Shown here piece after piece: positions 1-64,000 of a DNA stretch of 64,000 nucleotides. Source of the stretch: Aurantiochytrium sp. KH105 (Eukaryota; Sar; Bigyra; Thraustochytrida; Thraustochytriidae); NCBI GenBank assembly GCA_003116975.1, contig BGKB01000007.1, positions 248,001 to 312,000 of the forward strand. The letters are read 5' to 3'. The position numbers were made by a program, and so were the translations under genes. Numbering within the stretch: the stretch's first letter is position 1; each line of letters opens with the position of its first letter. Below the pieces are notes generated by a model. The model saw nothing but the letters and a program-made list of their open reading frames with translations, had not been told where the DNA came from and ran no database searches.

Positions 1-3000
1 TCCTCTTGCGACATCGCCGGCCATTCCCTGGCAGCGACGCAAATGTCTTGCGAGCGAGCAAATTGATCTGCGCGCTCCGAGAGGTCTGCTGCGTGCCGCT
101 TGCGCTCGCCCGAACACAGTTCGCGGCAAGCTTCTTCAAGAGAAGCTCTCGCGCAACGTTCGTCCTCGACGAGGCAGGCCGCAGCGCGATCACGTGCACG
201 CATAGCCTCGTATATACGAAGCTCGAAAGCGTTCAGATCCAGGAGCACGTTTCCATTGTTCAAGGCGCGACATCGTCCGAGCAACTTGCGCAAGAGCTCT
301 TGCATCCTTCGTGGCTCCAACAAGGAATCCTGCGCCTCTGAAGCAATCGCTTCGACGCCTTCGTGCTGGGGAATGAGATTTACAAATGCATGTATCGCGC
401 TTCCCCGCGTTACAGGCTGACCGCGCTTCAGCTCGAGACTCACTTGCGGAGTCCACTCTCCACGTACGCGGTCAAAACTGGCAACTGTTAAAAGATCGCC
501 TTGATCCGACAATGTCGCGCGTAGAATCGAGCCCAGCCGCTGACTTGATTGTCCAACGCAGCGGAGTAGACGTCCGTGGCGCAAAAATTCGCGATCGAAC
601 GAGACTGCGTCGTCTTTACCGTTCTCTGCACCTCGCAGAACAAAACGCGTGCGCGACGCTAGCCACGTCACGAGTCTCTGCATCTCCGATGCCGATTCTG
701 CTTCAGCATGCGCCAAGAATGGAACATCGGATCGCTTTGTGCAAGCTAATATATCGAGCATATCCGCCGGTAGTGTCACCGAGTGCTTGACAAGTATTTC
801 GGCATCAGGATCGCTCTCCGGTGTTGCTCCTCCCGTTACAGGTCCAAGTCCGACACGAGCGGAAGGATCCAGCAGCTCCCGCATGATAGTGTCTCCTGAT
901 GACGTTCTCGCAGCTGCCGCCGTATACCTCGCGAGAAGCTCCCTCTCCATTTTCCAATCATCTTTGGCCACATCAAATTGACCTTCTTGACTTGCATATC
1001 GTGCAGCCTCTTGAACTTCCGACTCGGTCTTTGCATGCGCATCGCTCTGTGCAAATACTTCAATGCCCGCATCAATGCTCGACGACGACTTAAGTGAAGA
1101 TCTTCTGATCAATGCAGCATCCTCGTTTTCTGCGGTCGTCTCGATCATGCCCTCGTCGGAATTTGTAAGACTCTCATCGGCAACGATCATCTTCGTATTT
1201 GAGGCCGGCAACGATGGCCCTTCAATCGGCAGAGCAAATTCGGCTCCTGTTTGTGTTTGTAGGAATACACGCTCTTCGATTGGATCGTAGCGGATGCGAA
1301 AAGGCCCTATTTTCCGTGAAACACCCCGCAAAAGAGTTTGAGACAGACTCGCCACGCTTCGTGACACTTCAGCCCGCGCCATAGTTTCGTGCGCGTCACC
1401 GCGGGCAAGCGTACGCAAATCTTCTGCCTCTTGCCAACATTCTTCACTCACAACGTCGAGATCGATTGTGTGGCTTGAAATATGGTTCCAAGACGGTACA
1501 CGAACTTGCACTAGAGCGTCTCCGGATGGTCCTTGCCAACACCTCAAAACACAGCCAATCCCATCGATGCGTCGCACTGCCTCGACTGTCGCTCTCTTCC
1601 ATGACTTGGGACTTGCCGAACGTAGCGCATAACGCTTCATGACAGTACTGCTTGGCCACAAAATCTTTCGAGCAGATGCGTCAAGACGCAAGCCATCAAG
1701 AGCTCCTGTGAGACGGCTTCTACGGGCGTGCCTTAGTCCAGCAATTCTGTTTGCCAAACGTGTCCTCTCTTCGTATATCTTGTCCATGTGCGGCGCCTGG
1801 ACCATGACATGTGCATTTTCTTCAAGATATAAAGTAGTCTGCTCTTGCGCAGTCTTGGCCAGATCGTCTTCAAGTGCCATGGCCGCCTGCTCGGTACAAC
1901 ACACGCGCGTATCCTTTTCACGTTGCGTCTCTCGTCGCATGCGAAGCCAAAGGTTTCGATTGCGCTCCAAAACGTCCATCGACACCGAGACGTTTCCGCG
2001 TACGCAAGTGACGCCACGATGAAGAAGACGAAAGTGCTCATCGGGCCGCGCCTGACTTAGTATGAGGCATTGATATGATCTTGGGCCAAGACGAAATCGG
2101 TCCGGGGGCTGCATTGAATGATCCGCATCGAGAACGACATGCATGGTGTCCACTACGGAAGCCTTGAGATCCTTGTCGTGCAAGATTGCGTGCGCTACGG
2201 CGCCCCGAGGAACGCCGACCTGAAGCATTTTGCAGAACTTGGCAAAAAAAGGATGCTCTCGAGTCGCGTGGGGCGGTCGCGTTGCCGTACGCACAGCGAG
2301 GAGCGCAAAGAGCGTCGCAAAGAGTTCCTTGGCCCGCTGGCGCTCCAGCAAATGGGCAAGTCCCGCCTTTTCGACAAGGTCTCGCACCCGCGGCTTCGAT
2401 AAACGAATGCTCAACACGGTTTGGTCGAATTTGGCTGCTTCAATGAGAATATCCCCATCAGTGCGCATACGTCCCGACACAACAAGGTGCAAGCCGCTAA
2501 TGAAGAGAACTTCGCGATGAACGAGCTCATACAGAGCACGCGTATTCGTCACGAGTTTTAACGGATCGCGATAGCTTGCCTCTCGAGCATCTCCGAGAGG
2601 CAAGAACGGAAAACGAGTCCGGAGAGGCTTTCCTGCCAACACAAAACGCTCCTTTCCCGTGTAAGCTGGGCCTTGGCGGCTTGGACTTTGCGCACGAGTC
2701 ATTCGCACGCGATCGTCGCACTCACCGTCCAACGACGCGTGACGTTGTTCGTTTCCGGACTCGCATAGACCTCGCCTCACAGCACCATCTAGTGTCAAAT
2801 TCCTCAGAATCTCTTCAATAACTTGGCGCGGATACGTGTTGCATTTGACACATTGTTTCCAAAGCACAAAAGACTCTAGATCCCCACTCTCCTGGAACAT
2901 GAGCCGAATAGACTCGTCATGAAGCGTAGTCCGGCACCGTTTGATGCGCCGTCCGTCTGCAAGTACGCGTGCGCGTGACCAGCACACTCGTACGGTCAAA

Positions 3001-6000
3001 TCGCCCTGATTTTCAAAGACAGTGACTGAGGCAGGAGCACCTGCAATCATGTGCGTGCCGCCAAGAATCATGTGGCCCTGAAGACTGCTGCGACCGCGGC
3101 AAAGATCTTTCCACCACTGCGTTGGGAAAAGCGAGTTGAAAAGCTTTCGCCGAAGACGCTGAAAGTAGAGCTTGCCAAGCCTTAAGCCTCCATCAATGAC
3201 ATTGAGATGAACAAGCTGAACGAGACGACCTACCACCTTTCGCCGCAGAGCATCAATGGCTTTCCGCATGCTTTGGTGTGTGAGCATTCCGTTTGCATCA
3301 CGCGAGGCGAGCAAAAGTCGTTGCACATGTGCGTATGAAAACACTTCCGGGATTGGCGCGCCAGGAAGACCGGCATGTGGCTCGACCAGTAAAAGACGTA
3401 AATCAATTGGGTCTAGCTCCCATTCCGTGGCTCGACCAGCGCTAGCATCGTATACGCTGACTCGAATCGTTCCCACGTATGGCGGTTGTACAATCGCGTC
3501 TTCTACGTCGAAACTGATGGACCACTGATGTGCGAGACTATTCTCCCACGCGCTTCGATCGCGTACAAGCATGCACATGGCCTCCTCTACCGTTGGCTTG
3601 TGTTGCGGGCCTCCAAAAATTGGCCCGGCAAGGGCGACATGCGGGTCGAAACCTTCGATCCCTTGACTGTGCGTGAACTTGGAGCGCACCCAGCTCGGGG
3701 GCAAGGCTGGCACGCGTGGGTGGCTTGGTGCATCGAGCTCAAAAACTTGAATGATGGCTCGAAATGACTCCTTGACGTGACCCACAAAGGGAGGGGACAC
3801 GATCATGCGGCCTTGGCGAAAGAGAGTATTATGGTTCGTTGTTGCACGAAGATGTCGCGGTTGCCTCTCCAACAAGCACCATTTTCGCACCAGCGGGCCT
3901 GCTCGCGACTGCCGTCCTTGTTTGATCGCGACAAGTTTTCTGATCGAGATTTGCACGATTGCTCGCAAGCTTGCGTGCAAGAGGTCTCGGACAGCTCGCG
4001 TGTCTTTTTGAATGAGCTCAATTGTTGGCACAATTTCGCATTGCGTCGACCGAAGGAGTGAGGCTGTTTGATCGGCATGATCCTTGCTCGTCGCGTACTC
4101 GATGCTGGCTTCAAACGCGCGGTGAATGGCAAGATTACGAATATGTATCGCGAGATCGACCGCTTTCGTGGCTTGCCATTTCCGCTGAATGTAAATCGCA
4201 TTATTGGCGTTTTCAAGCGGATCCCAGGCCTGCTGATTGGTACTGAGCGAAAGGTCCTCATAGAGCTCGATTTGCCGCTTGGAAAAGTTCAACGCCGTGT
4301 CGCAGGCTTGCACCATGGCGTGTTTGTGGACTTGTGCTGCAAGCATGGTGGCATGAGCATTGTGCAAGTGCTCAGAGGCCTGTACATGCGCCTTTTCGCG
4401 CCACATCAGGTTTTCTTGCGCCACGCGTGCTCTTTGTTTCACTCCGCGAAACAAGCCTTGCGTTCCCTTCCAAAGTCGTTGACAGTGCCGATCACGACGG
4501 TCGAATTCTTGCAAAAGATACATTAGCTGTACGAGTCGGAGACGTAGTTCGCGTTTCTTTCGACACGCGTAGGTGCTTGGCACCACAGTCCTCTCGCCCA
4601 CATTTGGCAGCAGCCGCGCTGCAGAGGCCCCATGTTGCAAAAGAATGTCGGCAGCCTTGCGCGCGGCCCTGTGTGCTTGTTGCGCAACGCCAGCGTCAAC
4701 GCGGCGAAGCCCTCGTAAAAGTGATGCAAAACGAAAAACCCCACAGGTGGTCTGGCTTGTGGCCGGAAAGTATGCCTCGAAAAGCAGGCGGCCGTGCGAG
4801 GCATGCGCGCGGCGGCAATAGCACGGCCCATTTCCAGCTCCAGCGTGAAAAATGCGCTCCAGCTTGACGATTCCACGATCACAGGATTCCACATTGCCTG
4901 GTACGCACGGTTCTCCGCGCACCGAAAGCCACGCAAGATCCCGGCGCTCACGTGTTCGAGTTGTAAGACCGCGACAAGCAAAACACGGCTCGAGAAGCGT
5001 GGCCTTGCTGCGTGTGAAGCGATCGAGCTTGTGGGCGTCGTGAATACTCACCAGGACAGTTTCTCCTTCATACTCGACGGCCTCTGTGAGGAACGGGCGC
5101 TTCATTCTTTGCTTGGCGCGATGTACAGACTTGCGCACAACCTTGCGTGTAAAGCGTCGGGCCAACTTGACAGCGTTACGGCCTCGCCGCAGCTCGAGTT
5201 CGGCGTTTGCTGCAATTCGAACACGAAGATCTGTGCAAAATGCGCGCGCAAAAGCGGCGCGCAAATTTCGCTGAATGATCCCCGCAGCCCGCGTGCGCTG
5301 CTGCCACTTTTGCAGAAAAAGCTCGGCGGTGTCGCAGTCCATGAGCAAAAGTGAACCTTGCGCTTCACGACCAAGCTGCACGAGCTGCATGATCGTTTCG
5401 GGGTTGCATGCGTCCCCGCGACGCAGACTCTTCGCAAGACGACGTTGTATTCGCTTCCGACGCGCCACCAGCGCTTTGCCCTGTTCCTTAAGCTTTCGAT
5501 TGAAGTCAAAGTGCTTTCGATGTTCGCCACGCACCTGCATGCCCTCAAAGGTGGTACCTGGATCCCCAGTTGCCCAGACGCCTGGTTTTTTACCCCAGAG
5601 ATCGTGGCGCACTTGCTGCACAGCAATGTACTCGCCCCGCTCCCAAAAGTATGCCGTGTGGAGCCTGCTCTCCGAGAGCCGCTCGGCTTGCGTTTGCGGA
5701 TTGTACCGCGGGGCCCGTCGACGACGCGCCGCGCCATTCGAAAGATCGGCAATCTCCTCCTTCGAAAGGACATCCGGGGTCTTGTAGGTCCTATAGACGA
5801 TGGGCTTTTTCTTGCGCGACGAGCCGTGTTTTTTCCCCACGGCGGCTGGCCCCTTACCCAGAAATTGTGTGTTGTCTTCTCCAGAAGAGCTTTCCTCTGA
5901 AGAATCGTTCTCGGAGGAGGACTCGACCTCTTCACCGTTTTCCCGTCGCCTCGCGCGCTCCTCCCTTCGCGCTTGTTTTTCTGCAGCCAAGAGCAGCTGT

Positions 6001-8888
6001 GTGGCTTTGGCCTTGGCATCAAGTCTCGACTCGTACATGTAGCGCGCGAGATCTTTTTCTTCGCTCAGAACAGCTTGCGCTGCTCGAATTCTACGCATGT
6101 CGACGACCTCAAAGTGTTTAGCCTCGTACTTGCGAGCAAATTCATCCACGAGATGGCGAGAGGTAACGTGAAGAGAAATATATGCTCGCTGTTTCCCGAC
6201 TGCAATCTGTGGGCCACGTGACATGTGGCCGTGCCATTCGATGCACTGATTCGGGTGTACCACTACTGCGTCTGTGGGAACGCCGAAAGTTGCGGCTGCT
6301 TGTTTTGTGGTTGTGTCCCCGGCCAAGGCGCTTTCGGATCGAACCTTGCGCACGCGCAGCTCACGCCTTTCGCCATTTTGGATGTCTGCCGCAAGTAGAA
6401 AGGGATTTCCGCGGAATGAGAGTTTGCCCGTCGCAAACTCTTCCTTGAAGAAAAGCCGCAAAAGCTCAATGTCCTCGAGGAAATTGGTATCGTGAAGCAT
6501 TTTAAGCAAATAATTTTGCCCGTTCCACATGTACGAGGGGGAATACTTGCCGAAATGGTTGAATGAGTTTGCAAAGCAAATCTCACATCGCGTATTTGGA
6601 ACACCCATCTCGCTCTCTACAGCAAAATGCTTGCCACAGGCGCGGATAATTGTCTTTGGTTTGGGAAAGTTCTCCGGACCGCACATTTCTTTGGCCATGA
6701 GTCGCTTGATCTCGTCTTCGTACGCGCGCAGCGCCTGCTCGCGCGTCTCGTAAATACCGACGTAACGAAATCGTAGAGCTTTTTTCCCGTTGACGTCCTC
6801 GTCCCGGCTGAAGCGCTTGACCTTGGATCTGAACGCTTTAGATCCTGGATACAGCTGTTCGCCCATGAACCCGATTTTTACGACCCAGCCTCTCGGCTTG
6901 AGAAAGGATTCTGCAAACGTCTCCGCGGCGCCTTCTGCTGCGCTCAAGCGCGTCTCGCCGCCGCGTCTCCACTTGACAAGAGCCTCGACGACGCGCACGG
7001 ACGCCACCCGAAGACGATTGAGAAGATACAAGAGAGATCCAACATCTTCCGTCTGTACAAATCCTGAAAGGTGGCTTTGGAACTTTCGACTGCACGCCTC
7101 AGCCTCGCTCCGAGCCGAGGCAATGAGCTGTTCCCGCGAGGCAATGGCGTCGAGAACACCCATTTCAAGACCGGCATCCACGGCGGCTCGCCGCATTTGC
7201 CATTCATGTGCTTCTTTGGGCGACACATAGAAATGCCTTCCTTGGCACTGAGCGCGCGTACATCGTTGCTTGAATCCCCACTCGTTGCAAAAAGGAGGCG
7301 CTGTTTCCAACGTCATGCCGCGGACAGTGCTGGCGTCGAGGTCAGCTTGACTAACTAGAACCTTTCGATTTTGATGTGAAACGTTCGCCGCGCTCATAGC
7401 TGCAGCGACAAAGTCTGTCGCATCAAGCCTCTCGTCATCATCATTATCATCTTTATTATCGGCAGCGGCCGAACGTTTGGAGGAGCCTTCTTTTTCGTCG
7501 ATATTCCCCATTTCGGACACGAGACTCTCAGAGGAGGCTGCTGTGGATATGGACATCTCGCTGCTCTGAGAAGGCGGTCTGCCCGCTGTCGACGCGGATT
7601 TACGCGCTTCGTGCTGCGCCTTCCTTGCCAAGCGGACGCGGTTTTTGATCTGAGCTAGCTCTTGCTCTTGCTGGCGTGACAATGCCGCCTCCGCGTCAGC
7701 CATTCGGTGCTGCCTACGCGTGGAGCTATCCATGAGCTCCAGATGAGACATTTTCAATCCCTCGCGAAGATGATAGTCCCAGTCCTGAGGATCTGGTGTT
7801 GAAGGCGGATCTGGATCATCAGCTTGACTTGCGCCGTGTTCAGTCAGATGGCCTACCTCGGTGTGTGGTGCACGTGAGTCAGCTCCGAGCGCAGGAAGCT
7901 TGGTTTTGGCCAAATTTGGCGAAGTTTGTGCATTTGTTGCCGCGCTTACAAAGGAGTCTGGCGCCAGTCCTCGCTCGATCATATGCCGCTTGAGCTGTTT
8001 CGCGTCCTCCTTGGCCGCGTCTGCTGTCTTGCGCAGGGCAGAAGCCTCAGCTTGCTTTGCCAACATCACACGACGCGTTTTCGCCCGTGCCTCGAAGGAA
8101 AGAACATTGTGTTGCTTGCGAAGCTTTTCAAGAAGTTCTTGGGCCTCCGCGGCTATTTTTTCGGCCTCGTCATGGGCCTCGTTGGCTTCACGGTCAGCGC
8201 GCTGCACACGCAGCAGGAAGTTTCGTTTCTTCTCGATTCTACCTTGTGCAACTAGCATTGTTGCGTCGAGCTCGCTATCTCGGTCACGACGAAGCTGCCG
8301 CGAGCGAGGCGTCAAGGCCTCCAATCCCTCTTGCAGTTCTGGTGAGCGCAGCGCCCACTCTTGATGGCTGTCGACCAGCAAATCGACTTCTGCGTCGGCA
8401 TTTTCCATTTGATTGTGCAGAGCGTCCTTGCCCGGAATGCCCGTGCCATGAAAGAGGACCCTGCCTTCATGGATTTCTTTGACGAACTGCACTCCCTCGG
8501 ATTCAATAGCGAGACGAGACAATTCGGCGTTGCGTTCCACACGCAAGGCCTTCTCCTCGTGATACTCTTCATCTCGACGTTCGCGTTCTAGTGCACGCTG
8601 TACGCTTTCGCGAGCGCCTTCGATAACGCGTGCATTAAGTTCCGCTGCGACATCGCCAGGCTCAACAGCTGGACCGTCGATGTTGTCTTCATAGGTCTCC
8701 AAAGCATGATCATTGTCATCAGAGTCTCGTTGCAGCTCGCCATCGTCGTGAGCATGAGGTGCTCGATCTGGTGGTGGTCGTGATGTCACCGAGAATCGCG
8801 CCTTGGCTTGCTGCTCTTTTCGATGCAGGCGTTTTCGAAGCGCTTCTCGACGCGCCGCGGGCCCAAGCAGCGCTTGCTCGTGCTGCAT
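1..8888 (-). CDS. Giant multidomain protein (CCCH finger, IQ-like helix, WASH/CCDC53-like motif), 3' end outside window
   Basis: One uninterrupted frame of at least 2,962 codons runs from the ATG at 8888 to the left edge; I read it codon by codon and found no stop or intron. The start is the first Met after an in-frame stop at 9030-9032. In order it shows: a charged, helical, probably coiled-coil N terminus (about 1-420); a Ser/Asp-rich linker; a CCCH finger with C534-x8-C543-x4-C548-x3-H552; a beta-rich stretch (about 662-718, with YVGIYETREQALRAYED) faintly like an AP2 domain; a Cys/His cluster (748-775); a Ser/Glu tract (about 983-1005); an IQ-like helix (GIIQRNLRAAFARAF, about 1196); and MLQVGVPRGAV (about 2217), resembling the short conserved motif of WASH-complex CCDC53. 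No single known family explains the whole protein. A cytoskeletal or ciliary scaffold is a guess. The frame is certain; the domain calls are moderate to weak. Confidence 0.85.
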   Translation of the reverse strand, partial: MQHEQALLGPAARREALRKRLHRKEQQAKARFSVTSRPPPDRAPHAHDDGELQRDSDDNDHALETYEDNIDGPAVEPGDVAAELNARVIEGARESVQRALERERRDEEYHEEKALRVERNAELSRLAIESEGVQFVKEIHEGRVLFHGTGIPGKDALHNQMENADAEVDLLVDSHQEWALRSPELQEGLEALTPRSRQLRRDRDSELDATMLVAQGRIEKKRNFLLRVQRADREANEAHDEAEKIAAEAQELLEKLRKQHNVLSFEARAKTRRVMLAKQAEASALRKTADAAKEDAKQLKRHMIERGLAPDSFVSAATNAQTSPNLAKTKLPALGADSRAPHTEVGHLTEHGASQADDPDPPSTPDPQDWDYHLREGLKMSHLELMDSSTRRQHRMADAEAALSRQQEQELAQIKNRVRLARKAQHEARKSASTAGRPPSQSSEMSISTAASSESLVSEMGNIDEKEGSSKRSAAADNKDDNDDDERLDATDFVAAAMSAANVSHQNRKVLVSQADLDASTVRGMTLETAPPFCNEWGFKQRCTRAQCQGRHFYVSPKEAHEWQMRRAAVDAGLEMGVLDAIASREQLIASARSEAEACSRKFQSHLSGFVQTEDVGSLLYLLNRLRVASVRVVEALVKWRRGGETRLSAAEGAAETFAESFLKPRGWVVKIGFMGEQLYPGSKAFRSKVKRFSRDEDVNGKKALRFRYVGIYETREQALRAYEDEIKRLMAKEMCGPENFPKPKTIIRACGKHFAVESEMGVPNTRCEICFANSFNHFGKYSPSYMWNGQNYLLKMLHDTNFLEDIELLRLFFKEEFATGKLSFRGNPFLLAADIQNGERRELRVRKVRSESALAGDTTTKQAAATFGVPTDAVVVHPNQCIEWHGHMSRGPQIAVGKQRAYISLHVTSRHLVDEFARKYEAKHFEVVDMRRIRAAQAVLSEEKDLARYMYESRLDAKAKATQLLLAAEKQARREERARRRENGEEVESSSENDSSEESSSGEDNTQFLGKGPAAVGKKHGSSRKKKPIVYRTYKTPDVLSKEEIADLSNGAARRRRAPRYNPQTQAERLSESRLHTAYFWERGEYIAVQQVRHDLWGKKPGVWATGDPGTTFEGMQVRGEHRKHFDFNRKLKEQGKALVARRKRIQRRLAKSLRRGDACNPETIMQLVQLGREAQGSLLLMDCDTAELFLQKWQQRTRAAGIIQRNLRAAFARAFCTDLRVRIAANAELELRRGRNAVKLARRFTRKVVRKSVHRAKQRMKRPFLTEAVEYEGETVLVSIHDAHKLDRFTRSKATLLEPCFACRGLTTRTRERRDLAWLSVRGEPCVPGNVESCDRGIVKLERIFHAGAGNGPCYCRRAHASHGRLLFEAYFPATSQTTCGVFRFASLLRGLRRVDAGVAQQAHRAARKAADILLQHGASAARLLPNVGERTVVPSTYACRKKRELRLRLVQLMYLLQEFDRRDRHCQRLWKGTQGLFRGVKQRARVAQENLMWREKAHVQASEHLHNAHATMLAAQVHKHAMVQACDTALNFSKRQIELYEDLSLSTNQQAWDPLENANNAIYIQRKWQATKAVDLAIHIRNLAIHRAFEASIEYATSKDHADQTASLLRSTQCEIVPTIELIQKDTRAVRDLLHASLRAIVQISIRKLVAIKQGRQSRAGPLVRKWCLLERQPRHLRATTNHNTLFRQGRMIVSPPFVGHVKESFRAIIQVFELDAPSHPRVPALPPSWVRSKFTHSQGIEGFDPHVALAGPIFGGPQHKPTVEEAMCMLVRDRSAWENSLAHQWSISFDVEDAIVQPPYVGTIRVSVYDASAGRATEWELDPIDLRLLLVEPHAGLPGAPIPEVFSYAHVQRLLLASRDANGMLTHQSMRKAIDALRRKVVGRLVQLVHLNVIDGGLRLGKLYFQRLRRKLFNSLFPTQWWKDLCRGRSSLQGHMILGGTHMIAGAPASVTVFENQGDLTVRVCWSRARVLADGRRIKRCRTTLHDESIRLMFQESGDLESFVLWKQCVKCNTYPRQVIEEILRNLTLDGAVRRGLCESGNEQRHASLDGECDDRVRMTRAQSPSRQGPAYTGKERFVLAGKPLRTRFPFLPLGDAREASYRDPLKLVTNTRALYELVHREVLFISGLHLVVSGRMRTDGDILIEAAKFDQTVLSIRLSKPRVRDLVEKAGLAHLLERQRAKELFATLFALLAVRTATRPPHATREHPFFAKFCKMLQVGVPRGAVAHAILHDKDLKASVVDTMHVVLDADHSMQPPDRFRLGPRSYQCLILSQARPDEHFRLLHRGVTCVRGNVSVSMDVLERNRNLWLRMRRETQREKDTRVCCTEQAAMALEDDLAKTAQEQTTLYLEENAHVMVQAPHMDKIYEERTRLANRIAGLRHARRSRLTGALDGLRLDASARKILWPSSTVMKRYALRSASPKSWKRATVEAVRRIDGIGCVLRCWQGPSGDALVQVRVPSWNHISSHTIDLDVVSEECWQEAEDLRTLARGDAHETMARAEVSRSVASLSQTLLRGVSRKIGPFRIRYDPIEERVFLQTQTGAEFALPIEGPSLPASNTKMIVADESLTNSDEGMIETTAENEDAALIRRSSLKSSSSIDAGIEVFAQSDAHAKTESEVQEAARYASQEGQFDVAKDDWKMERELLARYTAAAARTSSGDTIMRELLDPSARVGLGPVTGGATPESDPDAEILVKHSVTLPADMLDILACTKRSDVPFLAHAEAESASEMQRLVTWLASRTRFVLRGAENGKDDAVSFDREFLRHGRLLRCVGQSSQRLGSILRATLSDQGDLLTVASFDRVRGEWTPQVSLELKRGQPVTRGSAIHAFVNLIPQHEGVEAIASEAQDSLLEPRRMQELLRKLLGRCRALNNGNVLLDLNAFELRIYEAMRARDRAAACLVEDERCARASLEEACRELCSGERKRHAADLSERADQFARSQDICVAAREWPAMSQE

Positions 8889-9056
8889 GGCGTCAACCGG
8901 CGCGCTCTCGACGGTGTGGCGGGCTCGAGAACTCGAGCAGAGCACGCGGCTCTGTCTGAAAGAAAGAGCCCGCGCGCTCCACGCGCACGTGGCGGATTTA
9001 GTGACAGTCCGAGAAGACCTCGACTGGGCTCATGCTCGGCGCCTGGGACACACGCC

Positions 9057-9089
<33 letters not shown>

Positions 9090-9443
9090 GCAAGCAGCTG
9101 GCCCTGAAAATGGGGACCTTCACAGAGAAAGGACCGTGTTACTTCTTACTAGTAGCCTAGCACCACCTCCTCTATTCATTGTCAGGTTGGTTGCCGCGCC
9201 GCCAGCACTGGCACACTCACTCACACATCAGGCCGCTCCCTGCACTGGCCGAAGCAACAAGGCTCAACGGCTACATTCAATGGTGGGGGATACACGACCT
9301 TGAAGTTCGCACACACCTTTGGCCGAGACGAGCACCACGCAACAACTTGAAGGCTGGCGACCTTGCTTTGCATTTCTTTGTGCGACGGCGAGGACGGAGC
9401 GCCAGACACTGCGAGGTCTCCGTCGGCGAGACACTCGTAGAGA
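8889..9443. promoter_or_regulatory. Divergent intergenic spacer between the giant gene and the TEX47-like gene
   Basis: This 555-bp spacer lies between two start codons on opposite strands, so it should hold both promoters. It contains nine CTG copies (9058-9084) and no credible ORF. The frame of the giant gene stays open up to its stop at 9030-9032 but has no Met there. Confidence 0.5.
9058..9084. repeat. (CTG)9 microsatellite
   Basis: Nine perfect CTG copies lie in the divergent spacer, in the 5' leader region of the giant minus-strand gene. Confidence 0.95.
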
Positions 9444-10175
9444 ATGGCGGAGACAACCGACTACGCTGGCGCGGAGGCGGAGGGCGGAGATGGCGCCGGC
9501 AAGCTGCCGCCTTCCGCGATGGTGAAGCCGCTGAGTCTGCCGGACAACCTGCTGGAGCTGACGAGGCAAAAGGAGGTGACGATTCTTGCTCGCGTCATGC
9601 TTGTTGCGACGCACAGCGGCGCCCAAGACGAGCTTGTTCGCGAAATAGAGACTCTGTGCGAGGGTCGTGGAACTGTGACGGGTGTCGGTCTCGTGATGCG
9701 CCAGGCATGCATGCTCTTTTGCGAAGGCCGCTCGGAGGCCATGCGGGACCTTGTGCTGGCCTTCAAGTCCAATTTGACCGCCAAGCTCGACGACTTGCGC
9801 GTCGCAGCTTTTTGCGATGACGTCCCGAGCCGAAGCTATTCCAGCTTTGGGGTGATGGCTGTAAACGTCCCCAAAGAAGCGAATCTTGAAGTTCCCGAGG
9901 AGAACATGACCAAGTTTATATTTGAGTCCTATCAACGCTGTACACTGCTCGGCAAGGAAGTAGGCTCTCGCGAGGTTTCTTCGGCGTTGGGTGCAATTCA
10001 GGAAAAGCAACCAGCGCTTTTGGTTTCGAGCGAGCGCATCGCTGCAATTGCCACTCATAACGATGCTATGACGATGGATGACTTTTTCGACTTGCATGGA
10101 AGGCCTGCGCAGCCCGAGTCACTCGGAGACACCATATGGCCGATGCAAGACATTGCGGTGGATCTTTTGCGGTAA
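9444..10175 (+). CDS. BLUF/TEX47-like domain protein
   Basis: This gene encodes 243 residues from an ATG at 9444 (MAETTDYAG). After an acidic, Gly/Ala-rich leader of about 30 residues, residues 45-140 follow the strand-helix pattern of the BLUF fold. ILARVMLVATHSG is the first strand. GTVTGVGLVMRQACMLFCEG corresponds to the 'TG-L-y-g-F-x-EG' segment of BLUF domains. EAMRDLVLAF is the helix, and DLRVAAFCDDVPSRSYSSFG matches the 'v-v-L-x-x-x-x-R-x-F-x-x-W' end. The Trp and the flavin-binding Asn/Gln pattern are not evident, so light sensing is unlikely. The vertebrate testis/flagellum protein TEX47 is the closest family I recall. The C-terminal 100 residues are unassigned. The gene is intronless and converges on the PRMT gene with a 132-bp gap. 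Gene: sure; fold: moderate. Confidence 0.8.
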   Translation: MAETTDYAGAEAEGGDGAGKLPPSAMVKPLSLPDNLLELTRQKEVTILARVMLVATHSGAQDELVREIETLCEGRGTVTGVGLVMRQACMLFCEGRSEAMRDLVLAFKSNLTAKLDDLRVAAFCDDVPSRSYSSFGVMAVNVPKEANLEVPEENMTKFIFESYQRCTLLGKEVGSREVSSALGAIQEKQPALLVSSERIAAIATHNDAMTMDDFFDLHGRPAQPESLGDTIWPMQDIAVDLLR

Positions 10176-10307
10176 GGTGTGCTTGCCGTAGGCTCAAGGA
10201 GGGCTCGCTTTTTGCTCACAATGTAAACGTAAACGCCGCAAGAAGGAGAGACATGGAGAGCGCAACTTACCAAAAGATAAAAGATAGGAGGAAAAAGAAG
10301 GAGAATA

Positions 10308-12056
10308 TCAGTTCAAGGTGTAAGCGCGGTAATGCTTGTTGTCGATGGCGAGGGTGATGTCAATATCGCGCTTGTTACGGTCGTTTCGCTTGTAAGAGAG
10401 AGAGACGAGGAGCTCCTGACCAGCCACAACAGTGAGAAAGTTTTCCAGATACAGAACCGTCTGGACCCAATGCGTCTGCGGTGCCTCAGCAGCCGTCGAG
10501 AGAACGAGGTCAGTGCCGGGCGCCATGGCACAATCAAAGGAGATGACAAAACTTGTAAGCGTGGCGTCACGCGAGACGCGAAGAGTCATTTCCGCCGAAA
10601 AGTCGAGATCCTCCTTTCGCACAGTGGCGATATCAATGTCATAGGCGAGCGCGCGGTCGGTGACGATGGTAGCCGGGTTTGCGACCTCCACAGCGGGATC
10701 CCGCGGGCGCATCTCGCAGAGCTCAGAGTAGTCGAAGCCGTAGACGTCGCGCCAGTAATCAAATTTCGCCATGTTGCTCTGTCCTTGTAAATAGATTGCA
10801 GCCTTGCAGGGGATCATGACGCCGCCCGGTTTGAGCCAGCGATCGCGGGCGTCGAGCACCGAGTCAAGCATCGATTCGAACAGCAAGCCATAACCCATCC
10901 ACTCGGACACAATGACATCGGCCTTGATGTCCTCCGTGACCTTGCTTTCGAGTTCTTCGACGCGGCCGTTGACGACTTCAATGATGTCAGCAAACCCGTT
11001 CTTGCGGACAAGTCTTTCCGCAAGCTCTGCGATGGACGAAGCGTCGACAGCAACCACGCGCTTGGCGCCGGCGCGGGCCGCAAACATACTAAGGATTCCG
11101 GTGCCGCATCCAACATCGAGAACGGTAGCGTTCTCGATACCCGGAACAACGGCCTCGACAGCCTCGCGATAGCCCTCGGTCCGGGGCCTGTCGCGTAGCA
11201 TCTCCTCATGGATACCCATGCGACCGTATGAGGCAAAGTACCCGCTATCGGGAGCGTTGCGCTCTGCGGCCGAGGGTTCGTCGCGTTTAGTCTTCTTGCT
11301 GCTTTTTTTCTTGTTCTTATTTCTTGTCTCCTTCGTTTTACGCTCGTCGCCGTCAACCTTAAGTGTCTCGTCACCCTCATCGAGATCTGGGAGATCGTCA
11401 TCCTCCTCCTCCTCGTCGTCGCCATTGTCATCGTCATCGGACCCGGAGTCAAGCTTGTCGTCGAGTTCGATGACCTCGTCGAGAAGCTCGCGAATCTTGG
11501 CACGGCAGGTAGCAACTTCGTCTTCGAGCATGGCAATGCGCTCTTCAGCAGGAATGGACCTGTCGTTCTCGCCTTCGGCTTGCGCTCCGGCAGCAGCGTG
11601 GTTTCCCTGCGTTTGCTGGTGTTCCGGCTGCGAAATATCCTTTGATCCAGCATTATCCTTTGCGGCAGCGAGAGCTGCGACGTCGTCGAAAGCATAAAGC
11701 AGAGCATCATCTTGCATGACGGGTTGCAGCAAGGAGTCATCGGCATCAATAGCCGCAAGCACGTCTGGCGACTGGAGGGACTGAGCGATTTCCTCGACGG
11801 ACCGTTCCCGCTTGGCAAACTCCTTGCGGCAAAAGTTGATAACGCGAATCCAGAGGTATTCGTCCTTGAGAGCCACCTTTTCTAAGTCGAGGCCATGATC
11901 CTCCTTGCAGGCACGCACGAGCGCTTTGCTGCTCTTGAAGACGCGCTCCGAAAAGAGGTCTTGGCACTCCTCTTCCTCGAGGTCCTCCTCGAGGAGCTCC
12001 TCGTCCGAGAGCTCCTGATCGCCGTCTGGCACGAGGTCCTCTGCCTTGTCCGACAT
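10308..12056 (-). CDS. PRMT3: PRMT3-like type I protein arginine N-methyltransferase
   Basis: This 582-residue protein starts at ATG 12056 and transfers methyl from S-adenosylmethionine to protein arginines. Motif I (VLDVGCGTG, about 312-320) binds AdoMet. The double-E loop (SEWMGYGLLFE, about 379) holds the catalytic glutamates. THWVQTVLYLEN (about 528) is the THW loop. The N terminus is acidic and then follows the PRMT3 finger region (DLFSERVF...CKEDHGL, about 33-56), ending in the conserved WIRVINFCR. Aligned to PRMT3, both finger cysteines are Asp and Ser and the first His is Ala, so zinc binding is probably lost. An Asp/Glu-rich linker and a Lys-rich stretch precede the catalytic core, making it about 50 residues longer than human PRMT3. 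In PRMT3 the ribosomal protein RPS2 is the main substrate; that is inferred here. The enzyme class is secure, and the PRMT3 assignment rests on the N-terminal region. Confidence 0.92.
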   Translation of the reverse strand: MSDKAEDLVPDGDQELSDEELLEEDLEEEECQDLFSERVFKSSKALVRACKEDHGLDLEKVALKDEYLWIRVINFCRKEFAKRERSVEEIAQSLQSPDVLAAIDADDSLLQPVMQDDALLYAFDDVAALAAAKDNAGSKDISQPEHQQTQGNHAAAGAQAEGENDRSIPAEERIAMLEDEVATCRAKIRELLDEVIELDDKLDSGSDDDDNGDDEEEEDDDLPDLDEGDETLKVDGDERKTKETRNKNKKKSSKKTKRDEPSAAERNAPDSGYFASYGRMGIHEEMLRDRPRTEGYREAVEAVVPGIENATVLDVGCGTGILSMFAARAGAKRVVAVDASSIAELAERLVRKNGFADIIEVVNGRVEELESKVTEDIKADVIVSEWMGYGLLFESMLDSVLDARDRWLKPGGVMIPCKAAIYLQGQSNMAKFDYWRDVYGFDYSELCEMRPRDPAVEVANPATIVTDRALAYDIDIATVRKEDLDFSAEMTLRVSRDATLTSFVISFDCAMAPGTDLVLSTAAEAPQTHWVQTVLYLENFLTVVAGQELLVSLSYKRNDRNKRDIDITLAIDNKHYRAYTLN

Positions 12057-12484
12057 CTCCTTTCCTGAATCTCCCGGCGCGGCTTTGCTGGCCCTGAGCG
12101 CGAACTCGCTGATTCGGGTCTTGCTTCTCGTGGTGGCGCCGCGGGCCTGGGCAGGCCAGCCATTCTGCCAATGGGTTCTATCAATAGGGACCCATTTCAG
12201 ACGCCATGATTAATTAGGTCTTTTTACAGGAAAAAGTAACCCGCGCAAAGATACGTCGCCGAGCAAGCAAGCGAGGGTAAACAGCAAAACAAAAGCATAT
12301 CAAGCGAAGCAAGCATCTTGCGCGCGCGCGCGCGTGCGGAAGCCTTGCGGAGGCGTAGACCGGGTCTTCTTTTTTCGCTTAGCTTTGCGAAAAAGAGAGG
12401 ACTGTTTCGTCGCGCGAGTTTTCACCGCCACCGCCCGGTCCGCGTGTGCTTGGAGGACTCACTCCCCTGAAGAAAGAAGAAGAA
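12057..12484. promoter_or_regulatory. Divergent PRMT/UBA3 promoter spacer
   Basis: This 428-bp spacer lies between opposite start codons. It is AT-richer near 12200-12300 and carries a short CG alternation at about 12321-12332. No ORF of interest is present. The UBA3 frame upstream of 12485 is open for 13 codons but has no ATG. Confidence 0.5.
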
Positions 12485-14148
12485 ATGGGCGTCGACGCTG
12501 CTTCGAGCGAGGCGACAACAAATGACCCCATGGAAACACAGCCGTTAGCGACGACAGCGACGGCAGCACCAACAGCGGCGGCGGGATCATCATCTTTTTC
12601 GATGAAGAGTTTGAGCGGCGTCGATGTCATTTTGAGTCGCGCCTCGCCGTTCGGAAACGAAACAGGTCCACTTCCCTCGGGAGAGTTTTACCCGGGCAAG
12701 GTAGGTTTATCGCGTCTTATCAAGGTCCCTCGTGCGCCTTTTTAAACGCCAAGAGGCGCGATTTTCTTGACCTTGTGTGCTACAAGCGGCAAGGTCAAGA
12801 TAAAACGAAAAACGACAAAGAAGAGGAGTTCTTAGGCAGGACGAAGAGGCATTGTTGATTGACTGACAGATTTGACGACTTGGACTTTTACGCTTGCACA
12901 ATGCAGGAAACGCGAGACTATATTGGATCCCAGTCGCGTGTGTTGGTCATTGGCGCGGGCGGCCTCGGCTGTGAACTTTTGAAAAACCTCGCGCTCTCTG
13001 GCTTCCGCTCGATCGATGTGATCGATCTCGATACGATTGATGTGACGAACTTGAACCGGCAATTTCTCTTCCGCCAAAAAGATGTGGGCCGAATGAAAGC
13101 CGAGGTGGCTGCCGAGTTTATTCAAAAACGAGTCCCCGGCGTGTCCGTGACCGCTCACACATGCCCGATTCAAGAAAAGGACGAGACTTTCTACAGACAG
13201 TTTAGCGTCGTGATTGCGGGCTTGGACAATATCAAGGCGCGTCGCTGGATGAACAGCCTGCTTCACCAAATGGTAGAGACCGATGACGAGGGCAATGTCG
13301 ACCCAGACTCGGTCATTCCGCTCATCGACGGTGGCACCGAGGCATTTAAAGGCCAGGCCCGCGTCATTCTCCCGATGGCGACCTCTTGCTTCGAATGCTC
13401 CATGGATTCGTTCCCACCGCAAGTTCACTTTCCCCTTTGTACCGTGGCTGAGACGCCGCGCAAGCCCGACCATTGCATCGCATACGTACTCTTCGCCATC
13501 AACAAATCGCTCAGCAACCCGGAGGCGGATCGCATCCACGAGGGCTTTGTAGAAAAGTTTGGCGCTGGAACCAAGCTCGATAAGGACGACCCTGCGCACA
13601 TGCGTTTTATCTTTGAGCTCGCTCAAGACCGTGCCAATCTATTTCATATTGAGGGTGTCACGTACATGTTGACGATGGGAGTAGTGAAGAACATTATCCC
13701 CGCTGTGGCATCTACAAACGCCATCATTGCGGGAGCCTGCGTCAATGAGGCCTTCAAGGTGCTTTCCTGGAGTTCCCAGTCTCTCAATACCTACTACATG
13801 TACAATGGAACGACGGGCGTGTACTCGTACACGTTTGAGTATGGACGCAAGCCGGATTGTCCCGTGTGCAATGCCGAAGAATTGCGTTGGAGCATGGATG
13901 CGGAGGAAACGCTGCAGGCGCTCATGGACCGCCTCATGAGTGACTCGACGCTCCAACTTGAAAAGCCTTCCATTGCCAAACCTGGTCTCTCTCTGTACAT
14001 TCAAAAGCCGGAGGCCTTGCGGAAACAGACCGAGGCAAATCTTAGCAAAAAGCTCGGCGACATTCTCGAGTCCGGCGACATCATCACCGTCACGGACCCG
14101 ATATATCCTGCGGGCCAGAACATTAGCATCATCATCAAACTCGATTGA
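12485..14148 (+). CDS. UBA3: NEDD8-activating enzyme E1 catalytic subunit (UBA3), two exons
   Basis: The proposed CDS joins 12485-12700 and 12907-14148 (485 residues; human UBA3 has 463). UBA3 adenylates NEDD8 with its partner NAE1 and carries it as a thioester to UBC12. Exon 1 ends in SRASPFGNETGPLPSGEFYP, matching the 'RSGPF' segment before the nucleotide fold in UBA3. Exon 2 opens with the dinucleotide/ATP motif VLVIGAGGLGCELLKNLALS and NLNRQFLF. Next come the zinc ligands CFEC and CPVC and the catalytic Cys250 in FPLCTVAETPR. The C-terminal ubiquitin-like fold ends at IIIKLD. ATG 12485 is chosen because it is the first ATG in the exon-1 frame; the exon-2 frame has no ATG before the conserved core. 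The intron joins the frames in phase 0. Confidence 0.93.
12701..12906 (+). other. UBA3 intron (206 bp)
   Basis: A GTAGGT donor at 12701 follows ...GGCAAG. The acceptor is a CAG ending at 12906, with a CTGAC branch-like site about 45 bp upstream (near 12862). Removal joins the frames in phase 0 and restores the expected distance between the PF motif and the GAGGLG motif of UBA3. The intron contains in-frame stops. It is the only intron I can support in the window. Confidence 0.75.
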
Positions 14149-14213
14149 AGCTTGCAACACTGGTTGTTGAAAGACCACTTTATCCATGTGAATCTTCTTC
14201 TAACCCTGGCAAT

Positions 14214-14219
14214 AATAAA
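14214..14219 (+). terminator. Possible polyadenylation signal of UBA3 (AATAAA)
   Basis: A canonical AATAAA lies 66 bases past the UBA3 stop codon, at a normal distance for a eukaryotic 3' end. The cleavage site is not visible from sequence. Confidence 0.45.
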
Positions 14220-14806
14220 TTTTAAACATGTTTACTTCACATGGCAGAAGGAAGGAAACTCTCCCGGGCATCTTGAATTTTCTATCTATTCGTAATAGAC
14301 CCACTTTCGTCCTACCCACCCACTGGCATGCGAAGAAGTCGTCCGTTCTTTTGCGGAGCCAGGTCATCATTTCATGAAAAAACAAAAACAAAAGAAACAC
14401 AAACCTTCTGATGTGTGGGTCAGTTTTGTCCTCGACGATCATCCGTGACGAAGTTGTTTCGTCCTCCACATTTGATGGGTGTCGTCTCGTCATCTCGCGC
14501 TCACCTTGCATACGTAAGCTCTTAACCGTCAGCGGTTTCAATTCCCACACCCTCCACCCGAGTCCACTGCGCTACTTCTTACGGGTGACAAGCCTATGCT
14601 GTCCAGTCGCTATACCTGCGTTGGACCGAAGTATCGCGACCACCGCAAAGGTATGTGGGAGATTTGCTTAGGTTTTTTCGAGCTTTCCCCCTCAAAAGTG
14701 CCAGGTAAAAAGTGGCCCTCTCCACCACACTCCACTGACGCGGTCGTTTTTTTTTCCCCCCTCCTGGGCGGGCGCGTTTGCCGACAGTGTATGCGGCGCA
14801 TTCCCG

Positions 14807-14922
14807 ACTTGCGCGCGGGGGCGGCAAGTGGAGAATGGGCCCCGGGGCGGCGGCGGGCGCGGCGCAAGTGGGAATGGGCGGGGCGCGCACTTGCGCGCGG
14901 GCGGCGCAAGTGGAGAATGGGC
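14807..14922. repeat. Duplicated 34-bp GC-rich promoter element plus a partial third copy
   Basis: Two near-identical 34-bp blocks (14807-14840 and 14889-14922) each start with ACTTGCGCGCGGG and end with GCAAGTGGAGAATGGGC. A shortened copy of the end part, with one base missing, lies at 14862-14879. The block offset is 82 bp. ACTTGCG and CGCAAGT are complementary, so each block can fold back on itself. It sits about 0.8 kb before the HAT gene start. Confidence 0.8.
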
Positions 14923-15697
14923 GCGCGCAAGTGCCGCGAGGGGGCGCGGGAAAAAGCCGCGAGTAGACTGCGAAGCAGCAGCGCAGCCGCAGCGACCCGG
15001 GTCCCTGGAGCGCTCGCGCGCGAGGGACTCGCCCGCGGCCGGCGCACGCGCGCGCGTCGTCGCCCGCGCCCGCGCACGCGAGCCCGCCTCTCCGCGATCC
15101 CGCGGAGGAGCCCGCGACCCCGCGGCAAGCGGCGCGCTGGATTTTCGAAATCGGATCTCGCGCCGGATCCGCTACGGACTCTGCGCCGGCACGGTCCCGC
15201 GAGGCGCGCCGGGCCGCGCGCAAGCTCGCCCGCGGCGAGGCGAGGCGGGGCCCGCGGAGCCGCGTCAACGCGCGCACGTTCGCCAACCCACGCGCCCGCC
15301 CGCCCGCGCGCGCGCGCACAGCAGCGCAGAACGGAGCAGAGCAGAGCAGAGCAGAGAGAGTCCCGGCGAGGGGGTTAGACGCGCCCCGCTCGACCCAGGC
15401 CGCGCGCTCTCTTGCGCTCTCTTGCGCTTGCGCTGGTGCTCGCGGCTAGTAAGTTCAGGTCGCTTGCTGCGCCCTGCGTCGACGCAGTCAGCGCCGCGCG
15501 TGCGCTAGTTCGCAAGCGAGTCAGCGAGAGCGACCCCTGGGCCACCGCGTGGAAAAAGTCGAGGCGTTTCCCAGGCAAAAAGCGGCGCGCTCAGGCAGCG
15601 CGTACGCTCAAGCAGCGCGTACGCTCAATACGTTCGTTCCTTTGCTCGTCTGCTCGCTCGATTCCTCGCCCGCACGTCTGATCACTCGATTGCGACC

Positions 15698-18600
15698 ATG
15701 TACTCAGGCCACGGCTGGCAGCAACAAAACGTCGACGAGTCCGAGGATGCCGAGGTGCAGGGTATTCTGGGGGGCCACGGGCGCGGGGCCGGAAACAGCC
15801 ACAATCGCAACAATAACAACAACAACAACAGCAACAGCAATAACGGCGGCAGTCACGGTAATGCCGGCCTCGCGGGAGGGGCCAGCGCCGAGCATACCGC
15901 GCAGACAGGATACAACGACTACAACTTTCTCATGAGCAAGAACATCTTTGCGCCATCTGGCGGCGCGCACTTTCTAAATGGGACCGTTGACGGCGTCGAG
16001 CAGAGTCAATTGAACGCCAACGTTGAGGGCTTCACCCCACGCATGTACATGGTGCAGATGCCAACACCACCTCCGGTGGACCCAAACGCGCCAGATGCAC
16101 ATCATCATCAAATGGGATCCGCCTACGATGTCGTATGGCCCCACAATCAGCAGCAACAGTCACTTTTTGCTCACGATGAGCGTGCGCAACATCGCACGCC
16201 AGGACCTGGACAAACAAACTCGCAAGGACAGAGCCCACTGAATTCTTTTCGCTTCGGCTTTGGAGGCCTATCGTACCAGCACGGCACCGACGCAAACATG
16301 GGCCAGACCGGTTCTTCTTCCTCGTCCTCGTCGGCGTCGACCTCTTCAACTTCATCCTCACAGTTCGCACCTGGGGTAGGTGACGGCAACGCCACGGCGC
16401 AAATGCCTCCGCATCAGGCATTTTACGCGAGCGGGGAAGACGGTGTGTCTGGCTACGGTATGGATTCTTCCGACAATGGCGCTGGCCCATCCTGGTATGA
16501 CCAGCTTCCACAACAGAATCACCAGACGAACCCGGACCAGGGGGCTGGACGGGAGCACCATTTTCGCCACCAACAGCATCAACATCAGCATCAACATCAA
16601 AACTTTGTGCCACACGAAATATACGGAGCGGACAGCAATGGTTCGATGGGGCCTGTTTCGGCCAATGGCTCCTCCAGTGGGATGATGCCGCTCAGTTTCG
16701 ATGGCTCGCAGCACGCCTATCCTGGCTATGGTGCCTCGTCGTTCTTTGCTGTTCCCGAGGACAACGCCGTGCATTCCTTGGGCGCTAACTTTAGTCAGCT
16801 GGGTTTTGAAGAGTCCGTGAATGACCAACATCGCGAAGGCGGCTTTAATAGCGCCGCACTTGCCTTTCACGCCGGAGGTCATGCGCCACCAGGTTATACA
16901 GGCGGACATGGGAGCTTTGGCCAAGGTCAGCAAGGCTATGCTCACCAACAGCAGTCGCGCGGGTCGCAAGCAGGGTCATCCACTGCTGGAAGTGACACGT
17001 ACTACGCAAGCGATCCCTCGAGATCAACTTCATCGGCGATTCCGGGCGGACCCGAGAGTTTTGGCACCGGTTCGGGGCTTGGATTTCTCCCCAGCAGACA
17101 GCGCGATGCCACCGCTTCCTTTGACTCGTCCACGGACCAAAAGTCGATTGGGACCCCTGTGTCCACGCCTCAGTCTTCGCCCATGCGCGGTCCCCAAATG
17201 TCGCCGCAAATGTACCCGGGTGCGCATCGCGGCTCGGGTGACTTTGGTAACCTCGGTTCTCCCCAGCGTGGCCCCTCCTTTGCCGAGGCAGCGAGTGCGT
17301 CCTCGTTCATGGGGCAATCTCAGCAGCAGCAACAGCAACAGCAACCCAATCGCGGGGGGTACATTGGTGCTCTCTCGGGGCGAGGCGGTGGAGATGCGCA
17401 TCCCGAGCAGGGCGGCAAAGAGGCGTCATCAACAGCACAACCCTCGCCCATGGCGTATTCTGCCGCAGTCACGGGCGGCATGCGGAAAGGAGGCCCCGCT
17501 CGACACTCTGATGGCGAAGACGAACGCAAAGAGAAGCGCGACATGATTGGTAGCCCTCAGCACACGCCAGCTGGCCGACCAGCCTCCTCGTCCCTCTCTT
17601 CTTCTTCGGGCAGCAGCACATGGAGCAACAGAGTTGCGGCCGCGGCGGCCATACCTGCTTCCTCGGGCGGAAGCGGGCCCGCTGTTGCTGGCAAAAACAA
17701 GGTCAATAATAACAACAACAATCACGCCAATGCCGCCAACAGCAATAACAAGAACCGTACGCAGCCCCAGCCTCAGCATGAACAACCTCAGCGCGCAGAG
17801 ACCGTGGCGCAGGATTCGGCCTGGGCACAGAAGAAGAAGAGCGAGCTCGACGAAACACCACAGACGCGAAGTGTATTCAAGGAATTCTACAAGAGCTTTC
17901 GCAGCAAGGAGAAAGAAAGCGTGGCGGAAGCCTTTGCATACGCTCGGCGCTCGCTGCAGTCCAAAGATGTGCCAGAGCGCATTCACTGGCGTATTTATCT
18001 GGAAATGGCAGATTTGGCAAAGCGCGAGAACCAATTTCAAGAAGCTCGAGAGCTATATCAACTCGTCAATGAGACGCAACCTTTTGCACACCAAGGCTGG
18101 CTCGAGTACTCGAAAATGGAAGAAGAGTGCGGGCGTCTCTTGCATTGCAGATCGATCCTCCAGCGGGGTCTGGAGTACTGCAATTACGCAGAACAATTGC
18201 TTACCAAAGCCATCAAGCACGAAGAGCGCCTCGGAAACTTGGACAATGCTCGCGCGCTCTTGTCTCGTCTGCGCTCCCAAAACGTGGAAAAAGCGTGGCG
18301 TACAATCCTCGAAGGCGCTCTACTCGAGGCCCGCGCAGGAAACATTATTGTCGCCCGCAAAGTCTTCAAGTACCTTATGGAAAATGTGCCATGGTACGGC
18401 CCAATCTACTTTGAGGCAACACGCTTCGAGGAGAAGAACGAAGAGTTCGATCGTGCCATTGCCATTGTGGAAAAGGGTCTCAAAGAAATTCCTCGCTACG
18501 GTCCGCTCTGGTTCAATGCTTTTCGTCTGCACGAAAAAACCGAAATGGAGCAGGCCATCCGCGCCGCGTCTGGGGCCAAGGCCCAACAAGTGGCGCGCGA

Positions 18601-19960
18601 GTCTTGCCAGCTCCTGCGCAAGGAGGAAGACCGCGCTCGCTTTGTGCTGCAAGACATGTTTGGCGTGGACGACGCCTGCTTCGTCGTTAACACCGTTCCG
18701 TGCAAGCTTTTGCAAACGCGGGGCGCCTTGCAGCGCGCAATGAATTGCATCTCCAAGGAGCTCGTGTGGAAGGTTCACTTTGAGGCCGCACAGGTTGCCG
18801 AGCGCGGCGGCGGGTCCGAGGCCTTGCAACGTGCGCGCCACGCCTACGTGCAGAGCGTCCTGCGATGCCCTGTAAATCTGCGCTGGAAGGTTTGGCTGGC
18901 AGGGGCCCGCGCCGAGCTCGCCCACGCAAACATGGAGAAGGCGCGCCAGCTCCTCGATCGCGCGCTCGTCGATGTGCCGGCCAAGTCGCGCGCTCAGGTC
19001 CTGCTCGAGTGCTCGAGGATCGAAGAGTACGAGGGTAACATTGACAAGGCGCGAGAGGTGCTCGTTCGGGCTCGCGCCGAGACACGGCACGAGTGGAAGG
19101 TCTTTCTCGAGGCTGTAATGCTCGAGCTCCGCAATGGCCACCGCGAGGACGCTATTCGCGCAGCCGAGGACGCGCTCGCCACCCACTCCGGAACAGGTCG
19201 ACTTTGGGCCATCCTTGTGCAGCTCAAGCATGCCATCGGACCCGACTCGCAGAGACTTGTATTCCGCGAGGCGCTCAAGAGTTGTCCTAAGTCTGGCGAG
19301 GTTTGGTGCGAGGGCGCACGTCTCCACATGAACCCGGTATCACCTTACTTTGACCTTGAAACAGCGTCTCGTTACCTGGAGTTTGCCATTCAGTTCACGC
19401 CGCAGTACGGTGGTAGTTTTCTCGAGCTCATGCGCTGGAAATTACTGCAGAGCAACTTTGGTGATCAGCGCGCCTTTCCCGACTACTCAAACGTCGAGGA
19501 TGCCAATACGTTTCGGGCCAATATGATGGCCTGCGACACTTCTGACATCGAACTTCGCTGCGTGAATGCGGACCCGAACTACGGCGCACTTTGGTTCCAT
19601 TGCAAGCGCGGGCCCTTCGACACGGCGCGCCAGGTCTTGCGCACAGCAAAGAGTCTCATGATCGAGGAGCTTACAAAGTTTCGCGCGGTCTATCGGGAAG
19701 CTATCGTAGAGTCGATCCACCGAAAGCGTGATACTGCCGCGCGCCAGATCTCTCGTGCCAAGTCTCGCACAACCCCGGCTCTCGCCGGAGGTGAAGATCG
19801 TTGGCTCACTGAGCGACTTGAGCCTATGCATGATGCCAAGTCGTACGCCAACTTTAGTACGGGCCTGCTGAGCGTCAACTGGCTCGGTGAGCATGTCGGT
19901 CTCTTGGTTGACCGCGAGCGCCGCAAGTTTCTCTTTGGCTCCGACCAGATCGTCCCATAG
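15698..19960 (+). CDS. HAT/TPR-like repeat protein with Asn/Gln-rich N terminus
   Basis: This intronless gene encodes 1,420 residues from an ATG in good context (GCGACCATGT). Residues 1 to about 700 are low-complexity: Asn runs coded by AAC/AAT, Gln and His runs, Ser tracts and Gly/Pro-rich stretches, typical of disordered, condensate-forming regions. From about 720 to 1,330 the protein is built of HAT-type helical repeats: W-x-x-Y/F with E, then A-R-x-L/V-F-x-x-A, for example RIHWRIYLEMADLAKRENQF and GPIYFEATRFEEKNEEF. HAT repeats occur in RNA-processing scaffolds (CstF77, Prp6, Clf1, Utp6, and MBB1/HCF107 in plastids). The repeats alone do not say which; a role in RNA processing is a family-level inference. 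The C terminus (KFLFGSDQIVP) has no match I know. It converges on the purine gene downstream. Confidence 0.9.
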   Translation: MYSGHGWQQQNVDESEDAEVQGILGGHGRGAGNSHNRNNNNNNNSNSNNGGSHGNAGLAGGASAEHTAQTGYNDYNFLMSKNIFAPSGGAHFLNGTVDGVEQSQLNANVEGFTPRMYMVQMPTPPPVDPNAPDAHHHQMGSAYDVVWPHNQQQQSLFAHDERAQHRTPGPGQTNSQGQSPLNSFRFGFGGLSYQHGTDANMGQTGSSSSSSSASTSSTSSSQFAPGVGDGNATAQMPPHQAFYASGEDGVSGYGMDSSDNGAGPSWYDQLPQQNHQTNPDQGAGREHHFRHQQHQHQHQHQNFVPHEIYGADSNGSMGPVSANGSSSGMMPLSFDGSQHAYPGYGASSFFAVPEDNAVHSLGANFSQLGFEESVNDQHREGGFNSAALAFHAGGHAPPGYTGGHGSFGQGQQGYAHQQQSRGSQAGSSTAGSDTYYASDPSRSTSSAIPGGPESFGTGSGLGFLPSRQRDATASFDSSTDQKSIGTPVSTPQSSPMRGPQMSPQMYPGAHRGSGDFGNLGSPQRGPSFAEAASASSFMGQSQQQQQQQQPNRGGYIGALSGRGGGDAHPEQGGKEASSTAQPSPMAYSAAVTGGMRKGGPARHSDGEDERKEKRDMIGSPQHTPAGRPASSSLSSSSGSSTWSNRVAAAAAIPASSGGSGPAVAGKNKVNNNNNNHANAANSNNKNRTQPQPQHEQPQRAETVAQDSAWAQKKKSELDETPQTRSVFKEFYKSFRSKEKESVAEAFAYARRSLQSKDVPERIHWRIYLEMADLAKRENQFQEARELYQLVNETQPFAHQGWLEYSKMEEECGRLLHCRSILQRGLEYCNYAEQLLTKAIKHEERLGNLDNARALLSRLRSQNVEKAWRTILEGALLEARAGNIIVARKVFKYLMENVPWYGPIYFEATRFEEKNEEFDRAIAIVEKGLKEIPRYGPLWFNAFRLHEKTEMEQAIRAASGAKAQQVARESCQLLRKEEDRARFVLQDMFGVDDACFVVNTVPCKLLQTRGALQRAMNCISKELVWKVHFEAAQVAERGGGSEALQRARHAYVQSVLRCPVNLRWKVWLAGARAELAHANMEKARQLLDRALVDVPAKSRAQVLLECSRIEEYEGNIDKAREVLVRARAETRHEWKVFLEAVMLELRNGHREDAIRAAEDALATHSGTGRLWAILVQLKHAIGPDSQRLVFREALKSCPKSGEVWCEGARLHMNPVSPYFDLETASRYLEFAIQFTPQYGGSFLELMRWKLLQSNFGDQRAFPDYSNVEDANTFRANMMACDTSDIELRCVNADPNYGALWFHCKRGPFDTARQVLRTAKSLMIEELTKFRAVYREAIVESIHRKRDTAARQISRAKSRTTPALAGGEDRWLTERLEPMHDAKSYANFSTGLLSVNWLGEHVGLLVDRERRKFLFGSDQIVP

Positions 19961-20229
19961 GTGTTTTTTTCACTCCTCATATCTTCTTCTTCACCCTCCC
20001 TTCCCCTTATTTCTTGACTTTTCTTGGTCATGGTCATGGTCATAGTGGGTCACGCGACGTTGGAAGAAAGGACAGAAGTGATGGAAGACAAAAAGACATG
20101 CTCTCATGTCTTGCTGTAGGCTGTGTCCTGAAATTACCCTCATTCTTACCTTCTTTTCAATGTAAGCGTGTACGTACGTGAACTTGTGCATAGAGAAAAG
20201 GAAAAAGAAATCGAAGCTGTACAAGCCTT

Positions 20230-20235
20230 AATAAA
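20230..20235 (+). terminator. Possible polyadenylation signal of the HAT-repeat gene
   Basis: AATAAA lies 270 bases downstream of the HAT-gene stop, in an AT-rich stretch. The distance is long but plausible. Confidence 0.35.
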
Positions 20236-20412
20236 TATCGTTTTCCGCCTCACCTTTCAGCCAGGCCCAAAGGTCGCCGTATAATCCTCTCTTTACACGA
20301 CACACGAAAAAAGAAAATTGAAAAAGGAAAATTGTTCGCCACACCCACCAAGCGAGCAGGTCTTTTCAATCGTTCATTCATTCAATCATTCATTCCGTTT
20401 TCACTCTGTTTC

Positions 20413-20441
20413 TTTTTTTTGGGGGGGGGGGGGGGGGGGGG
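20413..20441. repeat. T8G21 homopolymer
   Basis: Eight T followed by 21 consecutive G (20421-20441) lie between the convergent HAT and FGAM synthase genes. The run is long enough to form G-quadruplex-like structures and to cause sequencing length errors. Confidence 0.9.
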
Positions 20442-20579
20442 ACGTGTCGTATGTTATCGTGGCATGAAAATCATCACCTTTTTCCCATCTTTGTCTTTCG
20501 CACGCAGAAACACACAAAGCCTTGTTGGGATGGAGTGGGGGTGGTGAGAATGCCATTCTTCACGTTCATTTTATGTTTT

Positions 20580-23500
20580 TTAGCTCGACGTTGCGAAGCG
20601 GTAGGCATTGTTGAACATCTTAGCCCAGGGCGACGTGGAAAGCTCAGCCTGCGTCCAGGACTCGCCCGTCGGCTTCCAGGGCCACTGCCACATGCGGCAG
20701 GCACGTTCCGGATGCGGCATGAGCGCCAAATGACGGCCGTTCGCCGAGGCGAGTGCCGTGACACCCTTGGGGGAGCCGTTCGGGTTGAACGGGTACGCCT
20801 CGGTCTCCTCGCCAGCGTCGTCGACGTAGCGAAGCGGGGCCTGGCCTTGCTCGAGAACCGACTTCATTACGGCCTCATCGGGGAAGTGAGCACGGCCCTC
20901 GCCGTGAGCAACCCACACACCGAGAACGGAGCCCTCCATGCCCTTGAACATCATCGCACCGTTGTCTTCGCGCACCTTGACCGAGACAAAGCGGGACTCG
21001 TAGCGACCCGAAGCGTTGTGCACGAAACGAGGCTGCTTCTCCCAGTTCACATCGTGCGTCGCCTGGTTGTAGGTCTCGTCCAGACCCGGTACCCAGCCAA
21101 GCAGCGCCATAAGCTGGCAGCCGTTGCAGACACCAAGACTGAACGTGTCGGGGCGCTGGTAAAAGGTCTGGAACTCGTTCCACACGGCCTCGTTGAAGCG
21201 AATGACGCCGGCCCAGCCCTTGGCGCTGTCCATGACGTCGGCGTAGCTGAAGCCACCCACAAACGCAATGCCTTGAAAGTCGGCCAACTTGACCTTGCCC
21301 AGCTTGAGATCTGCCACGGCGACATCCCACGCCTCAAAGCCAGCAGCCGTGAAGGCGGCGGCCATTTCGCGGTCGCCGTTCGAGCCCTCCTCACGCAGAA
21401 CAGCGACACGAGGCTTGCTCGTCGCGCTGGACGCCAATTCCGAGAGAATCTTGGCCTGGTGCGCGGCCTCAGGCTCAACGTCGAAGGAAACCTTCCAGGG
21501 CGGAAGGGTGCGGTCCTTCAAGCCCGTCATCTCCGACTCCACGCAGGCCGGGTTGGCCTGGAGCTTATCGAGACGGAAGCTCGTGGCCTCCCAGACATCA
21601 CGCCAGTGCGTCATTGAGCTCTGCGCGGCAAAGAGGTCGGCGTCCTCGTACTTGATAGCCAATGTCTGGGCGTCCGCAACGACAGCACCAAGGTCCGTGC
21701 ACGTGACGCCAGCCGCCTCAAAGCGGCCCTTGACGGCCTCGAGGTGGCTCTCCGCAACTTGGAGAACAAGACCGGCCTCCTCGGCAAAGAGGTCGGCGAG
21801 AACGCCATGCTTGGACGGAACCGTAATGTCGAGACCAAGGTTTCCGGCAAAGGCCATCTCCAGGATGCACGTGATGAGACCACCGTCGGAGACGTCGTGG
21901 CCGGCGAGGATCTGGCGCGCCTCGAGCGCCTCCTGGGTGGCGTTGAACGCAGCGACGAGCTTGGACGGATCGTCGAGATCGGGCGCCGAGTCGCCAATCT
22001 GCTTGTAGACTTGCGCGAGCGCAGAGCCACCAAGACGGCCACCCTCGCTGATGGCAATGTGCACGAGCCGCGACGGCTCATCGACGCGCTTGAGGTCAGG
22101 AGTGGCCGTGAGCGTCACGTCAGGGCACATGGCGTAGACGGAGATGGCGAGCTGGCCAGGGCACTTGACAACCTCATCGCCAGCCTTGGCGGCCATGGAC
22201 AAGGAATCCTTGCCGCCATCGACGGCGATACCGACCTCGTGCATAACCTTGCACATGGCCTCGCAGGCATCGTACATGGCGGCACCCTCGCCCGCAAGCT
22301 TGGCGGCCCACATCCAGTTGGCCGAGCACTTGACGTCCTCGAGGGCGGTGACCTTGGCGAAGACCAGGTTGGTGAGCGACTCGGCCACGGTCATGCGCGC
22401 CATGGCGCCAGCGGAGACGAGACCCTTGATGGGCTGCTCGCCAATGGCCGTGGCAACACCGGTGAACTTGCCGTTCGCGTCCGGAAAGTGCGCTTGCGCA
22501 ATGATGCCGACGTCAGCGAGCGGGGTGTGGAGCGGGCCAACGCACTGCTGCTGCGCGATAAGACCAGTCACGGAGCGATCGACCTTGGTCGTGAGGAAGC
22601 GCTTTGAGCCAATCTGCAGCAGGCGCAGCACGCGATCAAGGGCCTCCGAGAACTCGACGCCATCGAGATTGAGGGCCTCGAGCTTGTTCTCGGCGCGCTC
22701 CGAGGTAAAAGTCTTTTGCGGCATCTTGCCCAGGACATCGTCGAGGTGAAGGTTCACGGGTGTCGAGCCGTCGCGCTCGTCATGAACGCGGACAATGCTA
22801 TCGCCGGTGATCTCACCGAGAAAGGCAAAGGGCATGTTCTCGCGAGCGCAGATGCGCTCAAAGAGAGGCTTGTGCTCGGCACGAATGAGAAGCGCACAGT
22901 TCTCCTGGTACTCTGCGCCCCAAAGCTCCAGCGCGGTCATCGTCTTATCGCCCTGCGGCAGGCGACGGAGGAAGAGCTCGGCGCCCGCGGGCTCGGAGAT
23001 CTCCTTGAGCACGTTGCCGTTGCCGCCGGCGCCCTGATCGTGGATGCTCACGATGGGGTTCTTGTCCCCGAGCTCGACGCAGGCGCGAATGACGCGGTTC
23101 ATCTTGTTCTCCATCTCAGCGTCGCCGCGCTGGACAGCGTTAAAGTCGAGGTCGGCCGTCTTGGCGTCCTGCACGCGGCTCGAGGCGGCACCACCACCCA
23201 TGCCAATGCGGTACGCGGGTCCGCCGACCTTGACAACCACCATGCCCTTTTCGGGCTCGCCCTTGGTCACGTGGCGGCCGTCGAGGAGGCCGACGCCGGA
23301 GCTCATCATGATAGGCTTGATCCACTCACGGCGCTCGCCGTTCGGGAGGCGCATGCCGAAGGAACGCGTGTATCCGCTAATGACGGGCTCGCCAAACTTG
23401 TTGCCATAGTCGGAGGCGCCGTTGCTTGCCTCGATCTCGATCTGGAGAGGGCGCGCCATGTTCGATGGGTACTCAAAGTCGGCGTCCTCCCAGGGCTGCT

Positions 23501-24647
23501 CGTAGCCCGGAATGCGCAGGTTGCCAACGCAGTACGACGAGGTACCAGCGACAACGAGTGCGCCGCGGCCCGTGGCGTGCACGTCACGGATCCGGCCGCC
23601 CGTGCCGGTCTCGGCACCGGGGAAAGGGGCCACGCCGCAGGGAAAGTTGTGCGTTTCGGCGGTGAGGATACCGTGCATCTCGACGTTCTTGACGGCATAC
23701 GAGGAGGGTTCGGCCTCCTTGCCATCCTCCTTGGACTCGATCGACGGCATGATGGCGCGCACAGGAAAGCCACGGATCGCCGACGAGTTGTCGTGAAAGG
23801 CGATGACCGAGTTGTTCGGCTGCGGGTCCGTCTTGGAGCACGCCGGGTTGGTGCCCTTGACCATCTGGAAGAGCGTCGAGGGCATCTCGGTGCCGTCAAT
23901 GACCATTTTGCCGCTGAAGAACCAGTGGCGCGAGTGTTCCGAGTTGGACTGAGCCAGGTCAAAGCACTCGACGTCACTCGGGTCGCGGGCGAGCTTGTCC
24001 TTGAAGAGCTTGGTGTAAAAGTCGAGGTCCCAGTCGTCAAAGGCCAGACCGAGTTCCTCGCTGATGGACTGGAGCGCGGCGCGGCCCTGTTCCATGACGG
24101 GGATCCAGCGGGTGCCGACGGCGGCGGCGAGGGCCTCCTGGTCGGGGGCAAAGCTGGTGATGGGCTCTTCGATGATGAACTCCGTCATGCGGTCATGGAT
24201 GGCGTTCTCGATGGCCTTGCGCTCCTCGTCCGAGATGCTCTTGCTCTTGGTGGTGAACTCGTAGCGGCGGGAGCGCTCGATGCGGCGGATGCACTCGAGG
24301 CCGCATGCCTGGCAGATGGTGACGGCATTCGAGGACCAGGCCGTGGAGAACGACAGGCGCGGGCCCACCTCGACCGTGAGCGTGCCCTTGCCGGGGAGAA
24401 AGGTGCTCGTGCCGAACTGCTCCTGCTCAAAGGTCTCGCTCAGGAGCCAGCTCAGGCGCGTGAGCTCCTGCTCCGTGAGGTCGCGGTCGTCGGTCTCGAT
24501 GTTGTACCTGAACTCCGTGAGCAGCTCCTCGATCTCGGGCGTGCCGGTCTCCTGCGCGAGGCTGCGCAGAAAGGCGTCGTGCTGGGGCCCTCCAATCGCC
24601 GGCGTGCGGAACATGTGCACCACGCGGCTCGCATCGTTGGCCGCCAT
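20580..24647 (-). CDS. PFAS: Phosphoribosylformylglycinamidine synthase (FGAM synthase)
   Basis: This 1,355-residue protein catalyses step 4 of purine synthesis: FGAR + Gln + ATP to FGAM. It has the full eukaryotic/large-type layout. An N-terminal PurS-like part is followed by the linker, two AIRS-type halves (GVAPFPGAETGTGGRIRDVH at about 336; SIHDQGAGGNGNVLKE) and a C-terminal glutamine amidotransferase. The amidotransferase has its nucleophile Cys in LGVCNGCQLMALLG (about 1,175) and its His/Glu in MPHPERACRMWQWPW (about 1,315). The frame is open further upstream through a repeat-coded leader, but MAANDASRVVHMFRTPA at 24647 is the first ATG that gives the normal family length (about 1,300-1,350). 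It is cytosolic. The distal promoter side carries a microsatellite cluster. Confidence 0.97.
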   Translation of the reverse strand: MAANDASRVVHMFRTPAIGGPQHDAFLRSLAQETGTPEIEELLTEFRYNIETDDRDLTEQELTRLSWLLSETFEQEQFGTSTFLPGKGTLTVEVGPRLSFSTAWSSNAVTICQACGLECIRRIERSRRYEFTTKSKSISDEERKAIENAIHDRMTEFIIEEPITSFAPDQEALAAAVGTRWIPVMEQGRAALQSISEELGLAFDDWDLDFYTKLFKDKLARDPSDVECFDLAQSNSEHSRHWFFSGKMVIDGTEMPSTLFQMVKGTNPACSKTDPQPNNSVIAFHDNSSAIRGFPVRAIMPSIESKEDGKEAEPSSYAVKNVEMHGILTAETHNFPCGVAPFPGAETGTGGRIRDVHATGRGALVVAGTSSYCVGNLRIPGYEQPWEDADFEYPSNMARPLQIEIEASNGASDYGNKFGEPVISGYTRSFGMRLPNGERREWIKPIMMSSGVGLLDGRHVTKGEPEKGMVVVKVGGPAYRIGMGGGAASSRVQDAKTADLDFNAVQRGDAEMENKMNRVIRACVELGDKNPIVSIHDQGAGGNGNVLKEISEPAGAELFLRRLPQGDKTMTALELWGAEYQENCALLIRAEHKPLFERICARENMPFAFLGEITGDSIVRVHDERDGSTPVNLHLDDVLGKMPQKTFTSERAENKLEALNLDGVEFSEALDRVLRLLQIGSKRFLTTKVDRSVTGLIAQQQCVGPLHTPLADVGIIAQAHFPDANGKFTGVATAIGEQPIKGLVSAGAMARMTVAESLTNLVFAKVTALEDVKCSANWMWAAKLAGEGAAMYDACEAMCKVMHEVGIAVDGGKDSLSMAAKAGDEVVKCPGQLAISVYAMCPDVTLTATPDLKRVDEPSRLVHIAISEGGRLGGSALAQVYKQIGDSAPDLDDPSKLVAAFNATQEALEARQILAGHDVSDGGLITCILEMAFAGNLGLDITVPSKHGVLADLFAEEAGLVLQVAESHLEAVKGRFEAAGVTCTDLGAVVADAQTLAIKYEDADLFAAQSSMTHWRDVWEATSFRLDKLQANPACVESEMTGLKDRTLPPWKVSFDVEPEAAHQAKILSELASSATSKPRVAVLREEGSNGDREMAAAFTAAGFEAWDVAVADLKLGKVKLADFQGIAFVGGFSYADVMDSAKGWAGVIRFNEAVWNEFQTFYQRPDTFSLGVCNGCQLMALLGWVPGLDETYNQATHDVNWEKQPRFVHNASGRYESRFVSVKVREDNGAMMFKGMEGSVLGVWVAHGEGRAHFPDEAVMKSVLEQGQAPLRYVDDAGEETEAYPFNPNGSPKGVTALASANGRHLALMPHPERACRMWQWPWKPTGESWTQAELSTSPWAKMFNNAYRFATSS

Positions 24648-24833
24648 CTTCTCCTCCTCCTTCTCCCTCGCTCGCTCGCCCGTCCGCCCTCCCGCCGCGC
24701 TCGCGCTCTGCCCAGCTGCTGCCTCGCGCTCAGGCCGCGCCCGCTCGCTCGCGAGCCGCGTCGCCGGAACGTGTCTGCCGCCTCTGCCTGCAGCCAAACG
24801 TTGCCGCCAGCCGCCCCTCTCTCCCTCTGCGCC

Positions 24834-24872
24834 CTGCTCTGCTCTGCTCTGCTCTGCTCTGCTCTGCTCTGC
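24834..24872. repeat. (CTGCT)n microsatellite, about 8 copies
   Basis: A perfect pentanucleotide array lies about 190 bp upstream of the FGAM synthase ATG (gene on the minus strand, where it reads AGCAG). Confidence 0.95.
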
Positions 24873-25085
24873 GCCTCCCCCTCCAGGACCCACTGCGGCA
24901 GGCAGGGCAGAGGGCCAGGGCCAAGATAGATAGTATACTAGATAGGTAACAGCCGCCAACCGGTGGCTCTGAAGACCCGGCGCGGAAGGATCCTCCCGCC
25001 CAGCCTGGGAGGCAGGCCGGATGCGCAACCAGTGATCTGTCTCGGGTGGGTTTCGTGACCTGATCTTGGCGGGCTGGCTTCGCGT

Positions 25086-25120
25086 GGTCTGGTCTGGTCT
25101 GGTCTGGTCTGGTCTGGTCT
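25086..25120. repeat. (GGTCT)7 microsatellite
   Basis: Seven perfect copies of GGTCT, in the same spacer as the other arrays. Confidence 0.95.
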
Positions 25121-25160
25121 TCGAGGGGTCCTTCTTGTCCTGGCGTGGCGTGTTTTGTCT

Positions 25161-25329
25161 CTTGTCTTGTCTTGTCTTGTCTTGTCTTGTCTTGTCTTGT
25201 CTTGTCTTGTCTTGTCTTGTCTTGTCTTGTCTTGTCTTGTCTTGTCTTGTCTTGTCTTGTCTTGTCTTGTCTTGTCTTGTCTTGTCTTGTCTTGTCTTGT
25301 CTTGTCTTGTCTTGTCTTGTCTTGTCTTG
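25161..25329. repeat. (CTTGT)n array, about 34 copies
   Basis: 169 bp of perfect CTTGT. Because the unit has five bases and no stop word in the minus frames, long Thr-Arg-Gln-Asp-Lys frames appear across it. These are translations of the repeat, not genes. Confidence 0.97.
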
Positions 25330-25430
25330 GCCCGAGATCATCATGAGGGTGGTCCGGCGAGCGAGGATGAACAGATAGGTGGTCGATGGATGGATGGGAC
25401 GGCGAATGGGAGGAGGCTGTTGTAGAGTAT

Positions 25431-25465
<35 letters not shown>
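25431..25465. repeat. (GCAA)n array, about 9 copies
   Basis: A perfect tetranucleotide run. The same unit recurs at 58527-58548 and in the leader before 54381. Confidence 0.95.
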
Positions 25466-25466
<1 letters not shown>

Positions 25467-25582
25467 GCAAGGCATCTGCACCAGCGCGTCCTCAAGCTAC
25501 CGTCTGCGCCGCGTCAGCCATCAGCGCTGCCCTGCAGCGTTAGCGTGCACTGCACCTGCACTGCGGATCTCTGTGCATACAC

Positions 25583-25583
<1 letters not shown>

Positions 25584-25673
<90 letters not shown>

Positions 25674-25674
25674 G
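25584..25674. repeat. (CAGA)n array, about 23 copies
   Basis: 91 bp of perfect CAGA, preceded by a short CA run. Confidence 0.97.
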
Positions 25675-26871
25675 CGGAGGAGACACCGAGGAGAAGTGAA
25701 GAGCCGTGTCGACGCGGGGCGAGAGAATGAATGAGCGAAGGCAGCGAGAGTGGAAAGGAACAATCTCACTGTCAGTCAGTCAGGCTGGGATTTTCACGGC
25801 GAAACGGCAGCCGAAAGAGGCCATGTGCTGTGGAACACACACGTTGCGCAAGACCAATGCAATTTTCTCCGCCAGATCATTGAAGATAATAAAACTGTTC
25901 TTTGCGCTGCCGACAGTCCTTTCGCAAACTTCTTCTGACCTTGAGCAAGTTATAATGTTGTCTATCCGGTCCGAGAGATCGAGATTCCAGCCCAAACAAT
26001 GGGCTCTCGTACAGAATTTACCTCATGTCTCTCGAATAACGGTTAATTTATAGCAATTCCGCGTTGTAACGGACACATGAATGGCCGAGGTGGGGTATGC
26101 CGCGTCGCTGCGAATGCGTCTTCCGTTTGTAGTCAGACTGGTCAAGCGTGATTGCTTTCGAGTCGCCCTGTGCCCTCTGTATGACATCGTCCCGGCGGTC
26201 TGTGTTGGTAGCGAGGCCTTGGCACGGCATGGGCAATGAGGGAAAAAATTGAGCGAAACGCACGGCAAATGCAGGAACGGCCCGAGCCACCCACCCATAC
26301 CATACCGCGCAAACTAACAAGCCGTCGATTGGCAAATGATTGACAATGAGTGATAGATTGACAGTTTCTTTCGCGATCCGTCTGCACTGACTCAGACAGC
26401 GAGACTAGACACTCGCAACGGCGCGGCCACACTGTGCAAGTCTCTCCTTTCAGACCGGGTGGTAGGTAGGCAGGAAGACAAGCAGGCAGGCAGGCTACTA
26501 CCAGCCAGTATGCCCAGCCTGGCCCAGGCGGCCCGCTATTACGCTAGTCAATCAGTGGCAGCCATTTTGTCAGTCAGTCACCGTGAAGCAAAGTGCGGTT
26601 GCCCGCAAGCGAATGGAACTTGCCTGCCGCAGACTTGACTGACCAATTGTGTAACGATACTAAAAGGGAAGAAGGCGACCCTGGGCCACGCACGAGCCGA
26701 GGCCGACCGGCGGACGGCCTTGGCCTGGGCCCCTCCTCATAAGTGGCGTCTCCGCCAGGGCGACGTCAAACCCTTTTTGGTGGCCTCGCCACGCGAGTCG
26801 AGCGATATTTCATCCCGGGGCGAGAGCACGTACTGCCTGGTGCCCCTGGGGGCTCTGCCACGTGCAGACAA

Positions 26872-29800
26872 ATGCCGGAAGCTTCGGGGTCTCTCCGAGA
26901 GTCCTCGCTCACGGAGGAAGAAGTTCTTGCGGGAAACGATAGCGGCACCGATGATGAACATGATGACGGCACCATCCCTGGCAATGAGTCGAACAGAGCT
27001 CCTCGCGTACAATTCGACGCAAGAACCAGAGGTTCTTTGACTGAGGCAGCTGCAGGTGCATCGCGTAAACCCCCCGATGCTGTCGCGCCAAGTATTTTGG
27101 ATAATGACAATGATAGCCACAACCCCAAGGTGAAGGCCAAAAAAGTTGTGCAGGGCCGATGGATTCGCAAAGTCAAAGGAGTGAGGGTCGCCCCGGCTCC
27201 CCATGGCGCCAAGGTCCCGGTTGTACAAGGCCACAAAAGCACTCCTGCAACTGGGCTCTCCATATATCAGATTCAGCGCATGAAGAGGCACTTTGGCGAG
27301 GAGGGAACGCTTCACACAGAAGCGAGAAAACACATTATCGAACGATGGACGCACACGCATCTCGTGCTCAAACTCGCCATTATTGCAGTCCTGGCCGTTG
27401 TACTGCTCTTCCTTGGGGCTTACGCGGAGCCTCTCGTTTCGGGACGCCTCGTCTGGGTATCGGGTGCCTTGCTGCTATTCTCGACGCTGATCGGTATCCG
27501 TGGTGCCATGGTCGTTGTTCGTGATATACAGCGCGACGACGACGGTCTCGAGACTCCGGGGCAGCGCATGCTGCAAGTCTACTTTCATATTGCGCTCGCT
27601 TTTGTCGTACTCTTTCTACCGTTTGCCATTGGACTCTTGCGAGATCCCATTGGCTACGAGGGAGACGTGTTGGCCACGCTGTTCGAGGCTGGGGATGCCT
27701 TACTATGGGAAGAGGCTAAACGTCTTCTCTTTGCGGCCGGCTTCATTGGCCTCATCGTAGCGCTCGTCATTCTCACCTCTTTGCAATCGGTCGTGAAGAT
27801 TGTGACCTTTTACGAAATTACCCAAAGCTTTTTGGAGACCTTTTCTCTCACCCTCATCGCTTTTGGAATTCTTCTCATTTATCTGCTGCTCTCTCTCTTC
27901 AAAGAGGCGCAATTTCTCAGCAGCAATGAGGCCGAAACGCTCGTGGGAATTATGGACTCAAGAATTATCCTCGCGACGATCTGCACGGTCTTTGTCGTTG
28001 GCATGAGTATTATTGGTTTTTTCGCAGCTTGGTTCGAAAGTCGTAGGCTCTTGCTGTTCCATGCAGTAGGCATGGCCTTTCTCGGTGTGATGATCTTCAC
28101 CTTTGGCATCCTCATTCTCTCGCTCGACTGGCCAGCGTATATCGAGGGACGCTGCTATCAAGTCGTCAAGACCATGTCCGCAGATTGGTGGACGAGTGCT
28201 CTTCAGTGCACAAAATACGGCGGAACGTCTATTGGCGCTCTTGTCGAAGCTTTCGACGACACCACGAGCACGTGGGTCTATCTCATCAACGGCGTGGGAA
28301 GTGCGGCGCGCTGCGCAGACTCGAGCCAATATGCACAGGCCTGGGAGTATGCCCCCATTACAATGGCGAACCGTACCGTCGATCTCGTCGGCTGTGTGAA
28401 CTTGGCGTGCTGCAGCACGTTGAGCAGCATCCTCTCGTCCATGACATTCACGATTGCCTTTGCTTTTACCCTTTTGCTGGTGGGAATCTTTGTGGTTGTC
28501 TTCGGAGACCTTTGGCTTCGCAGGGAAACCAACAAGGACACCAACAACATCAAGTACTTTTCGCGTACACGAGCCTTCTGGATCCTCACAATGTCTACCT
28601 TTCTCACGCTTCTTGCTATTATTATCCTCACGGTCCTTCTCAAGGGTGATCTTGGCCGTGCTACCGAGGATCTGGTTCTCGCCGAAGACATTCAGCAGTT
28701 CGTGAACAAAACCTCTCTACTCGTGCCGACAGGAGATGAAATTTCTCCGCATAGCTGCAGCAATCAAGTTCGCGATGGCGCCGAGACCGATATTGATTGT
28801 GGCGGTATCGAAGGTCAGGGTGGATGCTCGAGTGAACAGCGATGCCGCGCCCGGCAGAAATGCCTCGAGGATTCCGATTGTCTCACCGATCTCATTTGCG
28901 ACAGCACTTACCAGGTCTGCGTCTTGCCTCCTTCCAATGTCACCTGCAGCAATGGCAAGAGAGATGTCCTCGAAACGGATGTCGACTGCGGAGGCCCAAG
29001 TTGCCCGGGATGTGGGAACGGCCAGACGTGTTCATCCAATGCAGATTGTTATTTCCTTCACTGCGAGTCCGGAGTCTGTATCAGTTGCTCAGATGGCATC
29101 AAGAACGGCGACGAAGCCGACGTGGACTGTGGCGCACAGCACTGTGTTCAAGAAGCCTCACTTGATGCCTGGGCAGAGGATGCGGGTCAGCCGACATCGT
29201 CAGAAACTTTCGACAACTCCCAGTACAGAGGTCCAAATGGACTTTGCCTGTCCGGCGCGCGATGTTCGAAGGGCGCGCAGTGCGAGGGCGGTTTGTGCAT
29301 TGAGGGAAGCTGCGCATCGTGCTCTAACGGCCTTCTTGACGGAGACGAGACCGACGTTGATTGTGGTGGCTCCTACTGCCAAGCTAGGTGCAGTGCGGGA
29401 GCAATTTGCTCGGCAGATAGCGATTGCGTCAGTGGCACGCTCTGTGATGCCGCGACGAGCACCTGCGTTTGGGAAGCCAATTTGACCTGCGCACAAGACG
29501 GAGTGCAAAATAACGACGAGACTGATGTTGACTGCGGTGGCGAGCACAATAGCTGCGAGCGTTGCGGTGAAAGTATGCAGTGTTCACAAAATAATGACTG
29601 CGCAAGTGGCATCTGTCACGTGGTCAACGGCACCGGGTACTGCGCCAGCTGCTCGAATGGCATTCAAGATGGTGACGAGGCCGGTGTGGACTGCGGTGGA
29701 TCCATGTGCGCTTCTCGGTGCAGTGTTGACGACCCCTGCACGAGCACTTCAGACTGCGCAACAGGTCTCTTTTGCTGGAATGAAGTCAATGTAGACGCCG

Positions 29801-32800
29801 CCGTTCAACACTACATGCAAACGCACGAAGTAGACTCCGAGGCAACGGCTCGCGCAGAGCTTGCCACAGTTTTTCCTTCCACGGGTAGCTGCCAGGTACC
29901 TTTTACTCTGACGATCAAAGCTCTCTCGCCCGTGTTTTACATGAACACGCAAGTGAATTACGGTGACCTTTTTGAGTCAGAGGCACTCAGTGGACTGCAG
30001 CTTGATGGAAGTAGTGATACGGATGCCGATATTTCCTCTTCTTCTACCGGTGGTACTCGTCGTAGGCTCATGAGAGAACGAGAGCCCCGAAGACGCCTCC
30101 GCGAGCTTGCCTCCGCAGTGGATGACGGGTATGTAAATAGCCTCACCACTGAAGAGGAGAATACATGGCCATACCTTTGCAATCTCACGGTTCAAAGCGC
30201 TCTCGCGTCAACAGGAACGCATTTTCAGATCGAAGATGATGGAGGAGCCACCGTCACAACCTGGAATACATCTTCGCAGAGTGGTGTTGATATCCTCATT
30301 CAGCATGGGGATGCTTTTCCGCTCATCTACATTGTCCCTACAACCTGCACGGATTTGCGGGAAAGTGAAATTATCACGACGTGGTCTGTTGATTCAAGTT
30401 GCGATTCAGTCAACGTTGAAAAAGAACTTGAAATTGGCGTCGCAAGCTTGCTCGTACCGCTCACGACCTCTCTCGCAGGGTATGTGCGGTCTAGTAAGTG
30501 CACAGAGGACCCCTCGCACGTGGACTGCATCTTGATCACAGGCGTGACCGTCACGCTTCGCTCATATAGAGCGGGGCTTTGCGCCAATGTAATGCCCGCT
30601 CCCTTGGCTTCTTGCGGATCGTGCGTCAGCTTTCACTATCACCAATGCGTATCGGACCATGAGCAGGCCTGTTGCTACTGGGAGGATAGCGAAGAGGACA
30701 ATGCTGCAGCAATCTCAGCCTGCCTGAACGATGCTGAAGAGTTTGTTCAGACCGAGACGTACACCAATCAAATCCCGGGCCTGTACTTTCTGTCTTGGCC
30801 TGAGCTCTACACGGACTTAACCATTGCATCCTCGCACACGGTTCTTATCCAATTTTCCAAGGAAGGCTACCAGGACGCCGAAGCAATTGTGACGATTCCT
30901 GTAGGAGGCATGCAATTCATCAGCGACGTTTACATGAATGAATCAGGCACCGATGAGTATAAGACAACCCCTAGTCCCACGGTTGCGCCAACCCCTCCAG
31001 GACTTGCATATGAAACAGCAAGCCCCACGGATGCCCCTGTTCCAACACAAACGGTGATACCGACCACCTCGCCGACCCGTTCGGTGACGAGATCACCAAC
31101 CTCATTGCCAAGCTTCTTAGCAACGTCATCACCAACCTCGACGCCGACAGCATCGCCGACCCGATCGCTCTCCGATACGCCGACATTGTCGCCAAGCGCG
31201 ACGCCAACAGTGTCGCCGAATGCACTCGTGACGTCTTCGCCAACCATATCGCCAACATCAGTGCCGACCTCATCGCCGACTGCCATGCCAACGTCGCCAA
31301 CACTATCACCAACCTCATTGCCTACTGAAACGCCTACAAAATCACCGACTGCCGAACCAACATCACCAACGCCAGCGCCAACGCCCAAGGTCAGCATCAC
31401 TCCCACAACCGACCCAGTGGTAACCATTTCTGGATTGTGTCCTCTGACAGACGTAGCCATGGGAGTGCGTCGATTGCAAAACCTCTTTGACAGCGTTTCC
31501 GAGTATGATTACGTTCTCTCGGCCTACCTCGAAGTCGTGACACTGTATACCATGGAAATCGATGCCGTAGTCGATGCTTCGAGCACAACGGAGGAAACAG
31601 CGTGTCAGTTACGATGCGGAACGTCATGCTCAACCACGTGTTCCGCAGAGGCCACAAGTGTCAGCGCAACACAAAGTGCAGTGGGCATCAAGACTTTTGA
31701 GACGATTCGATACGGAGACGACAATGTATTGGCATCTGCCATAGGGACATTTGAGTCTTTTCAGACGGACTTTCTCGATGCAATTGGTGTCGATCCCAGC
31801 GCTCTCTCGCAGGTCACAAAGCAGACAGTCGTGTATGCATCTGGCTCTCCGAACACAGAGAATCAGTACACGACCGAGGTCACGGTGCGAAAGGTATTAG
31901 ACTGGGCACTCAGCGACGGCGCAGCTGAAAATGCGCATGATGCCATCTTCAACGGCACAGATTGCAACACGACAACTCTTCTTGAGGTGTGCGGTGGAAC
32001 AATCTGCAACGAGCGCGGCGTGTGCAACCCGACCACTGGCCTCTGCGAGTGTGACGAAGGCTACCATGGATACCAATGCCAGGATACAACATGGGAGTTT
32101 TCTCGCGACTGCTCATGGGAAAAGGTTTACGATCAATCAAAGTGTATTGCGAGCCAGGACATCGGACGCGAGTCCTTTAACGAAAAGTTTGCAGTCAGTG
32201 GACGCCTACGCTACGACCGATATGGAGAGCCTTATGCGTTCTATGAGAGACTTTCGGATCCATCAGGTTTTGATGCATACAGCACTTTCTTGGAGAAGTT
32301 CGATGCAGACGGTAACCTGCTGCATACTGACTTTACTATACATTCGACAGAGGCGGCTCTTGAGGCAGGGGATGCAACGTGGGAATTCTGCGACTACGGC
32401 ACGAATGGCGTCGGATTTCCAGGTTTCTGTGGGCCTACGTCGTACCGCTCGACATACTGGTGCTCGAGACTTTGCACGGAAAATGATCCGGCGGTCAGCT
32501 TCGTTTCAATGACGACAGACTTTCGACTCTATATTTGTGCCAAGGCCGACAATATCATTGATCCACCATCTCCAAGTAGCACCGGAACCTTGTCAGGTTC
32601 GGTGATGAATGAAGGCGGACTCGCAGTGGCCGCTACCATCAAACTCTTCAAAGGCACTGTCGATTCCGCAAGTGCGCAAGTCGCAACAGCATTTCGCGAA
32701 ATCACGACAACATCTTTTGATACAGGCGTAAGTGCAGAAGATGGGGACGGCACAGTTAACATTGCGGCAACGAGTAGTCTCGAAGTCTCGTCGCTGTGCT

Positions 32801-35763
32801 ATCCAAGCGAGAGCGAAAGCGTTGGAACCTCGAGTCTTGTGACGAGCGATTTCGCTTTCGAGGATCTGCCGCAGGGTATGTACAGCTTGCTCGTGATTCC
32901 GGAGGACAGTCTTGTGTACTCTGAAAAGCTTTTGACAAGTATCTCTTATTCGTCAGAGGATGTTCAAGTGGTGGTCCCATCAGCAAACGTAGGATCGCAA
33001 TTGCACCTTACATTCGAGTATGATCGCGGTGACTACGGTGAGCTTGAACTCGTCGTCAATTTCCAGCTCAGTGATGATGAGGACGCCGATGAATGTTCCA
33101 TTGGGATTTCCGCGCTGGAAGACGGAGCTTGTGCCTGCGGCGACGTACAAGTGGCCTCGATTGCGTCGAACGCGCTAGAGAGTAACGAGGGCCGATTCTC
33201 GCAGTCCATCGTGATCAACACGCTTTACCTCACCGTGTATCGATTTTTTCTGCGCCAGCGCTCTACCTCCTCAACCACGAGCTCGTCAGACCTCACGTAT
33301 CGTACAGACGGCCGATGCGGTGCTAACTTTCCTCTCGATAACGGACGAGCCTCTCAATGCCCCACAGAAGAGATTCTTTGGGATGATGGTACCACTGGCT
33401 TGCGCCCTTGCTGCTCGCAAGGCGGATACTGCGGCTCATCCGAACGTCACTGCTCGTGCCAACTCTGCATGGACTACAGAGTTTTCATGGAGGATGACTG
33501 GGAATCAAAGTACCGAATTGATGGCGCCTGCCGAGATCCTTTACAACCCTTTGACAGCGATGGCACGGTGGCCATTTGTCCTCCTGATGCCGTAACATGG
33601 TGGGACCTGGTAACTGAGGCACGCCCCTGCTGCAACGCTGACTTTCAATGTGGTAATAGTGTTGCCGATTGCACGTGCTCCACGTGCGTGGACTACCGCG
33701 CCTTTCCGAGTTCAAGCTCAAATGCAACAACGAACACGACAGAATCCAGCGCCAGCCTAGTTGACTTGTTGCAAGATTCGAATGCGGTGGTCAAGATCGT
33801 CACAGTTGAAGGAGCAGAGACGACGATTTCATTGCCCGCGGCTGTTGAAATTAATTTCGAGGTCGGAGAGAATGGGGACTACGATGACGCAAGCTTTGTT
33901 CGTCTCTTTTGCATTGATGCGCAGAGCGAGAGCCCTTCGATACATGAGTACGGTGCCCCCCGTTACTTTGCTTTTGAAAGCGAGATGATGGCGCTGGACA
34001 TCGGCCAGTGCCCGGGCAACTCAACGTGTGAGTTTATTGCCGTTTCTGGGATTCAGGCAAACGACGAGCTCAATGGAATTTTCCGTCGTCGTTACGATGT
34101 GAATGCAGAAACGTACAAGGCATTCCCAGGTTATGACGTGAGTGAGGCGTGCTCCACATTTGCGAGCACCATCACGGATAGCGGCACGAGCCCTGACGAC
34201 TGCTATTCGACGTGCGACGCTAGTGATGCTTGCGATGGCTTCGTGTATCGCCCCATCGATGAATCTGACTCCTCGAAAGGCTTTTCGTGTCGCTACGTGA
34301 ATAACATTACACGCTGTGGCGGCAAGTTTTCGAGCATTGACATCGCCAAAGTTACTTACATGAAAACGTACGGGGAGCGCCTAGTGCCGACCAAATGGTA
34401 CACGCACGTTGACACACTCTTTTCGAGCGATGGCCAAATCCACTTGTACAGAGACGAGCCGTCAGCTCTCCTTGGCGGCATGTACACATGGTTTTTCGAC
34501 TCGAACCTCAACCCAGACGATGGCTACTTGGCTTTCGGTGTGGATGCCATTGGCTCGGGAACACCGGATGGAGTGGTGCAGTGGTTGGTGTACTCAACGG
34601 CTTGGACATATCCAATCTTCTTGGCGGAAAGCCCACTGACGACGCTCATTACCACCATGACAGATTCGTGCGACCTTTCTTATCCGTCCCTCGTCAAGAA
34701 CTTTTCGTCGCTGGCGTGCAGCTGCTCTGGCACTGGTCTAGCAAGCGCATATATTTGCTCTGACGAGATGGCTTGTGGCACGGGCCAGAATGATGACGAC
34801 TGCCGCGCGGATCCGGATGCGCTACTTGATGAGGGAAGGTACCCATACGAGCTTCAGACACATTATCAGTGCGGTCTCGGTGTGGACCGAAGCGAGATGG
34901 CATATATCAATTTTGCTGCGGAGAACTGCGACAAGAATACCGCGCCTAAAAATGGCGCATGTCGCATTCACAACGGCCCCGTCTCTCAGTGCAAGCGAAT
35001 TTGCGACAAGCATCCCGGCAAGTGCGCAGGCTTTGATTACGAGCGCACCGACGAGTTTGTCGGTGGCTACAATGCGTACATTGCTGAAGAGGTGGACACA
35101 GGGCGTTGCCACTTTCGGACATCGTCAGGCATGTATTTTGCCGGCTTTAACACCATGCATGACTGCTACATTCGCCAGGCTCGCCCTGACGATGGCGCCG
35201 TCTGCAAGCCAACAAAGTTTCCCTCCGATGAACCTGGCACGGACTTTGGGTGTCCTCCTGGATTCACGTATTGCGGAGAAGGGCGCTACGAACCAACGCA
35301 GTACACTTCGTGCGCCACCGAGGATGCCACGGAGTCTTGCTCGACATTTCAGATTCGTTTTGCGGGAACAAATTACTGTCTCACACGCACGCGATGGTCG
35401 ATTCGCGCCTTGCAATGCGACCCAGAGGACTCGCATCAAGCATGGACGCTCACAGCGGAGGGCTATCTCGTGGGCCAAGGCGTGCGTTCGCAGACCGAAG
35501 TGTTCTCAAACTACTATTACACGATGGGCGTAAATCTCTCGAATTCGACATCGACAGCCTTTGTCATGGATCCCACGTCGCAAAACTTTGCAGAAAACTT
35601 TGAACCGATCAAATTTCGAGCAAATGAGGCAAATGAGCTTCATGGGGCTCTTGACAGCGATGGCACGCGGCTTTGTTTCAATGCGGACCCAGTTCTTGGA
35701 CTTGAAGCGGGCGTTCACATTTATGTGCTGACTAGCATCTGTGCGGCATTCGAGATGTTTTAG
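26872..35763 (+). CDS. Nine-TM receptor-like surface protein with giant modular ectodomain
   Basis: The protein has 2,963 residues from ATG 26872, the first ATG after the stop at 26740. A cytosolic tail of about 160 residues is followed by nine hydrophobic segments (near 164, 191, 234, 287, 323, 365, 392, 523 and 569), with a Cys-containing loop before the eighth. An odd number puts the large C-terminal part outside. The ectodomain starts with six Cys-rich repeats of the form C-S-N-G-x-x-D-G-D-E-T-D-V-D-C-G-G (about 629-957). Then come a Pro/Thr/Ser stalk of SPT repeats (about 1364-1517), one EGF-like module (CNERGVCNPTTGLCECDEGY), two hevein-like chitin-binding modules (about 2145-2277, e.g. 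PCCSQGGYCG), two PAN/apple-like modules (about 2413-2500 and 2667-2767) and a possibly ricin-like end. Glycan or cell-wall sensing or adhesion is inferred from the modules. I know no named family with this layout. Confidence 0.88.
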   Translation: MPEASGSLRESSLTEEEVLAGNDSGTDDEHDDGTIPGNESNRAPRVQFDARTRGSLTEAAAGASRKPPDAVAPSILDNDNDSHNPKVKAKKVVQGRWIRKVKGVRVAPAPHGAKVPVVQGHKSTPATGLSIYQIQRMKRHFGEEGTLHTEARKHIIERWTHTHLVLKLAIIAVLAVVLLFLGAYAEPLVSGRLVWVSGALLLFSTLIGIRGAMVVVRDIQRDDDGLETPGQRMLQVYFHIALAFVVLFLPFAIGLLRDPIGYEGDVLATLFEAGDALLWEEAKRLLFAAGFIGLIVALVILTSLQSVVKIVTFYEITQSFLETFSLTLIAFGILLIYLLLSLFKEAQFLSSNEAETLVGIMDSRIILATICTVFVVGMSIIGFFAAWFESRRLLLFHAVGMAFLGVMIFTFGILILSLDWPAYIEGRCYQVVKTMSADWWTSALQCTKYGGTSIGALVEAFDDTTSTWVYLINGVGSAARCADSSQYAQAWEYAPITMANRTVDLVGCVNLACCSTLSSILSSMTFTIAFAFTLLLVGIFVVVFGDLWLRRETNKDTNNIKYFSRTRAFWILTMSTFLTLLAIIILTVLLKGDLGRATEDLVLAEDIQQFVNKTSLLVPTGDEISPHSCSNQVRDGAETDIDCGGIEGQGGCSSEQRCRARQKCLEDSDCLTDLICDSTYQVCVLPPSNVTCSNGKRDVLETDVDCGGPSCPGCGNGQTCSSNADCYFLHCESGVCISCSDGIKNGDEADVDCGAQHCVQEASLDAWAEDAGQPTSSETFDNSQYRGPNGLCLSGARCSKGAQCEGGLCIEGSCASCSNGLLDGDETDVDCGGSYCQARCSAGAICSADSDCVSGTLCDAATSTCVWEANLTCAQDGVQNNDETDVDCGGEHNSCERCGESMQCSQNNDCASGICHVVNGTGYCASCSNGIQDGDEAGVDCGGSMCASRCSVDDPCTSTSDCATGLFCWNEVNVDAAVQHYMQTHEVDSEATARAELATVFPSTGSCQVPFTLTIKALSPVFYMNTQVNYGDLFESEALSGLQLDGSSDTDADISSSSTGGTRRRLMREREPRRRLRELASAVDDGYVNSLTTEEENTWPYLCNLTVQSALASTGTHFQIEDDGGATVTTWNTSSQSGVDILIQHGDAFPLIYIVPTTCTDLRESEIITTWSVDSSCDSVNVEKELEIGVASLLVPLTTSLAGYVRSSKCTEDPSHVDCILITGVTVTLRSYRAGLCANVMPAPLASCGSCVSFHYHQCVSDHEQACCYWEDSEEDNAAAISACLNDAEEFVQTETYTNQIPGLYFLSWPELYTDLTIASSHTVLIQFSKEGYQDAEAIVTIPVGGMQFISDVYMNESGTDEYKTTPSPTVAPTPPGLAYETASPTDAPVPTQTVIPTTSPTRSVTRSPTSLPSFLATSSPTSTPTASPTRSLSDTPTLSPSATPTVSPNALVTSSPTISPTSVPTSSPTAMPTSPTLSPTSLPTETPTKSPTAEPTSPTPAPTPKVSITPTTDPVVTISGLCPLTDVAMGVRRLQNLFDSVSEYDYVLSAYLEVVTLYTMEIDAVVDASSTTEETACQLRCGTSCSTTCSAEATSVSATQSAVGIKTFETIRYGDDNVLASAIGTFESFQTDFLDAIGVDPSALSQVTKQTVVYASGSPNTENQYTTEVTVRKVLDWALSDGAAENAHDAIFNGTDCNTTTLLEVCGGTICNERGVCNPTTGLCECDEGYHGYQCQDTTWEFSRDCSWEKVYDQSKCIASQDIGRESFNEKFAVSGRLRYDRYGEPYAFYERLSDPSGFDAYSTFLEKFDADGNLLHTDFTIHSTEAALEAGDATWEFCDYGTNGVGFPGFCGPTSYRSTYWCSRLCTENDPAVSFVSMTTDFRLYICAKADNIIDPPSPSSTGTLSGSVMNEGGLAVAATIKLFKGTVDSASAQVATAFREITTTSFDTGVSAEDGDGTVNIAATSSLEVSSLCYPSESESVGTSSLVTSDFAFEDLPQGMYSLLVIPEDSLVYSEKLLTSISYSSEDVQVVVPSANVGSQLHLTFEYDRGDYGELELVVNFQLSDDEDADECSIGISALEDGACACGDVQVASIASNALESNEGRFSQSIVINTLYLTVYRFFLRQRSTSSTTSSSDLTYRTDGRCGANFPLDNGRASQCPTEEILWDDGTTGLRPCCSQGGYCGSSERHCSCQLCMDYRVFMEDDWESKYRIDGACRDPLQPFDSDGTVAICPPDAVTWWDLVTEARPCCNADFQCGNSVADCTCSTCVDYRAFPSSSSNATTNTTESSASLVDLLQDSNAVVKIVTVEGAETTISLPAAVEINFEVGENGDYDDASFVRLFCIDAQSESPSIHEYGAPRYFAFESEMMALDIGQCPGNSTCEFIAVSGIQANDELNGIFRRRYDVNAETYKAFPGYDVSEACSTFASTITDSGTSPDDCYSTCDASDACDGFVYRPIDESDSSKGFSCRYVNNITRCGGKFSSIDIAKVTYMKTYGERLVPTKWYTHVDTLFSSDGQIHLYRDEPSALLGGMYTWFFDSNLNPDDGYLAFGVDAIGSGTPDGVVQWLVYSTAWTYPIFLAESPLTTLITTMTDSCDLSYPSLVKNFSSLACSCSGTGLASAYICSDEMACGTGQNDDDCRADPDALLDEGRYPYELQTHYQCGLGVDRSEMAYINFAAENCDKNTAPKNGACRIHNGPVSQCKRICDKHPGKCAGFDYERTDEFVGGYNAYIAEEVDTGRCHFRTSSGMYFAGFNTMHDCYIRQARPDDGAVCKPTKFPSDEPGTDFGCPPGFTYCGEGRYEPTQYTSCATEDATESCSTFQIRFAGTNYCLTRTRWSIRALQCDPEDSHQAWTLTAEGYLVGQGVRSQTEVFSNYYYTMGVNLSNSTSTAFVMDPTSQNFAENFEPIKFRANEANELHGALDSDGTRLCFNADPVLGLEAGVHIYVLTSICAAFEMF

Positions 35764-35909
35764 AACAATAATTTTGACAAGGTGTACATGTCTATACCTC
35801 GGCCCAAAATGCAGATCTCGGCTCAGCATAATTCACTTTTAGCAATACATGTTTTCTTTACGTTTATTTCTGAGATAGGGTACGACGCCATGGATTTTGG
35901 ATAGTTTAG

Positions 35910-37880
35910 TCACACTGTCTCATCGTTGCCATCCTCTATTCGCGGCGACGGGTTCTGAGCATGTGCCGCGGCTCTCAATTTGGAAACCCATGTAACGGTT
36001 TGCGCACGACTCGTCGTGACGAACCAAACGCGGGAAGCCCCACGAAGATGATTGTGAAGTCTGCGACGCTTGCCGACGGGCTCGATTACCATGCCTTGGG
36101 CAGTCGCATTTGTAGCCTCAATGGCAAACTCGGGACTGTCAAAAGTCCCCGAAAAGGCGGCCGAAAATGTCTTGCATTGCGCTGCGCGAATGACGTACAG
36201 AGGCTTCAAGTCTCCGTACGACTCGTACAAGTAGAGCTTGCCGTTAATAAGAATGCTCCAGTAGCACTCCCACGCGTTTGCGCGATTGTCTTCTGAGACG
36301 TCCAGCTCGGCGGCGGACACTTCTGGCCGAGGATTGGCCAATGTGGAGGGACCATTGTCGGAGGATTGAAGGATTGCGGGTCCTGGTTGCACCTGATTAC
36401 CCGATGGGTTGATCCACGAGACCCACTTGTGAAAAAATGACCAAAGTCTTTCGAATCTGCCAATGCGCGCAATCTTCGCCATGCTGCGCGCAGTCCGTGG
36501 CGAGACGAGACGTGGGGAAAAGCGTGGTGATCTTGCGCTCGATGACTCCTCCCCGACACGAGACGCCCAAAGCCAACCTGCGTGCGTGTGCGGCGACGAC
36601 CTTGTTTGGACACAGAGTACAACAGAGGGTTCCTTCTCGCTGGTAATATGGTTGGCGAGACCCTTCTTGTTGCATATCACTCGAAACTCTTTGGTTTGCA
36701 GGCCAGCTGCAGAATGGCGAAAATGTGCGAGATCAACGAGCTTCACTTCAAACAGCACGCCTCCTGGACGCGGATCAAACAGGCTCACACTCATGACGCA
36801 GTCATTGTCCATTCCAGGAATTAAAAGAGACCTTCCTATGCGAAAGGAGCTGTCAATCGATCTCACCCCGGTCTCGTAGCTAAAGATGATCTCTGAAGTC
36901 TTGAGGTTCCATATTGACATTTTGCAGTAAAGAAATTCCTCCGGTCTGGCCATATCCCAGTCGCGCACCTTCATTCGTAGCTCTATTACATGGAGACTCG
37001 CTTTTGTTCGCCTGAGAAATATTCGCGTCTTGTGCCCTTTCCAAAGACTTTGCAGCTTACGACATGCCTCCGATTGCTTTTGGAGGAGCAGGCCCTCATG
37101 TGTGGTGCTTCGAGAAGACGAAGATGATTTCCGCCCCGACCTTTCCGAGTGTGTTGGCTTATATTGCGATTGACCCGTCAGTGGCACCATGAGGTCTTTT
37201 CCTGAGCTCGACGCATCCTCTGGTGACGTAAACTCGAATTCTTCGGGAATATTACTCATTGAGGCTCCATTCTTACCCAGAGCGGCAAGCTCGATTGGAG
37301 GTATGCTTACATCGCCTATCGTATCTGTTGGCGACTTGGCAGTCCACGGTGACCATGGCGACTGCGGCTCCGAGGCCGAGGCTGGTGTTTGGCCCATTTC
37401 ACTATGTGACTCGGGCATCTCCTTATCTTCGCCCAAGTTGTTGGCTCGACTTGAGATCGACGAAGCTCCCCCTTCTTTCCCGCCATCATCTGAGGTGCTG
37501 GCACGATTTGAGACTGGTGTAGCATCCTTTCCGCCATAATCATGGGGCGTCTTTAATATGTCAACGGGGTACGCATTTGTGGTGTCAGTTTCTCTTTCTG
37601 GCGGGTTGTCGCTCGAAGATGCCCTCTTTAAAGCAGCGCGGTCGACTTCCCTCGTATGATGTTGCGTTGCCGATTTCTGCGAAACGTTCGAATGGGTCGA
37701 GGACGTCTCCACAGAGAGGCCGAGGCTCTTGGCAGCGAGGTCTTCGAGTCCGTCTGCATGTTGTTGAGAGGCTACGAGTTCATTGCGAATCGATGTGTGA
37801 AGGGCGTTGTCGATGGCTTCGTCTTCCTTCTTGAGTGCTGCGGACGTCTTGGCGTAGACGTCATCGATGTCCGCGTCCAT
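35910..37880 (-). CDS. IQ-motif and PH-domain protein
   Basis: The gene encodes 656 residues from ATG 37880 (MDADIDDVYAKTSAALKKED). The frame is open further upstream, but only non-ATG codons lie there, so an upstream exon cannot be excluded. Residues 1-265 are Ser/Thr/Asp-rich and disordered. An IQ-like motif (LQSLWKGHKTRIFLRR, about 272-290) suggests calmodulin-type light-chain binding. Residues about 295-430 are beta-rich and could be a C2-like domain; this is weak. The C terminus is a PH domain (about 535-645): ECYWSILINGKLYLYESYG as its first strands, and the closing helix with the invariant Trp in TVTWVSKLRAAA. PH domains bind phosphoinositides or proteins, so a membrane-linked role is inferred. 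It converges on the receptor gene with 146 bp between the stops. Confidence 0.82.
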   Translation of the reverse strand: MDADIDDVYAKTSAALKKEDEAIDNALHTSIRNELVASQQHADGLEDLAAKSLGLSVETSSTHSNVSQKSATQHHTREVDRAALKRASSSDNPPERETDTTNAYPVDILKTPHDYGGKDATPVSNRASTSDDGGKEGGASSISSRANNLGEDKEMPESHSEMGQTPASASEPQSPWSPWTAKSPTDTIGDVSIPPIELAALGKNGASMSNIPEEFEFTSPEDASSSGKDLMVPLTGQSQYKPTHSERSGRKSSSSSRSTTHEGLLLQKQSEACRKLQSLWKGHKTRIFLRRTKASLHVIELRMKVRDWDMARPEEFLYCKMSIWNLKTSEIIFSYETGVRSIDSSFRIGRSLLIPGMDNDCVMSVSLFDPRPGGVLFEVKLVDLAHFRHSAAGLQTKEFRVICNKKGLANHITSEKEPSVVLCVQTRSSPHTHAGWLWASRVGEESSSARSPRFSPRLVSPRTARSMAKIARIGRFERLWSFFHKWVSWINPSGNQVQPGPAILQSSDNGPSTLANPRPEVSAAELDVSEDNRANAWECYWSILINGKLYLYESYGDLKPLYVIRAAQCKTFSAAFSGTFDSPEFAIEATNATAQGMVIEPVGKRRRLHNHLRGASRVWFVTTSRAQTVTWVSKLRAAAHAQNPSPRIEDGNDETV

Positions 37881-38223
37881 CCTCTTTGAGATGATCAAGT
37901 CTTTGTTTCTCTGCTTCGACGTAATCGCAGTCGCCTTTGCCCAGCGCTGGGCGAAGGCGAATTGCTGCCAATGGTCCTGGACGCCGCGAGCTCTCAGGCT
38001 CGCGTCGGCCGACTTGCTGAGGAAGGTCTGCCTGCGCGCCGCGGCGCAGTTCGGCGAGGGAATACGATGCGGCCGCAAAGCAGACTATTGGGCGACCTCA
38101 GCAAGTGTCCGCTTCTTCAACCTGTCTCGCACACAAAGCTATAGCTAAGGGAGGGAGGAAATAGGGGAAGAAGAAGAGGGGCTCGGATTTTCTATACAAG
38201 TCAAATCGTCGCACAGATCTGAG

Positions 38224-38273
<50 letters not shown>

Positions 38274-38764
38274 GATACATATACACACATTCACACACAA
38301 AAAGCCTCGGTCGTCCTTCTTTCATGACGGGACCTCTTTGACGGCCAATGCCCTCTTTTCCTCCCCTGTGTAAGCAAGGAGAGGGACCATCCATCCATCC
38401 ATCTATTTCTCTAGTGCAACATGGTATATCCGTTGAGATGAAAGGTGTGTACTATGGTCATCGCTGGACTCCCAGCTTAGATTGCACATTGAGCAACTTG
38501 GTAAAAATAGAGTGGCGCGGAGCTCTGAGTAGACGAGAGAGAGAGAGACACACGTAGATCGGCCTTGTCATTCATGGTGATCTGTCCGGCCGCTTCTGTC
38601 TTGCGCCTTCACTCCATCCGAGTCAAAATACGAACGTTGAAGACCTCTCACTCTGTGCACTGCACTTAGAGCGCCGCGGGACAGCGTTGCTCGCGTGAGT
38701 CCCCAGCACGGCAAGCACCGCACGTAAGAGGCGATTGAGCGAGCTTGGAAGGCTGCGACGGACG
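37881..38764. promoter_or_regulatory. Divergent spacer with (CT)n tract
   Basis: This 884-bp spacer lies between opposite start codons. It holds a 39-bp CT array (38233-38271), an ATCC run near 38387-38402 and a GAGA stretch near 38534-38549. No ORF is convincing. Both flanking promoters are expected here. Confidence 0.5.
38233..38271. repeat. (CT)n microsatellite, 39 bp
   Basis: A perfect CT dinucleotide run in the divergent spacer. CT/GA tracts are frequent promoter elements in eukaryotes, but a role here is unproven. Confidence 0.95.
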
Positions 38765-41700
38765 ATGGCAGACGAGCTGGCAAAACGCTGGGAGCTCATG
38801 TCGTCGGAGGAGCGCTTTGCGGAACGAGCGCGGCGAAAGCGCGACAAACTTGCGCGAAAGATGCAAACGGAGAACGAAGAAGACCGACAAGAAGTTTCAA
38901 ACATATCTGGCGCAATGGAATGCGCAACAAGCAAAGAGACGACCGAGGAGAGTGCGTCTCATCGTAACGAGAGCGACGAGGATGACGAGATTTTCAGCGG
39001 CAGTGAGTCTGGGTCGAATTCATCGTCTTCTCCATCCTCGTCGAGCAGAGCCTCTTCTGCTTTGCATTCATCTTCCTCTGCGTCATCGCTATTGAGTAGC
39101 GCCTCCGAAGATTCAACGACTTCCGGCGGGTTGGCATCAACGTCTTCTTCTTCGGCGTCCTCCTCCTCCTCCATCTCAAATGATAGTGGGAGCGAGAGCG
39201 AGAGCGAGAGTGAGAGTGGGAGCGAAAGCGGAAGTCAAAGCGAACATGATAGTGAAGGAAGCAAGAGCGAGAGCGAGAGCGAGAGCGAGAGCGAAGACGA
39301 GTCCCCAAGAACGTCTACCAGCGCAGAAGATGACCTCGACTCAGAACCTGAATCAGCTATTAATGCGCAGGCGCAAGCATCACCGGAGCCAAGAGGCGAC
39401 AGAGTGCACAAAACGTCTATTCGAGATCCTCAAGATCAAGGAGGACGTATCGTCGTCCTCGATGTCAATGGCAACCAGTCCGAGGTTGGCACTTTGAGTT
39501 CAAATGAACTTGAAGCTTCACCCACTTCAGGAAAGAATCAACATTTAGGATTGGAGGAAGCTAGCAATGAGGAGGAAGAGGTCGCGCCCCCCTTGCCCCC
39601 GCGAAGAAAGGTTTACGAACCACTTATTGCGGAGGATTACTCTGCGAAGGACGACTCTGAAACAAGCGCACCTGTTCAGATTGACTTTGATGAGCAAGCG
39701 ACAGACCACAATGATTATGCAAAGACTCACGCTACATTGGAAACGATTAGCGTGTCTGACATGTCTGATGGAGGCTCGAAGGAAAAACTTAAAGGCCTTA
39801 GTCGAGAAGATTCTGCTTCAGATGACAAGCCTGCAGCAAATAGAACTGATGGCGCATCACACGTTGCTACAGAGTCAACTGGAAGTAATTTCGCGTCAAA
39901 GTCAAGTTCAAGTATAGAGTCGGACTCGAGCTCGGAATCTGACTCTGCATCCGAGTCAGAGTCCGAGTCCGGGTCCGCATCTGAGTCCGAGTCTGCTTCG
40001 GAGTCGACGAATTCAGATTCTGGATCAGAACTCAGCTCGGATTCCGAGTCTGAATCAGGATCTGGAACAGGATCAGACTCTGACTCTGACTCTGGCTCTG
40101 AGCTTGACTCCGAGTCTGAATCCGAGTCCGAGTCTGAGGTCGAGGCTGGGTCTTTGACCGTCTCAAAACACCGGGATACAGAGCTTGTGAAGCTTTCGCA
40201 GCCTCGGGTGATCGAGAAGAGACTTGCCGCCGATGAACCTTCTTCTACCATTCCAGCTGCTTCAAAAGCTGGTCCACGAGCCGTGCTAGCATCAGCGTCT
40301 GTCTCTAGATCTGGGTCGGGGACTCCATCAGACTCAAATTCAGATTTAGGGTCAGAGTTAGAATCAGGATCGGGATCCGAATCAGAATCCGAGTCCGCGT
40401 CTGGGTTGGGATCTCAATCAGATTCAGAGTCCGAGTCCGAGTCCGAGTCCGAGTCTGAGTCCGAATCGCAGTCAGGTTCAAACTCGGAATCAGAGTCGGA
40501 GTCCGAAACAGGTTCAGAATCAGGATCGGAGTCAGAAGCGGAATCGGAATCGCCCTCGAGCGCTTTACCTGTACAGGAAAGTAGCAGAGTTCCAGTGCGA
40601 GAGAACATCGACAGAGAGACCCGCCAGCCAGCGCTATACAAATCCGAGACAAATCCGGCGCTTGTAACGATTGATGAAGAAGCCGTACGAGAGCATGCTC
40701 TTACATTGGGCATGAATCCTGACACTGATCGAGAGTTGCTCTGGATTGCAAAAGAAGCTCTTGTCGCGCCACTTCCCGCAGGCTGGACGCAAGAGACTAG
40801 CGACGACGGACTACCATACTTTTATCATGCGTCCTCCGGTCAATCGCGCTGGGAGCATCCTCGTGATGACGAATTTCGAGCGAAAATCGAAGATCACAAA
40901 CGTCAGAACGAGCGCAGCAAGACCTCTTCGACACTCCCTAGCATGAATGCGTCTTCTACTGGATCAAGTCCGAAAACGGAGTGCGTGGAGCAGCAAAAAC
41001 TGTCAGGTCTCGTTTCTAGGCCCCATGCTATAGGCATGTACGCGAACAAGAAACCAGTAGTGGCAAGTATGGCAATGCGGAGACAGCGCAATCATTCACT
41101 TGCTACCGGCCGCCTCGGCAACTACCATGCTGCAATGGGCCAGTCTTCGTTTATGTCACCACTCATTGACACAACGAAGAAGAATAATCGTCTTCAAGAT
41201 AAAGGAAAGGTGCAAGAAATCGTAGAAGAAGAAGAAGAAGAAGAAGAAGAAGAAGAAGAAGAAAAGGAAATGGAAGACAGGAAGGTCACTGCCATCGACA
41301 GAGGAGTGAGAGACAGTGGGTCGTTACATAATGACGCATCATCAACGTCGTGTCAGGAGACGATTGGCGCAAGCCACTCGTCAGTTAGCGCAGCACACCT
41401 CGCCTGCGCGAAAGAATCTGCATCGCATGTCGTCCACGCCGAAAACTGGGACCATGCAACCCTGAGCAAGCTTGAAGTTCTGCGACAAAAGTGTCAGGAT
41501 CTTGAGAAGCAATTGGAGAATGCAACGAAGAAGACCCAGGATGCTGAAGAGCAGCGCATCCGGGTCCAAGTCGCAAACGAGGCGCTCGAAGAAAAGATGG
41601 CAAAACAACGTTCAGTCCCCGCGATCGAAAAAGAACTTGAAGACGAGCGCGAACGAGCCATGCGTTCAGAAGAAGAAAAACGAGCGCTCGAGGAATCAAT

Positions 41701-43282
41701 CGTACAGATTCGAGATCAAGCAGATGCCAAGGTGGCGGCTTCGATGCAGGCGTCGGCCCAGGCAAATTTGCAGGTTAGCAAGACCCTGGATCAACTGAAC
41801 AATGCCCGCATGCAACACGAGGCGGAACGTCTGCGATGGATCGCCGAAAAGGAATCGCTGAACTCGAAATTAGAGGACATTCACGCATTGCGAGAACAAA
41901 TTGCGCTTGCAGAAAAAGAGACCAAAAATCTTGAAGAGAAGCTTGCGACAGAAAGATCCAAATCTACTTCTCTGGAGCAAGAACGAAACAGTCTTGCCTC
42001 ATCACGAGAAGCATTCGAAAAGGACACAAAGTCAAGGCTCGAGGCATCGTGGGAAGGCGAGCGCGAGAACCGGCACCAATTATTGGAACAGGCTTTCGAA
42101 AAGCGCGTTTGGGATCTTTTACTAGAGAAGCAGAATCTTGTCGGGGAGTTACACGATCAAACGAACCTGTACAAGGACCGAATTGCAAACCTTGAAGCGG
42201 AGAATGGCAAACTTAAGGCTCAAGTTCAGGATCAGGCACGGCAGGTTCGCGAGAAAGAAACAGAAAAACTTTCTCTTCAAGGCCGTCTCGATAACTCTGT
42301 TTCAGCTCTGAGGGAGGCACAGAAGGACGTGCGGTGCTTAGAGACTGCGAAACGCGACATGGAGCAGCTTGGCCGCGATTCAGCGGCGCAAGCGGACTTA
42401 CTCGCTCAAAAGCTGGCAGAATCAAGTGCCTCTGTTCGAGCGCTCGAAGCTGAGCGCGAGCAGCTTCGGGTTCGGAATGCGCAAAGCCAATTTCTTGAAA
42501 ACTCGCGTGAGAATGACCTCGGCGCCCGCAGTAGGGAAATGCAGGAGCAGGACAGGGCATCTCCTGGGTCGCGTCATCATCAGCATCATCGACAACAGCA
42601 GCAATCCGCAGACCACCACCCGCAGCAGACGCTGGAGCGTCTGCAAAATCAACACGAACGTGAGCTGCAAGACGCTGTGACGACAACAGCTCACAGAACA
42701 AGTGAGCGTTGGCGTCAAAAGATGCAGGAACTGCGGGCCTCGCATCGGGAAGAAATGCACAAAGCACAGCATCTGCTCGAACTAGAACGCGAGCGGCACC
42801 AGAGCGCGCTTCGCGAGTACGAACTAAAGTTATCTTTTGTGCGCCAGCAAGCCCGGACAGAGTGCGCGTCAGCCGCAGCTGACGTCGAGCGCGTCTCCAT
42901 GCTGAACGAAAAGCTGCTGGCGCAGGCACCAAGACGTCAACTGCAAGGCGCGCAGCAGCACCATCAGTTCCAGTATGCGCCAAAATTTGCTGACTCGGAG
43001 ATGGATCTGCGCGACGAAGACTTTGGCCCTGCATCAAGCGATTGGGCTCCGCCGCACCAAGGCAACCACCGATCTCCGGGGCCCGTCGCGCAGCTGAACA
43101 TGCACATTGCCGTTCTGCGCGATCAGTGCCGATCCGCGTGCGGTCCACGACCGAGCCCACTGCGCTGCCAAGAGGATCTCGAAAACTTGTTCCGAACAGA
43201 GGAGAACATGAGCAGACTGTACTTGCGTAGCGGCGCAATGCAGCGGTCGCCATCCCCTATTCCATTTCCGAAAATCCTTTAG
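38765..43282 (+). CDS. CEP164: CEP164-like centriolar distal-appendage protein
   Basis: The gene encodes 1,505 residues from ATG 38765 (MADELAKRWELMSSEERF). The key is the segment at about 635-710. EHALTLGMNPDTDRELLWIA plus ALVAPLPAGW and the WW domain (YFYHASSGQSRWEHPRDDE) align residue by residue with the N-terminal head of human CEP164, whose '[20 protein letters not shown]' and WW parts have the same order and spacing. In CEP164 this head recruits TTBK2 to start cilium assembly. In this protein about 640 mostly Ser/Glu/Asp-rich residues (dense runs near 139-180, 379-460 and 512-599) precede it. A Glu run (about 821-836) and a long coiled coil (about 900-1420) follow, as in CEP164. The SE tracts use tcc/tct-gag/gaa repeats. 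The assignment rests on the head and the coiled coil. Confidence 0.88.
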   Translation: MADELAKRWELMSSEERFAERARRKRDKLARKMQTENEEDRQEVSNISGAMECATSKETTEESASHRNESDEDDEIFSGSESGSNSSSSPSSSSRASSALHSSSSASSLLSSASEDSTTSGGLASTSSSSASSSSSISNDSGSESESESESGSESGSQSEHDSEGSKSESESESESEDESPRTSTSAEDDLDSEPESAINAQAQASPEPRGDRVHKTSIRDPQDQGGRIVVLDVNGNQSEVGTLSSNELEASPTSGKNQHLGLEEASNEEEEVAPPLPPRRKVYEPLIAEDYSAKDDSETSAPVQIDFDEQATDHNDYAKTHATLETISVSDMSDGGSKEKLKGLSREDSASDDKPAANRTDGASHVATESTGSNFASKSSSSIESDSSSESDSASESESESGSASESESASESTNSDSGSELSSDSESESGSGTGSDSDSDSGSELDSESESESESEVEAGSLTVSKHRDTELVKLSQPRVIEKRLAADEPSSTIPAASKAGPRAVLASASVSRSGSGTPSDSNSDLGSELESGSGSESESESASGLGSQSDSESESESESESESESQSGSNSESESESETGSESGSESEAESESPSSALPVQESSRVPVRENIDRETRQPALYKSETNPALVTIDEEAVREHALTLGMNPDTDRELLWIAKEALVAPLPAGWTQETSDDGLPYFYHASSGQSRWEHPRDDEFRAKIEDHKRQNERSKTSSTLPSMNASSTGSSPKTECVEQQKLSGLVSRPHAIGMYANKKPVVASMAMRRQRNHSLATGRLGNYHAAMGQSSFMSPLIDTTKKNNRLQDKGKVQEIVEEEEEEEEEEEEEKEMEDRKVTAIDRGVRDSGSLHNDASSTSCQETIGASHSSVSAAHLACAKESASHVVHAENWDHATLSKLEVLRQKCQDLEKQLENATKKTQDAEEQRIRVQVANEALEEKMAKQRSVPAIEKELEDERERAMRSEEEKRALEESIVQIRDQADAKVAASMQASAQANLQVSKTLDQLNNARMQHEAERLRWIAEKESLNSKLEDIHALREQIALAEKETKNLEEKLATERSKSTSLEQERNSLASSREAFEKDTKSRLEASWEGERENRHQLLEQAFEKRVWDLLLEKQNLVGELHDQTNLYKDRIANLEAENGKLKAQVQDQARQVREKETEKLSLQGRLDNSVSALREAQKDVRCLETAKRDMEQLGRDSAAQADLLAQKLAESSASVRALEAEREQLRVRNAQSQFLENSRENDLGARSREMQEQDRASPGSRHHQHHRQQQQSADHHPQQTLERLQNQHERELQDAVTTTAHRTSERWRQKMQELRASHREEMHKAQHLLELERERHQSALREYELKLSFVRQQARTECASAAADVERVSMLNEKLLAQAPRRQLQGAQQHHQFQYAPKFADSEMDLRDEDFGPASSDWAPPHQGNHRSPGPVAQLNMHIAVLRDQCRSACGPRPSPLRCQEDLENLFRTEENMSRLYLRSGAMQRSPSPIPFPKIL

Positions 43283-43406
43283 ATCATCTTTTGTAAGTCA
43301 TACGCCTACACTCATAGCAAGCTCCCACTTGATTTTTCTATTAATTTCATTGTGCGTTTGTTTCATATGTGTAGAACTGCGTCAGGATATGTGCGCGTGC
43401 ACTTTA

Positions 43407-45053
43407 TCATCTGTCGCTTCTTCCGCGCTTGTCAAAGTGGCCAGGGAGATAGAGCTCGTCAGGCTTGCGTTTGCCGAGAGGGGTCATGTGATCTGTGTCT
43501 GCGAGCGAGAGCATGCTGATGTCGCCAGGCATCATCTCGCCGTTCGTCGACCTTCGTCCAAAGGACATGCCATTTGGTGCGCTTGGTTCGCCGAGATATG
43601 CGCCGTCAGAGTTCGCGGTGGAGAACACCGGACCGCCCTCAAAGTCCTGGGAAGAAGAAAAGATGGGCTCCGACTGCCTAAGAGGGTCCGTGTGGTCAGC
43701 GCCAAAGGCAGACAAGGATGGCGCGGGAGGTGGTGACGTGGAGATTATCGCGTTTTGTAGAGACGGAGCAAAGGGTTCGCCGCCAACCAAGTGATTGCTA
43801 TGACTCGGAGCGGGCAAGGCACCAGCGTTGTCTCCATACATGACCGCACCTGAAGGTGATGACCTCGTTGCGGTCTCGGATGTGCCAAACGGAGACTCTG
43901 AATATGTATGCAAAGGAAGCGCAGCTTCACTACTTGCGGACGCGGAGTGCGAAGACAAGTTGGGAGCCACTGCCGAGGAACCCGCTGCGCCAATCGCGGC
44001 AGTCGCGGCGTCAGACTCTGCATTTGCGGGATCGCTGTCCGAGATGCTTGCTGCAGTCCTCTTGTTTGTAGATCGCTGTCGCCTTCGCTCGCGCTGACGC
44101 TTCTTGCGTTCCTCTTCGATGCGCTTTACGACAAAGGCTGGTTTGGGTAATGACCGGCGTTTCTTTTTCATGCGCCAAACGTGTGGCGGAAGCTTGCTGC
44201 AGAGCTCGCAGGACTTGGTCTGATCTGCGCGGCAATCCTGCAGATGAAACATGAGGGCGCGCGAGGAGCGGCAGCTGCCGTACTCGACACGAAAATTGCA
44301 GTTTTCTTCGACGCACTGCATGACATGATTGTAAAGACTACGCATAATGGGATCGCCGCGCTCTGAAGAATGGGCGAGCAAGAGACCGGTGAACTGTTGG
44401 ACAAGGCGTTTGGCTTTGGCCGCCTCCTTCCGTTTCCGGCTGGACATTTGCTCTTCGTGAGGAACAACACGGCGTTTGAGGGTGTCGAAAAAGTTGCAAA
44501 ACTTGCAGCTCTCTAGACAGACGCCTACCACGCCTTCGCTTCGTTTCTGTCGAAGGTGTACCACGTAGGGTCGCAAACCTTTGCACAGTTCGCGTTTGCA
44601 AGCGGGGCCTCGCTTGCATTCGACGCAGTGGTTCCAAGCTTGCAGCGTGGCCTCGCAGATCTCGACGTTTCCAGCGGCGGCGTTGCTGCTGCTGCTGCTA
44701 CTACTGCTGTTCGCTCCTTTGAGATTCTTGCTGACCGCTTCGCTCTCGGACTCGTCGGCTTCATATTCTGAAGCGTCCTCGCGGTCGTGCATATTAACCC
44801 CGTTCGTGTGGCCCGGCCTTACCGCAGACCCGTTCGCATCGACTTGCCCGGGCATGGACAATGAAGCCTCTACGGCTTCATGCAGTTTTTCAGGGCCGAC
44901 CAGGTTCTGCAGCTCGCGTACAACGTGTTGCTGATTTGAGGGCCGCGCATCTGACACGTACGAAAGGTACAGCCTTTCAATCTCGCGATGCTTTGTGTCG
45001 TCCACGGTCGACTTGAGGTGCTGAGTGAGCCTGTAGGCGTCCACCCCCTCCAT
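43407..45053 (-). CDS. TAZ-type zinc-finger-like protein
   Basis: The gene encodes 548 residues from ATG 45053. An N-terminal helical segment (about 1-70) is followed by a Ser-rich linker and two Cys/His clusters. The first (about 130-202) contains HCVECKRGPACKRELCKG, then VVHLRQ and CLESCKFCNFF. The second (about 242-298) contains CVEENCNFRVEYGSC, MFHLQDC and CELCSKL. The order 'C-x4-C...C...H-L-x-x-C...C-x-x-C' resembles the TAZ fold of CBP/p300, which binds transcription activators. No bromodomain, KIX or acetyltransferase is present. A basic stretch (KKKRR...ERRRQR, about 300-345) may be a nuclear signal. The C terminus is Ser/Gly/Pro-rich and disordered. A role in transcription is inferred. 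It converges on CEP164 with a 124-bp gap. Confidence 0.8.
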   Translation of the reverse strand: MEGVDAYRLTQHLKSTVDDTKHREIERLYLSYVSDARPSNQQHVVRELQNLVGPEKLHEAVEASLSMPGQVDANGSAVRPGHTNGVNMHDREDASEYEADESESEAVSKNLKGANSSSSSSSSNAAAGNVEICEATLQAWNHCVECKRGPACKRELCKGLRPYVVHLRQKRSEGVVGVCLESCKFCNFFDTLKRRVVPHEEQMSSRKRKEAAKAKRLVQQFTGLLLAHSSERGDPIMRSLYNHVMQCVEENCNFRVEYGSCRSSRALMFHLQDCRADQTKSCELCSKLPPHVWRMKKKRRSLPKPAFVVKRIEEERKKRQRERRRQRSTNKRTAASISDSDPANAESDAATAAIGAAGSSAVAPNLSSHSASASSEAALPLHTYSESPFGTSETATRSSPSGAVMYGDNAGALPAPSHSNHLVGGEPFAPSLQNAIISTSPPPAPSLSAFGADHTDPLRQSEPIFSSSQDFEGGPVFSTANSDGAYLGEPSAPNGMSFGRRSTNGEMMPGDISMLSLADTDHMTPLGKRKPDELYLPGHFDKRGRSDR

Positions 45054-45825
45054 GTTTCCTCACGTCGTCGTCCACGTCCTTGTCGTCGAGCGAGGTCGCA
45101 AAGCGTCCACGCGCCGTCGCAAAGCGTGCGCGAGGAGCCCCGCGCAGAAGCAGGACGGCGGCGGCGCGCGCGGGCGCGTGGCGCTCAGGACGAGCGCCTG
45201 CCCGTCCGCGCCGCGCCGGGTCGCGCGCGTCGGGCGGACCTGCGCCGCCGGAGGGACCGGGCGAACGAAGCCTCCGCCGCGCCCGACCTGCGCACCGGCC
45301 GGCCGGCGGGGAGGGCGGGCGGGCGGGAGGGCGGCAGCGATGGGGCCGCGGGCTGGGGGCGGGGGCTCCGGGCTCGCGCCCGCGCCGCGGTGGCCGCTGC
45401 TCCCGCGTCGGCGGGTCCTGCGCCTCTGCGCCGCCGCAGATCGGGCTCTCCCTCGCCTCGCAGTCGCTCGCTGCTTGCACTAGCCAGCAGACAGGGCAGG
45501 AGGCGCGACGCGCAAGGGGACGGCGGCCGCGGATAAGGCACTTGGCCGCCGCCCCGACCAGTGCACAATGGCGCCATTGCCGACTTGGCGGCGGCCTCTG
45601 CTCGTTCGACGAAGACGCGAGGATGAAAGACACCGCGGGGACCCGGAGGAGGAGGATCTCGAGGGCGAGGATCTCGAGGGCGAGCGAATGGGAATGGGAA
45701 TGGGAATGGGAATGCGAATGCGAGCTGAGGTGCCACGATGACGAGGTCGATCTCGACGCGCGCCGGCTTGACGCGTAGGACACGCGCGTGCTGAACCCAG
45801 AGTTCTGCGACTGGTGATGACGGCG
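45054..45825. promoter_or_regulatory. GC-rich upstream region of the TAZ-like gene
   Basis: This 772-bp region separates two minus-strand genes. It is strongly GC-rich up to about 45480, with a GGGAAT run of five copies at about 45687-45718. Arg/Pro-rich open frames on both strands follow from composition. It should contain the promoter of the TAZ-like gene and the 3' end of the next gene. Confidence 0.5.
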
Positions 45826-46296
45826 TCATAAGAGACGACGGCTCAGGTCCCGGTCGAGGAGCTCCAAGGTAGAGGACGAACAGTTGGCGCCTTCCGAAGA
45901 CACGAGGTCGAGCCCTGCGCGCCAAAGCGAAGATGGCAAGAGGAAAGCGGAACAATCGGCGCCATTGTGCACGAGCGACGCGCGGACGAGGTTCGTTCTC
46001 GTATCTACGTCGACTCGAATGTTCACGCCAGCACTTGGTAGCGAAAGAATTGTCGAGAGAGACGGGGATTGCGATAATGGATGGTCGTGAAAGTCTTCTT
46101 CGGCTCTCGCTCGCGGTGTGATGGACTCGGGAATGACTTGCTGCGCATTGACTGCATCGCCCTTCTTCTTTGCCTTTCCGCAATTTTGACGGCAGTCTTG
46201 AGTCTCGGCTTCATGGCAACCGAGAAGTGCAGTATCGCTTTGTAACGCGCGAGTGCTGTGTTGATTTCGCTGATCTTGCTTCTCGTGCTGCTGATC

Positions 46297-46328
<32 letters not shown>

Positions 46329-47250
46329 TCTTTGATGCGAGAATGCTAGCAATGCCAACACCCCATGGTTTACGGTGTTTGGTAATGAAATCTCCTAACG
46401 ATTCGTTCTCAGTGATCGCCCTCGTCTCCAGCACGGCCAGAGCACGCAAAAGAGTCTCCGATTGGACCAAAGGAGCAGAACTTTGCTTGGTCCGAATTGA
46501 AAGAGTTTGTTTTTGCGACCGTTCTGCCGCGAGTAAAATCACCTTGCTCTCCCCGTCAAGAAGAAAACTGTGCAGTTTTCTCACGAGAGACTTGCAAACC
46601 GTCAGTCGCGCTTTGGAGTCGAGATCAACCTCGCGTCCGAGCGTAGCCCGCACTGTGGCAGCGTCGGCAGTGATGCGCTGCGAACAAGATGTCTCCTGGT
46701 CGTAGACCTCAATTTCCAAGACGGAAGTATATGTCTCTGCAGCAGCGGTTTGGCTGCTTACTACCTCATATATTGAGACGAGCTTGCGACAACCATTCAT
46801 GCAGATTCCTTCCTGGTGCAGTCTGAATTTGAAGCCGCGCTCAACGGACAGACCATCCTTATTGCGCTTCGGTCTACGCAGAACTTCTTTCGACCAATGT
46901 AAAGTTTGCACTTGAGACGGCAGTTTGTGCTGGCGCGCATTCGCTATTTGCGCTTTCCGCTTTGTTTTGTTTCCATATGCTGGGAGTGATGACGATGCCG
47001 ATAAGGGTGCAATGCGCAAACTTTCAAGCTTGCGGCGCAAAATCTTGGCTTGTTCGCTTTCGCGGCGCTTGTGCTGTTTGTCATAATCGTACGACGTCTT
47101 GACGGCAGCAATGCGGGTCGCAAGAGCGGAATTTTCTGCATGCAATCGCCTTTCCGTCTCCAAGTAGCGACTCCTCCGCGCGACATCTTTATTCCTCGAG
47201 AATCTTTTTTTAGAGGTGTGGCCCCTCCCCTGGCGCGACTGCGCTTGCAT
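45826..47250 (-). CDS. Basic coiled-coil protein with polyQ tract, possibly CFAP97-like
   Basis: The gene encodes 474 residues from ATG 47250 (MQAQSRQGRGHTSKKRFSR). Residues 20-90 form one basic helix (ETERRLHAENSALATRIAAV) followed by a Lys/Arg-rich piece. The 'E-x-x-x-x-x-E-N-x-x-L-x-x-R-I' pattern recalls the short conserved segment of CFAP97/hemingway ciliary proteins, but the match is weak. Residues 115-300 look folded and mixed alpha/beta. A Gln run coded by CAG/CTG (plus strand 46296-46328) lies at about residue 310, next to a Gln/His-rich linker. The last 90 residues (SAGVNIRVDVDTRTNLVRAS) are beta-rich and unassigned. It is transcribed away from the WW/PH gene, sharing a 530-bp divergent spacer. 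Gene: sure; family: uncertain. Confidence 0.75.
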
Positions 47251-47780
47251 AGCGCTGCATGTCGCTCCACCAACGTTCCTTGGTGGCGAGCAATCCCGCC
47301 CGCCCCGACAACAAGGCTACTAGTTTGCTGGCTGCCTCTTTGCGTGGGTGGGCGGATGGATGGATTCCCAGACCCTGGCGCGCTCTTATCCGTTACGATT
47401 TTTTCCCCGGACCTTCAAAGGACTTTTGGGCACCTTGATTGGGCTCCTTTTATGCACGGAACAACTACTACAAACTCCAGAGTTGCACTATAGTATTATA
47501 CTACTACATACGAAGCTGTCTGCACGAAGTTGTGGACAGGATCCATTTATGGCGGGGCTTCACGCGCGCCTTTGTTATCCGCGCCGCAACAAGAAGAAGA
47601 AGAAGAAGAAGAAGAAGAAGAAGAAGAAGAAGAAGAAGACTCTCCATTTTTTCTGCGTCCAGCAGCGCGCTTGTGGCATAATCTGCACACTCGACAACAT
47701 AGAAGCAGAGCGGACTTCGTCGTAGTGCCCGCACGGGGCGGCGGGGCCGAACGCGAGTTCGCCGACGCGCTCGTCACACG
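47251..47780. promoter_or_regulatory. Divergent spacer with (AAG)n
   Basis: This 530-bp spacer lies between opposite start codons. It holds an AAG array (47591-47639) about 140 bp before the WW/PH start and an AT-rich patch with TATAGTATTATAC near 47490. No gene is seen. Confidence 0.5.
47591..47639. repeat. (AAG)n microsatellite, about 16 copies
   Basis: 49 bp of perfect AAG in the probable 5' leader of the WW/PH gene. The Lys-run and Glu-run frames across it are repeat translations. Confidence 0.95.
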
Positions 47781-49013
47781 ATGGCTTCGTTTACTGGAGC
47801 TGAAGGAGCAGCAGGAGCTGTAGCAGCAGCAGCAGCAGAGGTGGCGTCCAGTTCTGCGCATGACGAGGAAAGGACGGTTCGGGTGTCTGCAAAGGAGATG
47901 CGCGCCAACTCAGCCAGGCGACAACTGCGAATTTGGGTGCATTGCCAAGACGACGAAGATCGATCATTCTTTTACGAACATGCGTCAGGCACTTCTGTAT
48001 GGGAGTTGCCTCAAGGTCCAGACGATTGGCTCGAGTCTGTGGATCCTGACTCGGGCGAAAAGTTCTACTTCAATGCCGAGATCAATCTCTCTACCTGGGA
48101 ACATCCTGCGACGTCAACAGCAACAACATCCTGGCTTGAATGCATTGACAACACGACCGGAAGGACATTCTATTATCACGTACAAAAGCGAAAGTCCGTG
48201 TGGCGAAAACCCTCAGGTGAAGATGAGAGCGATGTTGTAAACGAGGCGATCGAATCTTCCAAGCAAGCAAGAGAGAAGCACGCAGAGCTATCCAGAAATA
48301 CAATCTCCAGAGGCCGAAGCGAAGAACACGAGATCGAAGAATCGAAAGCTCTCGACAACGGTGTAGAGACGAACGCATCAGATTCGCCTTCCAAAATATC
48401 GGTGACCGACAACATGCAGGCTCGTCATCTTCAAAAAGATGCCAAAGGAACACATGGCGAGGCAGACTCGCGTGCGCGAGGAGCGTCATCCTCCTCCTCG
48501 TCGTCGTCAAGCTCTTCATCTTCTTCGACCGCAGCAACCACGACTAGTTCGTCTGGCACGCGTGGCTTTGGTCGTCTCTCGCGAGGCTCTTTAGGGGATG
48601 CACCGACCGAATATGCCGAAGGAGAGTATCATGACTACGTCATGAAAGAGGGCGGAGGAACTACGGTCTTTGGGCGCAAGTCTTGGAAGAGGCGCTTCAT
48701 GGTACTCAAGCATGGGGAACTGGGATGGTTCCGCTCTTTCAAGGAGTATGCCAGCGGCGCCATGCCGCTCAAAGGAAGGTGGACGTCACTAGCCACCTAC
48801 CGTTTGGAAGAAATGCTGCAGGACAATCTGGGCATCCGTTTGATTCCGGTCAACCCTGACGCTTCCACGCGCGTGTGGAACATTCGTTGCGACGATGTTG
48901 ACAAGAAACACAAGTGTATGGAGGCCATGGCGCCTCACATTGTATCACGTTCCTTTGTCAAGTCTTTGGACAAGATGCTCTCGGGACGACGTTTTCTCAG
49001 CGTAGCCGAGTAG
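47781..49013 (+). CDS. Triple-WW plus PH domain protein
   Basis: The gene encodes 410 residues from ATG 47781 in strong context (ACACGATGG). Three WW modules are packed back to back. WW1 (about 50-83) has FFYEHASGTSVWELP. WW2 (about 82-112) has KFYFNAEINLSTWEHP. WW3 (about 114-147) has TFYYHVQKRKSVWRKP. WW domains bind Pro-rich peptides. A linker with a Ser run (about 236-255) leads to a PH domain (about 283-395). This begins with KEGGGTTVFGRKSWKRRFMV, ends in the terminal helix, and carries the basic K-x-W-K-R-R loop typical of phosphoinositide binders. The layout suggests a membrane-recruited adaptor. The WW signature is generic, so orthology to a named protein is not claimed. It converges on the polyQ gene with an 83-bp gap. 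Confidence 0.88.
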   Translation: MASFTGAEGAAGAVAAAAAEVASSSAHDEERTVRVSAKEMRANSARRQLRIWVHCQDDEDRSFFYEHASGTSVWELPQGPDDWLESVDPDSGEKFYFNAEINLSTWEHPATSTATTSWLECIDNTTGRTFYYHVQKRKSVWRKPSGEDESDVVNEAIESSKQAREKHAELSRNTISRGRSEEHEIEESKALDNGVETNASDSPSKISVTDNMQARHLQKDAKGTHGEADSRARGASSSSSSSSSSSSSSTAATTTSSSGTRGFGRLSRGSLGDAPTEYAEGEYHDYVMKEGGGTTVFGRKSWKRRFMVLKHGELGWFRSFKEYASGAMPLKGRWTSLATYRLEEMLQDNLGIRLIPVNPDASTRVWNIRCDDVDKKHKCMEAMAPHIVSRSFVKSLDKMLSGRRFLSVAE

Positions 49014-49096
49014 TGTAGCTTGAAAGAGAATAGAAACATTTTTCAGACATCGCAGGCAGAACGTGCTCGATAAAGACAATTTGCTTGGGTCTGCTA

Positions 49097-50575
49097 CTAT
49101 TGCGGCTGGTCGTCTTGTGGTAGTTGTCCTTGTCCTTGTTGTTGTTGTTGTTCTTGCTGCTGTTGTTGCTGCTGCTGACGCTGCTGCTGACGCTGCTGAA
49201 GAACAGTTGTGAGTACATGTGGCTGCTGTTGTTGCTGCTGCTGCTGCTGGTGCTGCAGCGAGGGTAATTGATTTATGAGCTCAATTTGAAGCTGGTGCTG
49301 ATCGAGATGCTGCCGGCGTTGATTCTGATGGTGCATTTGCTGGCTGGCATTGGGCTCGTGCTCAGATACCTGCGGCGCGATGGTAAAGCTTGGCAAATCG
49401 TGTGAGTTCTGCCGTTGCTGCGGTAGCGAAGAATGAGATGACAGCTGTTCTGGCGGGCGCGGGGGCTCTTGAAGAACATTGTGGTGGTGTTGATGATGAC
49501 GGTGGCGGTTTTGTTGATGGTCCTCATGTTGCTGATCATCGTGGGGATGCACATGGAGAGGTTGCTGCGTCTGCTGCGCTTGTGGCTGCTTCTGCTGCGT
49601 CTGATGTACACTGTGAGAATCAGGGTTTTGTGAAGTCTCGTGCGTACCGCTGACTTCCGCGCGCGTGTTGGTGGTCGTGCCGTCTTCGACGGTCTCACCC
49701 AAGATCTCACGGTGTGACTCCTTCTTTTCCTGCAAAATGCGTGCCTCTAGGGTCGGCAACGGAGGGATGGGAAGCCGCACATCGTGCGGATCGAAAGTAG
49801 GTCCAGAGGCGCGGGGTTTGATGGTTTTCTCATTTTCGCTAATGAGATAGCGACACGCTCGACGGCCGCCCTCAAGCTTGCGAAGACCAATAAAGAAGGT
49901 AAGAACCTCGGCCCCAAACTTGCATCGATCCCAAACCCAACCACGCGCCCCCTTTTCTAGGATACGCCGCCAATAGTGCAGCGTGACATAGAGAAACTTG
50001 TAAAAGAAGCAGGTTTCGGGCAGCAATCCTTCATTCTCCAGGTAGCGCACAAGCGCCGCGATGGGTGGAAAGGTGGACTTTTGCACTTGCTCCATCTTAC
50101 GTTTTTCTTCCTTGACGGACTTTTCAATAATGGTCATACGTGCAGCTAGTTTGTGCAAAAGTTGGAACTTGGACATGGCCATGAGGTCTTCGAGGTTGGT
50201 ATCAAATTTGTCTCTTGCCACGTGTGCAATTGTGCGAATATACCTTCTGTAGGTGTTGCGCGAGGTAATGCAGCTCAGACAAATTCCTTGACCTGCATGT
50301 CGCGCGCGGTTCGTGCATGTGTGTGCCCTGACAACCACATTTCCTGGGCTGGCTGCTTTGCGCGTTTCGTCAACGGCGAGTGTGTTGAGGACCTGATCTT
50401 TGGGTACCTCGAAGCCATTGCAGGTATTCTGGCCACCGCTCATCAAGTGCATATCAGGCTCCTCGCCCAGGCCTATTGCCTCTCCGTCTTCGTCGTGGTC
50501 AAGGTCACGGCCATCATCGACGAGGCCATCCACGACGGCGCCCTGGTCGCTCAGGGCTCCCCTTGCTCGCTTCAT
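49097..50575 (-). CDS. Gln/His-rich protein of unknown function
   Basis: The gene encodes 492 residues from ATG 50575 (MKRARGALSDQGAVV); upstream codons in frame are non-ATG. An acidic start (about 1-60) is followed by a conserved-looking globular core (about 85-270). The core has a Cys/His cluster (CTNRARHAGQGICLSC), the helices NTYRRYIRTIAHVARDKFD and LLHKLAARMTIIEKSVKEEK, and YKFLYVTLHYWRRILEKGA. From about 320 to the end it is almost entirely Gln, His and Pro (CAG/CAA codons, several Q runs), so disordered. I do not recognise the core. The arrangement would fit a transcriptional or RNA regulator, but this is only compositional. It lies next to the longest intergenic spacer of the window. 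Confidence 0.72.
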   Translation of the reverse strand: MKRARGALSDQGAVVDGLVDDGRDLDHDEDGEAIGLGEEPDMHLMSGGQNTCNGFEVPKDQVLNTLAVDETRKAASPGNVVVRAHTCTNRARHAGQGICLSCITSRNTYRRYIRTIAHVARDKFDTNLEDLMAMSKFQLLHKLAARMTIIEKSVKEEKRKMEQVQKSTFPPIAALVRYLENEGLLPETCFFYKFLYVTLHYWRRILEKGARGWVWDRCKFGAEVLTFFIGLRKLEGGRRACRYLISENEKTIKPRASGPTFDPHDVRLPIPPLPTLEARILQEKKESHREILGETVEDGTTTNTRAEVSGTHETSQNPDSHSVHQTQQKQPQAQQTQQPLHVHPHDDQQHEDHQQNRHRHHQHHHNVLQEPPRPPEQLSSHSSLPQQRQNSHDLPSFTIAPQVSEHEPNASQQMHHQNQRRQHLDQHQLQIELINQLPSLQHQQQQQQQQQPHVLTTVLQQRQQQRQQQQQQQQEQQQQQGQGQLPQDDQPQ

Positions 50576-51706
50576 GCTGAGCCAGAGGGGCTTGCGACCG
50601 CCGCAAAAGGACTTTGGCAAGGCGTCTGCGCTCTGCACTCTGCCCGTCTGCCTATTTGCGCGCCTGTCGGCCCTGAGCTCGAGCTCGCTCGATGGCGTGC
50701 TCGCTTTGCTTGCCCGACAGTGACAGAGTGCAATAAAACGTTGGAGCCGCCAAACCGCCCACCGCGGCGAGCGACTGACTGACCATCTTTGTCAACTAAT
50801 GTTGACAATACGACGTATCAATGCTGCTTGCATGTCAGGTGGCTATCATGTCATTAGAGAGGACGAGAAAGAGGGTGGTGCGCAAGCGGCAGCGGGCATT
50901 CCCCAATCATGCCATCAAGACTGTGGTCATCACAGCAGCGTCAGCGGCAGCGGCTGCGGCGTGTTTTGGGATTGGTGAATTGTTTTTTTTCGCTTTTATC
51001 TTCGACGTTCACAAGCCAAGAAAAACAGCTTTTGCAAGTCAAGTAAACTAGTAAAAGATGCGCAAACTCTGCTTGCCAGTCAACTGGCTGTGAGTGCAGA
51101 CAGGCTTTTTACGCTGCTTTACATTAAAGAGTGACGTGGCCCTGAAAAGGGTGAACCAAACAGAAAGCTCGTCATTCCCCCTCCGCGTCATCACCCAAGT
51201 CTTTGTGCGCTGCCAGCCACACCACTGCCTCATGTCATTCATTGCCAGTCATGCCATAGAGAAGATTCGACCTTCGAGTCAGTACATACTTGGCCTCGCC
51301 ACGTCACTGTTTATTTTTGCCAGGAAAAGAGATGGAGCTGGGTGACGCACCTCCGACATGTGGCGCTCTCAAGTGAGCTGTTGCTAACGCGTCACCACCC
51401 CACGCGTCAACAAGTCTCTTCTTTTCTGCGCCGACCAATTTTTTTTTTTTCGTTCTCTCTCCTCTCGACTGCGATCTCCAATCGGCGCGGTGCAGTGCGG
51501 CGACCAGCGCGGCGCGTGGTTCGGTTGGGACACGGCAAGAACTATTTTGCGTGCGTGCGTCAGCGTCTGCGTGTCGCAGACGAATTCGCTGTGACGCTGT
51601 TGAGTCAACCGATGACGCACAACAATGATTGATGCGAGAACATTCCAAGTCGGTGGTCCATTTCTTTTCTTTCCTTTGTCGGGAGACTGAAGACTGCAGC
51701 CTCTTG

Positions 51707-51771
51707 CGCTGCTGGTGCTGGTGCTGCTGGCGCTGCTGCCAGCAGCAGCAGCAGCCAGCAGATGTCGCTGT
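51707..51771. repeat. Imperfect CTG/CAG inverted repeat
   Basis: A left arm of CTG/GGTG words meets a right arm of CCAGCAGCAGCAGCAG. The two can pair into a hairpin of about 20-25 bp with a very small loop. Confidence 0.75.
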
Positions 51772-53231
51772 GCCTAGATTGACAGCAGCAGATTCTCAGA
51801 ACGCAACAGCGAGGCTCCCGAAGTGCATGCATCAGCACAGCACAGCACGCAATTTGTTTCTTTTGAGTGGCATGGCGGTGAATCGTCACAAAGCAAGACG
51901 AACTCGCTCACGCACTCGCTGTCGGGGGCGACCTCCGTGCGTCCCCAGCCAGCCACACGAGCAAAAGACTCGGAGATGGTAGAACACAAGTTCGCGCAAA
52001 AATCGCGACAGCGAGCGTCGCTGGGTGTGGTAGTACTACACCTCCGAAGGCTCTTTGGCAACTTCAATCAATCATGCCGAGTTTCCTGCTTTCCTACTTT
52101 CCTTTTTTTCTCTCTTTCTCCAGCCAAGCTTTTCCTTTTCACTCGCTCCTGCTGCAGTACTGCTCGCTGCAGCGACGGTGACGCGACCTCGTTCTCCTCC
52201 TCCTCGTGCTCGTGCTCCTGTTCCTCCATCGAACGATGGGACGCATTCGTTTGTGCATTCCTCGTTGCCGCCACCCGTCCCTTGCGCGCGTCACTCACCG
52301 CCTGCGCGCGTTGCGTGGCGCTGCGTCGTGCGTGTTGCGTGCATCATCATCACCAGCACCACGAGCTGCAGCTGCAGCAGCACAGCACAGCATGCTGTGC
52401 TGATGCGCGCATCGCTCGCGAGTTCGTAGAACGCGGACCCTGCCGAATGCCTTTTTCATGTCCCGGTCAGTCAGCGCGGTCCCGTTAGTCGGCGGCGACT
52501 CATCGTTCTTTCACCCGCCTCGCTCTCTTGCTCGCGCCAGCGCGGGGCCTCTGTGACTGACTTCCACTGCCGCTGCCAGGATACCGACCGCCCAAGCAGC
52601 AGCGGGCTGCACGGTCCCAAGTCGCGCAGCGCGACTGCGATCTCCATCTCCGCCGCCACCTCCTCCGCGAGCGACAGCGGCTGCGACTCCGGCACGCAGG
52701 GCCTCAGGCTGGCCAGCCAGCTCGCTCCATTTCCACGAGCTCGCGGCCGCCGCCGCGGCGTACGCCACCCCGGCAGGCTGGACCACTTTCTGCAAGCAAG
52801 CCATGGCCGCCTCGCCCCGCCAGGCCCCAACCATCGCCTCGATCTGCAGGGCAGCGGAGGCGGCCCCGCCAACCAAGCGCAGCCCAGCGCAGCCCAGCGC
52901 CCCAAGCGAGCAAGGCCGCCCCAGCAAAGCATCGCGGCGACGCGGCCTCGCCTCGCCTCCGCATCCATCCTCGGCGTTTCAGGAGCGGCGGCGTTCGCTG
53001 CGCGATGGCATGCCGTGGCCTCGCATCGCGTCCCTCGCGCTGCTCCGCCTCGGCCAACCGCCAGCGCCGCCAAGCACCGCGCGCCTCGCCGACTGTCTCT
53101 CCGACGCCGGCTCCCGCCCTGCGGCGCGTCTGCGCCCGCCCTGGAGGCGCCGCGTCGCGCTGCGTCGCGTCGCCGGTCGCCTCGCGCTGGGCTTGGCGGC
53201 GAGGCGGGCCTCCGACCGCGATTTCTGTCAT

Positions 53232-53262
53232 TTGTTATAAACAAAGTTATAAAATAAAATGA
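53232..53262. promoter_or_regulatory. AT-rich island with TATAAA words
   Basis: Within a GC-rich block, about 30 bp are almost pure A/T and include TATAAAC (53236) and TATAAAATAAAA (53248). It could be a core promoter for the + strand gene at 54381, about 1.1 kb away, or for the minus side. Weak. Confidence 0.25.
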
Positions 53263-54058
53263 ACAAACAGACTGGCTGGCGACCGGGGAAAAGACGGACC
53301 GGCGAGATAAAAAGGAAGCCACAGCCAGCTGCGGCGTGGTCCGTCCATCCTCGCCCGGCCTGCTGCAGCAGCTGCCATGGCTGCTTGCGCTCGGCCGGGA
53401 CCGATCGTCATAATCCCTCCGTCAACATAACCGGCACGCCACGCCGCGGCGCAGTCGAGATCGGCCGGAACCCGCTCTCGCTGGCCGCTCGGGGCCGCCG
53501 AGATTGGCCGGAACCGGCGGATGCGGCGGCACTGCAGCAGCGTGCATGCACGGGCGTCGCGTGGTGTCGAGTCGAGTCGAGTCAAGGCCAGGCTCGCGCG
53601 CGCCCTTTCTTTACTACTACTACCACTACATGTTTTCCCCTTGTCATGCATGCAGCGGGCTCAGGAAGCTGAAAGGCGAAGCAAAGAAAGCGCCAGAGCC
53701 TAGCCCTCCTCCCTCCTCGCGCGCCATACCGCCGCGACGGCGGCCTGCACTCTGCAGCGGCCTGCCCTCTGGCTGCAGTGCAGCTGCAGTGGTCTCGGCC
53801 GGAAAAGGTTTCCGCGGAGGAGGTCGGCGATGAACGAGAGAGACGCGTGCCGCGCGGAGCCAGCGAGACACGGGCTAACCGCGAGCAGCCGGGCAGTGAA
53901 TGCTCCGGCGCGGAGAGCCCGCGGCGCGGCTGCCTGCACTGACAGCGACTGCGACCTGAGTGCGCGCAGCAGCAGCGGCCTCGTCGGGGGCGGGGAAGCC
54001 GGGCGAGGGACGCGAGTCTCGCCAGCATCATGAGCGATCGACGGCAGACGAAGCAGCA

Positions 54059-54235
54059 AAACAAAAGAAAGAAAGAAGGAAAGAAGGAAAGAAAGAAAAC
54101 AAAAAATCTCGCTTCCATAAAAACAAAAAAAAGATACGAGGAACGAACGCGGCAGGCCAGAAAGAAAAAGAAAAAGAAAAAGAAAAAGGAAAAGGAAAAG
54201 GAAAAGAAAAAGAAAAAGAAAAAAGGAAAAAATCC
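54059..54235 (+). repeat. Purine-rich AAG/AAA leader tract
   Basis: About 180 bp are almost purely A and G (AAAG, GAAAGAAGG and AAAAGG words) on the plus strand, just upstream of the gene at 54381. The tract stays in frame with that gene, so an ATG at 54030 would add 117 Lys-rich residues. Confidence 0.75.
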
Positions 54236-54380
54236 AGGCAGGGCTGCTGCGTCGAGAGATGCAAACCCCAAATCCAAGAAACGCTCGCTGCAGCAGCAAA
54301 AGCAGAAGCACAGCAAGCAAGCCAGCCAGCAAGCCAGCAAGCAAGAACAAGCAAGCGACTGCGAGCAGCGGAAGGAGACG

Positions 54381-55424
54381 ATGGCGTTCCTTCTGGCCGG
54401 CATGGCGCTGGGCGCGACGGCGGTGGCGCTGAGCGAGTCGGACAGGCAGTACTATCGGTCGTCCCGATACGCCATGGACTATCTTGGCAACAAGAACGGC
54501 CAGGATATCTACAAGGACCGCGTGACCGGCCTCTTCTACTGCGACGACGGGTGGGACGTTCGCCGCGTCGGCACGGCCGGCTGGCGCGCCCACCCCGTCG
54601 ACCTGGAGCGCCTCAAGTCCAAGCTAGCAAAGTACTCGCACGAGCAACTCAAGTTTTCAGAGTATATTCTCGCGAGCTTTGCTGGACACGAGGATCGTCT
54701 CTGGGAAACCATCTTCCGCCGCTTCGAGCAGCCCAAGGAGCCCAAGAAACCTCACTTTGGCAAGGGCATCCGCAAGCAGCGCTGGGGCAAGTACGACGAG
54801 GAAGTCGAGGAATGGGAGAAGGAGGTCGCAGAAGCCAAGAAGCTCTTCAAGGTCGAGTGCGAGGAATGGGACAAAAAGAAGGCATCCTTTGATGCTTCCG
54901 TCAACCACGCAGCTTCTGGCAGCGAGCTGCTTAAGCGCGCTCTCGCCCCTGTCGCAGAATCCGATGTAGAGATCTTCAAAATCGTGGTTCCACAGGGTAA
55001 GCAGCCCGGCGACACGCTCGTGGTTCAGGCCGGCGGCCGCAATCTGCAGGTCATGGTTCCTCCGGGCTCTGCCGCGGGTTCTGAAATCCAGTTCGAGGTC
55101 CCAAAGCCCAAGGCCGTCGTCATTGAGGCGCAGCAGGCACCCGCTCGCCGCGCGCCGCAGCCTGCCATCGGTGGTGTCATTAGCCGTCGCGCTCCCACGC
55201 AATCGGGTGCGACAACTTACGGTGGCGCCATGACGCGCCGACCGGGTGCGCCGCGCAAGCACCAGGTGCCCAACGAACAGCCTCAGAGCGCGTACGATAG
55301 CTTACCCATCGTTGGCAGCGCTGTGCCACCAGCAGCGCTCAAGGCGCAGCTCGCCGCCTCGGGTCCGGCAGAGCGCCCGAGCGCCATGGCGGATGCCCAG
55401 TCGTCTTTTCATTTCGAACAGTAA
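54381..55424 (+). CDS. Protein with paired P-x-G-x-x-x-G-x-x-x-x-V-x-x-P motif, unknown function
   Basis: The gene encodes 347 residues from ATG 54381 (GAGACGATGG, strong context). An in-frame ATG at 54030 would add 117 Lys-rich residues from the purine tract; the short start is preferred because the protein then begins with a hydrophobic segment (MAFLLAGMALGATAVALSES), a possible signal anchor. Residues 20-70 (DRVTGLFYCDDGWDVRRVG) look folded. Residues 75-175 are helical with a highly charged KYDEEVEEWEKEVAEAKK. Residues 196-241 carry two 'V-P-x-G-x-x-x-G-x-x-x-x-V' units (VVPQGKQPGDTLVVQAGG and VMVPPGSAAGSEIQFEVP), a motif common in oomycete and thraustochytrid proteins with no known role. 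The tail is Pro/Ala/Gln-rich. No enzyme family is recognised. Confidence 0.8.
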   Translation: MAFLLAGMALGATAVALSESDRQYYRSSRYAMDYLGNKNGQDIYKDRVTGLFYCDDGWDVRRVGTAGWRAHPVDLERLKSKLAKYSHEQLKFSEYILASFAGHEDRLWETIFRRFEQPKEPKKPHFGKGIRKQRWGKYDEEVEEWEKEVAEAKKLFKVECEEWDKKKASFDASVNHAASGSELLKRALAPVAESDVEIFKIVVPQGKQPGDTLVVQAGGRNLQVMVPPGSAAGSEIQFEVPKPKAVVIEAQQAPARRAPQPAIGGVISRRAPTQSGATTYGGAMTRRPGAPRKHQVPNEQPQSAYDSLPIVGSAVPPAALKAQLAASGPAERPSAMADAQSSFHFEQ

Positions 55425-55763
55425 TTTGTCGTGAAAGTTTACGTACGACAAAACTCCGTATACCCCCCCTGGCGTGCCAAGTTTCTTCTCCCCCCAATTT
55501 TCGAAGATGCCAAGATGCACAGTGAAATGATAATGTGGCAATACATGCAAAACAAGAAACATATAAACCAAAACAATGTTGACGATGTAATAACATTACC
55601 ATACACCGGTTTCCATCTTTGTGGGCGGATGTTTCGGCTCCTTTCATCATCAGGTGTGAGTGCGCAGGAGAGGAAAAAGAAAAGAGAACCTGTTTGCAAA
55701 TTTGAGCAATTATTTTCCCATCAAGATTCAAGTTGCATTTTGGTTTTTTAGACGGCTGGTACA
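55425..55763. other. Convergent 3' spacer
   Basis: This 339-bp AT-richer spacer lies between two stop codons. It holds no ORF or repeat of note and presumably both 3' UTRs. Confidence 0.5.
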
Positions 55764-57605
55764 TCACTGCTGACCTGCTGCATCCGTGTTCGAGGTAGAG
55801 ACGCCATCGGCGCTCCACATGACCCTTGCCGAGCTCGTCGTCTGAGGCATGTTTTCGGCGTCTTCGTCGTCAAAGAGATCGAGCATGTCATCAAAGGAGA
55901 TGCTCTTGCGGCGGCTTGATCGCGACTTGGGATTGCGGGCTTGCTTTTTAGGCTTGGCATCTTCTTGCATTGCAGGCAGAACATTTGCATCCACGGGGTG
56001 CAGAGCAACATTGTGCTCGCGCAGAATGCGCTTCTTCTCGGCGATGAATTCATCCATGGCTCGTTCAAACTTCGCGTGCAAGTCTGCCTCTGCGCGAGCG
56101 AGGGCTTGCTCAACGGATCCCGAACCTGTGTATTGCGTGACCGCTCGTGCCTCGCTTAAGTCTTCTTGACCTTGACCTTGACCTTGATCTCGATCTTGAT
56201 CTTGTTGCTGACGCTGACGTTGCTGATGCTGATGATGTTGCGGTTGCTTTTTCAGATGCATGTCTCGATCAGCAGATTGCAAGTGCTCTTGCGTGGGAGC
56301 TTCCTGCTGCGCGCCATCTTGTTTCTTCGTTTTGACCTCGGCTTTGACTTTCGCTCGCGTGGTCGTTTTCTCATTGCTACTTTCTTTTGCCGACGCTGTG
56401 TCAAGAAGATGATCGCCACGGCTAGCACTTGTTCTTGGGCTAGGGTTTGCGCGTGTACTTGAACGCGAATTTGAGTCGTCGCCTTGCACGTAGCGAAGGT
56501 AACGCGATGCATACTCGGCTGGGCTAAGAACTTGTAGCGATTCTTGGTCAATGTACTGCATTTTGCGCGAGCGGCCGTGCGGAGACTTGATCTTTACATT
56601 GGTGGCGCGCTCGATGTCAGCCCTTTCCTTCTTGCTATTCTCCTGCATGTCGACCACGATGGGCTTAAGCTTGCGCAAATACTTCTTTTGTGGCTCCGTA
56701 TTTCGCGCAGGGCTTCGCGCCACACGCTCGCGCGATGGTGTCGGCACGCAAGACAGGTCATATGCATACTTTGAGTTAAGCATCTCCAAGAGACTCTCCT
56801 GCTGCCCTTGTGGATCGCGCACAAAAGCGCGCACCCGGGCACGTAGATCATCGCCGCTGCTAGACTTTTCTAGCTTGTTAGGCGTGCTCGGTGACTCTGT
56901 TTCGGCACTCATCTCGATGTGAGTCTCGGCGGATGCGATGGTCCTTTCTGTCGCACCATTCCGTGGAGGCGCTGGAGAAGCCTCTGCGAGCACAGACGCC
57001 TCGTTGTCGTCTTGTGTTTCGTCCTGTTCATGATCCTCGCTTTCGGCAACGAGCGAAGTCACTGCATCCAGAGAAATACTCGCGCGGCGATCCCGCTTTG
57101 ACTCTTCGCCTGGACTGCCAGCCTCGCGTCGCGCGGAAGGCATGTCATCCATGGCATCGAGCGCAGAGGCACGCACCGTTTCGACAAGATTATAGAGGTC
57201 CTCAAGAACTTCGTGGGCTTCGAGCGAACTGCCGTCGGTGGCGCGTAGCAAGAGGTCCACCGGATCCTCATGAGGAATTTGGAGAATGAGCAACACAAAG
57301 GGGTGACCCCGATCGTCCATGGAGAGTTCCAGGTCGTCGATGTGCTCGCCGGGGACAAGCGCCTGGACGTGGGCCTCATCGTGTGCCATGCCATCCCAAA
57401 TGATGGCGTCTTTCGTCACTGCAAGACGTCCCAGACTGCTTTGCGCGCGGTCGGCGTCTCCGGGCAGGCTTGCGCATAGACTTTCAAACTTGCGCGCTTG
57501 CTCCAGTCGGCCCTTGAGGAGGCCGCCGTCATCTTGCGCATCCTTCTTGGCTCCGGGCGGCCAGCACGCCACAAGCCAAGGTCGCAAGGCCTCCGTTACG
57601 TCCAT
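55764..57605 (-). CDS. Acidic/Ser-rich 613-residue protein, unknown function
   Basis: The gene encodes 613 residues from ATG 57605 (MDVTEALRPWLVACWPPG). Residues 1-150 look globular. RLEQARKFESLCASLPGD is followed by alternating strands (SSLGRLAVTKDAIIWDGM, DLELSMDDRGHPFVLLILQI) and a closing helix (EVLEDLYNLVETVRASALDA), which resembles a PH-like fold; this is a weak call. From about 155 on it is disordered: Asp/Glu/Ser-rich, then basic and Gln/His-rich (about 470). A helical end follows (AEADLHAKFERAMDEFIAEK, about 515-550), then a basic patch (RNPKSRSSRRKS) and an acidic tail. KKYLRKLKPIVVDMQ marks a short conserved-looking centre. No named family is recognised. Confidence 0.75.
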   Translation of the reverse strand: MDVTEALRPWLVACWPPGAKKDAQDDGGLLKGRLEQARKFESLCASLPGDADRAQSSLGRLAVTKDAIIWDGMAHDEAHVQALVPGEHIDDLELSMDDRGHPFVLLILQIPHEDPVDLLLRATDGSSLEAHEVLEDLYNLVETVRASALDAMDDMPSARREAGSPGEESKRDRRASISLDAVTSLVAESEDHEQDETQDDNEASVLAEASPAPPRNGATERTIASAETHIEMSAETESPSTPNKLEKSSSGDDLRARVRAFVRDPQGQQESLLEMLNSKYAYDLSCVPTPSRERVARSPARNTEPQKKYLRKLKPIVVDMQENSKKERADIERATNVKIKSPHGRSRKMQYIDQESLQVLSPAEYASRYLRYVQGDDSNSRSSTRANPSPRTSASRGDHLLDTASAKESSNEKTTTRAKVKAEVKTKKQDGAQQEAPTQEHLQSADRDMHLKKQPQHHQHQQRQRQQQDQDRDQGQGQGQEDLSEARAVTQYTGSGSVEQALARAEADLHAKFERAMDEFIAEKKRILREHNVALHPVDANVLPAMQEDAKPKKQARNPKSRSSRRKSISFDDMLDLFDDEDAENMPQTTSSARVMWSADGVSTSNTDAAGQQ

Positions 57606-57943
57606 GGTGATCAGACGAACCTGGCAAACCTTGCTTGCCGCACGCGTTGCGGCGTCCGTTCACCTCTCACGCTCGCGCACGCTGACCTGACAAACGACCT
57701 GCCAAACGATCGCCGCCCCGTCGATCGCGTGGCCAGGCAGCCGGTCAGTCAGTCAGTCAGACAGACAATCAACCACTGCGAGCACCTCTGCCTGGTCGCG
57801 CCCGGCGCGATGGTCGATGCTCTCGTCGTAGGCCTCGTTGTTTGTAAACTATACCGCGGCGGTTATACAACATGGCTGGGACAGTGCGACTCTGTCTCGG
57901 TTCTGCCTTCGATCCGCATCCGTTCTTGTATTCTCTGAGGCGA

Positions 57944-57951
57944 TATAAAAG
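57944..57951 (+). promoter_or_regulatory. TATA box (TATAAAAG)
   Basis: A perfect plus-strand TATA box stands in a GC-rich setting. It lies 1.7 kb before the desaturase start, so if used it implies a long leader, an intron or a non-coding transcript. Confidence 0.4.
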
Positions 57952-58526
57952 GGGTTCAATGGCGAGGTTCAGAATAGGTCTCTTTTGTATTTTCTACAAC
58001 GTGGAGTCATTTCGTGATCAGTCAGCCAGCCAGCCACACGAGCATCCAAAGCTCGTTGTCCGTCTCATTGTCGCATACGTACATTACTCGCTCGTTCGCT
58101 CGTTCGCTCGCTCGCTCGTTCGTGCGTTCATACTTTCGCCTACGATCTCAATCGCGACCTTTTACAAATCACGATCTCGATCACGATGGCCAAAAAGAAA
58201 TACGCACCACACCACCACACCGAGCTGGCCGTGGCAGGCAGGCTGCTGCAGCAGCAGCTGCTGTTGCCCGAGTCCCCACGCATACAAGCGCGTGTGCACG
58301 CTTCAGCAGCAGCTCCTGCAAGTCGTATGGTCGCGTCACTCGTCGCGCTCCACGCAAAAGTACCCAGAGCTCGCAGTGAAATTCCACCTGCAGCCCGCCG
58401 TCATCGCGAATCCTTCGGCCCGGAAGTACTCGGAGCTGGTCGAGGCCGGTCTTGCACACGCTCGCTCGCACAAGTCAGCGCGGTGCGCACGTTGAACGTA
58501 CGCACGTACGCATGCACGCACGCACG

Positions 58527-58548
58527 TAAGCAAGCAAGCAAGCAAGCG
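58527..58548. repeat. (GCAA)n short array
   Basis: About five perfect AAGC/GCAA copies. The same unit occurs at 25431 and 54318. Confidence 0.85.
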
Positions 58549-59298
58549 ATGGATGCTCGCCATGATCGCGACGGTGCCGTGCGATCATGATGCGAAGCGC
58601 GAGGCGTCACTCGATTTTCGTTCTCGTTCTCGTTCTTCGGCCAGGGTGGGGGGTGTGCGCGCCGGTCCAGGCCGCGGTCCCAACGCGCCCAAACTCGCAC
58701 GCTACCCCCCACACGCCGCGGCGCGCGCCAGTCAGTCCCCGCGAGGCCCGGCCGGAGGGGTGCGCGCGCAGAGTCCGTGGCTGACGCAAGCGCGCCCCGG
58801 TGTTCGAGCAGCAGGTGCAGAGCGAGCACAGCGGAGCAGCACCGCCACCCACGAGTCAACGGTCGCGGTGCAGGGCTATAGCAGCAGCTGCAGCATCAGT
58901 TGGTGTGGCAAGCGCCCGCCGAGGCAGGGCGCTGCAGCTGCGGCCCCGGCGGGCGCGCGTCGACTGTGCCTTCCTTGCCTGCCAGCCTTCAAGTTCCTCC
59001 GAGGCGTTGCTGGCGAGGAGTGGCGGAGGAAGGGAGCGCGATGAGATAGGATAGGAAGGGAGTTTATGGGATGTTCTTTCACCGCCACCGGTTGCTGGTG
59101 GTACCTTGCCTGCTACCAGGTAATGACGGTGGACGCGACGTCTACGACGCAAGGAGGCTGCACTGCTTTCCGTTGGTTACTCGAAGGCTTGCGTTTGCTT
59201 TGCTTTCCATGACTTGTTTCTTCGACAAGCGATGCGAAGGACGAGCGTGTCTTGCTCGAGCGCTCGAGCAAGAATCGATCAATCGGCCGATCATCTAT

Positions 59299-59314
59299 CC
59301 CCCCCCCCCCCCCC
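59299..59314. repeat. C16 homopolymer
   Basis: Sixteen consecutive C in the spacer upstream of the desaturase. Confidence 0.85.
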
Positions 59315-59668
59315 AACCGACCCGTCCAGCCAGCCAGACAGCCAGACATCTTTACCCGCCCGCCTACACAGCCTAGTACCAGTACCCGCAAGGCCTGACC
59401 TGCCAGGCCGGACTTGCGCAGCGCCGCCGGAAGGAAGTGAAGTAGTAGTATAGGCGGCACGACGCTTGACAGCTCGGCGGTGGCCTGAACTTGCGCGCGA
59501 CAGCAAAGCAAAACCGGAACACCAAACAAAGTGGGGAAAGGTAGCGGCAAGAAAACCGCGAGTCCCGACCGGGCCGGACCGCCAAGGACGGACTCCAGTC
59601 AGTCAGTCAGCCAGTCAGCCACAGCCCAAGCCGGCCAGCCATCAGCCGATATCCTCGCTTCTACAATC

Positions 59669-60940
59669 ATGTGCAAGGCGGACCCAGTCGCGGTCTCCTC
59701 GCAGGAAACGTCTGCAGCTGCTCTGGCGTCCGAAGACGCGTGGATTCGGGACCTTGATCTCAAGGCCTTCGGCGCAGAGATCCGCGAACTGGGGAAAGCC
59801 CTGCGCGAGAACCAAGGCGCCGCTGACGATGAGCACCTCTACAAGCTCGTGCGATGGCAGACGGGGCTCTCACTAGCCGGCCTCCTCACCATGTGGATGA
59901 CGCCGAATCCGTTCACCATCATCTGCCTCTCTACTGGTCTTTTCATGCGCTGGGCCATGCTCGCGCATCATGTTTGCCACAATGGCTACAGAGACACCGA
60001 TGCAGGCAAACGCTTTGGCTACAACCAACTTGTCTTCGCCGTCGGCAGCCTTGTACGCCGCATTATCGACTGGGCGGACTGGATCTATCCGGAGGCTTGG
60101 AACTTGGAGCACGGCCGCCTTCACCATTATAGCCTCAACGAAAACGCCGATCCCGATGTCGTCGAGCTCAACACACGCTACTTGCAGGAAATGGACATTC
60201 CAAGACCCCTCAAGTATCTCGTGGTTCTCTTTTTCGGCGCCACGTGGAAATTCACCTACTACAGCTCCAACACGTACTCGGCGCTCTTGCACAGCCGTCG
60301 CTTGCGGGAAGCGACGCTCAAGAACGACGAGGTCACCAAGGCGCGCCTGCAAAAGGAGGCCGTAGAATCCCGCATGATGACCGTCTTTTCTATCTTTGAT
60401 GGCTCGGGCCCGAGCTGGTGGTCCACGTCCAGCTTCTTCTTTAATGTGCTCCTTCCCTTCTTTGTCCTGCGCTTTGTCGTCACGCCATTGCCTGTGTACC
60501 TTTTAATCGGGGCCGCTGCGTACAAGAACGCTATTATCAATCTTGTGCTCGCAGAAATTCTCACGAACATGCACAGCTTCCTCGCGATTGTCCCCAACCA
60601 TGCAGGCAACGACATGTACAGATTCGAGACGCACTGCGAGCCGCTCAGCGATGAGTTCTTCTTGCGCCAGGTCATTGGCTCCGTCGACTTCCAAGTTGGA
60701 AACGATGTCATTGACACCTTTCACGGATTCCTTTCCTATCAGATCGAGCATCATCTCTGGCCTGATCTCTCCATGCTCTCGTACCAAAAGGCGCACCCGC
60801 TGGTCAAGGACATTTGCAAACGCCACGGCGTCCCTTTCGTTCAAGAGTCTGTCTTTGTTCGCCTCTACAAGACCGTTCGCATTTTCCTCGGTGACGATCA
60901 CATGCGCCTTTTCCCACAACAGGCGCTTCACGCCGAGTGA
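59669..60940 (+). CDS. Membrane fatty-acid desaturase, front-end type boxes, no cytochrome b5 domain
   Basis: The gene encodes 423 residues from ATG 59669 (MCKADPVAVSSQETS); codons further upstream are non-ATG. It is a di-iron acyl-lipid or acyl-CoA desaturase that puts a double bond into a fatty acyl chain in the ER membrane. Three His boxes are present: HHVCHNG (about 100), HGRLHHYS (about 149) and QIEHH (358-362). The Gln in the third box is the hallmark of front-end (delta-4/5/6/8-type) desaturases. Hydrophobic segments lie around 70-95, 230-260 and 270-300. The N-terminal cytochrome b5 domain with HPGG, usual in front-end enzymes, is absent, so an external electron donor is expected. Regioselectivity cannot be read from sequence. 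It is tail to tail with the epoxide hydrolase gene (317 bp). Confidence 0.93.
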   Translation: MCKADPVAVSSQETSAAALASEDAWIRDLDLKAFGAEIRELGKALRENQGAADDEHLYKLVRWQTGLSLAGLLTMWMTPNPFTIICLSTGLFMRWAMLAHHVCHNGYRDTDAGKRFGYNQLVFAVGSLVRRIIDWADWIYPEAWNLEHGRLHHYSLNENADPDVVELNTRYLQEMDIPRPLKYLVVLFFGATWKFTYYSSNTYSALLHSRRLREATLKNDEVTKARLQKEAVESRMMTVFSIFDGSGPSWWSTSSFFFNVLLPFFVLRFVVTPLPVYLLIGAAAYKNAIINLVLAEILTNMHSFLAIVPNHAGNDMYRFETHCEPLSDEFFLRQVIGSVDFQVGNDVIDTFHGFLSYQIEHHLWPDLSMLSYQKAHPLVKDICKRHGVPFVQESVFVRLYKTVRIFLGDDHMRLFPQQALHAE

Positions 60941-61257
60941 ACCCTGAACACCCTCTCTCTTGAACAAAAGCTGCAAATCTAAGCAAAGTAAGGAGCTTGT
61001 ACTTGATCTCGTCACAAAAATTTTTCCTTCTCTATCTTCCGATCGTGCATCACACGCGTCCTCTATGGATCAGAAGTAATCCCGATTCTAATATGGTCGT
61101 TTCTTTTTGCAATGATGCTTCAATAATCCGTCTACCACTCATCTCTTGCACAGTCCGACTCACTGCTGGTCTTGACCAGCGTATAAACTAGCATAATATT
61201 CGAAGACATCTCGCCGATAAAGTGATAATGTTTCTGTCATGATTAGTGGGTCTAATC
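60941..61257. other. Convergent 3' spacer, desaturase/epoxide hydrolase
   Basis: This 317-bp AT-richer spacer holds both 3' ends. No ORF or repeat was noticed. Confidence 0.5.
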
Positions 61258-62655
61258 TTAAAGACGAGAGGCGACAAGCGCGCCCACTCCGGCCGCAGCT
61301 GCGAGCGCTCCGCCAGCAGAAACCACATTTGCAAACGTGGAGGAGGAGGAGGAAGAGGAGGGCTCGCGAAAAGTGAGGCCCCGTCGCTCTGTTGCTTCAC
61401 GCTTGCACGTCTCAAAATCAAGTACCTCGTGAAAGAATTCGCGCACATCTTGAGCGAGTACAGCGGGAGCTTCCCAAGCCGCAAAGTGACCACCAAAATC
61501 GTGCGTCTTCCACTGCTTCAGGTTCCACGCCATGGCAACCACGGGACGCGTTTCAGCGAGAACCTCCTTAGGAAAAGTGCTGCAGCCGAGTGGCGTCTCG
61601 CAATACTCCCAAGGTATCGCCGTTCGCTGTGAGACGCCAGGGACTACCGGCACCGTCTCAAAGTAAAAGCGGCAGCTCGATGCGATACTCTGCGTGAACC
61701 AGTACACTGACAAGTTACACAGAATTTGGTCCTTCGATAGACCATCAAAGACGCCGCGCTCGGGCGCAAAATCCGTCCACGCGTGCATTTTCTCCAGGAT
61801 CCAGGACGCCAAGGCAACAGGACTGTCCTGAAGCGCAACCCCCAATTGATGCGGTTTTGTGCAGTGCATCAAAAAGTAAGCGCTCCCATGCAAGAGGTAG
61901 TCCTTGCGACGCGCAATCTTCGTCTGATCGGTCTTGTCGAGAAACACTCGAGGAAACAAATTCACGGCAGCAGCAGTTGCTGTGCGTGCAAATCCATGTG
62001 CAGTGAGGGCGTCACGGCTACTACGAGTGCCAACCGTTGGCATATTTTGGTGGACGGCAACGCAGGCTTGCGGGTGGTCAGCTGCAAGCCAGTGAACGAC
62101 CACTGCGCCCCAATCACCGGCTTGTGCTACAAACTGGGGGTATCCGAGGTGGGCCATGAGGTCCTTGAAAAGCGCAGCCGTCGAGCGTGCCCCCCATTGG
62201 CCGCCGTGCCGCGCAAGATCGCGGCTCCAGGCAAAACCGGGAAGGCTTGGCGCCACCACGTGAAAGGCTCTTCCTTTACCGTCACCCTTTGTTAGCAATG
62301 GAATCATGTCCAGAAACTCTACCACGCTTCCGGGCCAGCCATGCACGAGAAGAAGTGGAATTGCATCTTTGCATGCTGAACGCTGGTGGATAAAATGCAT
62401 GCCATCCAGCATAAAGTGGTCAAACGAATTGAGTTGGGTTTCATGAGCGCGCCAGTCAAAGTCCGAAGCCCAGTACGCCATGAGATCATCAAGAGTGCCC
62501 GCATCGGTGCCATCTGTCCAGGTACCAGGGCTTTCGATGGACGCAGCGGGTTTCTTTCTTCGAGCCAGACGAAGACGCAGATCTTCGATGGCTTCCTCAC
62601 TCACACGAACCTCGAAGGGCACGGGCGCCCCGCTCGTGGACAAGCCCGGCGACAT
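61258..62655 (-). CDS. Microsomal-type epoxide hydrolase, C-terminally anchored
   Basis: The gene encodes 465 residues from ATG 62655. It opens epoxides to diols via an alpha/beta-hydrolase fold. The N-terminal part (PFEVRVSEEAIEDLRLRLAR) is the EHN segment of the microsomal/juvenile-hormone group. Next come the oxyanion motif HGWPGS (105-110), the nucleophile Asp181 in QAGDWGAV and the lid tyrosine in GSAYFLM. The catalytic His is in THDFGGHFAAWE (His385/His390). A tail of Ser residues ends in a hydrophobic helix (NVVSAGGALAAAAGVGALV), which fits a C-terminal tail anchor; the animal microsomal enzyme is instead anchored at its N terminus. The substrate is unknown. Epoxy fatty acids are possible, and the neighbouring desaturase is suggestive but not proof. 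Confidence 0.94.
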   Translation of the reverse strand: MSPGLSTSGAPVPFEVRVSEEAIEDLRLRLARRKKPAASIESPGTWTDGTDAGTLDDLMAYWASDFDWRAHETQLNSFDHFMLDGMHFIHQRSACKDAIPLLLVHGWPGSVVEFLDMIPLLTKGDGKGRAFHVVAPSLPGFAWSRDLARHGGQWGARSTAALFKDLMAHLGYPQFVAQAGDWGAVVVHWLAADHPQACVAVHQNMPTVGTRSSRDALTAHGFARTATAAAVNLFPRVFLDKTDQTKIARRKDYLLHGSAYFLMHCTKPHQLGVALQDSPVALASWILEKMHAWTDFAPERGVFDGLSKDQILCNLSVYWFTQSIASSCRFYFETVPVVPGVSQRTAIPWEYCETPLGCSTFPKEVLAETRPVVAMAWNLKQWKTHDFGGHFAAWEAPAVLAQDVREFFHEVLDFETCKREATERRGLTFREPSSSSSSSTFANVVSAGGALAAAAGVGALVASRL

Positions 62656-63208
62656 GCTTCCCTCGCGCGTTCTGCTTCGATCGAGCCACGTTGTTTCGTT
62701 GGTTTGTTCGCTCGTTCGCTCGCTCGCTCGCTCGCTCGTCGGACCTCTTCTTCTTCTCCTTCTTCTTTTCGCGTCTACATACGTCCCGCTGCGCGTTTTT
62801 CGTCAAGAAGTCACCTGGCTCGCGAGCGCGGATTGCGCGGCCTCGCGCACCGCCCTGCGCTGCCGCAACGCAAAATCAATAATGGGTTGCGCAGATATTT
62901 TCTTTCATCCTTTTTTGGGGGGGAGAACGCGGCCAAGGATTAGGCCAAGCTCGATTTGCCAAGCTTCATGATGCGCTTTAAAGAAAAAAAAAATCAATTG
63001 CATGCATAGAACCAGTCTGCTTTTTTGTCCTTTCAGTTTTGAAAAAAATCATCATGAAGCAAATGGAACCACTTGGGTTGCATGCAACAAGTACTCCCTC
63101 TTTCACCATTTATTAAAGTTTAGGAAGGAGATTTGTCATAAAGAGAACAAAAAACCAGGAAAAGCAACGTTCGCCTTCCCACATCCCTGATAAGCTCACG
63201 CAGCCTCC
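62656..63208. promoter_or_regulatory. Upstream region of the epoxide hydrolase gene
   Basis: This 553-bp region separates two minus-strand genes. It holds a (CGCT)n/(CGTT) stretch at 62708-62738, about 55 bp upstream of the ATG, a CTTCTT run (62746-62768) and a T/G run near 62910-62922. No gene is seen. Confidence 0.5.
62708..62738. repeat. (CGCT)n tract
   Basis: About seven copies of CGCT/CGTT in the 5' leader of the epoxide hydrolase gene. Confidence 0.85.
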
Positions 63209-64000
63209 TCATTTAAATTCCTTACTGACATGAGTATGCACACGACGCCGAGCCACGGGAGTGCGCCCAGTCTGTGTTTTCGGCGCGCTGAGTGCACGAA
63301 ATGCATTTTGACGACATTCGTCGCGACGCTCTCGCTCCGTGGGGTGCCGATCTTGAGCGGTACGCACATCATCATCTCGTGGATGCCGGCGCCTCCAAGA
63401 CTCTGGCTCGAGTGAGACGCTGCCTCCGCCCCGCACCATGTAGCTCACCTCGTGTCGAAAATATACCCCAATGGCAACTACGCCCATGCAAAAGAGGAGC
63501 AACCCGAGACCCACTGCGAGTCGCTGCGCCAAAGCTGCTTGAGATAATGTCATTCTTGGCTCTACATGGGAATGCGACGCACCAGAAATGACGTGGGGCG
63601 AACGCTCGGCGCCGGCCTGCCCACCGAGCTCGTCCAATGGCAAGTAGGTCCCCAGAGGCACGCGCGCGATGCGAAAGGGTTCACTTTTCAGGGTCATATA
63701 ACCAGCAGCAGACGTATCATGCGGCTTGATCAAGACATGCGCTGCATGATCCTCGGCAAGATCCCGAGGAAGATTTACAAAAATCTCGCCGCTGTTGGGC
63801 ACCTCTTGAGCCAAGACCATCTCTTGGCCGCCCGCTAGCAATTGCACAACAATGTCCACGGGCTTTGCAGCGGGCCAAAGGCATGCATTTTCGTTTATGT
63901 CCACGACCCAGGCAATCCGAGCACGCATACCCGGACGCCACGTATCTCTATGCAATGGTGCCGTCACCCCGGCTTCCAAACTGACTACATTGAAATGCAA
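63209..64000 (-). CDS. Kre9/Knh1-like type I membrane protein, 5' end outside window
   Basis: Only the C-terminal 263 residues are present; the frame enters from the right edge. The extracellular part shows the pattern of the Kre9/Knh1 (Ser-Thr-rich) domain. RDTWRPGMRARIAWVVD is a 'W-x-x-G-x-x-x-x-I-x-W' start, followed by VDIVVQLLAGGQEMVLAQEV, an 'I-x-V-N-L' strand and YMTLKSEPFRI, the closing 'S-x-x-F-x-I'. In yeast this family acts in cell-wall beta-glucan assembly. A TM helix (LAVGLGLLLFCMGVVAIGVY, about 170-190) is followed by a basic, Arg-rich cytosolic tail of about 70 residues. Function is inferred from the fold pattern only. Confidence 0.7.
   Translation of the reverse strand: MHFNVVSLEAGVTAPLHRDTWRPGMRARIAWVVDINENACLWPAAKPVDIVVQLLAGGQEMVLAQEVPNSGEIFVNLPRDLAEDHAAHVLIKPHDTSAAGYMTLKSEPFRIARVPLGTYLPLDELGGQAGAERSPHVISGASHSHVEPRMTLSQAALAQRLAVGLGLLLFCMGVVAIGVYFRHEVSYMVRGGGSVSLEPESWRRRHPRDDDVRTAQDRHPTERERRDECRQNAFRALSAPKTQTGRTPVARRRVHTHVSKEFK

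Follow-up and report, generated by a model that had tools for sequence, protein, structure and literature searches.

The minus strand of a 64,000-nt stretch of Aurantiochytrium sp. KH105 DNA, analysed here as a whole and referred to as the window, carries a real-looking gene for a very long, uncharacterised protein. The open reading frame (ORF; 3..8888, minus strand) comprises at least 2962 codons from an ATG at position 8888, from which all residue numbers below are counted, and the C-terminus of the protein (at least 2962 residues) lies beyond the window. We take this long ORF to be one coding sequence, in which in-frame introns are possible.

Extent and coding character of the long ORF

A scan of the reading frames agreed with the preliminary description of the locus that the minus strand is free of stops from 9029 down to base 3, the last complete codon, a span of 3009 codons. 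A TGA immediately precedes this open frame, and the first ATG within it is that at 8888. The length then given, nearly 3,000 codons, is borne out by the 2962 or more codons from the ATG as a lower bound, the window ending within the ORF. In 100 first-order Markov resamplings of the first 9.1 kb, read in six frames, the longest frame averaged 223 codons and never exceeded 442. The claim of a single, long, uninterrupted ORF stands.

Base composition followed a coding pattern, with codon position 1 richer in GC than position 2 in all ten full 300-codon blocks. By a codon score that had six nearby frames as its training set and was run without a positive control, the frame of the long ORF was preferred in 21 of the 29 windows, each of 100 codons; in the other eight, two of which were ties to three decimals, it was not the best frame. 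The training frames were taken from stop to stop and thus include sequence ahead of the ATG (230 codons in the PurL-type frame), and the score left out residues 2901–2962.

For this locus, the length of the ORF is unremarkable, because the window holds another open frame of 3006 codons (26743–35763, plus strand); further open frames reach 1585, 1527 and 1483 codons. By eye, Cys-rich units of the NG..DGDETDVDCGG type recur in the 3006-codon ORF, which by eye also has hydrophobic stretches; it gave a weak tetraspanin match (E 2.2e-4, under the cut-off). Among 17 neighbouring frames searched against Pfam, 11 had a match at E 0.01 and six had none. Several neighbours encode near-complete domains in single frames—ThiF with E2_bind, PRMT_C, GATase_5, FA_desaturase and EHN (epoxide hydrolase N terminus)—and long unspliced frames therefore fit the locus. 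The presence of TEX47, WW and HAT repeat families among the Pfam matches points to a eukaryote. Base counts gave a GC content of 56% for the window; that of one thraustochytrid genome is given as 45.01% (PMC12258536). This comparison speaks neither for nor against a labyrinthulomycete origin. In the PurL-type gene, the stop-free frame extends upstream of the first ATG, and this upstream part contains 34 perfect copies of TCTTG (25160–25329).

A CCDC53-like peptide

The best-supported of the parts named for this protein, with moderate support from profile comparison, is a CCDC53-like peptide (2187..2267, minus strand; residues 2208–2234). CCDC53 is described as one of the smallest subunits of the WASH complex and as occurring in free trimers (PMC8047104). 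The motif MLQVGVPRGAV, earlier likened to a segment of this protein, indeed falls inside a match to the Pfam profile PF10152. Against the whole protein this match scored E 0.0066 and 17.4 bits, below the cut-off of 24.6, and an 86-residue stretch beginning within the motif gave E 0.0095. A 161-residue stretch reached E 1e-4 and 23.2 bits, still below the cut-off. A stretch of 41 residues, picked once the match was known and its score therefore flattered, came just over the curated cut-off (E 2.4e-5, 25.3 bits). The PDB search with this 41-residue stretch returned a single match, at E 1.4.

Coverage of the profile amounted to 27–29 of its 147 positions, about 106–135, with 106–134 matched by the whole protein; a full-length CCDC53 domain was not found, positions 1–105 having no match in the protein. 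The likeness to CCDC53 (WASHC3) is thus one of 27–29 residues, MLQVGVPRGAV included, near the end of the profile, whereas the proteins differ widely in size, a small WASH subunit versus a host of at least 2962 residues. Taken at face value, the profile match could mark the protein as a component of the WASH–Arp2/3 pathway that acts through this peptide, for example on endosomes. We consider this quite improbable, given how little of the profile is covered, that the Pfam listings for the protein contain no actin-pathway domain other than CCDC53, and that the motif occurs outside WASH subunits as well.

CCCH-type spacing

The canonical CCCH finger of the preliminary description held up as a spacing and not as a profile. 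The pattern C-x8-C-x4-C-x3-H occurs once, at residues 534–552 (7233..7289, minus strand), and is unlikely to have arisen by chance, because only one of 2000 shuffles carried it when the second gap was allowed to be x4 or x5; a wider pattern appeared in 0.5%. While the protein shares this spacing with CCCH zinc-finger proteins, it differs from them in having no CCCH profile match: Pfam listed no zf-CCCH at E 10, whether searched with the entire protein or with a stretch of 46 residues, a threshold at which the filters of the tool nonetheless drop most matches above about E 0.1. As one pattern, the spacing is suggestive.

Were this CCCH-type finger to bind RNA, the long ORF might encode a giant nuclear or RNA-associated protein. 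An acidic/serine stretch delimited by sequence (5871..5921, minus strand; residues 990–1006) and followed by Lys/Arg would then represent a nuclear segment and, together with the improbable spacing, argues for such a protein. We nevertheless regard it as unlikely, since short stretches yielded neither a CCCH nor an AP2 profile at E 10, within the limits set by the same filters.

Other proposed parts

An IQ-like helix had been placed at residues 1205–1215 (5244..5276, minus strand). The full IQ pattern, [FILV]Qxxx[RK]Gxxx[RK]xx[FILVWY], has no copy in the protein, the loose pattern present at residue 1205 arises in 52% of shuffles, and Pfam found no IQ match in residues 1195–1230; the helix is at chance level and was not confirmed. 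Likewise, the likeness of residues 667–730 (6699..6890, minus strand) to an AP2-type beta stretch was one seen by eye, and Pfam listed no AP2 match at E 10 for residues 655–740.

Residues 80–300 (7989..8651, minus strand) form a charged stretch that may be helical. The fraction of charged residues and Gln in four 60-residue windows over residues 61–300 was 0.45, 0.32, 0.48 and 0.47. In a crude test for the proposed coiled coil, run without a positive control, hydrophobic heptad periodicity in these windows was not above that of shuffles. The reported Cys/His cluster resolved into scattered cysteines and histidines in two stretches, with one CxxC pair in each: the first (6555..6683, minus strand) contains C736, C751, H754, C768, C771 and H778, and the second (4794..4985, minus strand) spans residues 1302–1365. 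Apart from the CCDC53-like peptide and the CCCH spacing, the proposed combination of parts mostly fails, with IQ at chance level and AP2 lacking a profile. The scaffold suggested to join RNA, calmodulin and the actin/WASH machinery is not upheld as a whole, its calmodulin part being at chance level, the CCCH spacing having no profile and the peptide being short rather than a CCDC53 domain.

Relatives, internal repeats and chance matches

A phmmer search of the PDB with the whole protein returned seven matches (E 0.34 to 2.2), none of them axonemal, and NCBIfam listed no match. One stretch in a collection of viral contigs and 18 in a collection of prokaryotic genome contigs fitted the search pattern, and none was confirmed as a relative. 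Among the matches listed for literature on CCDC53, CCCH, IQ, axonemes and stramenopiles, no title concerned such a protein; the print record may hold one.

A lineage-restricted protein with some other function, in which all the named motifs are incidental, is doubtful as an account of these data, and nearly as likely as the flagellar or cytoskeletal scaffold considered below. Most of the motifs are at chance level or have no profile support, and a mammalian receptor profile, G6B, matched one segment at E 0.0019, better than CCDC53 in the whole protein (E 0.0066); matches at such a level therefore mean little. However, the CCDC53 match improves to E 1e-4 and 2.4e-5 in short stretches. That two collection scans found no relative would also fit incidental motifs, but this absence says little because both collections were viral or prokaryotic and the long ORF is eukaryotic.

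By eye, units of a beta-beta-beta-alpha type look alike around residues 1365, 1805, 1950 and 2144, and one more lies in the ORF at 45829–47316. This latter ORF (minus strand, 496 residues) has no Pfam match; its segment LEIEVYDQETS resembles the long ORF around residue 1805 by eye, and shuffles gave no clear support. An AlphaFold model of residues 1680–2300, made without relatives and of unusable quality (mean pLDDT 32.4), has three places at which a helix comes after strands; that of residues 520–800, including the AP2-like stretch, was unusable as well (mean pLDDT 38.0). BLASTP comparison of the protein with itself revealed nothing under E 0.1, and phmmer with 150-residue windows no internal repeat among the best 40 matches listed. 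For four hand-picked 32-residue cores, the true leave-one-out score was reached by 18, 5, 20 and 20 of 20 shuffles. The same cores were equalled or beaten at 1, 0, 18 and 554 of 2928 other positions in the real protein; two of the four thus stand out against those positions, though they were picked by eye. With little sequence support from self-comparison, phmmer or shuffles, internal repeats were not retained.

Several matches were judged to be due to chance. Besides the G6B match, these were RAMP2 (E 0.012 at best) with seven other chains; RAMP, TELO2-interacting protein and ribonuclease J among the PDB matches; nicotinate dehydrogenase, ribosomal eS4 and CxnD; and phrog_8168 (E 0.0041). From Pfam came DUF3537, SR-25, Nop25, DUF5523, SVIP, RAMP, IMUP, Cupin_1 and Spt46 in segments, Vwaint in the whole protein (E 0.18), and GIY-YIG, zf-FCS_1, LIME1, T2SSF, Gp10_D3, Histone_HNS_N and DUF4848 in short stretches.

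A divergent neighbour of the TEX47/MOT7 family

The gene at 9444..10175 (plus strand; 243 aa) is, judging from its match to PF24787 (E 1.2e-8, 35.3 bits, cut-off 25), a TEX47/MOT7 homologue and as such a member of a flagellar dynein-tether family. Its best match in the PDB, at E 2.3e-4, was 8glv chain D9, which bears the name inner-arm dynein f/I1 light chain, and TEX47 of 9fqr matched at E 0.29. TEX47 is described as orthologous to MOT7 of Chlamydomonas and as a sperm-specific subunit of the T/TH complex that contacts the dynein f-beta linker; its partners CFAP43 and CFAP44 are axonemal tether proteins (PMC11779644).

The ATG of this gene and that of the long ORF lie 555 bases apart in divergent orientation, and the region between them could hold a promoter common to both. 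A GCT trinucleotide run of 10.7 copies (9057–9088) is located between the two genes. As a pointer to the long ORF acting in flagella, the neighbour is circumstantial: among the 11 Pfam-matched frames of the 17 scanned, the TEX47-type gene was the only one to give a flagellar hint. Resemblance to CFAP43/CFAP44 consists solely in a MOT7-family gene adjoining the long ORF, which differs from them in having no beta-propeller profile in Pfam and no axonemal chain among its seven PDB matches.

A tentative reading of the locus

Our leading guess, which we hold weakly, is that the long ORF encodes a flagellar or cytoskeletal scaffold. The locus would comprise one eukaryotic protein-coding gene, stop-free over at least 8.9 kb and giving a giant protein from a single, presumably unspliced transcript. 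The protein may be a lineage-restricted scaffold at the cytoskeleton or the flagellum, in which the CCDC53-like peptide would act as a short segment for docking. The gene shares the 555-base divergent upstream region with the TEX47/MOT7-family gene. For this scaffold speak the direct observations, namely the stop-free frame, the coding pattern of its base composition, the peptide match exceeding its cut-off in the 41-residue stretch and the TEX47-family neighbour; the near-complete domains that several neighbours carry in single frames also fit a long unspliced frame. Against it, divergent neighbours need not have a common function, the seven PDB matches include no axonemal protein, eight of the 29 codon windows did not prefer the frame, and an in-frame intron is possible. 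The alternative raised in the preliminary description, that of a ciliary protein, is slightly strengthened by the divergent neighbour, whose bearing on it is circumstantial.

A more elaborate version of the scaffold seems very unlikely to us. In it, a giant and hitherto undescribed scaffold of the flagellum or basal body would be co-regulated with MOT7/TEX47 through a shared divergent promoter and would recruit the actin/WASH machinery by its CCDC53-type peptide, thereby connecting actin or endosomes with the axoneme on its dynein-tether side.

The analysis sorts the motifs of this protein into supported (the CCDC53-like peptide and the CCCH spacing) and unsupported ones (IQ, AP2 and, by a crude test, coiled coil), and the TEX47/MOT7 neighbour provides an added lead. 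Should the long ORF indeed encode a conserved flagellar scaffold, a previously unrecognised giant component would be added to the protist flagellum.
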